DNA of 64,000 bases from Ignavibacteriales bacterium (GTDB taxonomy: Bacteria > Bacteroidota > Ignavibacteria > Ignavibacteriales > Melioribacteraceae): positions 1 through 64,000 of the forward strand of contig JAIOYW010000001.1 of the NCBI GenBank assembly GCA_021740915.1, given 5' to 3'. The notes under the pieces are model-generated. The model ran no database searches and had not been told where the DNA came from. It saw only the letters and a list, made by a program, of their open reading frames with translations. Shown one piece after another: positions 1-64,000 of this stretch. The number at the start of each line of letters is the position of its first letter. Within the stretch, counting starts at the first letter, position 1. The position numbers and the translations under genes were made by a program.

Positions 1-86
1 TCTTCGAATATTATTAGTAAGACCGATATAGATATAATTTCTATTAATACTACGTATCGCGTAAACTGAGTACATATATTCTCAAA

Positions 87-117
87 TAAAAAAGCCGTTC
101 CAAAAAATGAAACGGCT
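87..117 (-). terminator. Rho-independent terminator after tRNA-Leu
   Basis: Read on the minus strand, a 7 bp stem (AGCCGTT/AACGGCT, with an 11 nt loop) is followed by a run of T. It lies 8 bp beyond the 3' end of the tRNA and would end the gltX/glnS/tRNA transcript. I see nothing recognisable in positions 1-86. Confidence 0.8.
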
Positions 118-124
118 AAATGAG

Positions 125-210
125 TACCGAAGGCCGGACTCGAACCGGCACGAGGTTTCAGCCTCACTGGATTTTGAGTCCAGCGCGTCTACCAATTCCG
201 CCACTCCGGC
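125..210 (-). tRNA. tRNA-Leu (anticodon CAA)
   Basis: An 86 nt class II tRNA on the minus strand. The acceptor stem is GCCGGAG/CTTCGGT with G-U pairs and discriminator A. The D-arm contains GGAATTGGTAGAC, the anticodon loop is CTCAAAA (anticodon CAA, codon UUG), a long variable arm follows, and the T-loop is TTCGAGT. The discriminator A is followed by CTC, so the CCA tail is not encoded. It lies 57 bp after glnS on the same strand. Confidence 0.95.
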
Positions 211-267
211 GAGTATAGATTCGAACTGCAAATCTACAAAATTATCACTATGTCAAACAAACAATCT

Positions 268-1986
268 TTATTGATTATTTGTTTGATTTTCAATTTTTGC
301 CCAGGTGTCCTTAAGCGTAACAGTTCTGTTGAATACAGGATTACCAGAAGTCGATAATTTTGTATCAGCACAAAAATAACCAACGCGCTCGAACTGGAAT
401 CGATCACCAGGTTTTGCATTAAGCAATTCAGGCTCAACCTTACAATTCGAAACGATTTTTAGAGAATCTGGATTAATATGCTGCAGGAATCCTCCCGCGT
501 CATCATCACTTTCGAGGGGATCAGGATGGTTGAAAAGACGATCATAAAGCCTTGCCTCGACGTTTCCTGCATGGGATGCCGAGACCCAATGAATAGTCCC
601 TTTGACCTTTCTGCTGGCACCCAAACCACCGCTTTTTGTATCAGGATAATACTCGCAGTATATTTCATCAATCTCTCCTGAGATATCATTCTTCTTAAAG
701 CCAGTGCAAATTATGATATAGGCATATCTTAATCTTACTTCTGAGCCTGGAAAAAGTCTATGGAATTTTTTTGGCGGATCCTCTCTGAAATCATCCCTCT
801 CAATGAATAAGTGACGAGAAAACGGCACTTTCCGCATCCCCATGGCAGAATCTTCAGGATTATTCACGGCTTCAAGATATTCGATATCATTCTCAGGATA
901 ATTTATAATTGTTAATTTAATAGGGTTGATAACTGCCATATATCTGGAAGCATGTTTATTCAGATCATTTCTTATACTATGTTCTAAAACTGCGACATCA
1001 ATGACATTATCTCTTCTGGCAACGCCAACTTTCTCTGCAAAATCTCTGATAGAGGAAGGTGTGTAACCTCTTCTTCGTAGTCCGGAGATTGTCGGCATTC
1101 GGGGATCATCCCATCCATCGACGTATTTTTCTTTAACGAGAAATAAGAGTTTCCTTTTACTCATTACTGTGTAACTAAGGTTTAATCTGGCAAATTCTAT
1201 TTGCTGCGGATGGTAAAGTTCCAGTTTATCGAGAAACCAGTCATATAGCGGACGATGGTTTTCGAATTCCAGTGTGCAGATCGAATGTGTAATGCCCTCA
1301 AATGAATCTGATAAACAATGAGCGTAATCATACATAGGATATATGCACCACTTATCCTTAGTTCTATGATGGCTGGATTTTTTAATCCGGTAAACAGCAG
1401 GATCACGCATATTCATATTTGGTGAACTCATATCAATTTTTGCCCGAAGAATATGGTCACCTTCATTGAATTCCCCTGTCTTCATCCTCCTGAACAGATC
1501 AAGGTTTTCTTCAACTGACCTGTTACGGTAAGGACTTTCTTTTCCCGGAGAAGTAGGCCAGCCGCGGTAATGTCTAATTTCTTCCGGAGTAAGGCTGTCG
1601 ATATATGCAAGACCTTTCTCAATCAATATTTCAGCCAGTTCATACATCCGGTCAAAATAATCTGAAGCATAGAATTCTCTGTCCTCCCAATCAAAGCCGA
1701 GCCATTTAACATCTTCTCTGATTGAATCTACATATTCCACGTCTTCGGTAACGGGATTTGTGTCATCGAATCTTAGATTAGTTGCTCCATTATAATCTTT
1801 TGCAAGTCCAAAATTCAGGCATATTGACTTGGCATGTCCAATATGCAGATAACCATTGGGTTCTGGTGGAAACCGAGTGTGAACTTTCGCACCAAACCGT
1901 CCTGACAAGTTATGTTCATCAATAATATCTCGTATAAAATTTGAAGGTAAATCTTTTTTCTCTTGGGCATCAATATTTTCGTTCAT
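268..1986 (-). CDS. glnS: Glutaminyl-tRNA synthetase
   Basis: A 572-residue class I aminoacyl-tRNA synthetase that charges tRNA-Gln with glutamine in the cytosol. The N-terminal catalytic domain shows [16 protein letters not shown] with HIGH at residues 48-51, the GlnRS-specific stretch LRFDDTNP, and VMSKRKL as the KMSKS loop near residue 275. The C-terminal half is the usual GlnRS anticodon-binding beta-barrel region, and the length fits the family. The gene starts 11 bp after the stop of gltX on the same strand, so the two are almost certainly cotranscribed and the tRNA-Leu may be in the same transcript. A dedicated GlnRS suggests that tRNA-Gln is charged directly here, but GatCAB is not visible in this window and could exist elsewhere. 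Confidence 0.97.
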
Positions 1987-1997
1987 TCTAACTCCCT

Positions 1998-3452
1998 TTA
2001 TTTCAACTTCTCTGCAGCAGTTCGGATTCGTTTAACAACTTCATTTTTTCCTAATATTTCCAAAATCTCATAAAGTCCTGGACCTACACCAATCCCGGAT
2101 ACGGCGAGTCTGACAGGGTGAATCAATTGACCAGCTCCAACACCGAGAGACTCAGCAGTTTTTTTCAGATTCAATTCAAAAAATTCTTTATCTCCTCCAA
2201 CACCGTTTTCATATGTGTCAGCAAGTTTTAGTATGTACCCTGATGAATTTTCTTTCCACCTTTTTTCCTTTATATCCGGGTCATAAGAATCTGGTGCTTT
2301 AAAGAAATATGGGGATCTCTCAAAATAATCACGAATAAAAACACATCTGTCTTTCATTACATCGGCAACCTTAAGCAGATAATCTTCCTTGTAATCTGAA
2401 GCATTATAAGCATGATATTGCATTTCATTTTTCAGCATTTCAAGAAGTGTTTCTTTATCTTTTCTTTTAATATGTTCAGAATTAAGCCAGTTTAGTTTTT
2501 CGAGATTAAAAACCGCTCCGGCTTTATGGACTTTTCCCAACTCAAAATTCGCAATCATATCTTCAATATTCATATATTCGAGATTTTCACCCGGGCTCCA
2601 TCCTAATAGTGCAACAAAGTTCAGAAGTGCTTCTTTCAGATAGCCTTTATCCTTGTAATCCTCAACAGCAACATCCCCTTGTCGTTTGCTCAATTTACTT
2701 TTGTCCGGATTCAGAAGCAGGGGAAGGTGGGCGAAGACAGGTTTATCCCATCCAAAGTAATCATATAATAATACGTGTTTTGGAGTTGATGATAACCATT
2801 CTTCACCTCTGATAACATGTGTAATTTTCATAAGATGATCATCGACGACATTTGCAAGATGATAGGTCGGGTAACCATCGCTTTTAATAAGTATCTGATC
2901 GTCAATTGTGTCGCGATCAAACTCAACTTTTCCACGAACCACATCCTCGAAAACAACCTTTGGACCCGGTTCAACATTTAACCGAATTACGTGCGGCACT
3001 CCTGACTCTAATTTTTCCCGAATTTGTTCTTCAGATAGATAGAGATCATGTTTATCATATTTGGGTTGCATTTTTTTTGCTGAGAGTTCTGCCCGAAGTT
3101 CTTCAAGCCTTTCCGGAGTATCAAAGGCATAATATGCCTTTCCGCTTTTAATCAATTGCAGTGCATATTTTGCATAGATATCAAGCCTTTGACTTTGCAT
3201 ATATGGGCCGTAATTGCCTCCTTTATCGGGACCTTCATCAAATTCAATGCCTGCCCATTTGAATGCTGTGAGCAATCCTTCGAGAGCTCCTTCAACAAAA
3301 CGGCTGCGGTCAGTATCCTCAATGCGGAGAATGATTTCACCATCATTTTTCCTGGCAAAAAGATAATTATAAAGGGCGGTTCTTAAACCTCCAACGTGAA
3401 GGTAACCTGTGGGACTGGGTGCAAATCTTACTCTGGGTTTATCGTTGATCAT
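1998..3452 (-). CDS. gltX: Glutamyl-tRNA synthetase
   Basis: About 484 residues; charges tRNA-Glu with glutamate, feeding translation and C5 tetrapyrrole synthesis. The N-terminus [24 protein letters not shown] carries the GltX form of HIGH (HVGG, about residues 19-22). KLSKRQGD is the KMSKS loop, and the C-terminal helical domain ends with the usual GltX core. The frame is open to a TTG at 3479, but the ATG at 3452 puts the conserved [10 protein letters not shown] block 7 residues from the start, as in most family members, so I chose it. Its SD-like AGGA sits unusually close to the ATG. It is the upstream partner of glnS, 11 bp apart. Confidence 0.96.
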
Positions 3453-3528
3453 ATCCTGAATTCGAATAAATATAAACAATAAATATACTCAAATTCAGGA
3501 AATTAATGAAGAGTAAAAGCAGCAGGTA

Positions 3529-5757
3529 TCAGGCTCCTGCGCTTGTAAAATGCCTTACTTTTTCGATAAATTCTTTACTGTCTATTGGTTTCGGAATATA
3601 ATCAGTAGCCCCGGATTCAAGGCACTTTTCCCTGTCTCCTTTCATCGCAAAGGCTGTAAGCGCAATGATCGGAGTATCTTTGTATTCTGGTAATTCTCGA
3701 ATGAATCCGGTAGCTTCGAAACCATTCATGATTGGCATCTGCATATCCATCAGAATTAGTGCAAAATGTTCTTTTTTTGCCATTTCAAGAGCTTCCTGAC
3801 CATTTTCTACAACAACAATATTCTCAAATCCATTTTTCTTAAGCAATCGAGTAACTATTATCTGCGAATGCTTGTAATCTTCTGCTAACAATATTTTGAC
3901 TGCATCTTCTTTTTGAATAATTTCTTCAACCGGCGGGGGAGTTTCATAGCGGTTGATCATGGAGTTGATAGCTTCACCTAATGCTTCAATACTTGTACTT
4001 CTTTTACTGAGAAGGTCATCAAAAAGACCATCAATTTCTTTCAAGTCTTCTGTGAAATTTTCCTTACCGGTATAAATTATGATCGGAAGTCTGGCAAATT
4101 TCTCACTTGATTTAATCAGCTTAATCAGTTCAAATCCATTAGGATATGGCATGTCCAGATCAACTATAGCCAGGTCGAGGTCAATATCGCTAATCCTGTC
4201 CATCACATTTGCTGACACATTTTCAGCAATCGGAATAAACCCTGAGGTTTCTATGGCGCTTTTAATCAAATTCAATGTAGGAACATCATCATCCACACAT
4301 AAAATCTTCGAATTACTTCTCAATTTGTAATTTGTAAGAACTTCGACTAAGAAATTATAATTAATAGGTTTGACGAAATATTCAACAGCACCCATCAAGA
4401 AGGCTTTCTGCTGTTCAGGATGAACTGAAAAGACAATAACAGGGATGTGTTTTGTATCCGGTGATTCTCTTAGCTCTTTTAATAATTCAAGGCCATTATA
4501 AGTCGGCAATTCGATATCCAAAATAACCGCGAGATAGTGTTCCGATTTTAGCGATTGAAAAGTTTCCTCGGCGGAATTTACAACTTTGGGAGTGTATCCC
4601 CACTTTTGCAGATAATTAGTCATCATCCTTGAGGTGGCATAATCATCTTCAATTACAAGGATATTACTCTTTCCATCAGTTTTGGGTAATTGCGATAAGG
4701 TCTGAGTAAAGTCAGTCATCCTTTCTCCCTTTAATTCAAATTCAAAAGTAAAACTACTCTCATCGAAATAAAAAATGAGCTTATTACCGGAAACACTCAC
4801 CAATTCAATCGAATGCGAGAGAAAATCCGTGTAGTGAAAGTTTTTAAGTTCAGTAGAACTTTGGCTCTCAAATAAACTTTTCAGTAATCGAAAATCTATG
4901 TCCCCGAAAAATTCATTTTTAAAATTTAATAAAAATCGGTAATTATTATTGACGTTATCTTCAACTTTAATTGTGATATTTTGGCGAATTTTATTTGCAG
5001 TAAGAAACAGAGTTATAAATAAAAGAATGTTCCCGAGTAAATTCTTTTCGAAATATACGTCATGTATCGATATGTTATCACTTTGAGGTAATATTTGAGA
5101 GTTTAAATTTTGTCTTAATAAAATATTAAGATCATTAAGAATATTATCGAAAATCTCTTTTTCCGGAGTAGAGCTTTTTTCAAATTCCGAGATGCCTGAT
5201 GACTTTGCTCTGATCAAATACTCACGAAAAAAATTGCGGTCTTCATCTGAAAATACGGTATTAGCTGAATTAGTGCCGGGATTCGGTACAGTAGATTCAT
5301 TTACAAATAAATTTAAGAAGTCAGAATCATTCTGATAGTATTTATCAATTAGTTGAAGGAAGTCAATCAGGAGCGACATGGCACTTTCATCCGGCAGGTT
5401 TCGGGAGCAGGCATTCATTAGAAAAAAATTAGCACCGGAGGGGTAATTCATGCAGAAATTGAATTCAGCCGCCGGGTTATCTTTTAGCTCACAGAATTCC
5501 GCAGAATTTATGCCGATATTATTCCGCTCATTAATAAGACTACATCCCTGACAAGCATATAATTGTCCAACTTTGCGGTCAATATTTGAACTTCCCAGAC
5601 AAAGCAATTCTCCTGACAGAGTCAATTTATAGATACTAAGATCGTCAAGTTCCAATATTGTCCTGAGTGAGGAACAAACCGCAGCGATCTTTAAATTCAG
5701 TGCTTGTCCGGAATTCCCAAACTTATGTAATAAATCGGCTAATTGTAATAAATACAT
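3529..5757 (-). CDS. Three-receiver response regulator / degenerate hybrid kinase
   Basis: A 742-residue cytoplasmic signalling protein with no membrane segment seen. Residues 1-350 have no clear named domain: about 20-150 could be a GAF-like sensor with several cysteines, and about 165-345 is spaced like a HisKA plus HATPase pair but lacks a convincing H-box, N-box or G-boxes. Three receiver domains follow: about 364-475 (acidic pair near 370, phospho-acceptor Asp414, Lys463), 483-595 (DDD at 489-491, Asp533, Lys585) and 620-738 (Asp671 in MDMQMP, Lys723 in PKP). All three keep the Asp and Lys, so all could be phosphorylated by another kinase. No DNA-binding or output domain is visible. The next gene upstream is divergent across 152 bp, so a regulatory link to the catabolic operon is possible but unproven. 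Confidence 0.85.
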   Translation of the reverse strand: MYLLQLADLLHKFGNSGQALNLKIAAVCSSLRTILELDDLSIYKLTLSGELLCLGSSNIDRKVGQLYACQGCSLINERNNIGINSAEFCELKDNPAAEFNFCMNYPSGANFFLMNACSRNLPDESAMSLLIDFLQLIDKYYQNDSDFLNLFVNESTVPNPGTNSANTVFSDEDRNFFREYLIRAKSSGISEFEKSSTPEKEIFDNILNDLNILLRQNLNSQILPQSDNISIHDVYFEKNLLGNILLFITLFLTANKIRQNITIKVEDNVNNNYRFLLNFKNEFFGDIDFRLLKSLFESQSSTELKNFHYTDFLSHSIELVSVSGNKLIFYFDESSFTFEFELKGERMTDFTQTLSQLPKTDGKSNILVIEDDYATSRMMTNYLQKWGYTPKVVNSAEETFQSLKSEHYLAVILDIELPTYNGLELLKELRESPDTKHIPVIVFSVHPEQQKAFLMGAVEYFVKPINYNFLVEVLTNYKLRSNSKILCVDDDVPTLNLIKSAIETSGFIPIAENVSANVMDRISDIDLDLAIVDLDMPYPNGFELIKLIKSSEKFARLPIIIYTGKENFTEDLKEIDGLFDDLLSKRSTSIEALGEAINSMINRYETPPPVEEIIQKEDAVKILLAEDYKHSQIIVTRLLKKNGFENIVVVENGQEALEMAKKEHFALILMDMQMPIMNGFEATGFIRELPEYKDTPIIALTAFAMKGDREKCLESGATDYIPKPIDSKEFIEKVRHFTSAGA

Positions 5758-5909
5758 TTTTTCAGAATTTTTAAATCAAACATGTAATATATTAAAAGTA
5801 GTCTAATGATACACTCCTCAAAAACTTTATTATTATTGCGAAAATTTTCATATTTCTAAAGAAAATTAACATTATTTGATATATTAGTTAACCTTCAAAA
5901 AAGTTTTTT
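5758..5909. promoter_or_regulatory. Divergent intergenic region, regulator / permease operon
   Basis: A 152 bp AT-rich gap between the divergent receiver protein and the ten-gene operon. It must hold promoters for both directions. I do not see a clear consensus box or operator repeat, so exact elements are not assigned. Confidence 0.4.
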
Positions 5910-7385
5910 ATGATTGAAAACATTCAAATCATCTTACTAATTAGTGTTTTTGTGATAATGTCGGTGTTGATGTTCTTAAGAAAAATGCCGGCATTAATGG
6001 CTCTGCCTTTCATGGCAATTCTAATTGCATTCATTGGTGGTATTAATAGCGATGGTGTTTTAAGATATGTCATTGGATTCGGGACTCTAAAACTTCACAG
6101 CGCATACACAGTTGCAATGTTTGGCAGTATGTTAAGTATTCTATTGCAAAAAACAGGGATTGCGGAAAATATTATTAAAAAGGGCGCTGAACTGACAGGT
6201 GATAATCCCTTTATAATAGCATTTATTATGCTCTTGATGATAACACTCCTATTCACAACAATCGGTGGACTTGGTGCAATCATTATGGTAGCAACAATCG
6301 TTCTTCCGATTATGTCTTCTGTTGGACTAAGTCCGTTGACAACTGTGGGAATATTTCTTATCGGATTGAGTGCCGGTGGAACGCTCAATGCGGGCAACTG
6401 GGCTGTATATACAAGTGTTATGGGGTTAAAAATATCTCAAATATTACCTTTTGCATCATTAATGTTCTTTCTGACTTTATTTGCTTCCGTTATTTTTATT
6501 ACGATTCAGCTTTACCGGGATGGTCAGGAAATTAATCCGCTTCGTTATTTAATTACTTTTTTTCTTGTGTTGACTCCATTCATCTCGTTGTTTGTCATCT
6601 ATAAGTATTTACTTCCATTAAATGTGGTTGAGGTAGTTGATCAAATTTTTACGATGACGGGAAATATTATTGGTTTTGTATCCAGGACAATTGTAATCCT
6701 TCTATTTATATATGCACTTATTAAACCTTTTATCATTCAATATCTTAAAAAAACTCATGACCCTGTGAGTTATCTTGCTCCCATATACCCGCTATTACTC
6801 ATTCTGCTGTTTGAAATGGACTTTATTGCTGCTTTTGTTGCCGGGCTTTTGTTTGTATTTCTGTTGACATATAGGAAAGGTTCGTTAAATCTGCTCATCC
6901 AATCTATTTTTGAGGGGGGAAGTATTGTAATGCCCGCCGTGGTACTTATGTTCGGAATTGGAATGCTGCTTGTAGCTATTATGGGACCAGGCACCCCTCT
7001 CTCTGAATATCCGGGCGGATGGCCCGTACTGGGATTGTTAAAGCCTGTTTTGGCTAATATTGTACCACAGACTAAATTGACCTATATCCTTATATTTGCG
7101 TTTCTTGCTCCCCTTGCTTTATACAGAGGCCCTTTTAATGTCTGGGGCATGGGTTATGGACTTGCTGCAGTGTTCCTCGCGAGCGGATTAGCTCCCGGTG
7201 CTGTTATGGGATTGCTTCTGTCGGTTGGACAGATACAGGGAATAAGTGATCCCACAAATACTCATAATGTTTGGCTTGCAAATGAAATGAGGGTTGATGT
7301 TCAGAAAATACTGTGGACTACTCTTCCATATACATGGATATTGGCAGTCATAGGATTAATTATTGCAGCAATAATGTTTATGTGA
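5910..7385 (+). CDS. Inner-membrane permease, GntP/CitMHS-like ion-transporter superfamily
   Basis: A 491-residue, very hydrophobic protein with roughly twelve predicted membrane spans and no signal peptide. Two glycine-rich re-entrant-like stretches are visible: [18 protein letters not shown] in the first half and [14 protein letters not shown] before the C-terminal [13 protein letters not shown] motif. This organisation resembles gluconate, citrate and C4-dicarboxylate carriers of the ion-transporter superfamily; I cannot fix the subfamily or substrate. It is the first gene of the operon, 13 bp before the hydantoinase-like gene, so it probably imports the substrate (likely an organic acid or acidic sugar derivative) processed by the downstream enzymes. 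The promoter must lie in the 152 bp divergent gap. Confidence 0.75.
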
Positions 7386-7398
7386 TGAGATATCAGAT

Positions 7399-9558
7399 AT
7401 GAGCCGCAAAATAAAAATCGGTATAGATGTTGGAGGAACATTCACCCACGCTGTAGCAATAGATCTGAAGGATTATTCCATTGCAGGGAAGGCTTGTGTA
7501 CCGACCACACATTCTTCGGATTCTGGAGTTGCTGCCGGGGTTGTACAGTCACTGCACACTCTTCTTGAATGCAGCAAAATATCAAACGACGAAGTTGTTC
7601 TTATCGCACATTCCACAACTCAGGCTACAAATGCTTTATTAGAAGGAGATGTGGCCACTGTTGGTATCATTGGAATAGGCAAGGGGCTTGAAGGCAGAAG
7701 AGCCAAGAATGAAATTAATATTAAAAACATAGCACTTTCTCCAGGAAAATATCTTAAAACTTTTTTTAAATTTTATGATAATTCGAAGGGTTTGAATAAA
7801 TCTGAGATACTTAAACTTATTGACCAGTTACTTGATGAAGGGTCTGAGATATTTGTTATCAGTGAAGCTTTTGGTGTTGATGATCCTTCAAATGAAGAAA
7901 ATATTGCCGCTATAATTAATAAAATGGGATATCTTGCAACAGCAGCCAGCAGTATATCAAAACTATACGGACTCAGGGTAAGGACAAGGACTGCTGTATT
8001 AAATGCTTCAATGATGCCCAAAATGCTTGAGACGGCAAATAAGACTGAAAAATCGATAAGAGAGAGTGGAATAAAAGCCCCATTGATGGTAATGCGCTCC
8101 GATGGCGGTATTATGGATATTAACGAAATGCGGCGAAGGCCGATACTCACAATGCTATCGGGTCCGGCGGCGGGTGTTGCAGCTGCGCTTATGTATGTTA
8201 AAATATCAGATGGAATTTTTCTTGAGGTAGGGGGTACTTCAACAGATATTTCTGTCATTAAAAATGGTAAACCTCAGCTTAAAAGTGCTCAAATCGGCGG
8301 AAACAGGCTTTATTTGAGGACTCTTGATGTAAGAACACTTGGCATCGCGGGCGGTTCGATTCCAAGAATACACAACAATGAGATTATTGATGTTGGTCCC
8401 AGGAGTGCTCATATTGCAAATCTTTCTTATGCAGCATACAGCAAATTTGAGGATTTTTCTGATCTTGAGATTGAGAAGATACGCCCCCTGAAAGGCGACA
8501 GCAATGATTTTCTTGGTTTAATATCTCCCAAACATCCCGGTGAAAAATTTACTATTACGCCTACAGGGGCATCCTATTACTTAGGTAAAGTAAAAATTCA
8601 TGGGCATGGCGCTGCAAATTTTACTGCTTTAAAAAGTGCTTTTGCGCGGTTCGGACAAATAATGGGCAAAAATCCTGCCGATCTCGCTAATAAAATACTC
8701 CAGATATCGGCAGAAAAGATAAAACCTGTGATTGCCGGTCTTTCGCGGGAGTACAAACTCGACAAGGATTTGATTAAGTTGATTGGCGGAGGAGGAGGTG
8801 CATCTGCATTGGTACCTTACACCGCAGAATATCTTGGATACGATCATTCTATTGCCGAAAATACAGAAGTGGTTTCAGCTATTGGAGCTGCTCTTGGACT
8901 TATCCGCGACAGTGTTGAGAGGAACATCATTAATCCATCGGAAACCGACCTGCAATCAATCCGAAAGGAGGCGTACGAATCAGTTCATAATATGGGCGCT
9001 TCAGAGGAGAGTATTGAGGTTTCAATAGAAATCGACTCCAAAAATAAAAAAGTCATAGCTATTGCAACAGGTTCAAGTGAACTCAGAGTTAAGGATCCGG
9101 ATTTCAAACCACTTAGTACTCCGGAATTATCAAAAATAGCAGCAATTTCTTTCAAGGTTCCACAATCATCAGTCGAATTTTTTGATAATACAGATTTTTT
9201 ATTTGCATTCTATGTGCGAAATACCGTTAAACGAATGTTCGGACTTTTTAAAGAAACTGAAAATCATCTTAGAGTAATCGATAAAGAGGGAACGATAAAA
9301 CTGCAGATAAATAACTGCCTTCTTAGAACCGCATCTAAGCAAACAATTAAATCAGTACTTAAAGAGATTGTTTCTGAGCTTACCATTTTTGGTGATGCCG
9401 GGGCTCTCGTTCCGGATATCTTTCTCGTTATTGGCAACAGAATTCTTGATCTGACCGGATTAATAAACGAAAATCAGATAATGAGTCTTATCGATATTGA
9501 GATTGCAAATTATCTTTTGACAGAAAAAATAATTTTAATTGCAGCAAAGAAACGATGA
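7399..9558 (+). CDS. Hydantoinase/oxoprolinase family protein (HyuA-like)
   Basis: A 719-residue cytoplasmic protein of the ATP-dependent hydantoinase/5-oxoprolinase family. The N-terminal part (about 1-190) begins [17 protein letters not shown], the phosphate-1 loop of the ASKHA-type fold, and contains [21 protein letters not shown]. The middle (about 190-500) holds [26 protein letters not shown] and [12 protein letters not shown], typical of the Hydantoinase_A domain. Family members use ATP to open cyclic amides or activate carbonyl groups (5-oxoproline, hydantoins, acetone). The usual HyuB/oxoprolinase-B partner is absent; instead two FAD-protein genes, NanE and glycan enzymes follow. It overlaps the next gene by 4 bp (ATGA), implying coupled translation. 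The substrate is unknown; a cyclic amide or lactam derived from an amino sugar is one guess. Confidence 0.85.
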
Positions 9559-10418
9559 GTAAAAACTCAATTATTTTTGACTATTGTATCTGGGGAGCAA
9601 CATTGCAGGGTATTGCTGCTGCTTCTCTGCTTCGCGGACGCGGGTTTAGGGTGAAAATATTAAATCGTTATGGGTTTCCTGGGGGAAGCATCACCGAATC
9701 TTTAAATTGCTCTCAAAAGATTCCCAAAACATTACCTGAAAACCTCTCCTTAATTTTCGAATCACTCCGGAAAAAGAAACAATATTTTTTAAAATCAGAC
9801 ACTGACAAATATTTGTTCAACCCGGAAGTTGTGAAAATATCATTGCAGGAATTTCTTGAAGATATCGGGACGGATGTTCTGTATCATGTTGTTCCGAAAG
9901 AGGTTACTAAAGAATTTGATACGATGAAAATAACGCTCATTGCAAAGGAAGGAATAATTGAGGTTTATTCTAAAAATTTTATAGATGCTTCAGATGATCT
10001 TTCTGGTATTATGAGCGAAAGCAGCGTAAATGCCTCCTTCCGTTACTTTTATAATATTTTTATTAATTCAGGCCAAAAATTTACTCTTCCGGCTGAATTT
10101 AATATCTATAATCAAGTAATACTGGAAGATGGGAGAGTCTGGTATTCATTTGCACTTCAGCCAATTAACAATCTTTTTTCAGAATTATCTGCACAAATAC
10201 TCATTAATAAACTTTCCGAACATTTCAATAATACTGGCAGGAGAATTCAACTGCTGCCGGCTCAGTCACACATACAAAAAAGTGCATCGATTCCGGAAAC
10301 ATCAGAAGGAACGATAATCGCTAATTATGAAAATGATTCCTTTCACTTTTCACCTGATGAAGAGTTCATTAAGGCAAAAGAATTTGAAATCAGGCTAACA
10401 AAAAAAATAACATGCTAA
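9555..10418 (+). CDS. Truncated FAD-oxidoreductase-like protein, likely partner subunit
   Basis: A 287-residue protein whose N-terminus resembles the Rossmann start of the oxidoreductase at 11107. The nucleotide-binding loop reads [14 protein letters not shown] instead of GxGxxG, the second strand ends in Asn-Arg where the related protein has Glu-His, and GFPGGS matches GFVGGM. The C-terminal half of PF12831-type enzymes (the AGRCIS...MPT cofactor segment) is missing. It may be a paralog that has lost FAD binding and now pairs with the complete enzyme two genes downstream, or it may bind another ligand. It overlaps its neighbours by 4 bp upstream and 7 bp downstream, so it is under selection for coordinated expression rather than a decayed remnant. 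Function not known. Confidence 0.6.
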
Positions 10419-11107
10419 TATTGGACAAGTTAAGGTATAAACTTATTGTTTCGGCCCAGGCAGAAGATGATTCCCCATTTAATTCACCACAGGGAGTTCT
10501 GGGTTTTGCATTATCTGCAATAGCCGGCGGAGCAGCAGGTATTCGATCTGAAGGCTTTGAAAAAACACTTCACATTAAGAAAAATGTTGAGGTGCCTGTT
10601 ATTGGATTGCTGAAGTCAAGATTTGATGATGGATTTGTGAGAATTACCGGTACTTTCAGCGATTTTGAAAAAATGATGGACACCCGGTGTGATATGATTG
10701 CAGTTGACGGGACATATCGTGTAAGAGAAGGGTTTACAGGACCCGATTTTATCAGAGAGATAAAGAATCGGTTTGATTACCCCGTGATGGCTGATATCTC
10801 AACTTTTGAGGATGGAATTGCCTGTATAGAAGCCGGAGCTGATTGCATCTCAACGACTTTAAGCGGTTACACTCCGGAAACATCAGTCCAAAAAGTAAAA
10901 GGACCTGACTTTGAGCTTGCAAAAAAATTAGTGATGTCCGCAAAAATTCCTGTCATCGCTGAAGGTCGGATTAACACTCCATCTGATGCTGCACAGATGA
11001 TCCGGAACGGTGTTTGGGCAGTTGTAGTCGGTACAGCGATTACGCGACCGCATGTAATTACTTCCTGGTTTAATTCTGCAATAACCGAAGCCGCAAAGGA
11101 GTATTAA
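10412..11107 (+). CDS. nanE: N-acylglucosamine-6-phosphate 2-epimerase (NanE family)
   Basis: A 231-residue TIM-barrel protein of the size expected for NanE, which interconverts N-acetylmannosamine-6-phosphate and N-acetylglucosamine-6-phosphate. Visible family features are VSAQAEDDSPF near the start, GGAAGIRSEG, VIGLLKS (position of the catalytic lysine), CDMIAVDGTYRVR, the second-barrel-half motif ADISTFEDGIACIEAGAD, and the C-terminal phosphate-binding AEGRI plus VVVGTAITRP. It begins inside the previous gene and its stop shares one base with the next start (TAATG). No neuraminate lyase or ManNAc kinase lies nearby, so its substrate probably comes from another route than sialic acid, perhaps the GH94 plus phosphohexomutase steps. 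Activity on a related 2-epimer pair is possible. Confidence 0.88.
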   Translation: MLILDKLRYKLIVSAQAEDDSPFNSPQGVLGFALSAIAGGAAGIRSEGFEKTLHIKKNVEVPVIGLLKSRFDDGFVRITGTFSDFEKMMDTRCDMIAVDGTYRVREGFTGPDFIREIKNRFDYPVMADISTFEDGIACIEAGADCISTTLSGYTPETSVQKVKGPDFELAKKLVMSAKIPVIAEGRINTPSDAAQMIRNGVWAVVVGTAITRPHVITSWFNSAITEAAKEY

Positions 11108-12417
11108 TGCAACTTTTGCACGAATATGATATCATTGTTGCGGGAGCAGGCATAGCTGGAATCAGTGCGGCAATAAAAGCAGGGAATATGGGAGCAAGTG
11201 TGCTCCTGATTGAACATTATGGTTTTGTCGGCGGCATGTCCACAGCGGGAATGGTATCTCCGTTCATGAAGCATTCAATTAATGGCGTTTCTCTTGTTGA
11301 GGGTGTATTTCAGAGTATCGAAAAAGAAATGAGAAAAATTGGCGGTATGATCGATAATGGGTTTTATGCAAATTCTTTCAGATCAGCGGCTTTCAATTTG
11401 TTGAGTTCAGCCAATGTTACCGTACTTTTGCACTGCGAGATTGAGGCACTCAAAAAAAATGAAAGAGAAATCACAGAAATCCACCTTTTTGCAGAACAAA
11501 ATAGATTTGAGATAAAGGGAAAAGTCTTCATTGATACAACTGGTGATGCTTATCTGGTTTATACGGGTGGTTTTAATTGGGTGAAGGGTGATGAAAAGAC
11601 AGGATATCTGCAGGCGCTAACTCTATTTTTCAGGATGGGAGGAATTAATCTTGTAAAAGTTGCTGAATATGCTTCTGCAAACAGACATGATTTTTTTAAT
11701 TGGATGGACTACAATTTTAATTTTGACAAAATAATCTCTGTTGCCGGTTTTTTCAGTTTTGTTAAACGCGCTATCAATGAAGGACGACTCCCAAAAGAAA
11801 TCGAATATATTTTTTTTACAACACTCCCGGAAAGCGAGGAAGGGTCTTTTAACACTTCAAACGTACTTGGACTTGATGGATCAACAAGCAGTGATCTTAC
11901 AAAAGCAGAACTTATCGGACGTAAACAGGCAAATGATGTGGTAAAGCTTTTGCAGGATGAGGTCCCCGGATTCGAAAATTCTTATCTGCTCGAAACTGCT
12001 ACACAAATCGGAGTGAGAGAGACAAGAAGAGCCATAGGCGATTACGTTGTCACAGGAATTGATATAAGTTCTGGTTCAAAATTTGAGGACGCCATAGCGA
12101 GGGGATGCTATGGAATTGATATTCATGGGCAGAAAGGTGAAAACAGCAGAATGGAGCATCTTAGGGAAGGAGAATATTATGAGATACCTTTCCGTTCACT
12201 TATGGTTAAGGATGCAGACAATCTTCTTGTTGCAGGCAGATGTATTTCATCGACAAGAGAAGGTCATTCAGCCCTGCGAATTATGCCGACATCTTCGGCA
12301 ACAGGTGAAGCGGCGGGAGCTGCGGCAGCACTCAGTGTGAGAAAAGGAACAGGATTGAGACAACTAATTTATTCTGATCTTTTCAGGGAATTAAGCTACA
12401 ATCTAAAAAACCTCTAA
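11107..12417 (+). CDS. FAD-dependent oxidoreductase (PF12831 type)
   Basis: A 436-residue soluble flavoprotein. The N-terminus YDIIVAGAGIAGISAAIKAG is a canonical GxGxxG dinucleotide-binding loop, followed by a strand ending in LLIEHYG and by GGMSTAGMVSPF, typical of PF12831 enzymes. The C-terminus has NLLVAGRCISSTREGHSALRIMPT... and GEAAGAAAAL, the second cofactor segment. PF12831 oxidoreductases are often found beside carbohydrate-active enzymes and are presumed to oxidise sugars or sugar derivatives, but the substrate is rarely known. The gene starts on the last base of nanE and is 4 bp from the phosphohexomutase gene. With the truncated paralog at 9555 it may form a two-subunit enzyme. 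Its presence with a nucleophile-less GH38 hints at oxidative sugar chemistry; that is inference. Confidence 0.85.
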   Translation: MQLLHEYDIIVAGAGIAGISAAIKAGNMGASVLLIEHYGFVGGMSTAGMVSPFMKHSINGVSLVEGVFQSIEKEMRKIGGMIDNGFYANSFRSAAFNLLSSANVTVLLHCEIEALKKNEREITEIHLFAEQNRFEIKGKVFIDTTGDAYLVYTGGFNWVKGDEKTGYLQALTLFFRMGGINLVKVAEYASANRHDFFNWMDYNFNFDKIISVAGFFSFVKRAINEGRLPKEIEYIFFTTLPESEEGSFNTSNVLGLDGSTSSDLTKAELIGRKQANDVVKLLQDEVPGFENSYLLETATQIGVRETRRAIGDYVVTGIDISSGSKFEDAIARGCYGIDIHGQKGENSRMEHLREGEYYEIPFRSLMVKDADNLLVAGRCISSTREGHSALRIMPTSSATGEAAGAAAALSVRKGTGLRQLIYSDLFRELSYNLKNL

Positions 12418-12421
12418 GATA

Positions 12422-13849
12422 ATGGAAATAATATTCGGAACCGACGGTTGGCGTGGAATAATTGGGGCAGAGATTAATCTCGAATCAGTTGCAAGGGTTG
12501 CATACGCATTCTCGGAATATATACTTCAAAAAAAACAACAACCTGGAATAGTTATCGGATATGATGGACGGGCATATTCGGAGAGATTCGCTTCTGTTTT
12601 CGCTGAATATTGTCGTTATAAAAAAATTGAAGTAATTCTATCTGATAGAATTGTACCGACACCGGTTGTTTCCTGGTATGTTAAGAATTTTAATCTTGAT
12701 GCAGGTGTAATGATTACTGCATCCCACAATCCTCCGGAATATAATGGTATTAAATTTAAGGACTTTTACGGAGGCCCTTTTAGAACAGAAGAGACTTTAA
12801 AGATCGAAAAATTGTTGCCTGCCAGTCTAACAACAGAATTTAAGCAAAAGCCATTAACAACTGATATTATAACACCTTATCTATCTTACTTAAAATCAAT
12901 ATTTAACTTTAACATAATTAAAAACAGTGACATTTATGTGGCAATTGACTCAATGGGCGGTGCCGGAGGGAAGCTCCTTTCTGATCTGCTGACCAGTATT
13001 GAGATTCCGAATGAGGCTATTTACGAAATCCCTGCACCCGATTTTTATAGCAGAAATCCTGAACCCATTGAAAAAAATCTTAAGCCTTTAGCAAAAATCA
13101 TTAAGGAATCTTCGGACTACTCTTTTGGCGTTGCGACAGATGGAGATGGAGACAGACTTGGTGTACTTAATGAAAAAGGTGAATGGTTCTCAGCTCAGGA
13201 CACTATTATGCTTTTCACTGATTATCTGATCAGGCAAAAAAAACTCGAAGGATCGATTATCAAGACAAATTCTGTGACTAAAAGGCTTGATAAATTATGT
13301 GCAAACTTTAACATTCCAATCGATGAAGTGCAGGTTGGATTTAAATATATCACTGAGAAGATGATTAATACAAAAAGCATTGCGGGATTCGAAGAAAGCG
13401 GGGGATACGGTTTCGGCAGTCATCTTCCCGAGCGGGATGGCATATTTTCAGCTTTGTTGTTAATGGAGATGATGGCAGTCTCAGGGATGAAAAAACTATC
13501 TGAATATGCTGCAGGTGTGATCGAACAATATGGCAGCGATAATTATTGCAGGATTGATTTAGCTTATGAGAAAGTGGACAGAATTGAGCTGCTTCCCTCC
13601 TTATATAATAAAAAGCCAAAAACATTTGCCGGGATAAATGTCAGAGAAATAATTCCGTATTTTAGTTCACATGGTATCATTAACGGTACAAAATTTGAGT
13701 CACAGGATGGCTTTTCCTGGCTTTTAATCAGGGCTTCGGAGACTGAACCAATTCTAAGATTTTATTCTGAATCACATTCGATCAAGGATGCGGAAAATAT
13801 GATTTCAACAGCTATCAATCAGCTGACAAATATTCCCAGGAAAATATGA
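12422..13849 (+). CDS. Phosphoglucomutase/phosphomannomutase-type phosphohexomutase
   Basis: A 475-residue member of the alpha-D-phosphohexomutase superfamily, moving phosphate between C1 and C6 of hexoses. All four signatures are present: the phosphoserine loop TASHNPPEYNG with Ser101, the metal loop TDGDGDRLG with Asp240/242/244, the sugar-specificity loop GFEESGGYGFG, and the phosphate-binding RASETEPILRFY near the C-terminus. The start FGTDGWRG is typical. Sequence alone does not decide between glucose, mannose or N-acetylglucosamine phosphates. In this operon it would convert the sugar-1-phosphate released by the GH94 phosphorylase to the 6-phosphate used by NanE or glycolysis. It overlaps the HAD gene by 4 bp (ATGA). 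Confidence 0.93.
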   Translation: MEIIFGTDGWRGIIGAEINLESVARVAYAFSEYILQKKQQPGIVIGYDGRAYSERFASVFAEYCRYKKIEVILSDRIVPTPVVSWYVKNFNLDAGVMITASHNPPEYNGIKFKDFYGGPFRTEETLKIEKLLPASLTTEFKQKPLTTDIITPYLSYLKSIFNFNIIKNSDIYVAIDSMGGAGGKLLSDLLTSIEIPNEAIYEIPAPDFYSRNPEPIEKNLKPLAKIIKESSDYSFGVATDGDGDRLGVLNEKGEWFSAQDTIMLFTDYLIRQKKLEGSIIKTNSVTKRLDKLCANFNIPIDEVQVGFKYITEKMINTKSIAGFEESGGYGFGSHLPERDGIFSALLLMEMMAVSGMKKLSEYAAGVIEQYGSDNYCRIDLAYEKVDRIELLPSLYNKKPKTFAGINVREIIPYFSSHGIINGTKFESQDGFSWLLIRASETEPILRFYSESHSIKDAENMISTAINQLTNIPRKI

Positions 13850-15201
13850 AAAATAAATTTTTTGGTATTAAAGAAGCACAGGAAAAATTAAGCGAATATA
13901 AATCCGATTTTACGCTGATAAATAACCCTTCATTCATTTATCCGCCATTTGAGATTGTACCGCTTGCCGAAAAACTTCTTTTTTTTGAAAAACCAATTAA
14001 AGCTGTTGTATCCGATATGGACGGAACAACAACATCCACCGAAGAACTTTGTATTCATTCACTTGAATATATGGTTCGACTAATGTCTGGCAAAATGTTA
14101 AAAAATGAGTGGATCGGCCTTGATTCTGTTAAGGATTATCCTAACATAATTGGTAACAGCACTACCCGGCACGTTGAATACCTTATAAATACCTACGAGA
14201 ATAATTTTGATCCCCGCAATATTTTAAAAAGTTACTTAACCGCAGCAGGAAGAACAATATATTTTGGAAAAGATCCGGGGAGGAAAGGGGAAGTACTAAA
14301 TAACCTGAAATATTTTTCTATTGAGGAGAACCGCCCTGTAAAATTCATAAATACTGATGATGAAAAAGCTAAAGAAGAAGAGTATAAAAAGTTAGAAAAA
14401 CAATATCTTAACCGATTCTTGAAATTAAATCACAATGAAAAGGTACGTATCGGGATTGATATCTATTATGCAAGATATCATGAGATTCTTGATCAGATAT
14501 CAGATGGAAATTCAGAGGCAATCAGCAGGGATTTATTTGGGAATCCGGATATAAAACTAATTGAACCTATGCCTGGAATCGGTGTTTTTATTCCGCTTGT
14601 AAAGGGATGGATAAATAATAACGAAACAATATTTTACGAACAGTTAGTTAAAGAATTTTTATTAAAAACAGGAGATAAATTTCCTGCTCGTTTTCAGGAA
14701 AAATCATTTTCTGATTTTCAGTGGTTAGTTGATTCTTTTAAGCAAAATCCAGCGAAGTTTGCCCTTGTTACATCATCAATCCGCTACGAAGCCGAAATTG
14801 TTATCAACGAACTTCTGTCAATTTTGCGGAATATTATTTCAGACCTCGGGATAAATGAAGCTGACAAGGATTTCCTGCTTGATAAGTTTTCCAGTAAGGA
14901 CAATATTTATGATGCATTCATAACAGCCTCCGACTCTAATGAAATAAGATTGAAACCTCACAGGGATTTATATTCTATCGCTTTGAATCAGCTTGGAATC
15001 AAAAGAGAAGATTTTAACAGAGTTATTGGTTTGGAAGACAGTGAGAGCGGTACAATTGCTATCAGAGCGGCAGGTATCGGAATGTCAGTGGCACTGCCTT
15101 TTCATCAGACTGCCGGACATAATTTTGGAGCAGCCTCTCACATTTGCGCTGGCGGATTACCCGAGATAATACTTAAAAATAAATTATATAATAAAGCATA
15201 A
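13846..15201 (+). CDS. Large HAD-superfamily phosphatase/mutase-like hydrolase
   Basis: A 451-residue HAD protein, about twice the size of usual subfamily I members. Motif I is SDMDGTTTSTEE with nucleophile Asp57 and acid/base Asp59; motif II is probably VTSSIR near residue 310; the C-terminal KPHRDLY and GLEDSESGTIAIRAAG (motifs III and IV) resemble beta-phosphoglucomutase-like enzymes. The extra length lies between motif I and motif II (about residues 75-300), a large cap holding two Lys/Glu-rich helical stretches. It probably dephosphorylates or isomerises a sugar phosphate in this operon. It overlaps the phosphohexomutase by 4 bp and precedes the GH38-like gene by 8 bp. Substrate unknown. 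Confidence 0.75.
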   Translation: MKNKFFGIKEAQEKLSEYKSDFTLINNPSFIYPPFEIVPLAEKLLFFEKPIKAVVSDMDGTTTSTEELCIHSLEYMVRLMSGKMLKNEWIGLDSVKDYPNIIGNSTTRHVEYLINTYENNFDPRNILKSYLTAAGRTIYFGKDPGRKGEVLNNLKYFSIEENRPVKFINTDDEKAKEEEYKKLEKQYLNRFLKLNHNEKVRIGIDIYYARYHEILDQISDGNSEAISRDLFGNPDIKLIEPMPGIGVFIPLVKGWINNNETIFYEQLVKEFLLKTGDKFPARFQEKSFSDFQWLVDSFKQNPAKFALVTSSIRYEAEIVINELLSILRNIISDLGINEADKDFLLDKFSSKDNIYDAFITASDSNEIRLKPHRDLYSIALNQLGIKREDFNRVIGLEDSESGTIAIRAAGIGMSVALPFHQTAGHNFGAASHICAGGLPEIILKNKLYNKA

Positions 15202-15209
15202 ATATTTAT

Positions 15210-17984
15210 ATGAAAAGAATTTATCACGTTATATCTAATACACACTGGGACAGGGAATGGAGATTCCCGTTTCAACGTAACCGGCAGATGCTTGTGAACA
15301 TGATTGATGAAACCATAAGAATATTGGAAAATAATAAAGATTATAGGGCTTTTCATCTAGACAGTCAAACAGTCGTCCTTCGCGATTATCTCGAAATAAA
15401 ACCTCAAAATGCCGAAAAGATTAAAGGACTGGTCGAATCTGACAGGCTTCTCATTGGTCCATGGTATATACTGCCTGAGGAATATCAGGTCGGAGGCGAG
15501 AATCTGATTCGTAATCTGCTGCTGGGGCATAAGATCGCAAAAAAATTTGGCAAAGTATCCAAAATTGGATATTCACCATTCTCATGGGGACAGATATCAC
15601 AACTTCCCCAGATTTACAGTGGCTTTGGAATTGATGTCATAATGTTTTATCGTGGAATTAATTCGATTGATAGTCCCAAAGCTGAATTTCTATGGGTAGG
15701 CGCTGATGGAACAGAAACGATTTCCTCAAGGTTTTCAACCATGCCTCGTTACAATTTTTATTTCTACATATATCGTCCTGTGAGGTATAATGAGGACTAC
15801 TACCAATCGGAATATAAATGGGAGCATGACAGAATTCCATTTCATTTTGCTGACGATCTCCAGGGGAAAGAGGATTATTTCCTGCTTGAAGAAGAACCGG
15901 GTTATTATCCGGAAAATATACGACCCTGGGTAGAAAAAATAATAAAAGATCAGGCTGATGATTTCACAACACAAAATGTGATTTGGATGGAAGGACACGA
16001 TTCAAGCGGACCTGATGAAATGACTGTGAGGATAATTAATGATATTCGCAAAGAATTTCCAGAGCTTGATGTCAGACATTCCACACTATTGGAATACGCA
16101 ACTGCGCTGAAGAGTGACATCAATACTGGAAGTTTAGTGAAAGTTCATGGAGAAAGACGTAGTGCGCAGTTTGACAGAAGAAGCGGCAATCTATATGGTT
16201 ATACGACTTCAGCACGGATGGATTTGAAGATATTGAATTTTGATGCTGAGCGGAATCTGCAATATTATGCCGAACCTTTCAATGGCTTAATGACTGCTCT
16301 TGGTTGCGACACTCAGGATAAATATGTTGAGCTGGCATGGGATCTGCTGATCCAAAATTCGGCTCATGATTCTATTGGTGGTTGCAGCCTGGACGAAATC
16401 CATGATGATATGATTACCCGATACCGCCATTGCATCGAGATTTCAAGAGGAGTCTTTGAAAGATCAATTAAAATGTTAATTCTTATGACGAATAGCATTA
16501 AAATTCTTGGAGTAAATAAAGGTTCTTTTATACTGACTGTCATTAATTCTTTATTTTATACAAGAAAAGAGGTGTGCAGGATATCCGTTGATGTACCTAA
16601 ATCGATGGATAAAGGTCATATTAAAATATTTGACTATACAGGCGCTGAAATTAATATCTCAATTCAATCAAAAACGGATATTCAACCTGTGCTTGAACAG
16701 ATGAAAAATCGACCGATGTATATTGATATGGTGAGATATATTATTGATGCAGAGTTGGATGGTATTCCCTCAATGGGTTACAAACAATTCAGGGTGGAAC
16801 CTGTTGAAGACAATCGACTCACCAATAATACAGATATAAGAGTAAGAAAAAGCAATATTCTTGAAAATGATTTTCTAAGAGTTGAAATTCTGGGCAATGG
16901 GAGTTTTAACGTCAGTTCCAAAATGACCGGTAAAACATTTTCCGGTCTTGGATTCTTCGCGGATGAGGGTGAGGCTGGTCATGCCTGGGTTCATACTCCT
17001 ATCGGGCCATTTATTGACTCGAAAAATGTAAATGCTGAGATAGTAAATTTAGTTTCAAATGAGCTGGTTCAGTGTTCACGGATAATATTCTCAATACTTG
17101 TGCCGGAAGACCTTAAGAGCAGAGGGGAAGGGCTTGGCAATTCCAGAGAAATAAAAATAGAGTACACTTTATCACTCCGCAAGACAGATAAATATCTTGT
17201 AATGGAAGGTCATATTGAGAACAATGCGGAAAGTCATAGAATGAGGATAATGTTTCCGCTCAATCTTTCTGCCAGTCATTCTTTCGCAGAAGGGCAGTTT
17301 GACGTAGTTGCACGGAGTACCAAAAGGATCGATTCAACCGGATGGATAGAACAACCGATGTATGATTACCCGATGCATCATTTTGTCGATCTCTCCGATT
17401 CAAAGGATGGTTTTGCTGTTCTTGTAGATGGTTTGAAGGAATATGAAGTGCTGAATGATGAGGAGCAGACATTAGCCATCACTGTATTCCGGGGATTTGA
17501 GTATAAAATACAGCCCAGTTCTCTTGAGGATTACTCGTATAAAAAAGGTTCTCAAAATCTTGGAAAGAATCATTTTCGGATAGGATTATTTCCTCATAAG
17601 GGTACATGGTCCGAGGGTCGCGTAATGGAACAGGCGCATATTTTTAATTATCCTTTGCGAGCTGTTCAGTCAGGTATCACAAAAGGATTTCTACCATCTG
17701 AAATTTCTTTTATATGGTTTTCTTCTCAGGAAATAGTTTTCTCGACAATTAAAAAACCGGAACAGAGTTCTGGAAATAATTTAGTGATCAGGATTTATAA
17801 TCCCACGGAAAATGAAATATCAACAACTCTCGACTCAATTCTTCCGATAGAGAGCATCACAGAAATTAATCTTGAGGAAACAGAAAGTCATTCTGAAATC
17901 ATTGAGAAAAAAGGTTCATATATTCTTTTCTTAAAGCCAAAACAAATTAAAACTTACTTAATGAAAATAAACTCCATTCTATAA
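15210..17984 (+). CDS. GH38 alpha-mannosidase-like protein lacking the family nucleophile
   Basis: A 924-residue cytoplasmic protein (no signal peptide) with the full GH38 layout: N-terminal catalytic (beta/alpha) domain, three-helix region, and C-terminal beta-sandwiches from about residue 440. Zinc ligands His12 and Asp14 (NTHWDREW) and His386 (NSAHDSIGGCS) are kept, as is the GHD motif at 262-264, the acid/base position in E. coli MngB-like enzymes. However, the segment YSPFSWGQISQLPQI (121-135) aligns with the family's YLPDSFG...QLP motif, and Phe124 replaces the catalytic nucleophile Asp, which is also a zinc ligand. The protein is thus either inactive, a binder, or works by another mechanism. 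It shares one base with the next gene (TAATG). Alignment is from memory of family motifs and should be confirmed. Confidence 0.88.
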   Translation: MKRIYHVISNTHWDREWRFPFQRNRQMLVNMIDETIRILENNKDYRAFHLDSQTVVLRDYLEIKPQNAEKIKGLVESDRLLIGPWYILPEEYQVGGENLIRNLLLGHKIAKKFGKVSKIGYSPFSWGQISQLPQIYSGFGIDVIMFYRGINSIDSPKAEFLWVGADGTETISSRFSTMPRYNFYFYIYRPVRYNEDYYQSEYKWEHDRIPFHFADDLQGKEDYFLLEEEPGYYPENIRPWVEKIIKDQADDFTTQNVIWMEGHDSSGPDEMTVRIINDIRKEFPELDVRHSTLLEYATALKSDINTGSLVKVHGERRSAQFDRRSGNLYGYTTSARMDLKILNFDAERNLQYYAEPFNGLMTALGCDTQDKYVELAWDLLIQNSAHDSIGGCSLDEIHDDMITRYRHCIEISRGVFERSIKMLILMTNSIKILGVNKGSFILTVINSLFYTRKEVCRISVDVPKSMDKGHIKIFDYTGAEINISIQSKTDIQPVLEQMKNRPMYIDMVRYIIDAELDGIPSMGYKQFRVEPVEDNRLTNNTDIRVRKSNILENDFLRVEILGNGSFNVSSKMTGKTFSGLGFFADEGEAGHAWVHTPIGPFIDSKNVNAEIVNLVSNELVQCSRIIFSILVPEDLKSRGEGLGNSREIKIEYTLSLRKTDKYLVMEGHIENNAESHRMRIMFPLNLSASHSFAEGQFDVVARSTKRIDSTGWIEQPMYDYPMHHFVDLSDSKDGFAVLVDGLKEYEVLNDEEQTLAITVFRGFEYKIQPSSLEDYSYKKGSQNLGKNHFRIGLFPHKGTWSEGRVMEQAHIFNYPLRAVQSGITKGFLPSEISFIWFSSQEIVFSTIKKPEQSSGNNLVIRIYNPTENEISTTLDSILPIESITEINLEETESHSEIIEKKGSYILFLKPKQIKTYLMKINSIL

Positions 17985-19090
17985 TGTTTAAGAGTCAGAT
18001 TCAGAAACCGACACTGCTGATTGATGAGGCTACTGTGCGGAGAAATATCAGGAAGATTGCAGTCAAACTGAAAGCATCGGGGATTGACTTTCGACCGCAT
18101 TTTAAGACACATCAATCAATCGTGATCGGCAGTTGGTTTAGAGAAGAGGGAATAACAAAGATAACTGTGAGTTCTGCCGATATGGCGCTTTATTTTATGG
18201 GTGGTTATTGGGAAGATATTACGATAGCATTTCCGGCAAATATAAGGGAGATTAATAAATATAACTTTATCGCAGAAAGAATTAGTCTTCATCTTCTAGT
18301 TGAAGACATTGTAAAACTTAGGTTTTTGCTTAAAAAATTAACTCATCCGGTTAATTTCTGGATTGAAATTGATTCGGGAGAAAAAAGAAGCGGGATTGAT
18401 ATCGCTTCAAATGATGAAATAATCACTCTTATCACACTTATTCAGAACTCCGATAAGCACAGATTCGCTGGATTATTGAATCATACAGGAAACACTTATC
18501 AGGAAAATTCAGAAGCGGAAATCAAAAGAATATTCGAATCGGCAAAACAAAAAATGGTTTCGTTGTCCGAGATCATCCGAGATAGAATCGGAACCGAAAC
18601 TGGAATCTCGATGGGTGATACACCTTCGGCTACTCACATTGAATCCTTTGAGAAAATTACGGAGTTGAGACCCGGCAACTTTGTATTTTATGATTTGATG
18701 CAGTGGAGCAGCGGAGTATGCTCCGCCGATGAAATCGGAGTCGCAGTTGCTGCTCCTGTTATATCGGATTATACAGTTAGGTCGGAAGTTCTTATTTATT
18801 GCGGTTCGGTTCATCTATCGAAAGAATATATTGTTCATGAAGGACGGAAGATTTTTGGAATCCCTGTTATTCTTAAGCAGGACAAGTGGGTTCATTTTCC
18901 TTGTTCGGCATATTTGAAAAGTATTTCACAGGAACATGGAGTGTTGCATTTTAACGGCGATTGCCGGCTGAAACCGGGGGATATTATTGGAATTCTTCCA
19001 GTGCATTCATGTCTAACCGTGGACATGTATCATGAATATTTGAGTTTGGAAGGAAAAAGAATTAAAAAATTTCAAAGTTTAACCAATTAA
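17984..19090 (+). CDS. D-threonine aldolase / D-serine dehydratase-like PLP enzyme
   Basis: A 368-residue fold-type III (alanine-racemase-like) PLP enzyme. The N-terminal barrel shows FRPHFKTHQS, whose lysine is the expected PLP Schiff base, and NFWIEIDSGEKRSGI. The C-terminal beta domain ends with LPVHSCLTVDMYHEYL, matching the His-x-Cys metal-binding motif of the D-threonine aldolase/DSD1 group. Those enzymes cleave or dehydrate D-3-hydroxy amino acids with a divalent metal. Its start overlaps the GH38-like stop by one base, so it belongs firmly to this operon. A D-amino-acid or hydroxy-amino-acid product is therefore expected somewhere in the pathway, for example from a modified amino sugar or peptidoglycan-derived compound; the real substrate is unknown. 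Confidence 0.82.
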   Translation: MFKSQIQKPTLLIDEATVRRNIRKIAVKLKASGIDFRPHFKTHQSIVIGSWFREEGITKITVSSADMALYFMGGYWEDITIAFPANIREINKYNFIAERISLHLLVEDIVKLRFLLKKLTHPVNFWIEIDSGEKRSGIDIASNDEIITLITLIQNSDKHRFAGLLNHTGNTYQENSEAEIKRIFESAKQKMVSLSEIIRDRIGTETGISMGDTPSATHIESFEKITELRPGNFVFYDLMQWSSGVCSADEIGVAVAAPVISDYTVRSEVLIYCGSVHLSKEYIVHEGRKIFGIPVILKQDKWVHFPCSAYLKSISQEHGVLHFNGDCRLKPGDIIGILPVHSCLTVDMYHEYLSLEGKRIKKFQSLTN

Positions 19091-19101
19091 GATAAAGCAA
19101 T

Positions 19102-21492
19102 ATGAAAAACAAATATGGCTATTTCAGCGATGATTACAGGGAATTTATCATAACTGATCCGATGACACCCAGGCCATGGTTCAACTATATGTGGAATCAA
19201 AATTATGCCGGACTTATATCGCACACAGGAGGGGGATTCAGTTATCTGGATTGCCCCAGAGATAACAGAATTTCAAGAATGCGCTATAATTGTCTCCCCT
19301 GGGATAGACCCGGGCGATATGTTATACTCAAGGATACTGACTCTGGAGAATTCTGGTCACTAAGCTGGGCGCCCACAATTTCTGTGAAATATGATAAATA
19401 TGAATGCCGGCATGGTCAGGGATATACCGCTATAACCACTATTTACAATGGAATAGAAGCGACTATTACCTATTTCGTGCCAAGAGATAGAAATGCAGAA
19501 GTTTGGTATGTGTCAATAAAGAATGTTTCGGGACATGACAAAAAACTAGAAATTTATGGATTTCAGGAATTGATGATGGGCAATGCGCTTAATGATATCA
19601 TTAATCAGCCCAACGACAAACATTTCACAGAGATAAGATTTGATAAAGATCAGATGATGCTTAAAGCAACACGAAGATACTGGGTTCTTAATAAAAAAGT
19701 ATCAGTTGCACAGCCTAATATTGATTGGAAATACGAATTAAGTTTCACGACCAGTCTGAATATAGAGGGTTTTGATGGAAGTCTGGATAAATTTATTGGA
19801 AAATGGCGTTCAGAAGCTAATCCAATCTCTGTTGAGACCGGAAAAATGTCCGATTCTGAGATTACTGCCGGTGATCCGGTTGCTGCATTAAAATCATCTC
19901 TTTTAATTAATGCTGACTCTGAGACGGAGTTCTCATTTGTTCTTGCAATCAGAGAAAAATCTGCTCCGGAAAATGATGATGGAATCTACCTCCGGAATCC
20001 GGTTAACAGTCGGGCAGAATTACAGAAAGTAAAGGAATACTGGACAAATTATTTATCACATGTTTCAGTTAAAACTCCTGATGAAGATGTGAATCTAATG
20101 CTGAATGTCTGGAACCAGTATCAAACTGCCGTGACTTTTGATATGGCAAGAAATTCAGGTTATTATCATGGCGGACTTTTATTTGGAACCGGTATCCGGG
20201 ATCAGTTCCAGGATATTCTGGGAGTTGTAATCGCTGAGCCTGATAGAGTCAGGAATCGTTTATTGAATGCATTGAAATTTCAGTTTTCAAACGGATCAAC
20301 CCTCCATAATTTCTTTAAAATGACCGGAAGCGGTGAAAAAACCAATCATTCAGATACACCTCTCTGGATTCCTTTTGGTCTTATTGAATATTTAAATGAG
20401 ACCGGCGATTTATCTATCTTCAAAGAAAATGTGCCATTTTATGATGATGGGGACGCTACTGTTTATGATCATATGGTAAGAGCACTCGATTTTTGCATTG
20501 CTGCAACAACAGAACGGGGAATGCCAAAAATAATGAACGGTGACTGGAATGACACTCTTGATCATATCGGGCCGCACGGTAAGGGCGAAACAGTCTGGGG
20601 CGCTTTTTTTCTTGCGTATGTTTTGAAAAAAAGTTTTGAAGTGATTGAATTACATAATGATTGGACTACATTAGAAAGATGGAAATCAGCTTATGAAAAA
20701 CTTGGAAAAGTGACAAATGATCTCTGTTGGGACGGTGAATGGTATCTAAGAGCATTCAGGGATAATGGAAAACCGGTTGGTTCAAAAGTCCACAATCAAG
20801 GGAAGATATTTCTGAACACACAGACCTGGTCTGTTATCTCCGGGCTTGCACCAAAAGACCGGGCAAAAAGTGCACTTGATTCGTGTAAGAAATACCTGGA
20901 AACACCTTTTGGTATGCAGATAGTTTATCCGGCGTATAGAGAAATTGAAGATGATATTGGGCTTATCAGCAGGTGTGTGCCAGGGAAAAAGGAGAATGGA
21001 GCAGTATTCAATCATGCGTCTTCCTGGTTTATTCTTGCCTCGATACTTGCAGGGAATAATGAGGATGGCTTCCGTATTTATAAGAAAATGCTCCCTGTCA
21101 ACTCTTCAGAGGAAATTGATAAATATGAAGTTGAACCATATGTTTTTGCCGAGTATATTACAAGTCCGGAGCATGAGACTGCAAATCAGGCAAGTCACTC
21201 ATGGTTAACCGGAACAGCGGTCTGGATGTACCGGATTGCGCTTGATCATATTCTCGGTTTCAGAACATCTGCTTCCGGATTCACAATTAAACCGAACATC
21301 CCTGCTCATTGGGATGGATTTACTCTCAATCGCCGATTCAGAGGTAAAGATATCATGATTGCCGTTAATAATAGAAAAGAAGGTGAAGGGAATAATAATA
21401 AAGTCATGATAAACGGAAGTGAATTTTTTGGAGATATTATTCAAACAAAAGATTTTACCGAAAAAATAATCAATATTGAAATTGATATGTGA
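19102..21492 (+). CDS. GH94 family disaccharide phosphorylase (cellobiose/chitobiose phosphorylase-like)
   Basis: A 796-residue protein of usual GH94 length. The N-terminal beta-sandwich starts KYGYFSDDYREFIITDPMTP, like cellobiose and N,N'-diacetylchitobiose phosphorylases. The (alpha/alpha)6 domain has GTGIRDQFQDILG (361-373) and NGDWNDTLDHIG (479-490), with Asp481 at the general-acid position. These inverting enzymes use phosphate to split a beta-disaccharide into alpha-sugar-1-phosphate and a free sugar, saving ATP. No signal peptide, so it is cytoplasmic. As the last gene of the operon its product would feed the phosphohexomutase and possibly NanE. GlcNAc-containing substrates fit NanE best, but glucose-type specificity cannot be excluded from sequence. 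Confidence 0.9.
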   Translation: MKNKYGYFSDDYREFIITDPMTPRPWFNYMWNQNYAGLISHTGGGFSYLDCPRDNRISRMRYNCLPWDRPGRYVILKDTDSGEFWSLSWAPTISVKYDKYECRHGQGYTAITTIYNGIEATITYFVPRDRNAEVWYVSIKNVSGHDKKLEIYGFQELMMGNALNDIINQPNDKHFTEIRFDKDQMMLKATRRYWVLNKKVSVAQPNIDWKYELSFTTSLNIEGFDGSLDKFIGKWRSEANPISVETGKMSDSEITAGDPVAALKSSLLINADSETEFSFVLAIREKSAPENDDGIYLRNPVNSRAELQKVKEYWTNYLSHVSVKTPDEDVNLMLNVWNQYQTAVTFDMARNSGYYHGGLLFGTGIRDQFQDILGVVIAEPDRVRNRLLNALKFQFSNGSTLHNFFKMTGSGEKTNHSDTPLWIPFGLIEYLNETGDLSIFKENVPFYDDGDATVYDHMVRALDFCIAATTERGMPKIMNGDWNDTLDHIGPHGKGETVWGAFFLAYVLKKSFEVIELHNDWTTLERWKSAYEKLGKVTNDLCWDGEWYLRAFRDNGKPVGSKVHNQGKIFLNTQTWSVISGLAPKDRAKSALDSCKKYLETPFGMQIVYPAYREIEDDIGLISRCVPGKKENGAVFNHASSWFILASILAGNNEDGFRIYKKMLPVNSSEEIDKYEVEPYVFAEYITSPEHETANQASHSWLTGTAVWMYRIALDHILGFRTSASGFTIKPNIPAHWDGFTLNRRFRGKDIMIAVNNRKEGEGNNNKVMINGSEFFGDIIQTKDFTEKIINIEIDM

Positions 21493-21554
21493 AAGCTGGT
21501 TTTATTTAGTCATAATAATTTTATTATTTTACATATAACAAATAGTATTCAGCT

Positions 21555-24551
21555 ATGAGCCAGAGATTTAGAACTTACGGATTGAAATGCATTACCATAT
21601 TATTGTTTCTGACAGCCCTCCATTCCTCCTATGCTCAGAAAGGAAAAATATCGGGCACCGTTTTTGATGATCAGCTAAATGATCCTCTAATTGGTGTAAA
21701 TGTATTTATTGAGGGTACAACTACAGGAGCGACTACTGATCCACAAGGACGATTTGTAATTATCAATATTAATCCCGGAAAATATTCTGTAACAGCGAGT
21801 ATGGTGGGATTCGCACGGGTAACAGTCAGTGACGTAAGAGTTTCAATTGATCGTACCACAGAAATTAATTTCAGATTAAAAGATGAATCTATTCAGATTG
21901 AACAAATAATTATTAAGGCGGAAAAGCCGAAAATTGTTAAGGACAGGACTTCTTCGTCCACGACAATTGAGGATGAACAGATTAAAGCCGCACCTATTGA
22001 AGGTTTAAGAGGCGCAATGGATCTCTCCGCAAGTTTTGAAAAGAATGAAAAGGGAGATTATTCAGTAAGAGGATCCGGATCAAACGAAGTACAGTTTATG
22101 GTAAACGGAGTTACTCAGTCCACCACAAATACGAGTATTCCCGGTTACGGAGGCGCGGAAAAAGCTGACAATTCGTGGAAATTTGATGTCAATCCACTCG
22201 GTATTCAGCAGATACAGTTAATTACAGGCGGATTTTCTGCGGAATATGGTAATGCTCAGGCCGGGGTTGTAAATGTCGCTTTAAAAGAGGGCGGGCAAAA
22301 GTTCAACGGTGAGGTTCGAATGGAATACCGCCCTGCAGGTCAATATCATTATGGACCTTATATCTACGATCAATCGAACTTTGAATGGCAGCGATGGGGA
22401 AATCTGGATTATTGGTTCCAGCGTCAGAATGTTGTTCTGAAAGATCTGGATATTAATCTATATAATAAAATGTATGTATATAACACCGCTACGCTGCAGG
22501 ATTCACTTTCCGCAAAAAAAGAAATTGAATGGGCTCACAAGGTTTGGGTTGATAATCATTCTCCGTCTGAAGAAAATCCATTAGGCGTCTATGATTACCG
22601 TGACAGAGCTTATAAAAGATATCTTATAGGTTTTGGCGGCCCATTAGGCAAAAGACCTGATATTCTCAAATTTTACTTTTCAGGAGAATACAGGAGTAAT
22701 CCGACAAGACTTCCTACTCCGGAAAAAGATCAGGTTTATCAGAATTATATATTAAACGTAACCGCAACTCCATTACTCGGGCATAAATTTCAGGCTACAG
22801 GGACATTTCAGAAATATCGAGGCGGTCTTTTTTCAGGATCATCAGATATCAGATGGGCAGGCTTAAACTCTGTTGCCGAATCCGGAAAATATCATGTTTA
22901 TTTTGAACCGGTCAGAACTGAACAGACAGTTTCAGGTAGTTTTAAGTGGGTTTATACTATCACAAATACATCTTTTCTCGAGACAAATGTTTCGCATCAA
23001 AATGAAAAATATGAACTGCCGTATCTTTACCTTGTTACTATTAATAGTGAAAATGACAGGTTAGATAGTTTAGGTGACCCGCAGGGAGTGGTTTTAAAGA
23101 GGGGAATATGGTGGGAGTCAAGCTATTTCAGACAGCTCGAAGCAATAAGTACGAATTTTTATCAGGATTACCGGGCAAAAAACTATAATCTGAAAGCTGA
23201 TTACACAAATCAGGTGACTCAGACTAATCTCCTTAAAGCTGGTATGCGTTTGAATTACTGGGATGTTTTTAATAACGGTGTTAATTCAAGTTTCCGGGCG
23301 AACAGCTATGTTGCACATTATGCCGTGGCTGAATATTATAGGGCTTTTCCGCTTGATTATTCTTTTTATATCCAGGATAAAATGGAATATGAAGGAATGG
23401 TTGCTAATCTTGGCTTGAGGATTGAGGGTTATAATTTTCAGAGCAACCAGCCTCTGGACAGGTTCAGTCCATTCTATCAGGGGACTCAGGGACCCGGTTA
23501 TACCGGATCTCCTTTAACTAAATCTTCAGAATGGAAGAGCGTGATTCTTCCCAGACTCGGAATATCTTTCCCTATCGGTGAGAATACGGCATTTCGTATT
23601 CAGTATGGTCATTTTGCCTCTATGCCCGCATTCACTCAGGCTTTGACAACTAAAACATTCAGTGGATGGAGTGCGATAGGGAATCCTGATCTGGAACCAA
23701 AAAAAACAATCAATTATGAATTTGGGCTTCAGCAAGTAATAGAAAGTGATTTCAGAATTGACGCTGTTTTATACTATAACGACCGTGTTTCCCAGATCGA
23801 TGTTCAAAACATTGCCGCACTCACAGGCGATCTGCGGAATGGTTCCGGGTATCTTGAAAGTGATCCGTTGTATCTCTATCAGTCCTATGCGAATAATGCG
23901 TTCGGATCTACGATTGGATTCGAGTTGACATTTGAAAAAATTAATATTGACAGATGGACATACCGGTTAAGCTACAACCTGTCGCATACAACCCGGGGAA
24001 GATATGGAAGCAGTGTCGTTTTCCCCGATGAATTGATAAACCTTACAACCAGGGAAGCTACGGGTGAATTTTTATCTGAATCAGACAGGACTCACAATTT
24101 CCGGGGAATGGTTCAGTATTTCCTGAGAGATAAAGAGGGGATTGAATTTTTAGGAATTAAACTATTTGAAAATTCAGTATTCAGCATTTCTTATACAGCC
24201 AAATCAGGAATCCCATTTACTTATCCACCGGAATCAGCGCTTAAAGGAATATTAAATAACAGGCGATATCCTCTGGAATCCAATTTTGATTTCAACTTTA
24301 ATAAAAATATTATGATTGACGATTACAAAATAATTGTCGGTTTAAGGATTATGAATCTTTTTGACAATAAATGGCTTACACCCATGGACTCTTATAATGA
24401 ACAGGATAACAGAAAGGATTGGGTGGAGAAGGGCGTTACAGTTGATAATCCGGGCATTGATCCAACAAGGAAAAGTTATCTCCTGTATCAATACCGTGCT
24501 TATCGGAATGTTCCACGACAAATATACTTTACTTTAGGATTCGGGTTTTAA
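21555..24551 (+). CDS. TonB-dependent outer-membrane receptor with N-terminal regulatory-like domain
   Basis: A 998-residue outer-membrane protein. Signal peptide residues 1-27 end in SYAQ. A carboxypeptidase-regulatory-like beta-sandwich follows (about 30-115: GKISGTVFDDQLNDPLIGVNVFIEG), then a plug domain (about 125-245, with VRGSGSNEVQFMVNGV and GGFSAEYGNAQAGVVNV) and a large barrel ending in aromatic FGF. This is the SusC-like architecture, but no SusD partner is adjacent. It starts 62 bp after the GH94 gene and may share the transcript or have its own promoter in that gap. The next gene begins 4 bp downstream. It may import oligosaccharides for the upstream operon; equally it could belong to the secreted-protein/PorV-like module that follows. 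Confidence 0.9.
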   Translation: MSQRFRTYGLKCITILLFLTALHSSYAQKGKISGTVFDDQLNDPLIGVNVFIEGTTTGATTDPQGRFVIININPGKYSVTASMVGFARVTVSDVRVSIDRTTEINFRLKDESIQIEQIIIKAEKPKIVKDRTSSSTTIEDEQIKAAPIEGLRGAMDLSASFEKNEKGDYSVRGSGSNEVQFMVNGVTQSTTNTSIPGYGGAEKADNSWKFDVNPLGIQQIQLITGGFSAEYGNAQAGVVNVALKEGGQKFNGEVRMEYRPAGQYHYGPYIYDQSNFEWQRWGNLDYWFQRQNVVLKDLDINLYNKMYVYNTATLQDSLSAKKEIEWAHKVWVDNHSPSEENPLGVYDYRDRAYKRYLIGFGGPLGKRPDILKFYFSGEYRSNPTRLPTPEKDQVYQNYILNVTATPLLGHKFQATGTFQKYRGGLFSGSSDIRWAGLNSVAESGKYHVYFEPVRTEQTVSGSFKWVYTITNTSFLETNVSHQNEKYELPYLYLVTINSENDRLDSLGDPQGVVLKRGIWWESSYFRQLEAISTNFYQDYRAKNYNLKADYTNQVTQTNLLKAGMRLNYWDVFNNGVNSSFRANSYVAHYAVAEYYRAFPLDYSFYIQDKMEYEGMVANLGLRIEGYNFQSNQPLDRFSPFYQGTQGPGYTGSPLTKSSEWKSVILPRLGISFPIGENTAFRIQYGHFASMPAFTQALTTKTFSGWSAIGNPDLEPKKTINYEFGLQQVIESDFRIDAVLYYNDRVSQIDVQNIAALTGDLRNGSGYLESDPLYLYQSYANNAFGSTIGFELTFEKINIDRWTYRLSYNLSHTTRGRYGSSVVFPDELINLTTREATGEFLSESDRTHNFRGMVQYFLRDKEGIEFLGIKLFENSVFSISYTAKSGIPFTYPPESALKGILNNRRYPLESNFDFNFNKNIMIDDYKIIVGLRIMNLFDNKWLTPMDSYNEQDNRKDWVEKGVTVDNPGIDPTRKSYLLYQYRAYRNVPRQIYFTLGFGF

Positions 24552-24555
24552 TATT

Positions 24556-26604
24556 ATGAAGATTAAGAAATCGTTCTTATCGCTCTTTATCATGATTATA
24601 ATGCCGTTAAGTGTTTTTAAGGCACAATCTCAGGATATCGAATCACCTCTGCTTATTTTTAACAGGGGTGAACTTTGGCAAAGTATGTATCTTGGTAAAC
24701 ACGGACCGAGTTCATTTAGTGACTGGAGACGTTTAGGAATTGGATTAGATTGGCCCGGATTCGATCCAACCTGGGTTCGTGAAAATCTTGGCGGATCACC
24801 CTCCTACCTGGCGACCGGCGGTTTTTGGGTCGGAGCTAAAAAGATGAATGACAGTGTATTGACTGTTGAGGATTGGTCTATCTACGGGGGTTCTATCTCC
24901 GCGGATCCAATCGCCAAATATATTGTAACAAGGCACAGGAAGTATGAGAATCATGTCTTTCAGGATGGCACTGACCTTGGCGAAGAGTATATTAAAACTG
25001 TATGGGAATATAATCATCTGTATCAGAATGAATTCGATCTAGAACGGCAGCTTCCTATAAGAGTCACCCGATATAGCCATCAATGGAATGGGAGTGAACG
25101 TGACCAGAATTATATCATTCATGAATATATTTTCAAAAATATATCAAATGAATTACAGACATTATATCCAAATCGGGCAATTACTGATTCGCTAAAAGAT
25201 TTTTATCTCTTATTGAATTATGGGATTCATGCCAACTCCAGATCATGGACGATTTTATTTCCCACCGAAAAATCAGGTGCAAGAAACACCTGGTTTTTCC
25301 CTGATCCTTCAAGAAAGATGATTTATGGAAGAGCTGCAACTTATCTCGGGAATTCCGAGGGCAAGGGTGAATTTGGATTTTCACCTTCAAGGGGACCAAT
25401 AATTGACGGGAGGCAGACCGGTGAATGGCTTGCACCTGGTTACGTTGGATTTATGTTATTATATTCATCAAAGAATAAAAATAACAGGGAGACATACATA
25501 AATAAATTGGGATGGTCTGCAGGAGATAATTTGCAGGATCTTATTGGTCCGATGGATGGGAAAGGGACAGCGGAAGCAAGATATGAAGTTTTGCAAAATC
25601 CCTCATTGGCGGCGAATCCGGTATCAAGTCCACTCGATACATTATTTATGAGAAGGAACAGAATGTGGTCGATGATGTCGCTGGGTCCCTGGAATTTCTA
25701 TCCGGGTGATTCAATTAAAGTTGTATTCGCTGAGTTAGTGGACGGCGCTGATTACAAATATGCCATTGATGCTGGTGCACTCTCGGCAATAGGCAGTCTG
25801 GGGCTGAAAATATTTCAGGAAAGCGCAGATAAGGCAAAATTCACCTTCGATAATAATTTTAATCATCCCGATCCGCCTCAGGCTCCTGATTTTACTGTGG
25901 ACTTCAATAGAGATAATGAAGAACAACTGGCTATTGTGATATCCTGGGACGATACTAAGGAAAGTATTCCTGATCCTGACGATGGGCTTAATGATCTTGT
26001 GAAATACAAAATATATCGTTCGAATTATCTTCCAATCGGGCCCTGGGACAGTGTTGCAACAATCTCAAAGGGTGATCCCGCTTTTTATGAACCTGGAACA
26101 GGTGTCTATAAGTTTCTCGATACTACTGTATCAATTGGAGCCAGTTATTATTATGCACTGACAGCACTGGATTCCGGAAGGACTTTCTGGAATATTAACC
26201 CAGCTGCCAGGATGCCGGATACTCGTTCTATAAGGGTACCGGTATTGGAGTCATCTATATTTTCTAACAGAAAAACATCACCGTTTACGGCGACCATTGC
26301 ACCTGTCGACAATGTGAATAATATTTTTGTCGTCCCGAATCCATTTGTTATAGGTGAGGGGTATTCATTACCCGGTGATCAGGATAGAATTCAATTTGTC
26401 AACATTCCAAATCCCTGTACCATTAGAATTTTCAATGTTAGAGGTGATCTTGTAAAAACTCTTGAGGTTGATGCCGGATCAGGCGCAATTGCAGAATGGG
26501 ATCAGGTAACTGATTTTGGTCAATTCGTAGTTTCCGGAGTATATATATATCATGTTGAATCACCGTTTGGTAAATTTATTGGCAAATTTTCCATCATCAG
26601 GTAA
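24556..26604 (+). CDS. Secreted protein with C-terminal T9SS-like sorting domain
   Basis: A 682-residue protein with a signal peptide (about residues 1-26, ending SQ). Most of it (about 30-430) matches no domain I recognise and is rich in aromatic residues and Gly. About 455-545 looks like a fibronectin-III-like segment (VISWDDTKES...YKIYRS). The C-terminal 85 residues, beginning IFVVPNPFV and containing IRIFNVRGDLVKTLEVD plus VSGVYIYHVES and a final GKFSIIR, match the FlgD-like/Por C-terminal sorting domain type. It is probably exported and anchored at the cell surface. It sits 4 bp after the TonB receptor and overlaps or abuts the PorV-like gene, suggesting a surface complex. Function unknown. 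Confidence 0.75.
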   Translation: MKIKKSFLSLFIMIIMPLSVFKAQSQDIESPLLIFNRGELWQSMYLGKHGPSSFSDWRRLGIGLDWPGFDPTWVRENLGGSPSYLATGGFWVGAKKMNDSVLTVEDWSIYGGSISADPIAKYIVTRHRKYENHVFQDGTDLGEEYIKTVWEYNHLYQNEFDLERQLPIRVTRYSHQWNGSERDQNYIIHEYIFKNISNELQTLYPNRAITDSLKDFYLLLNYGIHANSRSWTILFPTEKSGARNTWFFPDPSRKMIYGRAATYLGNSEGKGEFGFSPSRGPIIDGRQTGEWLAPGYVGFMLLYSSKNKNNRETYINKLGWSAGDNLQDLIGPMDGKGTAEARYEVLQNPSLAANPVSSPLDTLFMRRNRMWSMMSLGPWNFYPGDSIKVVFAELVDGADYKYAIDAGALSAIGSLGLKIFQESADKAKFTFDNNFNHPDPPQAPDFTVDFNRDNEEQLAIVISWDDTKESIPDPDDGLNDLVKYKIYRSNYLPIGPWDSVATISKGDPAFYEPGTGVYKFLDTTVSIGASYYYALTALDSGRTFWNINPAARMPDTRSIRVPVLESSIFSNRKTSPFTATIAPVDNVNNIFVVPNPFVIGEGYSLPGDQDRIQFVNIPNPCTIRIFNVRGDLVKTLEVDAGSGAIAEWDQVTDFGQFVVSGVYIYHVESPFGKFIGKFSIIR

Positions 26605-26605
26605 A

Positions 26606-27553
26606 ATGTCGGTTATGAAAAAGATAATATTATTTATTCTTATTCTATGCTCTGCTGCAAATATTATAGCGCAGGAGTTTAAGAAAGCCGGTACCGCTGG
26701 ATTTGTATTCCTTGGCATTCCGGTTCACGCCAGAACAGCCGCACTTGGTGAGGCGTCCATTACTCTTCAGGATCTCAATTCAGCAGCAATTTTTATTAAT
26801 CCCGCGGTGCTGGACTTTGGAACCGACGAACATTCGGTAGCTGTCTCTTATTCGCCATGGATAGCTGATATCAAACATTATTCAGCAGCCTATTCTTTTT
26901 CTACCGAATTCGGTAGATTTGCTATTGGAGCCAATGTCCTTGATTATGGAACATTTCAACGGACTGTTAAATCAACCGGACAGCGATTTTTTGAAATTGT
27001 TGGTACTTATTCTGCAAATGCTGTTGCATTATATGCAGGATATGCAAAAAGATTAACGGACAAATTTTCGTTCGGATTTAATTTTAAGTACGTGAAAGAA
27101 AGTATTGATATTTATTCTGCATCGAATGTTCTTTTCGATGGAGGAATGATTTATTTCACAGGATTCAGGAATCTTAGAATAGCTGCAACTGTGCAAAATT
27201 TTGGTGTGGATGCCAAATTTATTAATGATTCTTTCAGAATGCCGTCAGTTTTAAGGCTGGGTATAGCAGATGATTTTTATCTTGATAATGCGGACACATA
27301 TCGGCTTACTTTACTTGTAGAAGCGCTTCACCCTGGTGATAATGAAGAACGACTTAATCTGGGAACTGAGTTCAGTTTCATTCGTTTATTTCAGATTAGG
27401 GCTGGTTACAAATTCTTCTATGATGAAGAAAGCCTGAGTCTGGGAATCGGAATTTCACCCGGAGTTTATCTGCCGGTCAATCTTGATTTCTCATGGTCCG
27501 ATTATGGGAGGCTTGGTAATTTAATGAGATTCTCACTTTCGATGGGGATATGA
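26606..27553 (+). CDS. PorV/PorQ family outer-membrane protein
   Basis: About 316 residues. The signal peptide ends ANIIAQ and is followed by KAGTAGFVFLGIPVHARTAALGEASITLQDLNSAAIFINPAVL, the typical start of PorV/PorQ family barrels (FadL-like, 14 strands in PorV). PorV shuttles T9SS cargo to the surface attachment complex; this copy may serve the secreted protein encoded just upstream. The frame extends back to 26552 inside the previous gene, but the ATG at 26606, with AGG about 5 nt upstream, lies immediately after the upstream stop and gives a proper signal peptide. The ATG at 26615 is also possible. It overlaps the next gene by 4 bp. Confidence 0.78.
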   Translation: MSVMKKIILFILILCSAANIIAQEFKKAGTAGFVFLGIPVHARTAALGEASITLQDLNSAAIFINPAVLDFGTDEHSVAVSYSPWIADIKHYSAAYSFSTEFGRFAIGANVLDYGTFQRTVKSTGQRFFEIVGTYSANAVALYAGYAKRLTDKFSFGFNFKYVKESIDIYSASNVLFDGGMIYFTGFRNLRIAATVQNFGVDAKFINDSFRMPSVLRLGIADDFYLDNADTYRLTLLVEALHPGDNEERLNLGTEFSFIRLFQIRAGYKFFYDEESLSLGIGISPGVYLPVNLDFSWSDYGRLGNLMRFSLSMGI

Positions 27554-28269
27554 TGAAAATGTTCAGAATAATTACGATCATTATTGTCTCTTTCAGTTCT
27601 TTTTTATTTGCACAGTTGAAAGATGTACAGGTTAGCTTTGAAAATATTACTCCCCTCGGAAAACGAATTGGAATAACTGACTCCAAAGCAAATGGACTAT
27701 CTGTCAGAATCAATTACGACATAGGCAGTGACCTTTCTTTTTTTATTAACGGCGGTATTCAAAGCTACACAATTCACCAGGAGAATGCGATTGCCAGATG
27801 GGATTGGCGTTTTTGGGATCGTTACGATGATTATATTAATATTACCTTACAGGGTCCTGATTATCAGTCAAGAATCGGTGTTGTTCAGAAAATGGATTTA
27901 ATCCCTATTATGCTCGGCTTATCCTATAGTATTGAAATTTCAAATGATTTTCTTTTGGAGCCATCTGTTGCCGGTGGTGTTTTTATTTACACCAGAAGGT
28001 TTTATGTTGAAGAATATTGGCAAAAGTATTTCGAGGAAATAGATTATACGTTTTCTTACAGCTATTACAATATTGCACCACAGAAAAAGGGGAATCCGAT
28101 AGCTTTCACAACAGGATTAAATGCCAGATATATTCTTACCGATTTTCTGGACCTGACAATGCAGTTGAATTACGTGCAGTTAGTGGATACTAAGGGTGAT
28201 CTCGGCTTCGCATATTTCCCATATAATAATGCTTTTAACATTGCAGCCGGTCTTGTTATTAATTATTAG
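27550..28269 (+). CDS. Small outer-membrane beta-barrel-like protein, unknown function
   Basis: A 239-residue protein with a signal peptide ending in LFAQ (about residue 22). The mature part alternates aromatic and polar residues in short strands (FFINGGIQSYTI, MLGLSYSIEI, LEPSVAGGVFIYTRRFYV, FTTGLNARYILTDFLDLTMQLNYVQLVD) and ends in a hydrophobic segment, as in 8-10-strand OmpW/OmpA-like barrels. The start ATG overlaps the PorV-like stop (ATGA). I do not recognise the family. It probably belongs to the same envelope module as its neighbours. Confidence 0.65.
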   Translation: MMKMFRIITIIIVSFSSFLFAQLKDVQVSFENITPLGKRIGITDSKANGLSVRINYDIGSDLSFFINGGIQSYTIHQENAIARWDWRFWDRYDDYINITLQGPDYQSRIGVVQKMDLIPIMLGLSYSIEISNDFLLEPSVAGGVFIYTRRFYVEEYWQKYFEEIDYTFSYSYYNIAPQKKGNPIAFTTGLNARYILTDFLDLTMQLNYVQLVDTKGDLGFAYFPYNNAFNIAAGLVINY

Positions 28270-28282
28270 TCTCTGAAGAATT

Positions 28283-28993
28283 ATGAAAATTAAATTAGAA
28301 ATTATTGCTGTTATTATTTTGATATCGGTTACGACAAATGCTCAGAAATATGGGGTATCGGTAACCGGAGGATTTTCTTACCAGGCACCTGTCAGCAGCC
28401 TGAATAACAGATTCCTTTCCGCAGCAGGCTATTTTTTGGGAGTTGGTGAGAATAATAAACAGAAATGGAATTGGAGCGGGACAATTGAATATATAAGTTT
28501 TGGTGATGCTAATGCCGAAAAATTCACTGTCACCAAAGAAGTCCAGGTTAATACAAACAATTATTCTTTCAACATACCCTTGAAAAACATTCGAGTCGAG
28601 TTGGAGATTGCCGGATTAAGTGCAGATGTGTCTTACAAAGCTTTTGATTTCGGATTTCTTAACACTGATTTTAGTTTTGGTTTTGGTATATACAGGTGGT
28701 ACTCATACAGAAGTGGAAGTTTCGATAGTTTGTTTGTCACGAATCCGGAAACAAGCCAGCCATTATTGGCGGCAGTGCTAAAGGTTCCTGAATTGACTCA
28801 AACAGATTGGAGCGGCGGCATAAATCTCGGGGTTGAAATTAAAATTCCTGTATATGCGCCCTTTACACTTTATTTTTCACCGAGATATAAATTGGTTATA
28901 GGAGAGCTATGGCCGAGTCTTGAGATCGGTTTTGAAAATATAAGCGGTTTTCAGATGTTTGATATGAGAGCCGGTGTAAAAGCCGAGTTTTAA
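28283..28993 (+). CDS. Small outer-membrane beta-barrel-like protein, unknown function
   Basis: A 236-residue protein with an N-terminal signal peptide ending TNAQ (about residue 20). The mature part consists of alternating strand-like segments (GVSVTGGFSYQ, WNWSGTIEYISFG, FSFGFGIYRWYSYRSGSF, FTLYFSPRYKLVIG) and ends with GVKAEF, a C-terminal Phe common in barrel proteins. It is similar in size and character to the preceding gene but not clearly homologous by eye. It starts 13 bp after that gene and is followed within 3 bp by a GHL10-type lipoprotein, so it is part of the same operon. Function unknown. Confidence 0.6.
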   Translation: MKIKLEIIAVIILISVTTNAQKYGVSVTGGFSYQAPVSSLNNRFLSAAGYFLGVGENNKQKWNWSGTIEYISFGDANAEKFTVTKEVQVNTNNYSFNIPLKNIRVELEIAGLSADVSYKAFDFGFLNTDFSFGFGIYRWYSYRSGSFDSLFVTNPETSQPLLAAVLKVPELTQTDWSGGINLGVEIKIPVYAPFTLYFSPRYKLVIGELWPSLEIGFENISGFQMFDMRAGVKAEF

Positions 28994-28996
28994 GAG

Positions 28997-30136
28997 ATGA
29001 AGGTAAAAGTGAAAAGATTATATACGATTATTATTGTTGCAATACTTCTAATTTCCTGTCAGGATAAAGCACAGGTTGGTGCGATAAGAGGAGTCTGGCT
29101 GACAAATGTGGACAGCGAAGCCATGTTCTCTGAAGAAAATATTAGCAAAGCGGTTGATCTGGCTGCAGAAGAGGGTTTTAATACAATATTTGCAGTGGTA
29201 TGGAATAAAGGGCGGACTCTTTATCCCAGCAGTGTTATGGAGCGAATAACAGGAGTTAAAATTGATTCGGTCGTTGCAGAATTTGATCCGCTTAAAACAC
29301 TTGTTGAATATTCCCATAATAAAGGGATAAAAATATTCGCCTGGTTTGAATTCGGTTTTTCATCATCTTACAAATTAGATGGGGGAGAATTGCTTGCAGC
29401 CAAACCAGAATGGCGGTCCATTGGGGCCGACGGCAAGCTAGTAACAAAGAATGGTTTTGACTGGATGAACGGCTTTGATCCGGAAGTTCAGGATTTTATG
29501 GTATCATTAATTGAGGAAGTTATTGTCAATTATGATATCGACGGAATTCAAGGTGATGACCGTTTACCGGCTATGCCCTCTGAAGCAGGATATGATGATT
29601 ATACGATTGGGCTATACAAAAATATGCATGGCGGAAAATTACCTCCAACAGACAGCAAAGATTCTGCCTGGGTGCAGTTTAGAGCTGATCTGATGAGTCA
29701 GTTTATGGAAAGGATTTTCCGAAAGGTGAAAAGTATTAAGCCGGAAATTCTAATTTCGATGTCTCCAAGTATATATCCCTGGAGTAAAGAAGAATATCTT
29801 CAGGACTGGCCAGCTTGGCTTGAAAAAGGTTATGTGGACTTTATTTGCCCACAGGTTTACAGATACTCTTTGGATGAATATCGAACGGCAATAAGGGACA
29901 TTGTTGATTCACAGATCGCGGAAAAAGATTTGCACAGACTTTATCCTGGAATATTACTTAAGTTAGGTGATTATTATGCTTCAGAGAAATTTCTCAATGA
30001 GATGATAGCAATAAACAGAAAAGCTGGAATCAAAGGTGAGGTGTTTTTCTTTTTTGAAGGGATTAAGAAATATCCTGGTTATTTTGGTAAAAATTTTTAT
30101 AAGGAACAAGTAGGTTTCCCGGAATTGTCCAAATAA
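28997..30136 (+). CDS. Family-10-like glycosyl hydrolase (GHL10) lipoprotein
   Basis: A 379-residue lipoprotein: signal sequence with lipobox LLISC (Cys about residue 21), so membrane-anchored. The rest is one GHL10 (DUF187) TIM barrel: RGVWLTNVDS, FNTIFAVVWNKGRTLYPS, IKIFAWFEFGFSSSY, DGIQGDDRLPAMP (acidic pair on a barrel strand), ISMSPSIYPWS and FICPQVYRYS. The E. coli relative DigH (YddW) cleaves denuded peptidoglycan glycan strands, so peptidoglycan or another surface glycan is a reasonable substrate; this is inference. The gene is 3 bp after the second small barrel and is followed by a larger T9SS-type paralog, giving a lipoprotein/secreted pair. Confidence 0.87.
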   Translation: MKVKVKRLYTIIIVAILLISCQDKAQVGAIRGVWLTNVDSEAMFSEENISKAVDLAAEEGFNTIFAVVWNKGRTLYPSSVMERITGVKIDSVVAEFDPLKTLVEYSHNKGIKIFAWFEFGFSSSYKLDGGELLAAKPEWRSIGADGKLVTKNGFDWMNGFDPEVQDFMVSLIEEVIVNYDIDGIQGDDRLPAMPSEAGYDDYTIGLYKNMHGGKLPPTDSKDSAWVQFRADLMSQFMERIFRKVKSIKPEILISMSPSIYPWSKEEYLQDWPAWLEKGYVDFICPQVYRYSLDEYRTAIRDIVDSQIAEKDLHRLYPGILLKLGDYYASEKFLNEMIAINRKAGIKGEVFFFFEGIKKYPGYFGKNFYKEQVGFPELSK

Positions 30137-30242
30137 AAATAATCAGTTACAAAAACCCACTGCTTAGTGGAGAATTTCAATACTCAAATGCAAATGGGCT
30201 GAGGATGTAAACTCAGAATAGTATTTATTGATTTTTAATTTT

Positions 30243-32141
30243 ATGCGAGGATCAGGGTTGAAAAGATTTTTAGTTGTAATAGTTTTATTATTCATAAATA
30301 CCATTACTGTTGCTCAAAATAAGGCAGAATTAAGAGGTGTCTGGATTACAAATGTTGATTCAGATGTTTTGTCAACTGATGAACGTATTGCCGATGCCAT
30401 GGATTACCTTGCAGAAATTGGAGTAAATGTAGTTTTTCCGGTAGTCTGGAATAAAGGCTATACCATCTACCCCAGCCCGACTATGCTTGAACTATTCGGA
30501 ATTGAAATAATTCCCCAGTTTGCCAACAGGGATCCATTAAAAAAAGTTATTCTCGAAGCACACAGAAATGGTATTGAAGTTATTCCCTGGTTTGAATTTG
30601 GATTCTCCACTTCGTACTCGCTCAGCGGCGGACACATAATAGCAAAATACCCGGATTGGGCGCTTAAAAACAATCAGGGAAACCTTGTTGTGAAAAATGG
30701 GTTTGACTGGATGTCGGGTATTCATTCCGGGCCACAGGATTTTATGCTGAAACTGATCATGGAAGTTATAGATAATTATGATGTCGATGGAATCCAGGGG
30801 GATGACAGGCTTCCTGCTATGCCCGTAGAAGGAGGGTATGAGGACTATACTGTTCAGCTTTATCAGTCGGAAAATAGTGGTCAATCACCCCCGTCAAATT
30901 ACGGAAATACCCAATGGATGCGATGGAGAGCGGATAAGTTAAATGATTATATGGTAAGAATGCGTGATTCGGTAAAATCACGGGATACCAACCTGGTTGT
31001 ATCTTCGGCTCCAAGTAATTATCCCTGGGGATATCAGGAATACCTTCAGGATACTAAAACATGGGTTACAGATGGGATGATAGATAATTTTATCCCTCAA
31101 TTATACCGGCAGGATCTTGGTTCCTACAAATATGAATTGCAGCAGGCAATCAGACAAATCCCTTTTGCAAAAAAGAAAATATTCTTTTCAGGCGTTCTTG
31201 CCAAAGTCGGCGGTTACGTTATAAGTCCTTCCCTGCTTCTCGGTTCAATTCAGGCGAATAGGGATTCAAGTATTGCAGGCGAAACATTTTTCTTTTATGA
31301 AGCTCTAAGGGCTAATAATAATCAGCTCGGAGATACGCTTTTATCAACTTTCTATAACGAACCTGCGCTGCTTCCATATAGGAATGGAAATTTACGGAGA
31401 CCCAAAGGTAACATTCTTAATGAAGATGATTCTGGTGTTAATCTTACTGGTAATTGGACGCAGTTTCCTATTCCCGGATTCAAACCAAATATATTATTGA
31501 CAAATGATACAGCTTTTTGCTCAATAGAATACAATTTTGAAATTAATTCAGCAGCTTATTATGATGTTTATACTTATATAGTTACCAATACTCCAAATAC
31601 CACTGCCGCAGAATTTACAATTTTTGGAGATACAGATTCGACAATTGTATATGTGGATCAGAAAAACAGCAGCAACAGAGGATGGTATTATTTAGGGACA
31701 GTAAATTTGCCTGATGGCAATCATAAAGTCGTGCGTCTTACAAACAAAGGATTGGAGAGCGGTAAATATATTACCGCTGATGCATCAATGCTCCTTCTGA
31801 ACAGGAAGCTTAGTCCGGATGTCATCGTTACGGGAATGAAAGACAAAAATATTAAAAATACTAATATTGAAAACCCGGAAAATTTTATGCTTTCCGAGAA
31901 TTATCCAAACCCATTTAATCCCAGCACAACAATTGAGATTAATCTGAATACAAGATCGAATATTAAACTTGAAGTATTTGATATACTTGGAAGGAGAGTT
32001 GCTGAATTATTCAATGGTGAAATGGATTCAGGTCTGAGAAGATATATTTTTAATGGCGAGAACCTTAGTTCAGGTGTGTATCTTATTAAACTTTCTACTC
32101 CGGCTCAGCAACTCTTCAGGAAAGCGCTATTGGTGAAGTAA
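30243..32141 (+). CDS. Secreted GHL10 glycosyl hydrolase with golvesin-like and T9SS domains
   Basis: About 632 residues. The signal peptide ends TVAQ. GHL10 barrel at about 25-390: RGVWITNVDS, VNVVFPVVWNKGYTIYPS, VIPWFEFGFSTSY, GIQGDDRLPAMP. Next is a golvesin/xanthan-lyase-type beta domain (about 400-535, with VDQKNSSNRGWYYLG and ITADASMLL) that probably binds carbohydrate, then a Por sorting domain (SENYPNPFNPSTTI to the end). The barrel is a close paralog of the preceding lipoprotein. Start: a TTG at 30228 opens the frame and ATG 30243 is given here, but a TTG at 30258 with GAGGA six bases upstream would give a cleaner signal peptide (MKRFLVVIV...) and may be the true start. The 91 bp gap upstream has only a weak 5 bp hairpin. 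Confidence 0.88.
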   Translation: MRGSGLKRFLVVIVLLFINTITVAQNKAELRGVWITNVDSDVLSTDERIADAMDYLAEIGVNVVFPVVWNKGYTIYPSPTMLELFGIEIIPQFANRDPLKKVILEAHRNGIEVIPWFEFGFSTSYSLSGGHIIAKYPDWALKNNQGNLVVKNGFDWMSGIHSGPQDFMLKLIMEVIDNYDVDGIQGDDRLPAMPVEGGYEDYTVQLYQSENSGQSPPSNYGNTQWMRWRADKLNDYMVRMRDSVKSRDTNLVVSSAPSNYPWGYQEYLQDTKTWVTDGMIDNFIPQLYRQDLGSYKYELQQAIRQIPFAKKKIFFSGVLAKVGGYVISPSLLLGSIQANRDSSIAGETFFFYEALRANNNQLGDTLLSTFYNEPALLPYRNGNLRRPKGNILNEDDSGVNLTGNWTQFPIPGFKPNILLTNDTAFCSIEYNFEINSAAYYDVYTYIVTNTPNTTAAEFTIFGDTDSTIVYVDQKNSSNRGWYYLGTVNLPDGNHKVVRLTNKGLESGKYITADASMLLLNRKLSPDVIVTGMKDKNIKNTNIENPENFMLSENYPNPFNPSTTIEINLNTRSNIKLEVFDILGRRVAELFNGEMDSGLRRYIFNGENLSSGVYLIKLSTPAQQLFRKALLVK

Positions 32142-32361
32142 TTTGCGTAGAATTTTTCTTTCAAACCTAATAATTCAATAGAGTCAAGCCAAAATACGTT
32201 GTTGAGACATTGGCGCTTCTCCCGGGCATTTCAGCAATCTTGACAACAGACTTCAGCTTGTAAAACGGTTGAGTTTAAAAGCCATGGAATCGAGAACCCT
32301 GGCGGTAAATACTATTGCCATATATACTTAGTCATTTCAGTGAAATAGAAACTCTTTCCAA

Positions 32362-33756
32362 TTAAGCGCGTAAAATAAAATGCCGCCTTGTGGCGAATGC
32401 AACAATAAATGCCAGAGCCACAGTGATAATTAATCCTTTAAGAAAACCTAACCAGGGAGAAATAACCATCATCGAAAAAACAATATCGAGCCCGGTTAAT
32501 CCCAATAATGGATACATCAGGTTGCTTATTGCCGCATATGCAAAAACCGGGTTTTGACCATTCAAAATCAGTACATTAAAAAATTTATTTTGCTTCAGGT
32601 TATCAATCATAGCCGAGAAAAATGCCAGGGAAAATATTGATAAACCGCCTGTTACAAAATAGTAGCTTATTGTTGCACTATCTTTTCTTATACCGCCTTC
32701 AAAGGGTTCGAGAAATAATCCTATAAAAAACAAAGAAAATCCAAGGGGAATAATTTTTCTGATTTGGGGTATCAATGGACATAAATTCTTTTTCCTTAAA
32801 GCAAAAACTATCCCAGCTAAAACAATTGCAAATATTAGAAGGATATGTGTTTCCCTCATTTTTAATAAAGCGAGGCTGATAACCACAAGTGAAAGATAAA
32901 TCAGTGAATACATAAACTGGTAAACTAAGGAGTAGCTTTTTTTTGGGAAATTATCGTATTTCTCAAGCAGATAATCTCCTGCGATAGTTCCTGGTATCAC
33001 CAGGACGAGATATTGCAGGTAATAAACTTTGAATAACCAGGGGAATGGAGAAATATTCCAAATCCATTCTGTCCAGGCAGCAAATTCATGGGAAAGCCGC
33101 AGGGCAAGTATAAAGCCAATAAATCCAACTCTGATAATTATTTCCTTTCTGGTAAGTAACCAGATAATTGCACCGAAAAAATAAACATTTGAAAGAACCA
33201 GAATTATTATATCACTGCGGTAAAAATCGAAGCCGGAACCATCGGGATATTTTAGAAAAAACAATACTAACACTAAAAGTGAAACAGTTGAAGTCTTAAT
33301 GATGTCTGAGGATCTTCCTCCATTTTTAAATCTGAGGAATAATAAACATAACAGAACCATACCGGAGAGTGCAAGAATCCAGGTTCCAAATCCAGGGGCA
33401 GGATTTAAGGTATATGGCTTAAAATGCTGTAAAACAATCGCGAAAAAAGCGAGAGAAAGGCTTCTTTTCAAAATTGTAAAAAAAATGCTGATATTCTTTT
33501 TTTGTCCTGTCAATTTTGAAAGAGCAAGCGGGATAGCTGCACCCATTGCGAATAAAAACATAGGAAAAACGAGATCAACCCACGTTATTCCGGGAACTCC
33601 CGGATTAAATTTGTGTTTTGGAGGCGGTAATTGTCCATGATACATCCAGTCAGGCAGGGTGTTTGTATAAAAAGGAAGTAAACCTGAGAGTGACATCGTC
33701 AGGATTGCAAAGCCTCTCAGTGTGTCCAAACTATCAATTCTAAGTGTTGATTTCAT
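32362..33756 (-). CDS. Membrane acyltransferase, DUF5009/HGSNAT-like
   Basis: A 464-residue membrane protein with about ten to twelve predicted spans. The N-terminus RIDSLDTLRGFAILTM, followed by PGITWVDLVFPMFLFAMGAAIPLAL, matches the DUF5009 / heparan-alpha-glucosaminide N-acetyltransferase-like family. The human relative moves an acetyl group from cytosolic acetyl-CoA across a membrane to terminal glucosamine. Bacterial copies lie close to glycan-degradation genes, as here beside GHL10 and NamZ-type enzymes, so acetylation of an amino sugar is plausible but not shown. It is monocistronic by layout, convergent with the upstream GHL10 gene across 220 bp and divergent from the next gene across 95 bp. 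I see no motif in the 220 bp gap at 32142-32361. Confidence 0.82.
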   Translation of the reverse strand: MKSTLRIDSLDTLRGFAILTMSLSGLLPFYTNTLPDWMYHGQLPPPKHKFNPGVPGITWVDLVFPMFLFAMGAAIPLALSKLTGQKKNISIFFTILKRSLSLAFFAIVLQHFKPYTLNPAPGFGTWILALSGMVLLCLLFLRFKNGGRSSDIIKTSTVSLLVLVLFFLKYPDGSGFDFYRSDIIILVLSNVYFFGAIIWLLTRKEIIIRVGFIGFILALRLSHEFAAWTEWIWNISPFPWLFKVYYLQYLVLVIPGTIAGDYLLEKYDNFPKKSYSLVYQFMYSLIYLSLVVISLALLKMRETHILLIFAIVLAGIVFALRKKNLCPLIPQIRKIIPLGFSLFFIGLFLEPFEGGIRKDSATISYYFVTGGLSIFSLAFFSAMIDNLKQNKFFNVLILNGQNPVFAYAAISNLMYPLLGLTGLDIVFSMMVISPWLGFLKGLIITVALAFIVAFATRRHFILRA

Positions 33757-33851
33757 ATGGAATAAAAATTTTAGTAGAATAAATAACTATATTTAAAATG
33801 TTTTATTTTTATAGTTAAAACTAAGAAAATTACTAACAAACAGGAGGATCA

Positions 33852-35258
33852 ATGATCAAAAAGATTACGATGTTTATGCTAAGTTTTATTATTCTTACTA
33901 CTTTTAAGGTTTTCTCTCAGGACGCAGAATGGAAGTATTTAAAAAAGATAACATTTCCTGTCGCTGATTCTGCATTTGTTCAACCTCTGCTTTGTGCCGC
34001 GGATGAGAACGACCGTTTTTATGTAATCTCTTCAAAAGTAACAAGCAGCACTGCAAGAAATGCTATCTTTTTCGCCGATACTTCTGATAATCAGTTTACT
34101 AAACTGGTTGATTATTATCTCAATGGTGAACAGGATAGCGCATCGGGCAGAGTTCATTCACTTCTGGGCATAACCACAGTCGGTAACGATGTCGTTGTAA
34201 GTGCAAGGTTGCCAAATGTTCCAGCAGGGGCAACTGCAGTATTTTATTATCCGGATGCCGACACGAATCAGGTTCAGGTTTATGGTTTTGGAATTCAGGG
34301 CAGTGGTTGGGGTACCCCAGTTTATGGGATCAGTTCAACAAAGGATTCTGTGTTGATCGGAGGAATACTTTATCAGGGACCTTCATTTAGATTTTACAAT
34401 TTTTCAACCATGATACCCAGCCCGGGTTATGGATCATATTTCTTTATGGCTTCTCAGCCATTGGATCCGGGCGGTCCGCATACAAACGGATTTGACGCGA
34501 TTCGTGATGTCGCCACAGTTCCGGACGGGGATTACAGCGCAAGTTCAACACCGTTCTTTTCATCAAGGAATTCCTATTCTTCAACACAGCTTACAGGCGG
34601 TGTAACTTTATGGGAAGGCGGCTCTTATTCCGATCCTTCCACTTATTCAGGACAATCTATAGAGGACCCTGCGAGTCTCTTGAATTTTGATTCTGCAATA
34701 CCTTATGGTATAACGATCGATAATCAATCCAGACTATGGGTTGCAGGAATAGATTCATTAAGAAGATGGGTTAAAGGCTTTGACCTCCTTGGAGCATTTG
34801 CTGCGGTTGCTGATGAATTGCCCAGTCAGAATAGTTTCGATAATCCAAACCCGGATGGCGCTCCAATGGTTGCACCAAGTGATGTTGTGTTTACAAAAGA
34901 CGGACTAAGGGCACTTGTTATTGATGCTTATGCTGATTGCGGATATCTTTTTGAATATAAATCAGTATCCTCCGTGAAAGACCCTTTGACTGATATTAAT
35001 TTTTCGCTTTTGCAGAATTATCCAAATCCATTTAATCCATCGACTTTGATTTCTTATAATGTAGATAAAACTTCGAAAATTAAATTAACAGTTTCAGATG
35101 TGCTTGGGAGAGAAATTGCTATACTTGTTGATGAGACAAAATCCCCGGGAACTTATAATATGCTTTTTAATGCATCGGAACTACCAAGCGGAATTTATTT
35201 TTACAGTCTTAATTCTGAAAGCAGAACAATCACAAAAAAAATGAATTTAGTCAAATAA
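33852..35258 (+). CDS. Secreted T9SS cargo protein, unknown function
   Basis: A 468-residue protein with a signal peptide ending KVFSQ (residue 23). The body (about 25-375) is a beta-rich, possibly propeller-like region with repeated short WxxG/YxxG elements and no domain I can name. The last 85 residues form a Por C-terminal sorting domain (LLQNYPNPFNPSTLISYN ... MNLVK). The start is strongly supported by a near-perfect Shine-Dalgarno, AGGAGG, five bases before the ATG, unusually good for this window, which suggests high expression. It is 15 bp from the next T9SS cargo gene, so the two form an operon driven from the 95 bp divergent gap at 33757-33851. Confidence 0.8.
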   Translation: MIKKITMFMLSFIILTTFKVFSQDAEWKYLKKITFPVADSAFVQPLLCAADENDRFYVISSKVTSSTARNAIFFADTSDNQFTKLVDYYLNGEQDSASGRVHSLLGITTVGNDVVVSARLPNVPAGATAVFYYPDADTNQVQVYGFGIQGSGWGTPVYGISSTKDSVLIGGILYQGPSFRFYNFSTMIPSPGYGSYFFMASQPLDPGGPHTNGFDAIRDVATVPDGDYSASSTPFFSSRNSYSSTQLTGGVTLWEGGSYSDPSTYSGQSIEDPASLLNFDSAIPYGITIDNQSRLWVAGIDSLRRWVKGFDLLGAFAAVADELPSQNSFDNPNPDGAPMVAPSDVVFTKDGLRALVIDAYADCGYLFEYKSVSSVKDPLTDINFSLLQNYPNPFNPSTLISYNVDKTSKIKLTVSDVLGREIAILVDETKSPGTYNMLFNASELPSGIYFYSLNSESRTITKKMNLVK

Positions 35259-35273
35259 GTTAAAGGACTGAAA

Positions 35274-37556
35274 ATGAAAAAACTATTTATGTTATTTGCT
35301 ATACTGTTTTTATCCTCCGCTGTTTTTGCTCAAATTGATGTTTTGTGGGAAAAATCGGCAAAAAGTGGTAACCTCTATTCATGGTTTTCACCAACAGGGA
35401 ATACAGAAAGAGGATTCGGCTATAACCCTGTCAGTGATCGTGTATATGTTGTCAGCAGAAACGGCGGACTCTTTGTTCAAAAATTAGATGCTATCAGTGG
35501 TGCAGAACTTGGGACAATGGATGTGACAGGTATTGCCGGTGGAACATTCCCTCTTAATGATATGGGTGTAACGCAGGATGGTGTTATTTACGGGTGTAAC
35601 CTTGTTATAAACGAAGCTGGTGTGTTCACCATTTACAAGTGGTCAGATGACTCGGCAGTCCCTTCTGTAGCTTTTTCAAGTAATTTTGGTGGTGTTGTTC
35701 CCAAGAGAATGGGTGACAAGTTCACTGTTATTGGTAAAGCATCAGATAATACGGCTGAAATATGGTTTGCTGATCCAACTGCCGCAACAAATTGTGTCCA
35801 CAGGTTAACTACAAGTGACAACGGGCAAACATTTACATTAGCTCAGACAATAACATTACCAGCCAGTACTATTGGCACTTCTCCCTCTGTTTATCCGCTT
35901 CTTGAAGCCGATCCGCCCATGTTTTTGCTGAATGGAAATGGCAAATATATCACAGCCTGGGATCTTAACGCAAATCTGCTCGGTGATATTCCGGGTACTA
36001 TTGTCGGTACCGGCTCAAATTCACTCATATATTATGAGGTAAATAATTGTCCTTACATCGCCACTTTCCAATATGGATCAACAACTGAGAATTTCAGGAC
36101 AATTATGGTCGATGGAGATCCTCATGAGTCAATTACATATGTGTCAAGTCCTTCAATGTACCTGAATAATAATGCGAATGGCACTGGTGACATTGAAATA
36201 AGATACAATCCTGATGGCACACAAACTATGTATGTTCTGAGTACCAATAATGGTGTTGGGGCTTATACAATCAGCTATCCTTTCCTTATTAACGGCAGGT
36301 ACAATGAAAAATATGAGGGAATTGCATGGAAGCAAAATGAAAATGCCGGATTCGGACCTGATATTGAAGTAAGCAAAATTGCTTACAATTTTGATAATGA
36401 GTACCTGTATCTGACAATAAGGGGAGTTTTGAATATTGCGAGCACAGACGGAATAGTTCTGTTTCTGAATATGTCAAATCTCCAGGGAGCTGGTGCACCT
36501 GCTGGTACTGCCCTTGGTAATGCAGTTAACGGAGGACACTTATTCGGAGCTGCAAACGGAAACTTCAAGAACGACTTCGAAACCCATTATGGATTTGCAT
36601 TTAATCCGGGCGCTACCGATACAGCAGTGTATCTTGATGCCGTTCGATATCATAATGGCACAAAAACCGCCCAGTTTATAGGTCGCAGCCGACAAAATGG
36701 TGGCGCTGCTGATGGTCCGATGGAAGATGGAATATTTTCCACCAACTCTATCAGATTTGCCATGACAAACTCGGATGGAACAAACAGAGGAATTGAAATG
36801 CGGATTCCGTTGGTGCAATTAGGTGGAGCTACACTCAGCGACTTTATTGAAGTCTTTGGAATTGTTGTATCGAGTACTGCATATTTCAGTGATGTGATGG
36901 TGCCGGGAAATGTCACGACTGGTAATCCGGGAGATAACCCTGACTTCAATACGATCTCAGGAGGCCCGTTTCATTCTATGATGGTTCAGCTTCCTGTTGA
37001 ACTCATCACGTTTAAAGCTAATCAAAGTGGAAACAGCGTCCGCTTGGAATGGACTACCGCGACCGAAATTAATAATATGGGCTTTGAAATCGAAAAAAGT
37101 ATTGACGGCAAAAACTTCAGTAATGTTGGATTTGTTGCAGGGGCAGGAAATACAACTGAACCCCGGAATTATGTATATAATGTCGAAAATCATGAGAGAG
37201 GAATCATCTATTTCCGTCTCAAACAAATTGATTACAGCGGACAATTTGAATTCAGCCCGGTTATTACTTTAGAGATTGCTGAAACTCCGACTGCCTTCGA
37301 ATTGTGTCAGAATTATCCAAATCCCTTCAATCCCGTTACCAATATTCGGTTTAGTGTTGCACAATCTGCAATTACTTCTCTTGAAGTCTTCAACTTAATT
37401 GGTGAAAAAGTAGGGGATTTATTTAATGGAATCGCTGAACCAGGTAAATTTTATGATGTTGAATTTTCAGGGAACAACCTTTCTTCAGGCGTATATTTCT
37501 ATAAGTTGAAATCAGGTGAAAATATTCTGACATCCAAGATGCTACTTATCAAATAG
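35274..37556 (+). CDS. Large secreted T9SS cargo protein
   Basis: A 760-residue protein with a signal peptide ending VFAQ (residue 20). The N-terminal part (about 20-340) starts IDVLWEKSAKSGNLYSWFS with beta-propeller-like strands, similar in style to DUF4623-containing proteins. About 340-560 reads like a carbohydrate-binding-family-9-type beta-sandwich (YEGIAWKQN, YNFDNEYLYLTIRG). About 575-670 is the FEIEKSIDGKNF Fn3-like spacer common before T9SS domains. A Por sorting domain (CQNYPNPFNPVTNI) ends the chain. It follows the other cargo gene by 15 bp. Domain names other than the sorting domain are tentative. Confidence 0.78.
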   Translation: MKKLFMLFAILFLSSAVFAQIDVLWEKSAKSGNLYSWFSPTGNTERGFGYNPVSDRVYVVSRNGGLFVQKLDAISGAELGTMDVTGIAGGTFPLNDMGVTQDGVIYGCNLVINEAGVFTIYKWSDDSAVPSVAFSSNFGGVVPKRMGDKFTVIGKASDNTAEIWFADPTAATNCVHRLTTSDNGQTFTLAQTITLPASTIGTSPSVYPLLEADPPMFLLNGNGKYITAWDLNANLLGDIPGTIVGTGSNSLIYYEVNNCPYIATFQYGSTTENFRTIMVDGDPHESITYVSSPSMYLNNNANGTGDIEIRYNPDGTQTMYVLSTNNGVGAYTISYPFLINGRYNEKYEGIAWKQNENAGFGPDIEVSKIAYNFDNEYLYLTIRGVLNIASTDGIVLFLNMSNLQGAGAPAGTALGNAVNGGHLFGAANGNFKNDFETHYGFAFNPGATDTAVYLDAVRYHNGTKTAQFIGRSRQNGGAADGPMEDGIFSTNSIRFAMTNSDGTNRGIEMRIPLVQLGGATLSDFIEVFGIVVSSTAYFSDVMVPGNVTTGNPGDNPDFNTISGGPFHSMMVQLPVELITFKANQSGNSVRLEWTTATEINNMGFEIEKSIDGKNFSNVGFVAGAGNTTEPRNYVYNVENHERGIIYFRLKQIDYSGQFEFSPVITLEIAETPTAFELCQNYPNPFNPVTNIRFSVAQSAITSLEVFNLIGEKVGDLFNGIAEPGKFYDVEFSGNNLSSGVYFYKLKSGENILTSKMLLIK

Positions 37557-37578
37557 TGACGAATTCAGAATTTTAACA

Positions 37579-37604
37579 ATAGGCTGTCGTATTTGGCAGC
37601 CTAT
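37579..37604 (+). terminator. Hairpin after T9SS cargo operon
   Basis: A perfect 8 bp stem (ATAGGCTG/CAGCCTAT) begins 23 bp after the stop. The following bases (TAATC) are not a T tract, so it may act as an RNA-stabilising hairpin or weak terminator ahead of the stronger one at 37689. Confidence 0.5.
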
Positions 37605-37688
37605 TAATCAAAATTTCAAAATCTTAGATGATACAAAATTGCACTGAATTAAACATCCCGTAAGGTTTTTTAGAATATTAAACTGTAT

Positions 37689-37727
37689 AAAAAAAATCCC
37701 TGATGCAATGTATCAGGGATTTTTTTA
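37689..37727. terminator. Bidirectional rho-independent terminator
   Basis: A 9 bp perfect stem (ATCCCTGAT/ATCAGGGAT, 7 nt loop) is flanked by A-run on the left and T-run on the right, so it can stop the plus-strand T9SS operon and the minus-strand lipoprotein operon that converge here. Confidence 0.85.
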
Positions 37728-37765
37728 TTAATTAAATTATTACTCTTTGCAGCAAAACGGTGGTT

Positions 37766-38821
37766 CTATTTTGCGATATATATATTATTTACAGTCACAG
37801 TATTGTCTTCTTTTTCAATCACAACAGTTTTACCTTCGCTGTCCTTTGATGTCATTTTAGCCTTATAGTAAACTTTTGTTATCGTTTTCGAAGAAAACAA
37901 TCTATTGTTAGTGACAGAGAATAGAATTTCTCCATCACCGGTGATTTCGGGGTCTTCAAATTCATATTTAATCTCACCGGAATCAGGGATAGGATCCCGA
38001 CCGGAGAGAACGCCCAGATCAACTCTCAGTTTAGCCACCTTGTCGCCTTCCTCTTCAGCAATTTCTGTGACTGTTGATGTTATGACATTCGAAAGATTAA
38101 AGATGCCTAATTTAGTTGGAAAAGTTTGAGACCATGAAGAGTCCACACCAACAACTTTATCTGAAAGCAATCTAAAAACTTTCTGTGCAATGGGTTTGAG
38201 TACTTCTTGGTTCATCATTTCAATAAAATTCGCTTTTTCCTCAGAGCTAGGTTGGGGAGCACCAGCCGGCTGCATTTCAATCAGTTTTTTCAGTATTGGA
38301 TCTGAGCCTTTGATCGAAGTTATTTCCCCATTGCTTTGCACCTTTATTGTAACCGGGACATTCATCAGCATTTCGTATTGCCCAAAAAGCATTTTGCCTT
38401 TTTCGTCAAGAGTCTGACCTGATTTATAAGTGTATTTTTCTCCCCCGACTTCCGCATCGATATTTATTCCCGTTATTTTAAACTGGATATCTGATGAGCC
38501 TTTTTTATCATCATTTTTCAGACCCTTAACCTCAATAAAATGGTCAACTCTTTGTTTCATTTTCTGAGTAATTACAGAATCTGCTTTAATTTTTTGTGTG
38601 TTATCTGTATCTACTATTAACCGGTATTTAATTATTTCTCCGGGATTGATCTTATATTTCAGAGAAAGAATCTCTTTCGATTTAGGCCGGGATACAGTGT
38701 TTTCAATAGATATTTTTGTGCTATCCTGAACTCCGTCTTTTGCTTCTTCTTTTTTATCCACGCTGCAAAAAGCTAAGAGAAATGCGAGCGGAAGAATAAT
38801 TAATGTTCGTATGCTATTCAT
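37766..38821 (-). CDS. Lipoprotein of the DUF6263-like type, unknown function
   Basis: A 351-residue lipoprotein: signal sequence with LLAFC lipobox (Cys about residue 19), followed by a Lys/Glu/Asp-rich linker. The rest is beta-rich with LKYKINPGEIIKYRLIVDTD and a long C-terminal half (SDKVVGVDSSWSQTFP, YEFEDPEITGDGEILFSV), resembling proteins annotated DUF6263. It overlaps the DUF1343 gene upstream by 8 bp on the same strand, so it is the last gene of the sucD-ndk-NUDIX-NamZ transcript and is followed by the bidirectional terminator. No catalytic motif seen. Confidence 0.65.
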   Translation of the reverse strand: MNSIRTLIILPLAFLLAFCSVDKKEEAKDGVQDSTKISIENTVSRPKSKEILSLKYKINPGEIIKYRLIVDTDNTQKIKADSVITQKMKQRVDHFIEVKGLKNDDKKGSSDIQFKITGINIDAEVGGEKYTYKSGQTLDEKGKMLFGQYEMLMNVPVTIKVQSNGEITSIKGSDPILKKLIEMQPAGAPQPSSEEKANFIEMMNQEVLKPIAQKVFRLLSDKVVGVDSSWSQTFPTKLGIFNLSNVITSTVTEIAEEEGDKVAKLRVDLGVLSGRDPIPDSGEIKYEFEDPEITGDGEILFSVTNNRLFSSKTITKVYYKAKMTSKDSEGKTVVIEKEDNTVTVNNIYIAK

Positions 38822-40061
38822 ATATCAGATATTTCCTTCTTAGTTCATTAAAATAAATTAATCCCTGGTCCCAACTTTTGAAAATACTTTCCGGAGAATC
38901 CTGTTCCCTGACCGAATCTGATAAGCCACGACTTCCGTATAATCTGACTATACTATTTTCACGGAATAGAAAGTCATTAGGATAGAGTTTGGCAATTGTT
39001 GAAATTATCTTTACACCTAATTCAACTGGTCTAAATTGTTTCCGATCCTTGATAACGATCTCAATACCATAACATCTTTGTGATTTATATTTAGGATTTA
39101 CAGCCATTCCCGGAATTTCTTCCGGAATAAATTCGGCGGGTAAATACTCTAATCCATCATTTTTAAAATTATTCAGGCTTGAGATCAAATCTGAAGATTT
39201 TATATAGGGAGCCCCGATTTTTAAAAAAGGAGTATTCGTCCCACGACCCTCAGAGATATTTGTACCTTCAATTAGACACAATCCGGGATATACGATCGCA
39301 GTTTCAAGATCTGTCATATTAGGGGAGGGCTTAACCCATGGCAATCCACACTGATCAAAATAATAATCGCGTTTCCAGCCTTCCATCCGGATAACGATGA
39401 GTTCGGTTTTATTTCCTGTTTTTATTTCAATCTCATCCTTGAAATAGAGGGATAGTTCACCAACTGTCATCCCATGTCTGATAGGCAGTTTAGTGATACC
39501 GACAAAAGACCTGTGAGCATCTTCGAGAACAGAGCCTTCCACCTGGATTCCGCCGATAGGATTTGGCCTGTCAAGAATAATAATCTTTTTGTGATTTTCT
39601 GACGCAGCCTCTATCGCATAATATAACGTTGAAATATATGTGTAAAATCTTGCACCAACATCCTGGATATCAAATATCAGGATATCAATATTCCCCAACA
39701 TTTCCGGCGTTGGTTTTCGATTTTCACCATACAGAGAGAAAACTGGAATACCTGTTTTTTGATCTTTCCCGTGAGAAATTATTTTCCCGTCAGCATTGTC
39801 TCCCCGAATACCATGCTCCGGACCGAAAAGAGCAGTAATGCTAACTCCGTCAATTTTGATGAGAGAATCCACGAGGTGAGAACCGTCCCGAAGTATTGCC
39901 GTGTGATTAGTTACAATCCCAAGTTTTGCTCCCTTCACGTACCTATTGGGGGCGGATAAGAGCATGTCAGCGCCTGTCCTGACAAAATCATTGTATTGTC
40001 CGTTGCACCCTGAATTAAAAGCGAAGAAAAGTATAACAAATAAAAAGATAAAAGATTTCAT
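38814..40061 (-). CDS. DUF1343 exo-beta-N-acetylmuramidase-like lipoprotein (NamZ family)
   Basis: About 415 residues with a signal sequence and lipobox-like NSGC (Cys about 18). The DUF1343 hallmarks are GIVTNHTAILRDG, LFGPEHGIRGD, GIPVFSLYGENRKPTPEML, DIQDVGARFYTYI and GTNISEGRGTNTPF. Characterised members (NamZ of Bacillus subtilis, GH171) release MurNAc from the non-reducing ends of peptidoglycan fragments. The frame opens at 40112, but the ATG at 40061 overlaps the upstream NUDIX stop as ATGA and gives a correct lipoprotein signal, so I use it. It sits with housekeeping genes rather than other cell-wall enzymes in its own operon. Confidence 0.9.
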   Translation of the reverse strand: MKSFIFLFVILFFAFNSGCNGQYNDFVRTGADMLLSAPNRYVKGAKLGIVTNHTAILRDGSHLVDSLIKIDGVSITALFGPEHGIRGDNADGKIISHGKDQKTGIPVFSLYGENRKPTPEMLGNIDILIFDIQDVGARFYTYISTLYYAIEAASENHKKIIILDRPNPIGGIQVEGSVLEDAHRSFVGITKLPIRHGMTVGELSLYFKDEIEIKTGNKTELIVIRMEGWKRDYYFDQCGLPWVKPSPNMTDLETAIVYPGLCLIEGTNISEGRGTNTPFLKIGAPYIKSSDLISSLNNFKNDGLEYLPAEFIPEEIPGMAVNPKYKSQRCYGIEIVIKDRKQFRPVELGVKIISTIAKLYPNDFLFRENSIVRLYGSRGLSDSVREQDSPESIFKSWDQGLIYFNELRRKYLIYE

Positions 40062-40597
40062 TTCATAAGCCTTTTTGCAATTGTCCAGCTTGCGATTGTC
40101 ATTCCGTCCCACAATTCTCCGGTAGCTATCATCTTATCAACTTGTTCAGGCGCAAAAACATGATTCTCAGGAAACTCAGGTTCATCGCCTTTCAGAGGCG
40201 ATTCGTAAAGATTCATTGCAATAAATACAGAACAAATCTCATCCGCCACTCCGTTATAAGGGGCAAATTCGCCTGCTTTGATGATCTTCTCTGCTGAAAA
40301 ACCTGTTTCTTCCCTAAGTTCTCTTATGGCTTCTTCATTAGGAACGCCACCAGTTTTTATACCGCCGCCGGGAAATTCTAAACTTGTTTTTTGAAGCAGA
40401 TATCTGAATTGAGAAACTAATAAAACTTCAGAGTTACTTAGTAGAGGGATTATCATAACAGAACCCGGAGTATGCACATAGTGATACTCCGAAGTTCTAT
40501 TTTGATCAATATAAAAATGGTCAATTTTATAAGTCCAGAAATCGTTTTTGAAGAGAATGTTCTCTCCCTTTTTACTCCAGAGCTTATCGAACATCAA
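40058..40597 (-). CDS. NUDIX hydrolase, ADP-ribose pyrophosphatase-like
   Basis: A 179-residue protein with a full Nudix box [23 protein letters not shown] (glycine, then Glu, REL, EE as required for metal binding), preceded by LEFPGG, typical of nucleotide-sugar/ADP-ribose pyrophosphatases. The substrate is probably ADP-ribose or an NDP-sugar. It overlaps ndk upstream by 4 bp and namZ-like downstream by 4 bp, so translation is coupled across all three. Confidence 0.88.
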
Positions 40598-41025
40598 AAA
40601 CCATTCAGCTCAAGCAATTCTTTTCTGGAAAAGAAATGAGCAATTTCGATTGCAGCATTTTCATCAGAATCAGAACCGTGAACAATATTTTCACCCATAC
40701 TATCTGCATATAATTTGCGGATTGTCCCAGGTTCAGCATTGGCAGGATTAGTTGCACCAATAAGTTTGCGGAATTCCGCAACGGCATTATCTTTCTGTAA
40801 AACTATCGGAACACATGGTCCTGAGGTCATAAAATCTACTAATTCACCAAAGAAAGGTCTTTCTTTGTGAACTTCATAAAAACCCGAAGCGGAATCTTTA
40901 TTCAATTTAACCATTTTCACCGCAAGTATTTTAAATCCTGCTTCATTTATTTTCGAAACTACTTGTCCGATCAGGTTTTTCTTAACGCAATCCGGTTTAA
41001 GAATTGCAAGCGTTCTGTTGCTCAA
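40594..41025 (-). CDS. ndk: Nucleoside diphosphate kinase
   Basis: A 143-residue protein, normal NDK length. N-terminal [11 protein letters not shown] is the conserved start and NIVHGSDS contains the phosphorylated active-site His116. It transfers gamma-phosphate from ATP to NDPs. It lies 13 bp after sucD, a pairing that makes sense if the succinyl-CoA synthetase forms GTP, which NDK can exchange for ATP. Confidence 0.97.
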
Positions 41026-41038
41026 ATTACTACTCCGT

Positions 41039-41920
41039 TTATTTTTTGATTTTATTTAAAGCTTTTTGCATGGTGATGCCAATTTCAGCAGGGGAATCAA
41101 CAACATAAATCCCGGCTTTTTTCATCGCTGCCATTTTTTCAGAAGCAGTGCCCTTACCCCCAGAGATAATTGCTCCAGCATGACCCATTCTGCGGCCCGG
41201 AGGTGCTGTTTGTCCAGCAATAAATCCAACAACGGGTTTTTTTACATGTTTTTTGATATACTCAGCCGCCTCTTCCTCTGCTGATCCTCCAATTTCACCA
41301 ATCATTACAATTCCTTCAGTATCAATGTCCTCATTGAATAGTTTAATGATATGAATGAACTGTGAACCGATGACCGGGTCACCACCGATGCCGACGCAGG
41401 TAGATTGCCCGATTTTCAGATCTGATAATTGCTTTACTGCTTCATAAGTTAATGTTCCACTTCTTGAAACTACACCAACTTTTCCTTTCTTATGAATAAA
41501 TCCAGGCATGATACCAATTTTAGCCTTTCCGGGTGAGATAATACCGGGGCAATTTGGTCCGATAAGTCTGATTTCTTCATCTCTGATGGCATCATATACA
41601 GTGACCATATCTTTTGCAGGAATACCTTCGGTGATACATACGATAAGTTTTATACCAGCGGAAGCTGCTTCAAGAATAGCGTCTGCAGCGAAAGCAGGGG
41701 GGACGAAAATTGCAGTTGCTTCAGCTTTTGTGGCAGATACAGCTTCAGCAACAGTATTAAAAACCGGAATTCCATTAAACTCCGTACCTCCTTTACCAGG
41801 AGTAATACCGCCGACTACATTTGTCCCATACTCAATCATTTGCTGTGTATGGAAACTGCCTTCACTTCCGGTAATTCCCTGAACAATTACTTTTGTCTTT
41901 TTGTCTAAAAGAATACTCAT
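41039..41920 (-). CDS. sucD: Succinyl-CoA ligase (ADP/GDP-forming) subunit alpha
   Basis: A 293-residue TCA-cycle subunit that makes ATP or GTP from succinyl-CoA. Visible are the CoA-binding [48 protein letters not shown] and the phosphohistidine loop RRMGHAGAI. The length matches the family. The beta subunit gene sucC is not adjacent and not in the window, so it must lie elsewhere. The ATG is preceded by AAGGA at about 6 nt. It is the first gene of a five-gene minus-strand operon; its promoter lies in the 378 bp gap upstream. Confidence 0.97.
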
Positions 41921-41983
41921 GATTATCCTTAGATTTTAAGTGTTTTCAACCTTTAAAATATAAAAAATCCCGTTCTTAAACTA

Positions 41984-42006
41984 TGCTCTGATAAAAAATC
42001 AGAGCA
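41984..42006. repeat. Perfect palindrome in sucD leader
   Basis: Arms TGCTCTGAT and ATCAGAGCA (9 bp each) are separated by five A. No T tract follows on either strand, so a terminator is unlikely. It lies 64 bp upstream of the sucD start and could be an operator or a leader hairpin. Confidence 0.5.
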
Positions 42007-42254
42007 ATTATCCGGCATTTTGGAAGATGAAAACTGTTCGAATAACTTCAAAATCATAATGAAAAAAACTCAAATAGTTGGTTAATTATTAGGTTAAAGC
42101 AAAAACCAGAGACTAGATAATATTGAAATCTGGTATTATGCACATAGAAAATTAAGTTTTGATGATAATGCTCAAAAGGGAGTATTTTCAGAAGAACTAC
42201 TCAAATATAAACGTTTTATTTTTCAAGTAAGTTTAAAAGAAACAATACTTTTTA

Positions 42255-42262
42255 TATATTTG
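42255..42262 (+). promoter_or_regulatory. Possible Bacteroidetes-type -7 element
   Basis: TATATTTG matches the TAnnTTTG -7 consensus of FCB-group promoters and lies 37 bp before the ATP-grasp start. A TTG at the expected -33 distance is not visible, so this is weak. Confidence 0.3.
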
Positions 42263-42298
42263 TCCAAATAAATCGCATTTCAAATTTTACCAGACTAA

Positions 42299-43291
42299 AT
42301 GGATAATACAATGAAAAAGATAGGAATTCTTTTTGGGCAGGAAAATACCTTTCCAAAGGCTTTTATTGACAGAGTAAATTCGAAAAAAATAAAAGGAATT
42401 GAAGCAGAATTTGTGCAGGTTAATAAAGTTATTCAGGGTGAAGCGACAGATTATGCTGTCATAATAGATAGAATATCACAGGATATACCATTCTACAGAA
42501 CATTTCTTAAAAATGCATCGCTTACTGGCACCGCTGTTCTCAACAATCCTTTCTGGTGGACAGCAGATGACAAATTTTTTAATAATGCGCTGGCAACCAA
42601 GATAGATGTAGTGGTTCCAAAAACTGTTATTCTTCCATCTCACCAGCATCCGGATAACACGAATGAGATGTCAATGAGAAATTTAGCATATCCCTTAGAT
42701 TGGGAAGGCATATTCAGCTACATTGGTTTCCCGGCTTTTTTTAAGCCTTTCGCAGGCGGCGGATGGAAAAATGTTTACAGAGTTAATGGTCCTGATGAGT
42801 TTTTTAAAGCTTATCATGAGACCGGACAACTTGTTATGATGCTTCAGGAAGAAATTGAATTCACAGAATACTTCAGATGTTATTCAATTGACCGGACAGA
42901 TATAAGAATTATGCAGTATGATCCAAAACAGCCACATCATCTTAGATACGTTCGGAACCCAAAACCCGTGGAAGCAAAACTTTTAAAAAGGATTGAAGAA
43001 GACGTATTAAAAATAAATAACGGACTCGGGTATGATTTTAATACTGTTGAATTTGCTGTCAGGAATGGGATTCCATATGCAATAGATTTTTGTAATCCTG
43101 CACCTGATGCTGACATTAATTCAGTTGGTGAAGATAATTTTGAGTGGGTAGTTGAAGCGGCTGCAAATATGGCGATACGCCGAGCTAAAGCTCAGAAAGC
43201 GGGTCAGAACAATCTTACATGGGGAGATTTCATTACCTCATATGCTTCGAATAAAAAAATTAAAGCGAATAAAAACAAAAATAAAGTGTGA
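42299..43291 (+). CDS. ATP-grasp domain protein (RimK-like)
   Basis: A 330-residue cytoplasmic protein. ATP-grasp features are FPAFFKPFAGGGWKNVYRV (ATP-binding lysine and glycine loop), LMMLQEEIEF-like strand (VMMLQEEIEF), and metal-binding FNTVEFAVRNGIPYAIDFCNP near the C-terminus. The tail is Lys/Asn-rich. Such enzymes join a carboxylate to an amine through an acyl-phosphate. ATG 42311, with GGAT upstream, is an alternative start that removes four residues. Its stop overlaps a GTG start of the next gene, which encodes another carboxylate-amine ligase; a third ligase-like gene follows. Substrate unknown. Confidence 0.78.
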   Translation: MDNTMKKIGILFGQENTFPKAFIDRVNSKKIKGIEAEFVQVNKVIQGEATDYAVIIDRISQDIPFYRTFLKNASLTGTAVLNNPFWWTADDKFFNNALATKIDVVVPKTVILPSHQHPDNTNEMSMRNLAYPLDWEGIFSYIGFPAFFKPFAGGGWKNVYRVNGPDEFFKAYHETGQLVMMLQEEIEFTEYFRCYSIDRTDIRIMQYDPKQPHHLRYVRNPKPVEAKLLKRIEEDVLKINNGLGYDFNTVEFAVRNGIPYAIDFCNPAPDADINSVGEDNFEWVVEAAANMAIRRAKAQKAGQNNLTWGDFITSYASNKKIKANKNKNKV

Positions 43292-43293
43292 TT

Positions 43294-44400
43294 ATGGAAT
43301 CCGGAAAGTTATTCTCAATAGGGATTGAAGAGGAATTTCAAATTATTGATCCCAAGACCCGCGAATTAAAGTCTCATATACAGCAGCTTCTTGATGAAGG
43401 CAAAATGGTTTTGAAGGAGCAGGTTAAAGCCGAGATGCATCAGTCAGTTGTCGAAGTTGGCTCAGATATCTGCTATACCATTCAGGATGCTGAAAAAGAG
43501 GTTAGAAAACTGAGGAAAAGCCTGGCAGAGGTCGCAAAGCATCAGGGACTGGTTGTTGGTGCAGCAGGGACACATCCATTTTCGCGGTGGGAAGACCAAA
43601 GAATAACTGACCACCCAAGATACGCCGGAGTCGTTGAAGATATGCAGCAGGTAGCCAGAGCAAATTTAATATTTGGTCTGCACGTGCATATTGGATTAGA
43701 TGACCGCGAAACCGGTATTCAGATTATGAATGCAGCACGTTATTTTCTGCCGCATATTTTTTCACTCTCGACTAACTCTCCATTCTGGAAAGGACGTAAT
43801 ACCGGATTTAAATCATATCGGTCAAAAATATTTGACAGATTCCCACGTACAGGTATTCCGGACCATTTTCAAAGCTACCAGGAATTTGAAAGTTATGTTA
43901 ATCTTTTAATAAAAACCGGTTGTATCGATGACGGTAAAAAAATATGGTGGGATATTCGTCCTCACCCATATTTTAATACTGTCGAATTCAGAATTTGCGA
44001 TGTCTGTATGCTCGTGGAGGAAACAATTGCCATTGCTGCGCTTATCCAGGCAATTGTTGCGAAACTGTATAAGCTTTTAAAACAAAATCTCGGTTTCCGC
44101 CTTTACAGAAGACTACTTATTAATGAGAACAAATGGCGTGCGGCAAGATATGGTCTGGAAGGAAAAATGATCGATTTTGGAAAGAAAATTGAGATCCCTA
44201 CCAAAGATTTGTTGAAAGAACTTCTTGATTTTGTTGATGATGTTGTGGATGAACTCGGAAGCCGGGAAGAGATTGGGTACATCTATAAAATGCTTGAGAC
44301 AGGAACCGGAGCAAAGAGGCAGCTTCAGATCTGGGAACAGACACAAGACCTCAAAGCGGTTGTAGATTTTATAGTTGAGCAGACAAACAGAGGGCTATAG
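43294..44400 (+). CDS. Carboxylate-amine ligase, glutamate-cysteine ligase type 2 (YbdK) family
   Basis: About 369 residues. GCS2 motifs: FSIGIEEEFQIIDP at the N-terminus (metal/ATP-binding glutamates), VVEVGSDICYT, GAAGTHPFSRWEDQ, ARANLIFGLHVHIGLDD, and DIRPHPYFNTVEFRICDV. E. coli YbdK makes gamma-glutamylcysteine weakly; most family members have unknown substrates. The frame also allows a GTG start at 43288 that overlaps the previous stop (GTGA); I chose the ATG two codons later. Five bases separate it from the third ligase-like gene. Together the three genes suggest stepwise formation of a small peptide or modified amino acid. Confidence 0.87.
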   Translation: MESGKLFSIGIEEEFQIIDPKTRELKSHIQQLLDEGKMVLKEQVKAEMHQSVVEVGSDICYTIQDAEKEVRKLRKSLAEVAKHQGLVVGAAGTHPFSRWEDQRITDHPRYAGVVEDMQQVARANLIFGLHVHIGLDDRETGIQIMNAARYFLPHIFSLSTNSPFWKGRNTGFKSYRSKIFDRFPRTGIPDHFQSYQEFESYVNLLIKTGCIDDGKKIWWDIRPHPYFNTVEFRICDVCMLVEETIAIAALIQAIVAKLYKLLKQNLGFRLYRRLLINENKWRAARYGLEGKMIDFGKKIEIPTKDLLKELLDFVDDVVDELGSREEIGYIYKMLETGTGAKRQLQIWEQTQDLKAVVDFIVEQTNRGL

Positions 44401-44405
44401 TTCAA

Positions 44406-45578
44406 ATGATTCCTGATATCCGAGAAAAATACAACACAGGTTTTAATCAGTCGGGTTATGATAAATTTATTGACGATATTCAGAAAAGTACAGGTGGTCT
44501 GCTTGATTTCAAGATCTGTGAAACACCGCTTTTTATTGATAAGAGTTTTAATGAAAAACTAATCTCTGCCTGTGACGAGATAATAGGGCAATTGACGCTG
44601 CCCGAATTTACACAACATTCTGCAAATTCGGTACCTGTGGGGCTACATGTTCCATATGAATCCGACCATCCTCTATTCCTTCAGATCGATTTTGGAATAG
44701 TCCGTCAGGATGGGGATTTTATTCCTCAGTTGATCGAACTTCAGGGTTTCCCAAGTCTATATGCATATCAATCCTTTCTGGATAAGATGGTAAGAAAGCA
44801 TCTATGGATACCGGAAGGATTCGACACTTTCTATAATAACCTCGATCATAAAAAATACTCCGAATTACTTTCTTCAGTTATTCTGAACGATCACGATCCT
44901 AATGAGGTTATTCTTCTTGAGATTGATCCATGGAATCAGAAAACAAAGATTGATTTTTTTCTTACAGCACAGATGACCGGAATCTCCGTAATTGATCTGC
45001 TGGATGTAAAAAAAGAAAGGGATAAATTGTTTTATGAAAAAAATGGTAAAAAAATTAGGATTAAACGTGTTTATAACCGCGTAATTTTTGATGAGCTAAG
45101 TAGAAAAGAAATTTCGCCCAATTTTAATTTTACTGATGATCTGGATATTGAGTGGGCAGGGCATCCCAACTGGTTCTTTAAAGTGAGCAAGCATACGCTG
45201 CCATATCTGAAAAGCATATACTCACCGGAAAGTTTTTTCCTTGATAAAATTAATCTGAAAGAAATTCAAGTTTCTGATTTTGTTCTAAAACCATTATACT
45301 CTTTTGCTGGCAGTGGTGTGAACATTGATCCTGATATTGATACATTGCTTTCCATTAAAGATAAACAAAATTATATCCTTCAGAAAAAAGTCAGTTACGA
45401 ACCAGTTATTGAGACACCTGATGGATTTTCGAAAGCAGAAATTCGTATGATGTTTATATGGAAGGATAAACCGACACTTGTTAATAATCTTTTAAGAACC
45501 AGCAAAGGCAAAATGATGGGTGTTGATTTTAATAAAGGGAAAACCTGGATTGGCTCCAATATCGTTTATCATCCATAA
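44406..45578 (+). CDS. ATP-grasp-like ligase, unknown function
   Basis: A 390-residue cytoplasmic protein. The C-terminal half carries ATP-grasp-like features: FVLKPLYSFAGSGVNI (lysine plus glycine loop), NYILQKKVSYEPVI (linker strand with glutamate) and EIRMMFIWKDKPTLVNNLLR (metal-binding strand). The N-terminal half (about 1-250) contains GLHVPYESDHPLFLQIDFGIVRQDG and IELQGFPSLYAYQ, which I do not recognise beyond resemblance to circularly permuted ATP-grasp proteins. It closes the three-ligase operon and is followed by a 69 bp gap with no terminator-like hairpin. Confidence 0.65.
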   Translation: MIPDIREKYNTGFNQSGYDKFIDDIQKSTGGLLDFKICETPLFIDKSFNEKLISACDEIIGQLTLPEFTQHSANSVPVGLHVPYESDHPLFLQIDFGIVRQDGDFIPQLIELQGFPSLYAYQSFLDKMVRKHLWIPEGFDTFYNNLDHKKYSELLSSVILNDHDPNEVILLEIDPWNQKTKIDFFLTAQMTGISVIDLLDVKKERDKLFYEKNGKKIRIKRVYNRVIFDELSRKEISPNFNFTDDLDIEWAGHPNWFFKVSKHTLPYLKSIYSPESFFLDKINLKEIQVSDFVLKPLYSFAGSGVNIDPDIDTLLSIKDKQNYILQKKVSYEPVIETPDGFSKAEIRMMFIWKDKPTLVNNLLRTSKGKMMGVDFNKGKTWIGSNIVYHP

Positions 45579-45647
45579 ACATACATTCATTTTAGTATTG
45601 AATATCAATTATTCCGGTATTAGATTGTCAAATAAAGATTTGCTCTT

Positions 45648-48600
45648 TTGTTCCATAAACTCCTTTTAACATCTTTCTTCCTGTTCCTTTTTATTGTGCA
45701 GGAAACAAATGCTCAGCAACCGATAATCAATTTTTTTGAATCGGATACATTCGCAATAAATTTCCAGAATAAATACTTTATTCAAAAGAATACGATTATT
45801 GCGGGCAGTGAAGAAATTATTCTTCGAGGTAAAAGCTTACATCCACGCGACTATTCTTTTGACGTTATTAATAATTGCTTTGCTCTAAGCGATACTTTGA
45901 ATTATTCGCTATTTGATTCATTAATAATAAATTATAATTACTTGTTCACGACCTTAAAAGGCGAATACAAAAAACGCATCCTGATTAAAGAGATTATTGG
46001 CGGAAAGGACACTGTTTACACATCATCCGCTGCAAGAGTCAATTTATCAAATGAAGATATTTTCGGTAGAGATATCCAGAAATCCGGTACTCTGGTGCGG
46101 GGTTTTACTGTCGGGACAACACGTGATTTCACGTTAAATAGCGGTTTGCGGCTTCAGATGGCTGGTAAACTATCCGAAAATATAGAAATTGTGGCTGCAC
46201 TGACTGATGAAAACACGCCCATTCAGCCGGAGGGAAATACTGAGAGGCTTGAAGAATTAGACAAAGTATTTATTGAAATAAGGCATCCAAATGCTATTGG
46301 CACTTTCGGTGATTTTGAAATCGGCGAGAAGGCTGGGGAGTTTGCAAGAGTCAACAGAAAATTACAGGGCCTAAAAGGCGAAGCTATTTTTGAGGGTCAA
46401 AGGGGAATATTTTCGCTTGCCGGAGCCAGAGGTAAATATAATTCTAATAGCTTCAGCGGTCTTGAAGGTGTGCAGGGGCCTTACAGACTTTACGGAGCAA
46501 ACAATGAAAATGATATAATTGTAATTGCCGGCAGTGAAAAAGTGTTCGTAGATGGTGAGGAGATGAAAAGAGGCGAACAGAATCAGTACACTATTGAATA
46601 CTCAAATGCTGAGCTGACTTTCACTCCATCAAAATTGATAACCTCCGCGAGCAGGATAACCGTTGAGTTTGAATACACCGATCGCAGATACAACAGGAAT
46701 TTTTTAGGCGGGAGTTATTCAGGTGAAGTTATCAAAAATAAAATGAATGTTTTCGTAAATTACTTCAGAGAGGGCGATAATGAGAACAGTCCGATTGATC
46801 TTTTTCTCAGCGAGAACGATATCTCTGCGCTCGAATCTGCAGGTGACGATAGAATTAAGGCATCAAAAAGCGGTGTTTCTCAGGCACAAGCGGATTCAAA
46901 CGGCATTTTTCGAGGAGTTTACACAAAGGTTGATACATTAATCGCCGGGGAGAATTTAAGTTATTACAAATACGCACCAGGAACTCCTGATGCTATTTAT
47001 AATGTCGAGTTTACATATGTCGGAGAAGCCAAAGGTGATTATGACAGAATTACTTTAGGCAATTATGAATTCAAGGGGAAAGGATATGGAGGTTATCTTC
47101 CGGTGAAATTTTTACCTCTTCCTGAATTAAAACAACTTGGTTCAGTCGGCTTTGATATAAAGCCATTTAATTTTCTGGAGGTTCAAGCCGAATTAGCTGC
47201 TAGCTCTTATGATAAAAATAATTTTTCGTCTCTTGATGATGGGGATAATAATGGATTTGCCGGAAGTATTTATATTAAGTTTTCACCGCAAAATATGAAG
47301 TACAATAGCAAAGATCTCGGCAAAATTACATTAGATTACAGAAACAGGCAGATCGATAAAAGATTTACGTCATTAGACAGATTTAATACAGTGGAATTCG
47401 ACAGAGATTATAATTCGCAGAACATAGAAAAGTCATATCAATCACTTCAGGAAACCGGATTAAGGTATCAGTTGGGGAATGCCATTGATTTTACAAATAA
47501 GTACGGTTTACTTAGGACAGGCAGTTTAAGATCTGACAAATTCCAATCGGGCTTGAGATACAATTATCCGGATTTTGTTCATGCAAACTATGATATTGAT
47601 TTTGTGAAAAGCACAGCGGGTGATCTTAACTCCTCATGGTTGAAGCAGAGAGGAAGAACCAGTATCGAATTTCTTGGACTAACACCCGGCTTTGAGTTCA
47701 GTAATGAAGAAAGAAAAGAAAATAGAAATCAGGATTCTCTTAATTCGACAAGTTTCCGATTCAGCGAGATAAGTCCCAGTCTTTTGTACGAAGGTATAAA
47801 AGGTATAAGTATTTCGGGCGCTTATTCAATGAGGAATGACTACAGCACGAATTCTGGATATTTTATAAAGGAATCGGATGCTAACACTGCTAAATTAGAC
47901 TTTAGATATTCCGGAATTGAGGAAATTAACACCAATTTATCGGTTACACGCAGGGAAAAATACTTTACACGTTTTTTCCGTGAAAAAGGATATTCCGATA
48001 ATATTACGATACTGATTAAAAACCAATCGAGATTCAGGTTTTTTAACAGTGCAATCGATGGAGATCTTTTTTATGAGGTTCAAACACAGAGGACCGCAAA
48101 ATACGAACGGGTTTTTCTTAAGGTACCAAGAGGTACCGGCAATTATTTGTACTTAGGCGACCTAAATGATAATGGCGTTGCCGATGAATATGAATTTCAG
48201 CTTACCACATTTGACGGCGAGTTTATCCTTACTACAATACCTACAGATGAACTTTTCCCGGTTATCGATTTAAGGACAAACACACGCTGGCGCATTGAGT
48301 TTGAAAAATTTAGAAATGACCTGCCTTTTAAAAACATTCTTAAACTGTTCTCAACCGAAACCGTTTACAGGATCGAGGAAAATACAAAGGAAAAGGACAC
48401 CAAACAGATATATTTTCTGAATCTCTCAAGATTTCTGAGTGATTCCAACACTGTCAGAGGAAGCATTTACTTTCAACAGGATTTGCATCTTATGAAAAAC
48501 GATCCCGAATTTTCACTTCGTTTAAGATATACGCAGAGAAGGAGTCTGAATCAATATTCTAATGGTCCCGAAAAATCATTCTATAAAGAACGTGCCCTTC

Positions 48601-49103
48601 GGGTCAAATACAGATTCATAAGAGAGATTGCAAATCAGACAGAATTTATCAATGAAAATGATTTTGTAACTGCGCCAGCTGGAATCAACAGAGCAAGGAC
48701 AGTGATCTCAAACAGTGTAGTAACAGATTTTTCCTACCGACCGATTGATATTATCGAAGTCGGTATCCAATTCAAAACTGGCAGAAGCACGGATTATTTC
48801 CCCGAAAAGCCGACAGTTATTGATATAAATTCTCAAATTCTCAGGTTTAATCTTTCTTTGACAACAAAAGGGAGACTGAGGATGGAAACAGAAAGGACCG
48901 AGTTAACAACTAATACAACTGAAAATGCAATACCCTTCGAATTGACAAGAGGCAATTTTATTGGGAAAAATTACTACTGGAGACTTAATTTTGATTATCG
49001 GATTGCTTCAAATTTACAAACAACTGTTGCTTATGACGGCAGAATTCTTGCAGGAAGCAGAACAATTCATACAATGCGTGCTGAAGCGCGCGCATATTTC
49101 TGA
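45648..49103 (+). CDS. Very large outer-membrane beta-barrel-like protein, unknown function
   Basis: A 1151-residue protein with a signal peptide ending TNAQ (about residue 23). It opens with beta-rich repeats (about 25-150), then SGTLVRGFTVGTTRDFTLNSGLRLQMAGKLS, then a very long array of amphipathic strands up to a C-terminal RAEARAYF, as in large outer-membrane barrels. It has features in common with SprA/Sov-like and LptD-like giants (alternating aromatic strands, terminal Phe) but is half the length of SprA and I see no specific signature. TTG 45648 is the apparent start, with an AAAG-type weak ribosome site. Twelve bp later a NUDIX gene begins. It may be an export channel in this lineage, but function is unknown. 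Confidence 0.6.
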   Translation: MFHKLLLTSFFLFLFIVQETNAQQPIINFFESDTFAINFQNKYFIQKNTIIAGSEEIILRGKSLHPRDYSFDVINNCFALSDTLNYSLFDSLIINYNYLFTTLKGEYKKRILIKEIIGGKDTVYTSSAARVNLSNEDIFGRDIQKSGTLVRGFTVGTTRDFTLNSGLRLQMAGKLSENIEIVAALTDENTPIQPEGNTERLEELDKVFIEIRHPNAIGTFGDFEIGEKAGEFARVNRKLQGLKGEAIFEGQRGIFSLAGARGKYNSNSFSGLEGVQGPYRLYGANNENDIIVIAGSEKVFVDGEEMKRGEQNQYTIEYSNAELTFTPSKLITSASRITVEFEYTDRRYNRNFLGGSYSGEVIKNKMNVFVNYFREGDNENSPIDLFLSENDISALESAGDDRIKASKSGVSQAQADSNGIFRGVYTKVDTLIAGENLSYYKYAPGTPDAIYNVEFTYVGEAKGDYDRITLGNYEFKGKGYGGYLPVKFLPLPELKQLGSVGFDIKPFNFLEVQAELAASSYDKNNFSSLDDGDNNGFAGSIYIKFSPQNMKYNSKDLGKITLDYRNRQIDKRFTSLDRFNTVEFDRDYNSQNIEKSYQSLQETGLRYQLGNAIDFTNKYGLLRTGSLRSDKFQSGLRYNYPDFVHANYDIDFVKSTAGDLNSSWLKQRGRTSIEFLGLTPGFEFSNEERKENRNQDSLNSTSFRFSEISPSLLYEGIKGISISGAYSMRNDYSTNSGYFIKESDANTAKLDFRYSGIEEINTNLSVTRREKYFTRFFREKGYSDNITILIKNQSRFRFFNSAIDGDLFYEVQTQRTAKYERVFLKVPRGTGNYLYLGDLNDNGVADEYEFQLTTFDGEFILTTIPTDELFPVIDLRTNTRWRIEFEKFRNDLPFKNILKLFSTETVYRIEENTKEKDTKQIYFLNLSRFLSDSNTVRGSIYFQQDLHLMKNDPEFSLRLRYTQRRSLNQYSNGPEKSFYKERALRVKYRFIREIANQTEFINENDFVTAPAGINRARTVISNSVVTDFSYRPIDIIEVGIQFKTGRSTDYFPEKPTVIDINSQILRFNLSLTTKGRLRMETERTELTTNTTENAIPFELTRGNFIGKNYYWRLNFDYRIASNLQTTVAYDGRILAGSRTIHTMRAEARAYF

Positions 49104-49114
49104 GAGGAGAAACA

Positions 49115-49582
49115 GTGAGATTATTATCTTATGTTATTGAAGCCCACGTTATCAGGATAATCAAGGGTGAAGTATATTACCTGATGCTAAAAAGGAGTAC
49201 CAAAGAAAAGTATCCCGGATTATGGCAGATGGTCAGTGGTGCAATCTCGAAAAATGAAAAAGCATTCAGGGCAGCGCTTCGGGAGATAAAAGAAGAGACT
49301 GGATTAAGTCCACAGCGATTTTTTGCTGTACCAAAAATAAATTCCTTTTATTTGCCGGAACGTGATCATATCTGTTTTGTCCCTGTTTTTGCGGCAATTG
49401 TTGACTCAAACTCCAGTGTAAGGTTGTCCGAAGAACATACAGAATATAAATGGGTCAATAAAAAAGATGCCATTGAAATGTTAGCCTGGCCTGGCCAGCG
49501 TGAAGTTGTGGAAATAATCGATGAATATTTCGGGACGAAGCAAAGTGCTCTTAATTTTGTCGAAATTAAAGATATTAGATAA
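49115..49582 (+). CDS. NUDIX hydrolase
   Basis: A 155-residue protein with a Nudix box in GAISKNEKAFRAALREIKEETGL (Gly, Glu, RE and EE in the right places). The GTG start is preceded by GAGGAG at five bases, a strong ribosome site that fixes it. YLMLKRSTKEKYPGLWQMVSG resembles (d)NTP pyrophosphohydrolases of the MutT/NudB kind. Substrate unknown. It precedes the PfkB kinase gene by 36 bp. Confidence 0.87.
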   Translation: MRLLSYVIEAHVIRIIKGEVYYLMLKRSTKEKYPGLWQMVSGAISKNEKAFRAALREIKEETGLSPQRFFAVPKINSFYLPERDHICFVPVFAAIVDSNSSVRLSEEHTEYKWVNKKDAIEMLAWPGQREVVEIIDEYFGTKQSALNFVEIKDIR

Positions 49583-49618
49583 CTTTGTATTCTTAATAAA
49601 AATGAAGGGAGTATCAAA

Positions 49619-50533
49619 TTGGGACTTCTAGTAGTTGGTTCTATTGCATTAGACAGTGTTGTGACACCATTCGATAAGGTTGAGAATGCACTGGGAGGTT
49701 CTTCAACTTATATAACAATATCTGCCAGTTATTTTTCTGCCCCGATCCACTTAATTGGAGTCATTGGTTCAGATTTCCCTGAAGAACATATCAAATTATT
49801 TGAAAAACATGAGATTGATCTTGGAGGTCTGCAAATTGTTCAGGGCGGAAGTACTTTCAGATGGGGTGGAAAGTATCACTATGACCTGAATATGCGTGAT
49901 ACTTTGTTTACCCAGTTAAATGTTTTTGAGAATTTCAATCCGGTAATCCCGGAAAATCTTAGAAATTCAAGTTTTGTTTTGTTGGGAAATATTGATCCTG
50001 CATTACAGTTAAAAGTTCTGGATCAGATGAAGAACCCCAAATTCGTTGTTTGTGATACAATGAATCTCTGGATTGAAACAAAAAAAACGGACTTGTTAAA
50101 AGTTTTAGGCAGAGTTGATGTATTAGTGATTAACGATTCAGAAGCGAGACTTCTTGCAAATGAACCCAATCTTATTAAAAGCGCAAATTCTATCATGAAG
50201 CTGGGTCCAAAATACCTGATAATCAAAAAGGGGGAACATGGGGCATTGCTTTTTGGCAATGACACCATATTTTCGGCTCCGGCATATCCGCTCCAGGATA
50301 TTTTTGATCCGACAGGTGCCGGCGATTCATTCGTTGGTGGTTTTACCGGGTATCTGCACAAATCACGGGAACTTGATTTTGAAAGCCTCAAGAGAGCCGT
50401 CATATATGGAAGCACTATGGCATCATTCTGCGTTGAAAAATTCAGTACAGGAGGGATTGAAGATCTAACCTGGCTGAAAATTCATGATCGTTTTATTGAG
50501 TTCCATGAATTATCACGGTTTGCTGATGAATGA
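49619..50533 (+). CDS. PfkB-family carbohydrate/nucleoside kinase
   Basis: A 304-residue ribokinase-fold protein. It starts LLVVGSIALDSV, has the substrate-binding NALGGSSTY, and ends with the PfkB signature DPTGAGDSFVGGF, whose Asp is the catalytic base. TTG start with GGGAG eight bases upstream. The 2-residue GG motif and acidic loop do not tell sugar from nucleoside substrates. Its last codons overlap the mtnA start (ATG at 50526), so a role near methylthioadenosine or ribose salvage is plausible. Confidence 0.88.
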   Translation: MGLLVVGSIALDSVVTPFDKVENALGGSSTYITISASYFSAPIHLIGVIGSDFPEEHIKLFEKHEIDLGGLQIVQGGSTFRWGGKYHYDLNMRDTLFTQLNVFENFNPVIPENLRNSSFVLLGNIDPALQLKVLDQMKNPKFVVCDTMNLWIETKKTDLLKVLGRVDVLVINDSEARLLANEPNLIKSANSIMKLGPKYLIIKKGEHGALLFGNDTIFSAPAYPLQDIFDPTGAGDSFVGGFTGYLHKSRELDFESLKRAVIYGSTMASFCVEKFSTGGIEDLTWLKIHDRFIEFHELSRFADE

Positions 50534-51527
50534 TCTGAGAAGTATCTGGTTTGAATCAGATCAGTTACATTTTATTGATCAGACACAAATACCTTTCAAT
50601 ACAAAAATTATTTCAACCGGCAGTTATGAGAGAATTGCACAAGCAATAGAAAGGCTTGAGATAAGAGGTGCACCTCTCATCGGCGTGGCGGCTGCATATG
50701 CTATTTTTCTCGGATTGCGGCAAACGCAGGCAGATGAAAATCAGTCCTTTGAATATATTTATAATCGGTTACTTCGGACACGACCGACTGCTGTCAATCT
50801 TTTACACGCACTGGAATTGATGAAAAAGGTTTATGAGAAGGCAGCAGATCCTGCTTTACTTTTACAGGAATTAAAAGCCGCAGCAGAAAAATTCCATCTC
50901 GATGATATTAATTCTTGCGATAATATTGCTCAGAACGGTCTCCAAATATTTAATGGCAAAAGTAACGTTCTAACCCATTGCAATACTGGTTCATTTGCTG
51001 CAAGCGGTGGCGGAACAGCATTGAATGTAATTAAAAACGCATTCAGAAATGGTCTTGTAGGTGATGTCTATGTGGATGAAACCCGGCCTTTACTCCAGGG
51101 CGCGAGGTTGAATGCGTTCGAACTTGACAATGCGGGAATCCCATTTAAAATTATTACCGATTCAATGGCTGCAACTGTATTATCGCGTGGAAATATTGAC
51201 TTTGTGATAACCGGTGCAGACAGAATTGCCAGGAACGGTGACACTGCTAACAAAATCGGAACCCTTGGATTGGCTGTATTATGTAAATATTATAACATAC
51301 CTTTCTATATTGCCGCTCCCGAAACGACGATAGACAGGGCAATAAGTACGGGTGAAGATATTATTATCGAGGAACGCTCTCCTAAAGAAATGTTTAACAT
51401 TAATGATATTAAAATTACATTGCCTGATTATAAATTTTTTAATCCTTCATTTGATATTTCACCCGGTAACCTCATTAAAGCTATTATTACCGACAAAAAA
51501 GTTTATTACTTTCCTTACTCTTTCTAA
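50526..51527 (+). CDS. mtnA: S-methyl-5-thioribose-1-phosphate isomerase
   Basis: About 333 residues, normal for MtnA, which converts 5-methylthioribose-1-phosphate to the ribulose form in methionine salvage. Motifs: ERLEIRGAPLIGVAAAYAI, RPTAVNLLHAL, LTHCNTGSFAASG with the catalytic Cys, YVDETRPLLQGARLNAFEL, and the catalytic Asp in VITGADRIARNGDTANKIGT. The frame opens at 50484, but ATG 50526 (MNDLRSIWF) fits the family start and overlaps the kinase stop. eIF2B-type translation-factor relatives share the fold, but the catalytic pair supports MtnA. Confidence 0.93.
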   Translation: MNDLRSIWFESDQLHFIDQTQIPFNTKIISTGSYERIAQAIERLEIRGAPLIGVAAAYAIFLGLRQTQADENQSFEYIYNRLLRTRPTAVNLLHALELMKKVYEKAADPALLLQELKAAAEKFHLDDINSCDNIAQNGLQIFNGKSNVLTHCNTGSFAASGGGTALNVIKNAFRNGLVGDVYVDETRPLLQGARLNAFELDNAGIPFKIITDSMAATVLSRGNIDFVITGADRIARNGDTANKIGTLGLAVLCKYYNIPFYIAAPETTIDRAISTGEDIIIEERSPKEMFNINDIKITLPDYKFFNPSFDISPGNLIKAIITDKKVYYFPYSF

Positions 51528-52261
51528 TGAGTAAAATTGTAAAAACCGAAGGTTTTATTACTAAAACTGTAAATTATGGGGATACAAGCAAAATTATCAC
51601 TGTTTTTACAAGTGAATTTGGTAAAATGAGCGGGATAGTTAAAGGGGCAAGAAATAGTAAATCAGGAAAAGGAAATATTGTTGATGTCCTCAATTATGTT
51701 GAGTTGATATTTTATGCAAAGGAACACGCTGAAGTTAAACTAATATCTCAAATAGATCTTATTGACGATTACCAGAAGAATAAAAATGATCTTGAGCTAT
51801 TATCTTATTCTTTAACCTCACTTGAATTGATAAATAAACTTCTGCAGGATGAAGAACCGATGGGGAGGTTATTCAGAGGGACGAAAAAATTTCTTGAAAT
51901 ATTAGGCACTAAAAACGCAATTAATACTCTGATGGCGAGATATGTTATTTTCTTTACAGATGAGATCGGTTACAAATTATCTATTGATGAGTGCAGTAAT
52001 TGTGGCACAGAGATTTCGAGCAAGCATGAGGTCTCTTTTTCATTTGGTTCAGGAGTTTTATGCTCAGGGTGCTCCTCGAAAGAACCCTCTGCAGTTTTCA
52101 GGAATGCGGAACTTTTCGAAATTCTTGCTTGTCTAAAAAAACGAAGTTATTCGAATAACCTTAGTATAAAGCAATTTAACAGTGTAATAAATTTTTTCGA
52201 AAGATTTTTAATGTTCCACCATATTGAATTTGGCGGAATCAAATCATTAAAAATGTTTTAG
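51527..52261 (+). CDS. recO: DNA repair protein RecO
   Basis: A 244-residue protein of recombination repair (RecFOR), loading RecA onto SSB-coated ssDNA. The N-terminal OB fold shows EGFITKTVNYGDTSKIITVFTSEFGKMSGIVKGAR; the C-terminal helical part holds the zinc cysteines CSNCG and CSGC. It shares one base with the mtnA stop (TAATG). Confidence 0.93.
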   Translation: MSKIVKTEGFITKTVNYGDTSKIITVFTSEFGKMSGIVKGARNSKSGKGNIVDVLNYVELIFYAKEHAEVKLISQIDLIDDYQKNKNDLELLSYSLTSLELINKLLQDEEPMGRLFRGTKKFLEILGTKNAINTLMARYVIFFTDEIGYKLSIDECSNCGTEISSKHEVSFSFGSGVLCSGCSSKEPSAVFRNAELFEILACLKKRSYSNNLSIKQFNSVINFFERFLMFHHIEFGGIKSLKMF

Positions 52262-52280
52262 TTCTTGGAGGATTATAATA

Positions 52281-53780
52281 ATGAAAAACCGTGGGATATT
52301 TGGTGTTATCGGGTTATTGTTGGTTGGGACAGTATTTGGGGCTGTGCTTTTCTCGGGATTAGGTTGGGTCAGACCTGCCTTGGGTGAAGTTAAGATAGGC
52401 TCCGAGACTGCGCCTGTTGTCAGTGTGCCGGCAGATATTATCTCATTAAATAATACATTTATTCAGGTTGCAGAGAAGGTTACTCCTTCGATAGTTCAGA
52501 TTTCAGTTGTCAGCAGGGCAAAAGAGCGCTCAAATGAAGCATTCAAGTTTTTCTTCCCATTCAGAGATGATATTCCCAGAGACCAACAGAGCAGTGGAAG
52601 TGGTGTTATTATCAATAAAAGCGGATATATTCTTACAAACAATCACGTTGTTGAGAATGCTACTCAGGTTGAAGTTGCACTGAACGATAAACGAAAATTT
52701 CCGGCAACGGTAGTAGGAACAGATCCCCTTACTGATCTGGCAGTAATTAAAATTGATGCAACCGATCTTACTGATGCTTATCTTGGCGATTCGGATAGTC
52801 TCCGTGTTGGTGAATGGGTTATGGCAATAGGTAACCCGCTCTCATTATCTTCCACAGTGACAGCAGGAATTGTCAGTGCAAAGGGGCGGAACCTGCAGCT
52901 AATTGAGGATCGGGCTGGTGTCGAGTATTTTATTCAGACAGACGCTGCGATCAATCCTGGGAACAGCGGTGGTGCCCTTGTCAATCTTTACGGAAAAGTT
53001 ATTGGAATTAATACAGCTATAGCCACTAATGGAATTTCCGGCAGTTATATTGGTTACGGGTTTGCAATACCGATTAACATTGCAAAAGTTGTAGCAGAAG
53101 ACCTCATCAGCAGCGGAAAGATAAGAAGAGGGTATATCGGTGTAAGTATCTCTGAAGTGGATGCTTCAACAGCAAAGGCAGTTGGACTTGACAAACCCAC
53201 CGGAGTAATGGTTCAATCCATTGTTCCTGATGGAGCTGCTGCAAAAGAGGATATTAAAGAAGGTGATATTATTCTGAAAATTGAAGAAAAGGAAGTAACC
53301 CAGCCAAGTGAACTGCAAAGTTATGTCGCAAGAAAAAGAGCCGGCGACAGTGTGAAATTAACATTATACAGGGATGGAAAGAAACTCGAACGCTATGTAA
53401 CACTTAAAGCACCTGATTCCACTGAAAAGGATACAAACCGCCCAATTAATAAAAAGGATAGTGGCGAAAAAAAGGAATCAGTGAAAGAACTGGCTTTTGA
53501 TGATATCGGAATTACTGTAACTAATCTTACTGCAGAAGAGGCAGATAAATTTAATGTTCCGGCAGGGATAATGGTAAAAAGTGTAAAAAACTTCAGCAGT
53601 GCATATAATCAAAGAATAATTTCAGGTACTGTTATTACAGAGGTTGATCGAAAAAAAATAAATTCTGTTAATGATTTTGAAGAAGCTATCGAGAGAAAAA
53701 GAGGCGAAGCGATACTTATGAAGATGGTTGACTCTGATGGAAATACCCGATTTGTCGGACTTGATATACCTGCAAAGTAA
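52281..53780 (+). CDS. Deg/HtrA-family periplasmic serine protease with two PDZ domains
   Basis: A 499-residue protease/chaperone with an N-terminal membrane anchor or signal segment (about 7-29). Trypsin-like domain about 55-275 with catalytic His122 (TNNHVV), Asp152 (DPLTDLAV) and Ser229 (GNSGGALVN). PDZ1 about 285-385, then a Lys/Glu-rich linker and a second PDZ to the end. It degrades misfolded envelope proteins. It starts 19 bp after recO with AGGAGG-like GGAGGA upstream and ends before a strong terminator. Confidence 0.94.
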   Translation: MKNRGIFGVIGLLLVGTVFGAVLFSGLGWVRPALGEVKIGSETAPVVSVPADIISLNNTFIQVAEKVTPSIVQISVVSRAKERSNEAFKFFFPFRDDIPRDQQSSGSGVIINKSGYILTNNHVVENATQVEVALNDKRKFPATVVGTDPLTDLAVIKIDATDLTDAYLGDSDSLRVGEWVMAIGNPLSLSSTVTAGIVSAKGRNLQLIEDRAGVEYFIQTDAAINPGNSGGALVNLYGKVIGINTAIATNGISGSYIGYGFAIPINIAKVVAEDLISSGKIRRGYIGVSISEVDASTAKAVGLDKPTGVMVQSIVPDGAAAKEDIKEGDIILKIEEKEVTQPSELQSYVARKRAGDSVKLTLYRDGKKLERYVTLKAPDSTEKDTNRPINKKDSGEKKESVKELAFDDIGITVTNLTAEEADKFNVPAGIMVKSVKNFSSAYNQRIISGTVITEVDRKKINSVNDFEEAIERKRGEAILMKMVDSDGNTRFVGLDIPAK

Positions 53781-53806
53781 ATATTGTTTTTAGAATTCTT
53801 ATTTTT

Positions 53807-53845
53807 GGGCTGTCGTTATGGTTTATATAACGTACAGCCCTTTTT
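53807..53845 (+). terminator. Rho-independent terminator after HtrA gene
   Basis: Long stem GGGCTGT-CGTTAT paired with ATAACG-T-ACAGCCC (one bulged T), followed by TTTTT. It separates the protease gene from aroC, whose ATG is 19 bp further on. Confidence 0.9.
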
Positions 53846-53863
53846 ATTTATCCTGGAAAGTTT

Positions 53864-55078
53864 ATGATTAGGTTTTTAACAGCCGGGGAATCTCACGGCA
53901 AAGCTCTAACTGTTATAGTTGAAGGTTTTCCATCTAACATTTTGGTGGAGCAGGACAAGATCAATTATGAATTGAAAAGACGGCAAATGGGCTACGGTCG
54001 TGGTATGAGGATGAAAATCGAATCTGATGAAGCCGAAATACTCAGCGGAATACGCTTTGGTAAAACTTTAGGTTCACCCATTTCTCTTCTAATACGCAAC
54101 AAAGATTGGGAAAATTGGGTAACAAAAATGTCTCATTCTGTTCCTGAATCTGATGCTGAAAAAATCACTATTCCAAGACCGGGACATGCCGATCTGGTTG
54201 GGGTTACAAAATATTATTTTGATGATATCCGCAATTCAATTGAACGCTCGAGTGCAAGGGAAACTGCCGCAAGAGTTGGTGCGGGAAGTATTGCTAAACT
54301 ATTCCTTGAAAAATTTGGTATTCGTGTACAGAGTTTTGTCGAGAGTATAGGGGGAGTGTATCCTTCAGTTTCGTTATACGATCGTTTATGTGAGAATTTG
54401 AATCTCTCGGCAGAGGAAATAAATGTAATTTCGGGAAGAGCAGATGAGAGTTGTGTGCGTGTCCTTGATAAGATTCAGGAAGAACAAATTATTGAAAAGA
54501 TAAAAGAGGCTAAGAAAAATGGTGACACATTAGGAGGTAATTTTTGTGTTATGGCAACTGGAGTACCTCCCGGGTTAGGCTCATATATGCACTACGATAA
54601 AAAACTGGATGCCCGAATTGCCTTTTCAATAATGTCAATTCCGGCTGTTAAATCAGTTGAAATTGGGAACGGATTTTTGAATGCAGATTTACCGGGGTCT
54701 TCAGCACACGATGAAATCATCAATGATAATGGAGTATTTAGCCGGAAAACCAACAGAGCCGGTGGCCTTGAAGGAGGCATAACAACAGGACAGAACATAC
54801 TTGTAAGGGCAAGTATGAAACCAATAGCCACCCTGATGTCCCCACTTAACAGTATAGATTTGCTCAGCGGCGAAAAAGTGCAATCCAGAAGGGAAAGAAG
54901 TGACTTCGTCGCAGTTCCGGCATGTGCTGTAATTGCTGAAAGTATGCTTGCATGGACACTTTCAGAGGCAATGATAGAAAAATTCGGCGGAGATTCAATC
55001 GAAGAAACATTTGAGAATTACAAAAATTATTGTGATAACCTTGAACTAAAAATAATCCAAAACTTTAATAAAAAATGA
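53864..55078 (+). CDS. aroC: Chorismate synthase
   Basis: A 404-residue FMN-dependent enzyme making chorismate from EPSP, last step of the shikimate pathway. Visible are TAGESHGKALTVIVEGFP, RRQMGYGRGMRM, HADLVGVTKY, RSSARETAARVGAGSIAK and AGGLEGGITTG. Length slightly above E. coli AroC, matching the long Gram-positive-like type. It overlaps the next gene by 4 bp. Confidence 0.97.
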   Translation: MIRFLTAGESHGKALTVIVEGFPSNILVEQDKINYELKRRQMGYGRGMRMKIESDEAEILSGIRFGKTLGSPISLLIRNKDWENWVTKMSHSVPESDAEKITIPRPGHADLVGVTKYYFDDIRNSIERSSARETAARVGAGSIAKLFLEKFGIRVQSFVESIGGVYPSVSLYDRLCENLNLSAEEINVISGRADESCVRVLDKIQEEQIIEKIKEAKKNGDTLGGNFCVMATGVPPGLGSYMHYDKKLDARIAFSIMSIPAVKSVEIGNGFLNADLPGSSAHDEIINDNGVFSRKTNRAGGLEGGITTGQNILVRASMKPIATLMSPLNSIDLLSGEKVQSRRERSDFVAVPACAVIAESMLAWTLSEAMIEKFGGDSIEETFENYKNYCDNLELKIIQNFNKK

Positions 55079-55713
55079 TTATTAAAAAATTTGTTTTCAG
55101 TGTTTTTCAAGAGAATACGTACATAATTTGGGATGATAAATCTCATAATGCTGCTGTTATTGACCCAGGGTGTTATCTTCATGAGGAAGAAAAAATTCTT
55201 TCCGATTATATTTCGGAAAACGAGTTATGTGTAAAATATCTTCTTAATACACATTGCCACATTGATCATATCTTTGGAAATAATTTTGTTTTTAATAAAT
55301 ATAAACCAGAGTTTATTGCTCCTGAATATGATAAACCTCTTTTGGAAGCAGGATTGAAACAAGCAGAAATGTTTAACTTGAAACTAAATGAATCACCTTC
55401 TCCTGACAGATATTTTGTAGAGGGTGAAGAGATTGTCTTGGCTTCGTTAAGTATTAGTCCGATTTTTACTCCGGGGCATACACCAGGAGAATTTTCACTA
55501 TATATTAAGAGTGAAAAAATATGCTTTACCGGAGATGTGTTATTTCTTGAGGGTATCGGACGAACCGATCTGTGGGGTGGAAATTATGAGCAGCTTCTTA
55601 ACTCAATAAAGTTCAAACTTTTCACATTGCCGGGAGAAACAATCATATACCCCGGACATGGAGATAAGTCCACAATCGGATATGAAATGAATCATAACCC
55701 ATTTATGATTTGA
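55075..55713 (+). CDS. MBL-fold metallo-hydrolase (glyoxalase II-like)
   Basis: A 212-residue metallo-beta-lactamase-fold protein. Metal ligands: THCHIDH (His60, His62, Asp64, His65), TPGHTPGE, FTGDVLF and the late YPGHGDKS. It lacks the C-terminal extension of true glyoxalase II, like many thioesterase-type members. Translation is coupled to aroC (ATGA). Substrate unknown. Confidence 0.88.
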   Translation: MIIKKFVFSVFQENTYIIWDDKSHNAAVIDPGCYLHEEEKILSDYISENELCVKYLLNTHCHIDHIFGNNFVFNKYKPEFIAPEYDKPLLEAGLKQAEMFNLKLNESPSPDRYFVEGEEIVLASLSISPIFTPGHTPGEFSLYIKSEKICFTGDVLFLEGIGRTDLWGGNYEQLLNSIKFKLFTLPGETIIYPGHGDKSTIGYEMNHNPFMI

Positions 55714-55779
55714 GGATTAATTGAATTGTGATATATTAAACTCTGAATATTTTCTTCAATTAACTTGTTTAAGAGGGAT

Positions 55780-56535
55780 ATGAAAAAAAATGTTTTGTAT
55801 TTCAGAATAATTGCAGTCCTGGTTTACGCCGTTCTTTTTGAATTCTTTCTTCCAGTGAATAAAATATTGCCCAAACCCTCATCTATAATTAATTCTCTAA
55901 CTGAAATATTTATTACATATGATGTTTCGACAGCCATTCTGAATACTTTTTCATTATATATAACCGGGATAATTATAGTTTTTTTGATTCTAAGTCTGTT
56001 TTCGTTGCCAATTATTGCCAATCATAAGTCAATAAAGATAATTTTTAATACAATATCCCTTTTTACTATTATTCCATATTTTTTAGCAATCGTTTTATGG
56101 GCATTTTGGTTCCCGGGTTCTGAGACCTTAAAGGTGTTGTTTATTATATTGATTCATTCGCTGCTATTTCTTGAGGACTTATCTTCAAAAAAATATGTCC
56201 TTCCTGAGTTTATAACAACCTTGCAGGAGAATTTTAATCTGAAAGGGTACAAAAAGTATTCGATTGCTTTCAATTATTTACAGGTTTCAGTTGTATTTTA
56301 TTTTATCGAAAGGATCAAATTTGTTTGGCTGCTTTTATTAACATTCGAGTTTATTGATAATACTTCCGGATGTGGTTCAATCTACAGACAAATGCTTGAT
56401 TACTCCGATCTTTCCGGAATCGTGACATTCTCCCTGATCATCGGAGCCGGAATTTATCTTATAGTATTATTACTAAATTATTATTATTCCAGAGTTTCCG
56501 GCAGTTTTGGAGTGGAGGTGAATAATGAAATTTGA
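55780..56535 (+). CDS. ABC transporter permease, SsuC/TauC-like
   Basis: About 251 residues and six membrane spans. After the first span it reads NKILPKPSSIINSLTEI, typical of nitrate/sulfonate/taurine permeases, but the coupling-helix motif EAA---G is only weakly kept (residues about 150-175). The frame opens at TTG 55765; ATG 55780, next to GAGGG, is preferred. It overlaps the ATPase gene by 11 bp. No substrate-binding protein is encoded nearby. Confidence 0.75.
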   Translation: MKKNVLYFRIIAVLVYAVLFEFFLPVNKILPKPSSIINSLTEIFITYDVSTAILNTFSLYITGIIIVFLILSLFSLPIIANHKSIKIIFNTISLFTIIPYFLAIVLWAFWFPGSETLKVLFIILIHSLLFLEDLSSKKYVLPEFITTLQENFNLKGYKKYSIAFNYLQVSVVFYFIERIKFVWLLLLTFEFIDNTSGCGSIYRQMLDYSDLSGIVTFSLIIGAGIYLIVLLLNYYYSRVSGSFGVEVNNEI

Positions 56536-57277
56536 TTTTCCGGTTATATCTAAACAATTCTCCGATGATTCTGGTGTAAAAATCAGAGTGCTCAACAAAA
56601 TTAAACTATCATTGCCTGATAAATCAATAACTACAATTATTGCGCCTTTAGGGTCTGGAAAGTCAACATTGATAAAGATACTTTCCGGGAATGTATCACC
56701 TGATGATACGACATCGAACCTCAATGAATTGATTAAGCAGGTTTTCAAATTCCCTGAGAATGGCTTTTCTTTACCCTGGCTTAGCCCGGCAGAAAATATT
56801 AAATTCCTTACGGGAACTGAAGACGAAATTTTGATTGAAAAAGTGCTTTCAGAATGTGGTTTGGAAGGCTACGAGAATCATCTACCGCATATCAAAAGCA
56901 CTGGATTTCGATTGCGCACATTGCTTGCATGTCTTCTGATTAAAAAACCTGCTCTTATTGTCGCTGATGATCCTTTCAGGAATATTCTGCCCGCTATTAA
57001 AATCGAACTTTTAATCCTACTAAGAAAACTGATCTTGAAAAATGAATTGAATTTCTTTTTGGCAACAACAAACATTTCCGAGGCGATTTTCCTTTCAGAT
57101 AAAATATACCTTATGAAAAAGAATCCAGGTGAAATAATCGAAGAATTTTCGATCGAGCCTTCCGGATACCGGGATGTTGGATTTTTTGATTCAAACCAGT
57201 TTAGTGAACAGTTAAACAAAATTCAAAATCTTATTAAAAGTATTGAAAATCAAAGATTAATAAACTTTATTATCTGA
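56525..57277 (+). CDS. Degenerate ABC transporter ATP-binding protein
   Basis: A 250-residue SsuB/TauB-like ATPase. Walker A is intact (APLGSGKST, Lys46), and [10 protein letters not shown] matches the subfamily. Other key residues are changed: Q-loop Gln to Lys75 (VFK), signature LSGGxxQR to KSTGFRLR, catalytic Glu after Walker B to Asp149 (ADDPF), and H-loop His to Thr182 (TTNISEA). It may bind but hydrolyse ATP poorly. The start overlaps the permease gene, and the carboxylase gene begins 2 bp after its stop, so it is not a neglected relic at the DNA level. Confidence 0.8.
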
Positions 57278-57279
57278 GC

Positions 57280-58824
57280 ATGAAAGAGAAATTAGAAAAA
57301 CTTGCAAAACTGAAGCGCGAAGCCTCTCTTGGTGGGGGAATCGAAAAAATAGAATCACAGCATTCAAAAGGGAAACTTACTGCCCGCGAAAGAATCGCAT
57401 TTCTTATTGACGAAGGGTCACTTGAAGAAATTGATATGTTTGTTAAACACAGATCAAGTGACTTTGGAATGACGGATCAGCGTATTCCCGGTGATGGTGT
57501 CGTAACGGGTTTTGCTAGAATAAACGGCAGACCGGTTGCTATATTTAGTCAGGATTTTACAGTTTTTGGCGGCTCATTATCTGAAACGCATGCTGAAAAG
57601 ATATGTAAGATAATGGATATGGCTATGAAAATCGGAATTCCTATAATCGGACTTAATGATTCCGGTGGCGCCAGAATACAGGAAGGTGTTATCAGCCTTG
57701 GGGGCTATGCCGATATATTTCTGAGGAATACTTTGGCTTCCGGAGTTATTCCCCAGATTTCAGCGATACTGGGACCGTGTGCAGGTGGTGCTGTATATTC
57801 GCCTGCAATTACAGATTTTATTTTCATGGTTAAGAATACAAGCCACATGTTTGTTACAGGCCCAAATGTTGTTAAAACTGTCACTCACGAGGATGTCAGT
57901 TTCGAAGCATTAGGAGGTGCCGAAACTCATGCTTCGAAGAGTGGAGTCGCTCATTTTATTTCAGACAGTGAAATGGAAGTATTTCATAATATTAGAAAAC
58001 TATTGGAATTTCTGCCTTCAAACTGGAAAGATACACCTCAGGAAAAGAATTTTGATTTTAATCAGAATCTTCTATGCCCGGGTCTTGACGAAATTATTCC
58101 TGATTCACCAAATAAGCCTTATGATATGCATCAGATTATTTCCAATCTTGTTGATGATTCGGAATTTCTCGAGGTGCATTCAGAATATGCACAGAATATT
58201 ATTGTGGGGTTTGGACGTATTGGTGGATTAGCAGTAGGTGTCATTGCCAACCAGCCATCCGTTCTTGCCGGAGTACTGGATATTAACGCTTCAGTAAAAG
58301 GGGCTCGTTTTATTCGGTTTTGTGATGCATTCAATATTCCGCTTCTGGTTCTGGAAGATGTTCCAGGATTTCTTCCAGGTACAGAACAGGAATGGAATGG
58401 CATAATAAGACATGGATCAAAATTACTTTTTGCATTTTGCGAAGCTACAGTCCCAAAAGTTACGGTCATTGTTAGAAAAGCATATGGTGGAGCTTATGAT
58501 GTTATGAACTCGAAACATATACGCGGTGATTTCAATTATGCCTGGCCTTCAGCCGAAATTGCTGTGATGGGTCCCAAAGGTGCGGTCGAGATAATTTTCA
58601 AAAAAGAAATATCGAAGGCAGAAGATCATGAGTTAAAACTGAATGAAAAACTAAATGAGTACATTGAAAAATTTGCCAATCCGTATATCGCTGCTGAAAG
58701 AGGCTTTATTGACGATGTTATAAACCCTTCAGAAACGAGATTAAGGTTAGTAAATGCCTTCCAGCTTTTAAAAAACAAAGTTGATAATAATCCAAAGAAA
58801 AAGCATTGTAACATTCCTTTATAA
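57280..58824 (+). CDS. Acyl-CoA carboxylase carboxyltransferase (beta) subunit, propionyl-CoA type
   Basis: A 514-residue crotonase-fold carboxyltransferase (PccB/MmdA family). Conserved stretches: [64 protein letters not shown] and [14 protein letters not shown]. It moves CO2 from biotin to propionyl-CoA or, as in decarboxylase pumps, the reverse. Biotin-carrier and carboxylase subunits are not in the window. Located directly after the ABC genes. Confidence 0.93.
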
Positions 58825-58841
58825 TCCTAACATATTAGGAT
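58824..58841. repeat. Short palindrome in intergenic gap
   Basis: ATCCTAA-CATA-TTAGGAT, a 7 bp perfect inverted repeat starting on the last base of the carboxylase stop codon. No T tract follows; it could be a weak hairpin or an operator for the downstream gene. The rest of the 108 bp gap shows nothing clear. Confidence 0.35.
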
Positions 58842-58932
58842 CTAACAATTAATCAAAATTATTTTATAAAACGGTTGATTCTAACCATGTAACATATTAT
58901 TTTTATTGTAGTAATCTTTTCAAGAGGAGCAT

Positions 58933-61683
58933 GTGAAAAAGAATCTTACCGTCATAATATTTGCTATTATATTTGTATCCCTTCAGGGATGTTCTTATGT
59001 AAACAATCTTTTTACTGACAGCTATTATCCTACCGACACTTTGCAGGTAGCTGAACCATTGAGTATTATCAATAATATGATGGAGGATGCCAGACTAAAT
59101 TATCTTTCTGCTATCAGCCATAAAGAAGCAGACGAGACACAATTAGCGATAAGCTCTTTTGAAAATGCGATGGGTATTATCAATAAACTTAGCTATTTCC
59201 CGGAGATCGATCAGAACGAGGCATTTATTGAACTCGAAGAAGCAATTGTTACTGATTACAAACAATACCTCGAGAGCATACCAGAATTGCCGGAGGATAT
59301 ATCTGTTTCTGCATTAGAGGAATTTCTGAATAAACAAGTACCGGAAATTTCCCTGAATTCTCTTGAGGACGAAGAAAAATACACAAAAACTACTGAAACA
59401 ATTGTTGTTGGAGATTTTCCACTGGAAGTAAACCTCTATGTAGAAAGATATATGGAGTATTTTACAGGTTCTGGAAGAAAAGTTGTTGAGACCTGGCTTA
59501 AACGGTCAGGGAAGTATTTCCCTATGATGGCAAGGATATTTGCTGAAGAGCAGGTACCGCAGCAGTTGATATTTTTAAGTATGATTGAAAGCGGTTTGAA
59601 TCACTCAGCCCGATCCTGGGCGAAAGCAGTTGGTCTTTGGCAATTCGTGAAGGGTACAGGTAAGATTTACGATCTAAGAATTGATTATTATTTAGATGAG
59701 AGAAAAGATCCGGAAAAAGCAACGAGAGCTGCTGCAAGACATCTTCGCGATCTGTACATATCCCTGGGAGACTGGTACCTGGCAATTGCTGCTTATAACA
59801 GCGGGGAAGGCAGAGTTAGAAAAGCATCAAGAAGAGCCGGATCAGAAAATTTCTGGAAAATTACTAAATACTTACCCAAAGAGACAAGAAACTATGTGCC
59901 TCAGTATATTGCAATTACCATAATTGCAAGCCGTCCTCAGGAATATGGATTTGAAAATATTCAATATGAACAATCGATTGAAACCACACGATATGTAATA
60001 AAAGATGCATACGACCTGAATCTTTTAGCCAAATGTGCCGGTATCAGCATTGAAATGATTAAAGATTTGAACCCGGATCTGATCCAAAATTCGACTCCAC
60101 CTGCAACGAATGGAGACTATGAACTTAAGATACCAGTAAAAAACTATGACTATTTTATTGCCAATCTCCAGCAGATACCGGAGGATGCCAAACTTCAGTA
60201 TGTTATCCATACGGTTAAGAAAGGCGAAACATTATCAGGTATTGCATCACGTTACAAAATCAATCTTTCGGAACTTGCGCAGTTTAATAAACTCTCAGTT
60301 AAATCCAGAATATATCCGAATGTGGAATTAAAAATACCGACAGGTGGAATTCTCAATTATGATTTTACGCCAAATACTGATATCATGCTTGCTGAAGATA
60401 CTGAGACAAAAATATTAGCAGAGACAGCTCCTTATGAAATGGTGATTACTACGGAACCTTTAACAGATAAATTCTCTGCCATTTACCAGGATATGGTCGA
60501 TGAATCAAAAGAAGTAATTATTCCGGATGATAAAAAAGTTGTTCTATACACTGTAAAAAGAAATGATAATTTAATTGATATAGCGGCGCTATTTAATGTA
60601 AGAGTTTCTGATCTCCGCAATTGGAATAATCTTCCCTATACGACAGGTATCCGGGTTGATCAAAAACTTGACATTTATGTTGATCCTGATCAACAAACTT
60701 ATTATGCCAGTTTGGATTCTCTCACGGTAACCGAAAAAGGTAAAATATTGATGAGTGAGTCGGAATCAGGACAAATAAAACATAAGATCCGTAATGGTGA
60801 ATCTCTTTCTACTATTGCTGCAAAATATGGAGTCAGAGTTTCACAATTAATGACATGGAATGATTTGAAAAATGATAAAATCCAGGTTGGGAAGACATTA
60901 AATATTTTCAGCGGCAAACCGGATGACAAGTATGCAAAAAGTTACGAAGTTAAAGAGAGCGAGAATTCTTCATCTGTAACTTACCGGATTAGAAAAGGAG
61001 ATACGATAGGGGAAATCGCCGAGAAATTTGGAGTGAGTATTTCACAGATTAAAAAGTGGAATAATATGCGTAACAACAAAATAGTTGCCGGAAAATCATT
61101 GACGATAATGGCTAATGAATCGGCTTCATCAATTGGTGATAATGTTTCTCCATCAAAAAAGAACGATGTTTACTACACCGTAAAAAACGGAGACACGATG
61201 GGGGAGATTGCTCTTAATTACGGTGTGAGTGTCTCTGACCTAAGGGAATGGAATCAAAAAAATAATGATGAGATTAAGGTTGGTGAAAAGCTTGTTTTAA
61301 GTGGAACGGCTGTAAAAAAAGCTGAATCTGCTAAATTAGAAGCTGATAACTTCAGGAGTAATAAATCTGGTTTAATTCATCATATCGTTCTGAAAGGTGA
61401 AACGTTAGGACACATTGCGGAAAAGTACAACACTACCGCATCTGAGATACGCAAGAATAATGGAATTAAAGGATCATTGATAAATGTCGGTCAGGAATTG
61501 CTTGTTGAGCCTGGTAATTCGAATTCAGAAAAAACTGGTATTGATAGCCATGTTGTAGCTTCAGGTGAATCTTTATGGACTATCGCTAAAAAATATAATG
61601 TTTCGGTTGAACAAATAAAAGAATGGAATAATCTCTCAAAGGACAATATTAAAAAAGGCGATAAATTAAAAATATTGAATTAG
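58933..61683 (+). CDS. Lytic murein transglycosylase lipoprotein with seven LysM domains (MltD-like)
   Basis: A 916-residue lipoprotein (lipobox SLQGC, Cys20). The SLT domain (about 200-320) has catalytic Glu219 in SMIESGLN, then [13 protein letters not shown] and [12 protein letters not shown]; it cleaves the MurNAc-GlcNAc bond of peptidoglycan. A degenerate LysM-like MltD segment ([12 protein letters not shown]...) at about 354-405 precedes seven clear LysM repeats near 423, 538, 615, 682, 746, 815 and 871. E. coli MltD has two, so this is unusually long. GTG start with GAGGAG upstream. The TPP riboswitch follows 23 bp after the stop. Confidence 0.93.
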
Positions 61684-61706
61684 TCAGCGGAAATCACTAA
61701 GTTTAC

Positions 61707-61790
61707 GCTAAAGCTGTTAGGGGTGCCTCCAGGCTGAGATAATACCCTTGAACCTGATCCGGATAATACCGGCGTAGGAAAACGATACAG
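61707..61790 (+). ncRNA. TPP (thi-box) riboswitch
   Basis: The conserved thi-box core is clear: GGGGTGCC, GGCTGAGA, ACCCTTGAACCTGAT and CCGGATAATACCGGCGTAGGAAA in correct order, with a short P1 closure CTGT/ACAG. It binds thiamine pyrophosphate and should repress the downstream TonB receptor when thiamine is plentiful. It lies 59 bp before the receptor's start codon. Confidence 0.97.
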
Positions 61791-61805
61791 GAGATTGACG
61801 TGCCT

Positions 61806-61821
61806 GCCGTTTTCGGACGGC
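61806..61821 (+). promoter_or_regulatory. Putative expression-platform hairpin
   Basis: GCCGT-loop-ACGGC followed by TTTA, between the riboswitch and the GGAGA ribosome site (61839-61843). It could act as a weak attenuator; the ribosome site itself is not paired in it. Confidence 0.45.
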
Positions 61822-61848
61822 TTTACATATTAATTAACGGAGAATAAT

Positions 61849-64000
61849 ATGTGGTACACAATTTCCTTTTTTATTTTATTCATTTCATGCGGTTCATTAT
61901 CCGCACAAATATTTGTCTCTGGAAAAATCCTTAACTCAGAAACAAATCTTCCTCTGCCCGATGCAAATATCATAATCATAGAAAATGGAGTTGGTACTTC
62001 ATCAGCGATAGACGGGACATTCAAAATATCAACCGATCTTGAAGAGTTTTCTATCCAAGTTACCTATATTGGCTTTAACCCTCTGAAAATCAGATTGAAT
62101 GAAAAACAATTTGGATCACCACTAATCTTAAGATTGAAACCTACTATAATCGGTAGCCAGACAGTCCTTGTGAGTGCCGCCATTAATGAGAATAACGATA
62201 AACCAGCATCATATGCAACCATTGGGAAAGAAGAACTAAGGACGCTCTATCAGCATCAGGATATCCCGGAGTTACTTAGTTTAATGCCTTCTGTGACATT
62301 TTACTCTGAAGGTGGGAGCGGAATTGGATATAATTACATTAGCATAAGGGGATTCGATCAAAGACGAATATCAGTTGCCATTAATGGCATACCACAAAAT
62401 GATCCCGAAGACCATAATATTTATTGGTTAGATATGCCTGACCTCTTAGGTTCAACTGGTTTAGTGCAGGTTCAGAGAGGTTCCGGATCCGGAGCTATTG
62501 GTTTTCCCTCTGTTGGAGGATCCATAAATATTATTACAAATCCTCATTCTTCAAAACCTTCAATGAAATACTTCACGGGATTAGGAAGTTATAATTTCAG
62601 AAATTATGGGCTTGAACTATCAAGTGGACTGCTAAATAATAAGTATTCTTTTTACACAAGGATATCAAAAGTTATGAGTAGTGGATATCGCGAGAACAAC
62701 TGGATTAAATATACTCCATACTTCATATCTGCAATGAGATATGATAAATATATCACAACGCAATTGAATATCTATGGAGGATTGATCGAGGATGGTTTGA
62801 CATATACCGGTCTTCCAAAATTTGCAATTAAAGACCAAGCGCTAAGAAGGAATAACTTTTCTTATTGGGAAAGTAATGATGAAAATTATACATATACTGC
62901 AAAAAGACGTCCAGAGGAAAAAGAAAATTTTTCACAACCCCATTTTGAACTGCTTAATGAGATAAAAATTAATGATAATTTAACAATAAACTCCAGCTTG
63001 TTTTTAATTCTCGGTAACGGATATTTTGACTATGATGGTTCATGGGCAAATTATTCTTATTTCCGGCTTAGCAATGATTATGGATTTGACATACAAGGCG
63101 ATCCTGATACATTGTACCTTCAGAATACGCTGATTAGGGCTCAGGTTGAGAATAAACAATGGGGCTGGATTCCAAGAATAAAATATATTTTCTCAGAGAC
63201 AGAGTTAATTCTTGGAGCTGAATTCCGTGATCACAGTTCGAAACACTGGGGCAGAATAGAATATGCTGGTGGAATCCCCGCCGAAGTACCTCAAAATCAT
63301 CAATATTATTATTACGAGGGTGGAAAAAAGATTGCCAATCTCTTTGCTCATTCCCGGATCAATCTTTCGGAACGAATCCGGCTTTTAGCAGAAATTCAGA
63401 TTGCGTATCATGAATATTCAATTCGCAATGAAAAGTATTTAACAAATAATTTTTCAATTGATGGATTGTATATGAATCCTCGAATGGGAATAAATTATTC
63501 GTTTACGGATAATATTTCGGGATATCTGAGTTTTGCAAGAGTTACAAGAGAACCAAGATTAAAAAACTATTACGATGCTGCCGAATCAAGTTATCCTGGA
63601 GTAATCCCTCAGTTTAGTAAACGCAACGACGGCTCTTATAATTTTAGTGATCCTATGGTTTTACCTGAGAGCATGAATAGTTTTGAACTGGGTATCAATT
63701 CTCAAAGCACAAACATCGATTTTGGGATAAATACCTACTTAATGCTTTTTGAGAATGAAATCGTGACAAATGGACAGCTTGACCGATTCGGACAACCTGT
63801 CACTGGAAATATGCCGAAAACAATACATTATGGATTAGAAGGATCACTCCGACTTATCCCTTTGAATGGGTTGGAGATACTCTTAAATGGAGCAATAAGC
63901 GAAGATTATATTTACAATGGCGGCAATTTTATCACTTATTACGATGTAACAAGTTATTCATACAGAACAATTTATATTGATCTAAAAAATAATCGTTTAG
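61849..64000 (+). CDS. TonB-dependent receptor under TPP control, probable thiamine importer (partial)
   Basis: The frame is open from ATG 61849 to the window end (717 codons, 3' truncated). GGAGA lies five bases before the start. Signal peptide ends about LSAQ (residue 24); a carboxypeptidase-regulatory-like domain follows (GKILNSETNLPLPDANIIIIENG), then a plug (ELLSLMPSVTFYSEGG, ISIRGFDQRRISVAINGIP, GSGSGAIGFPSVGGSINIITN) and the start of a beta barrel. The TPP riboswitch indicates import of thiamine or a precursor, as predicted for TPP-regulated outer-membrane receptors in related groups. Confidence 0.92.
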   Translation, partial: MWYTISFFILFISCGSLSAQIFVSGKILNSETNLPLPDANIIIIENGVGTSSAIDGTFKISTDLEEFSIQVTYIGFNPLKIRLNEKQFGSPLILRLKPTIIGSQTVLVSAAINENNDKPASYATIGKEELRTLYQHQDIPELLSLMPSVTFYSEGGSGIGYNYISIRGFDQRRISVAINGIPQNDPEDHNIYWLDMPDLLGSTGLVQVQRGSGSGAIGFPSVGGSINIITNPHSSKPSMKYFTGLGSYNFRNYGLELSSGLLNNKYSFYTRISKVMSSGYRENNWIKYTPYFISAMRYDKYITTQLNIYGGLIEDGLTYTGLPKFAIKDQALRRNNFSYWESNDENYTYTAKRRPEEKENFSQPHFELLNEIKINDNLTINSSLFLILGNGYFDYDGSWANYSYFRLSNDYGFDIQGDPDTLYLQNTLIRAQVENKQWGWIPRIKYIFSETELILGAEFRDHSSKHWGRIEYAGGIPAEVPQNHQYYYYEGGKKIANLFAHSRINLSERIRLLAEIQIAYHEYSIRNEKYLTNNFSIDGLYMNPRMGINYSFTDNISGYLSFARVTREPRLKNYYDAAESSYPGVIPQFSKRNDGSYNFSDPMVLPESMNSFELGINSQSTNIDFGINTYLMLFENEIVTNGQLDRFGQPVTGNMPKTIHYGLEGSLRLIPLNGLEILLNGAISEDYIYNGGNFITYYDVTSYSYRTIYIDLKNNRL

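Follow-up and report, generated by a model that had tools for sequence, protein, structure and literature searches.

A GH38 branch with its catalytic nucleophile lost, arginines gained and a HAD enzyme alongside: a putative zinc-dependent phosphorylase

The window analysed here (the whole stretch of 64,000 nucleotides from an Ignavibacteriales bacterium, contig JAIOYW010000001.1) encodes a GH38 protein that lacks the catalytic nucleophile of its family. It belongs to a multi-phylum set of nucleophile-less GH38 proteins in which the loss goes with extra arginines and is accompanied, at many loci, by an adjoining HAD enzyme. The best reading is that of a zinc-dependent inverting alpha-mannoside-type phosphorylase on the GH38 fold that would feed the HAD enzyme; this is inferred without activity data, and we consider it as likely to be wrong as right. 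The features concerned are the following.

5910..7385, + strand: permease-like membrane protein, first gene of the conserved run (sequence judgement; 8 of 17 relatives' loci)
7399..9558, + strand: solitary HydA-type (hydantoinase/oxoprolinase A) protein (Pfam; 11 of 17 relatives' loci)
9555..10418, + strand: second, shorter FAD_oxidored-like protein, accessory (Pfam; 8 of 17 relatives' loci)
10412..11107, + strand: NanE-type N-acetylmannosamine-6-phosphate 2-epimerase (Pfam; PRK01130, 250 bits, cut-off 189)
11107..12417, + strand: FAD_oxidored protein, accessory (Pfam; 9 of 17 relatives' loci)
12422..13849, + strand: alpha-phosphohexomutase, GlmM/archaeal-GlmM-like (TIGR03990, 286.5 bits, under the cut-off of 439)
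13846..15201, + strand: HAD enzyme, 451 aa (intact D57-x-D59, T309/S310, K370 and E397-D398)
15210..17984, + strand: nucleophile-less GH38 protein, 924 aa (ORF, Pfam, alignment, fold model)
15552..15593, + strand: motif ...KIGYSPFSWGQ of that protein, codons 115-128 (DNA pattern match at 15567-15593)
19102..21492, + strand: GH94 glycoside phosphorylase, catalytic and supersandwich domains (Pfam)

The GH38 gene (15210-17984, +) is an ATG open reading frame without interruption, and its 924-residue product belongs to the GH38 sequence and fold family. All four Pfam domains (GH38N, GH38C, GH38C2, and Alpha-mann_mid) match above their cut-offs, and an AlphaFold2 model (pLDDT 91.5, pTM 0.93) finds 3lvt, 5kbp, and 2wyh as the best solved structures (Z 41.9, 38.6, and 38.5). 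Fold and domain order are the same as in SpGH38 (2wyh/2wyi) and the Enterococcus faecalis enzyme (3lvt/5kbp), with Z of 38-42 over 783-835 residues. GH38 proteins are commonly annotated as alpha-mannosidases. The sole NCBIfam match is to the mannosylglycerate hydrolase MngB (NF007331), which covers most of the length at 472.6 bits but lies far under the equivalog cut-off of 1138, and the nucleophile is absent.

In a phmmer alignment with the solved E. faecalis GH38, the window's ...GYSPFSWG... stands opposite ...GYFPDTFG..., which places Phe124 (codon 15579-15581) where the family has the Asp that is both nucleophile and zinc ligand. The zinc ligands H12, D14, and H386 and the acid/base D264, within the motif G262-H263-D264, are kept by alignment, and W17 and R148 occupy the places of SpGH38 W18 and R149. 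The protein thus shares the zinc-ligand His, Asp, and His and the acid/base Asp of GH38 retaining alpha-mannosidases and fails on their Asp nucleophile.

Phe is found at this site in 18/18 close relatives that cover it (a further relative, L022, stops short of the site and was left out), so that chance or decay is very probably not the source of Phe124. The surrounding stretch is nearly invariant within the clade. A sequencing or frameshift artefact was rejected, as the motif is kept in these relatives and its DNA pattern recurs in the phylum (13 of 395 genomes, the window's own genome counted); a backward control of the pattern gave no match in the genomes listed by the phylum search. The original prediction, that Phe124 replaces the nucleophile Asp with H12, D14, H386, and the GHD motif intact in a gene that is well ordered and not decayed, therefore held; no homolog retaining Asp was met among the 18 covering relatives, and the proposal that this GH38 clade differs in mechanism or role is supported, its mechanism remaining an inference.

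Phe itself is not the point. The window's clade sits in a multi-phylum set in which F, T, S, C, or A occupies the nucleophile site, and H12, D14, H386, and D264 are kept wherever they are covered in the nucleophile-less sequences read. On a GH38 tree this site must have switched between Asp and another residue two or more times, although the tree was built by a quick method with a long-branch outgroup and 23 open forks; Asp may have been lost once and then regained, or lost more than once.

What distinguishes the set beyond the lost Asp is what it has gained. In SpGH38 the nucleophile D125 binds zinc and is hydrogen-bonded by Y192 (PMC2815779), and Tyr occupies that position in 19/19 Asp-type sequences, read by eye. 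At the same position (R180 of the window protein) the nucleophile-less proteins have Arg in 53/54 and Lys in 1/54. R180 is also present in 14/14 further nucleophile-less paralogues and in 19/19 proteins of another nucleophile-less set, three of which had been counted earlier. Two more arginines of the window protein follow the same division: R18 (44/54 nucleophile-less vs 0/19 Asp-type) and R174 (48/54 vs 1/19, plus one Lys). The switch of the active site is thus coordinated, the loss of Asp being matched by a gain of arginine, whereas the placement of these arginines around the zinc is inferred by alignment only.

A different acid in the place of the nucleophile, which would have refuted the original prediction, was sought by comparing columns between the 54 nucleophile-less and 19 Asp-type sequences (conserved meaning 80% or more), and none was convincing. 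In the catalytic and middle domains, nearly all conserved acidic columns are common to both groups, the main exception being E347 (0.83 in nucleophile-less vs 0.32 in Asp-type); further exceptions, e.g., 461, fall in the C-terminal half. The new conserved basic columns are 18, 174, and 180. Three arginines gained without a clear new acid would be compatible with an inverting phosphorylase, which is expected to lack a nucleophile or base of its own and to hold phosphate close to the zinc, but do not decide for one, as their proximity to zinc rests on alignment.

Two rival explanations can be weighed against these residues. A catalytically dead sugar-binding or regulatory protein is suggested by the missing nucleophile, since pseudoenzymes are usually first recognised by such a loss. 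It is very unlikely, given the retention of H12, D14, H386, and D264, the near invariance of the F124 stretch, and a second set of residues that was gained and not lost. The other is a deacetylase-like enzyme that would use the remaining His-Asp-His zinc triad on the GH38 fold. Such ligands resemble the NodB/ChbG-type triad of the glycoside hydrolase/deacetylase barrel superfamily. We hold this to be very improbable as well: D264 and D387 are invariant in the column comparison (D352, the SpGH38 equivalent of D387, is a swainsonine contact; PMC2815779), and together with the intact C-terminal GH38 domains they fit an enzyme acting on glycosidic bonds.

The second line of evidence is the statistical link to one HAD subfamily; ten of the HADs that neighbour nucleophile-less GH38 genes served as seeds for its profile. 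The window HAD is 26-29% identical to those adjoining distant nucleophile-less GH38 genes. Within 3.5 kb a member was found at 35/60 nucleophile-less vs 0/19 Asp-type loci (p=1.8e-6), and at 22/32 vs 0/13 when both flanks reach at least 3 kb (p=2.2e-5). In 20 genomes it lay near 4/14 new nucleophile-less genes vs 0/59 Asp-type genes within 200 bp. Across 291 genomes the HAD occurs in 13, nucleophile-less GH38 in 13, and both in 11 (p=2.3e-16; p=8.7e-14 without two genomes known beforehand). Many nucleophile-less members nevertheless have no HAD nearby: 25 of the 60 loci (short-flanked in 15 cases) and 10 of the 14 extra paralogues within the stretch examined. Conversely, 10 of 18 HAD genes in newly examined stretches have no GH38 in the same stretch. 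The R18 site bears Arg or Lys in 33/34 HAD-linked vs 12/21 unlinked nucleophile-less ones (p=3.5e-4), a hand count in which some unlinked sequences have short flanks. This is merely a tendency, and R18 was rejected as an indicator of HAD linkage; L223 is HAD-linked without it, and both HAD and R18 are missing from a PFSYGQ-type subclade, four of whose five genomes tested have no HAD at all.

We propose, by inference, that the window HAD is a beta-sugar-1-phosphate mutase; a phosphatase is not excluded. Like beta-phosphoglucomutase it has the DxD, S/T, K, and ED motifs, whereas its N-terminal region and large cap insert are its own. Of the 19 solved sequence matches of the L116 HAD, 17 represent beta-phosphoglucomutase, a single L. 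lactis enzyme supplying many of these as variants, while TIGR01990 (bPGM, cut-off 189.4) scores only 27 bits for the window HAD and 42.9 for that of L116. A HAD-family profile reached just four solved sequences, all weakly and one of them a glycerol-3-phosphatase, and the nearest folds include CbbY, HDHD1A, phosphonatase, and phosphatases, with Z tied with beta-PGM. Mutase and phosphatase cannot be distinguished here by sequence or fold.

In the proposed mechanism, phosphate, an inferred co-substrate, would be held by the zinc (minus its Asp ligand) and by R180, R174, and R18, on the beta face, where it stands in for the carboxylate of the nucleophile. The substrate would be an alpha-manno-configured glycoside, with phosphate attacking C1 directly and the leaving group taking its proton from Asp264; sugar, stereochemistry, and catalytic activity itself are all inferred. 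The predicted product is a beta-sugar-1-phosphate, which the adjoining HAD, as a beta-phosphomannomutase-type mutase, would convert to the sugar-6-phosphate. The enzyme that takes up this product may be mannose-6-phosphate isomerase (PMI) at several Clostridial loci and NanE in the operon of the window, while GH94 and the GlmM-like mutase would do likewise for the beta-linked partner sugar. The variety of F, T, S, C, and A at the lost site is as expected if an outside anion replaces Asp.

That manno-type sugar-6-phosphate enzymes are neighbours is shown directly. Across 17 relatives' loci (counts use length limits, and some loci are cut by contig ends) the HAD gene is present in 15, GH94 in 14, and NanE in 11. 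PMI lies near the HAD and/or a nucleophile-less GH38 gene in seven loci, several of them Clostridial, e.g., in the order HAD-GH38-PMI in L240; among the loci compared, NanE is limited to the window's branch. GH94 precedes in L283 (GH94-HAD-GH38) and follows in L064 (HAD-GH38-GH94, its GH94 gene cut by a contig end). The closest solved relatives of the window GH94 are cellobiose and chitobiose phosphorylases, at 442.6 bits for the chitobiose type, slightly below the cellobiose phosphorylases (459-462). Its DDIG..SR context is like that of 1v7v, yet it has Cys where 1v7v has Val631, a residue that bears on GlcNAc specificity at subsite -1. Its sequence leaves the GH38 substrate undecided. The permease-like protein has no Pfam match.

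The original prediction had placed the gene in a translationally coupled operon with two FAD-type proteins, which held in part. The GH38 gene starts 8 bases past the stop of the HAD gene and shares one base (17984) with the next, a serine-dehydratase/aldolase-like gene; these two are its immediate neighbours, whereas the FAD genes come third and fifth in the upstream direction. The FAD genes are likely accessory and not core, because they are absent from about half of the relatives' loci and rare in distant ones: there the FAD query had a single match next to a nucleophile-less gene, in L078, and L290 came in addition from a Pfam scan that did not take in every neighbour. A FAD redox mechanism (cofactor-assisted glycoside cleavage) was rejected on the same absence. 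The expected Phe clade with shared neighbours proved to be a far wider set whose recurrent partner is the HAD, with GH94 in the window's branch, and not FAD.

Two further rivals bear on this gene context. In an inverting hydrolase, a less likely but possible reading, the direct attack on C1 would come from a water molecule that zinc binds where the nucleophile is missing, the arginines would bind an anionic substrate group (uronate, sulfate, phosphate, or carboxylate aglycone), and the HAD would serve another step. H12, D14, H386, and D264 are kept, the open zinc site could hold water, and the PFSYGQ-type subclade could be of this kind. ROK kinases occur near four HAD loci (L082, L088, L098, and L293), where free mannose may be the product, which would count against a phosphorylase; ROK kinase and PMI near T-type loci fit free mannose. 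What the hydrolase leaves unexplained is why loss of the nucleophile goes together with a HAD enzyme of phosphotransferase type and why no clear new base is present. Also to be set against a phosphorylase, a 2024 review states that Ruminococcaceae xanthan-locus GH38 enzymes, which may or may not be of Asp type, hydrolyse xanthan oligosaccharides (PMC10881899).

The other main rival, which we regard as unlikely, is a substrate-assisted retaining hydrolase of alpha-ManNAc glycosides, whose axial 2-acetamido group would attack C1 without an enzymic nucleophile, ManNAc then being phosphorylated and passed to NanE. alpha-ManNAc is 1,2-trans, the geometry that acetamido participation requires, and NanE in the window's clade is in its favour. 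As NanE is confined, among the loci compared, to the window's branch and PMI found in several Clostridial loci, however, ManNAc is improbable for the whole group. A ManNAc kinase would also be required, and a scan of ten operon proteins gave no match to a known sugar-kinase family (the role of HydA is unknown), although ROK genes exist elsewhere in the genome; the arginines are left unexplained.

The phosphorylase reading is modelled by analogy on the GH65 alpha-glucoside phosphorylases, which cleave an alpha-glycoside with phosphate under inversion and release a beta-sugar-1-phosphate (PMC8950772). GH65 enzymes pair with a HAD beta-phosphoglucomutase. Their (alpha/alpha)6-barrel fold is unrelated, the window system having a GH38 fold with zinc in a manno context. 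The GH130 beta-mannoside phosphorylases, five-bladed propellers that convert beta-mannosides to alpha-Man-1-P (PMC8950772), feed mannose-phosphate metabolism by mannoside phosphorolysis. A 2022 list of inverting phosphorylase families holds no alpha-mannoside phosphorylase (PMC8950772). Our search of the open-access literature (titles and abstract openings, without preprints outside PMC and most subscription papers) found no nucleophile-less GH38, GH38 phosphorylase, or beta-phosphomannomutase. A bolder reading, to which we give slightly less credence than to its opposite, is that the multi-phylum branch would be the first zinc-dependent alpha-mannoside (or alpha-ManNAc) phosphorylase family, with the Asp and its Tyr partner swapped for a hydrophobic or small residue and an arginine pocket, and with a dedicated HAD beta-phosphomannomutase.

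If the branch is phosphorolytic, bacterial GH38 annotations across many phyla would be wrong on both product and energy yield. An alpha-mannoside phosphorylase would then exist on a zinc scaffold, outside the 2022 family list, and would add to PTS uptake and the hydrolase-kinase pair as a way of turning alpha-mannosides into mannose-6-phosphate. The underlying sequence rule, a nucleophile lost, an arginine gained, and an adjoining sugar-phosphate enzyme, might reveal hidden phosphorylases in other families.

The protein under study belongs, by sequence and by fold, to the GH38 family, and its gene adjoins that of an enzyme of one HAD subfamily (hereafter HAD):

15210-17984 (+), GH38 protein of 924 aa, all four Pfam GH38 domains above cut-off
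13846-15201 (+), HAD

The GH38 proteins of E. faecalis and S. pyogenes are its top solved sequence matches, and its AlphaFold2 model (pLDDT 91.5, pTM 0.93) matches the structures 3lvt (Z 41.9, 783 residues), 5kbp (Z 38.6, 835 residues), and 2wyh (Z 38.5, 828 residues). In the S. pyogenes enzyme (SpGH38), the zinc ligands are the nucleophile D125 together with H13, D15, and H351, the acid/base is D232, and a stabilising role toward D125 has been ascribed to R149 and Y192 (PMC2815779). The window protein retains the other zinc ligands (H12, D14, and H386), the acid/base (D264), and the R149 equivalent (R148), whereas the nucleophile is replaced by Phe124, with which the nucleophile Asp of the solved relatives aligns. 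The original prediction of a Phe in the nucleophile place of an otherwise intact site is thereby upheld, and the nucleophile criterion of retaining alpha-mannosidases is not met.

The window protein was matched in 32 of 58 relatives' genomes. In its close clade, Phe occupies position 124 within GYSPFSWGQ in 18/18 loci (L022, where the site is not covered, was left out). Scanning species genomes with the alignment of this clade delivered 80 loci, with F in 47, T in 11, C in one, S in one, D in 19, and one uncovered; H12, D14, and H386 are present in all of them where covered. These are the best 80 of at least 582 matches, and the scan is therefore biased toward the window's relatives. Later samples added further Ser cases and one Ala. 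The nucleophile-less loci, mostly from MAGs, carry labels of many phyla, including Ignavibacteriota, Bacteroidota, Bacillota, Planctomycetota, Verrucomicrobiota, Lentisphaerota, and Spirochaetota. The Ala protein (L310:1465-4134, TPASWGQ) is a natural counterpart to the nucleophile-Ala mutants known from GH38 crystallography. The source genome also encodes an ordinary Asp-type GH38 (WNPDSFG), a distant paralogue (G000:C27:35835-36608; L001, L040).

Three basic positions (18, 174, and 180) mark the nucleophile-less proteins when 54 of them are compared with 19 Asp-type sequences, all nearly full-length. Position 180 is Arg in 53/54 and Lys in 1/54 versus Tyr in 19/19 Asp-type sequences (raw sequences, read by eye), and corresponds to Y192 of SpGH38 with one or two residues' uncertainty, since the profile alignment ends just short of it. 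R174 is found in 48/54 (Asp-type: one Arg and one Lys of 19) and R18 in 44/54, where Asp-type proteins have Tyr, Trp, or His. This distribution indicates that arginine gain accompanies nucleophile loss. No gained acid as conserved as these basic positions was found in the catalytic and middle domains of the same sequences; the nearest is E347 (0.83 versus 0.32 in the Asp-type), and in the C-terminal half, the acidic fractions at column 461 are 0.91 versus 0.47.

A second sample comprised 20 genomes picked for holding a nucleophile-less GH38, with 148 GH38 matches in total; the 80 stretches read from them gave 89 ORFs: 59 Asp-type (including L213, whose motif is doubtful), 14 nucleophile-less already counted, 14 newly found nucleophile-less, and two unreadable. 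R180 is present in 14/14 of the new ones and also in 19/19 nucleophile-less proteins from a 291-genome search (three of which, L300, L303, and L314, had been counted earlier); among the 59 Asp-type paralogues, many of them far relatives, automatic alignment placed Arg there once.

Many distant nucleophile-less members directly adjoin a HAD gene as well, with HAD upstream or downstream of GH38 depending on the subclade. HAD lies within 3.5 kb of 35/60 nucleophile-less versus 0/19 Asp-type genes (p=1.8e-6), and of 22/32 versus 0/13 when both flanks reach at least 3 kb (p=2.2e-5). Ten neighbours out of these same loci served as the seed of the HAD profile; the HADs of the window's branch match it with E values of roughly 1e-14 to 1e-21 (4.5e-7 for one partial gene), and the window HAD shares 26-29% identity with its distant counterparts. 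NanE and HydA, in turn, gave no sequence match at the distant loci. In the 20-genome sample, HAD lies within 200 bp of 4/14 new nucleophile-less versus 0/59 Asp-type genes (p=9e-4); in one case, a HAD lies 162 bp from a nucleophile-less gene and 1346 bp from an Asp-type gene. Across 291 genomes of R. cellobioparum's class, 13 hold HAD, 13 a nucleophile-less GH38, and 11 both (p=2.3e-16, or 8.7e-14 after removal of G430 and G438, known beforehand). Two of these HAD matches are incomplete or come from short contigs, and distant GH38 members were possibly missed, as few candidates per genome were scored (E 1e-60). The surroundings of 19 further HAD genes were also read; the profile recovers HAD in 18 of these stretches, eight of them with HAD within 2.1 kb of a GH38 gene; the six readable sites are S (4) or F (2), all with R180 and none with Asp.

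Between a nucleophile-less GH38 and a HAD gene, L095:10479-12863, near two URO-D-type proteins, encodes a protein of 795 aa that matches GH38N only weakly and may represent another divergent GH38 branch. The T-type loci L098, L081, and L082 carry GxGYxYP putative glycoside hydrolases (GH127-like proteins in two) and might share a common, unknown substrate.

In the window's own clade, the gene order permease, HydA, FAD, NanE, FAD, phosphohexomutase, HAD, GH38, GH94 is repeated in several relatives, and most of this run also occurs in MAGs labelled Bacteroidales, Flavobacteriales, and Neomarinimicrobiota. With length limits applied and some loci truncated by contig ends, 17 relatives' loci contain HAD in 15, GH94 in 14, NanE and HydA in 11 each, phosphohexomutase in 10, the larger FAD protein in nine, and the smaller FAD protein and the permease in eight each; the serine-dehydratase-like gene at 17984 recurs in one (L031). 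The HydA-type protein (7399-9558), 54-64% identical across relatives and mostly adjoining the same permease, has no recognised HydB gene among the scanned neighbours and could be a solitary ATP-using kinase or lactamase. After GH94 follow a gene for a receptor-like outer-membrane protein (21555-24551), whose counterpart in L031 likewise lies downstream of GH94 and is 66% identical, and a tandem pair of mutually similar proteins (28997-32141); genes within 21555-32141 may serve the system for uptake. The same contig also carries a NagA gene scoring above cut-off (C26:224004-225134).

The HAD catalytic motifs are intact. The solved matches of one distant HAD (L116) are beta-phosphoglucomutases in 17/19, including many variants of a single L. 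lactis protein, and CbbY in 2/19. The subfamily profile retrieves three beta-phosphoglucomutases and one glycerol-3-phosphatase, all weakly; HAD itself scores far below the bPGM cut-off, and its nearest folds are mutases and phosphatases mixed. At L286, the gene after HAD encodes mannose-6-phosphate isomerase (PMI) domains, and a BLAST search with its protein places PMI near HAD and/or nucleophile-less GH38 at seven loci including L286, in the order HAD-GH38-PMI at L240; a weaker match occurs in two loci of the Asp-type set (L197, L213). NanE holds the place of PMI in the window. Both act on manno-configured sugar-6-phosphates, which is consistent with the manno preference of GH38, the identity of the sugar being inferred and not shown.

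The residue pattern and the gene links are established. Basic residues at the site of the nucleophile and its partner, an intact acid, an open zinc site, and a frequent partner acting on phosphate esters make attack by phosphate the simplest reading. We consider inverting phosphorolysis followed by a HAD mutase as likely to be wrong as right. The role of phosphate, the stereochemistry, the sugar, and the activity of HAD as a mutase are all inferred. The main rival is an inverting hydrolase employing zinc-bound water. HAD occurs somewhere in 16/20 genomes of the paralogue sample, and each of the four lacking it (G423, G425, G426, G441) contains the PFSYGQ-type subclade, which, without HAD and R18, may be such a hydrolase. 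R18 (or Lys) is present in 33/34 HAD-linked versus 12/21 unlinked sequences (hand count), L223 being the linked exception, and is thus only a tendency. The phosphorylase case is also weaker at four HAD loci (L082, L088, L098, L293) because ROK-family sugar kinases lie nearby.

The inverting phosphorylases reviewed in 2022 belong to GH65, GH94, GH112, GH130, GH149, GH161, and GT108, and the mannoside phosphorylases of GH130 and GT108 act on beta-mannosides (PMC8950772); the literature searched yielded neither a GH38 phosphorylase nor an account of nucleophile-less GH38. Under phosphorolysis, phosphate would attack with inversion, aided by the intact acid catalyst, to give a beta-sugar-1-phosphate, and HAD would convert this to the 6-phosphate; for the other sugar, GH94 and a GlmM-like mutase would play the corresponding part in the window.
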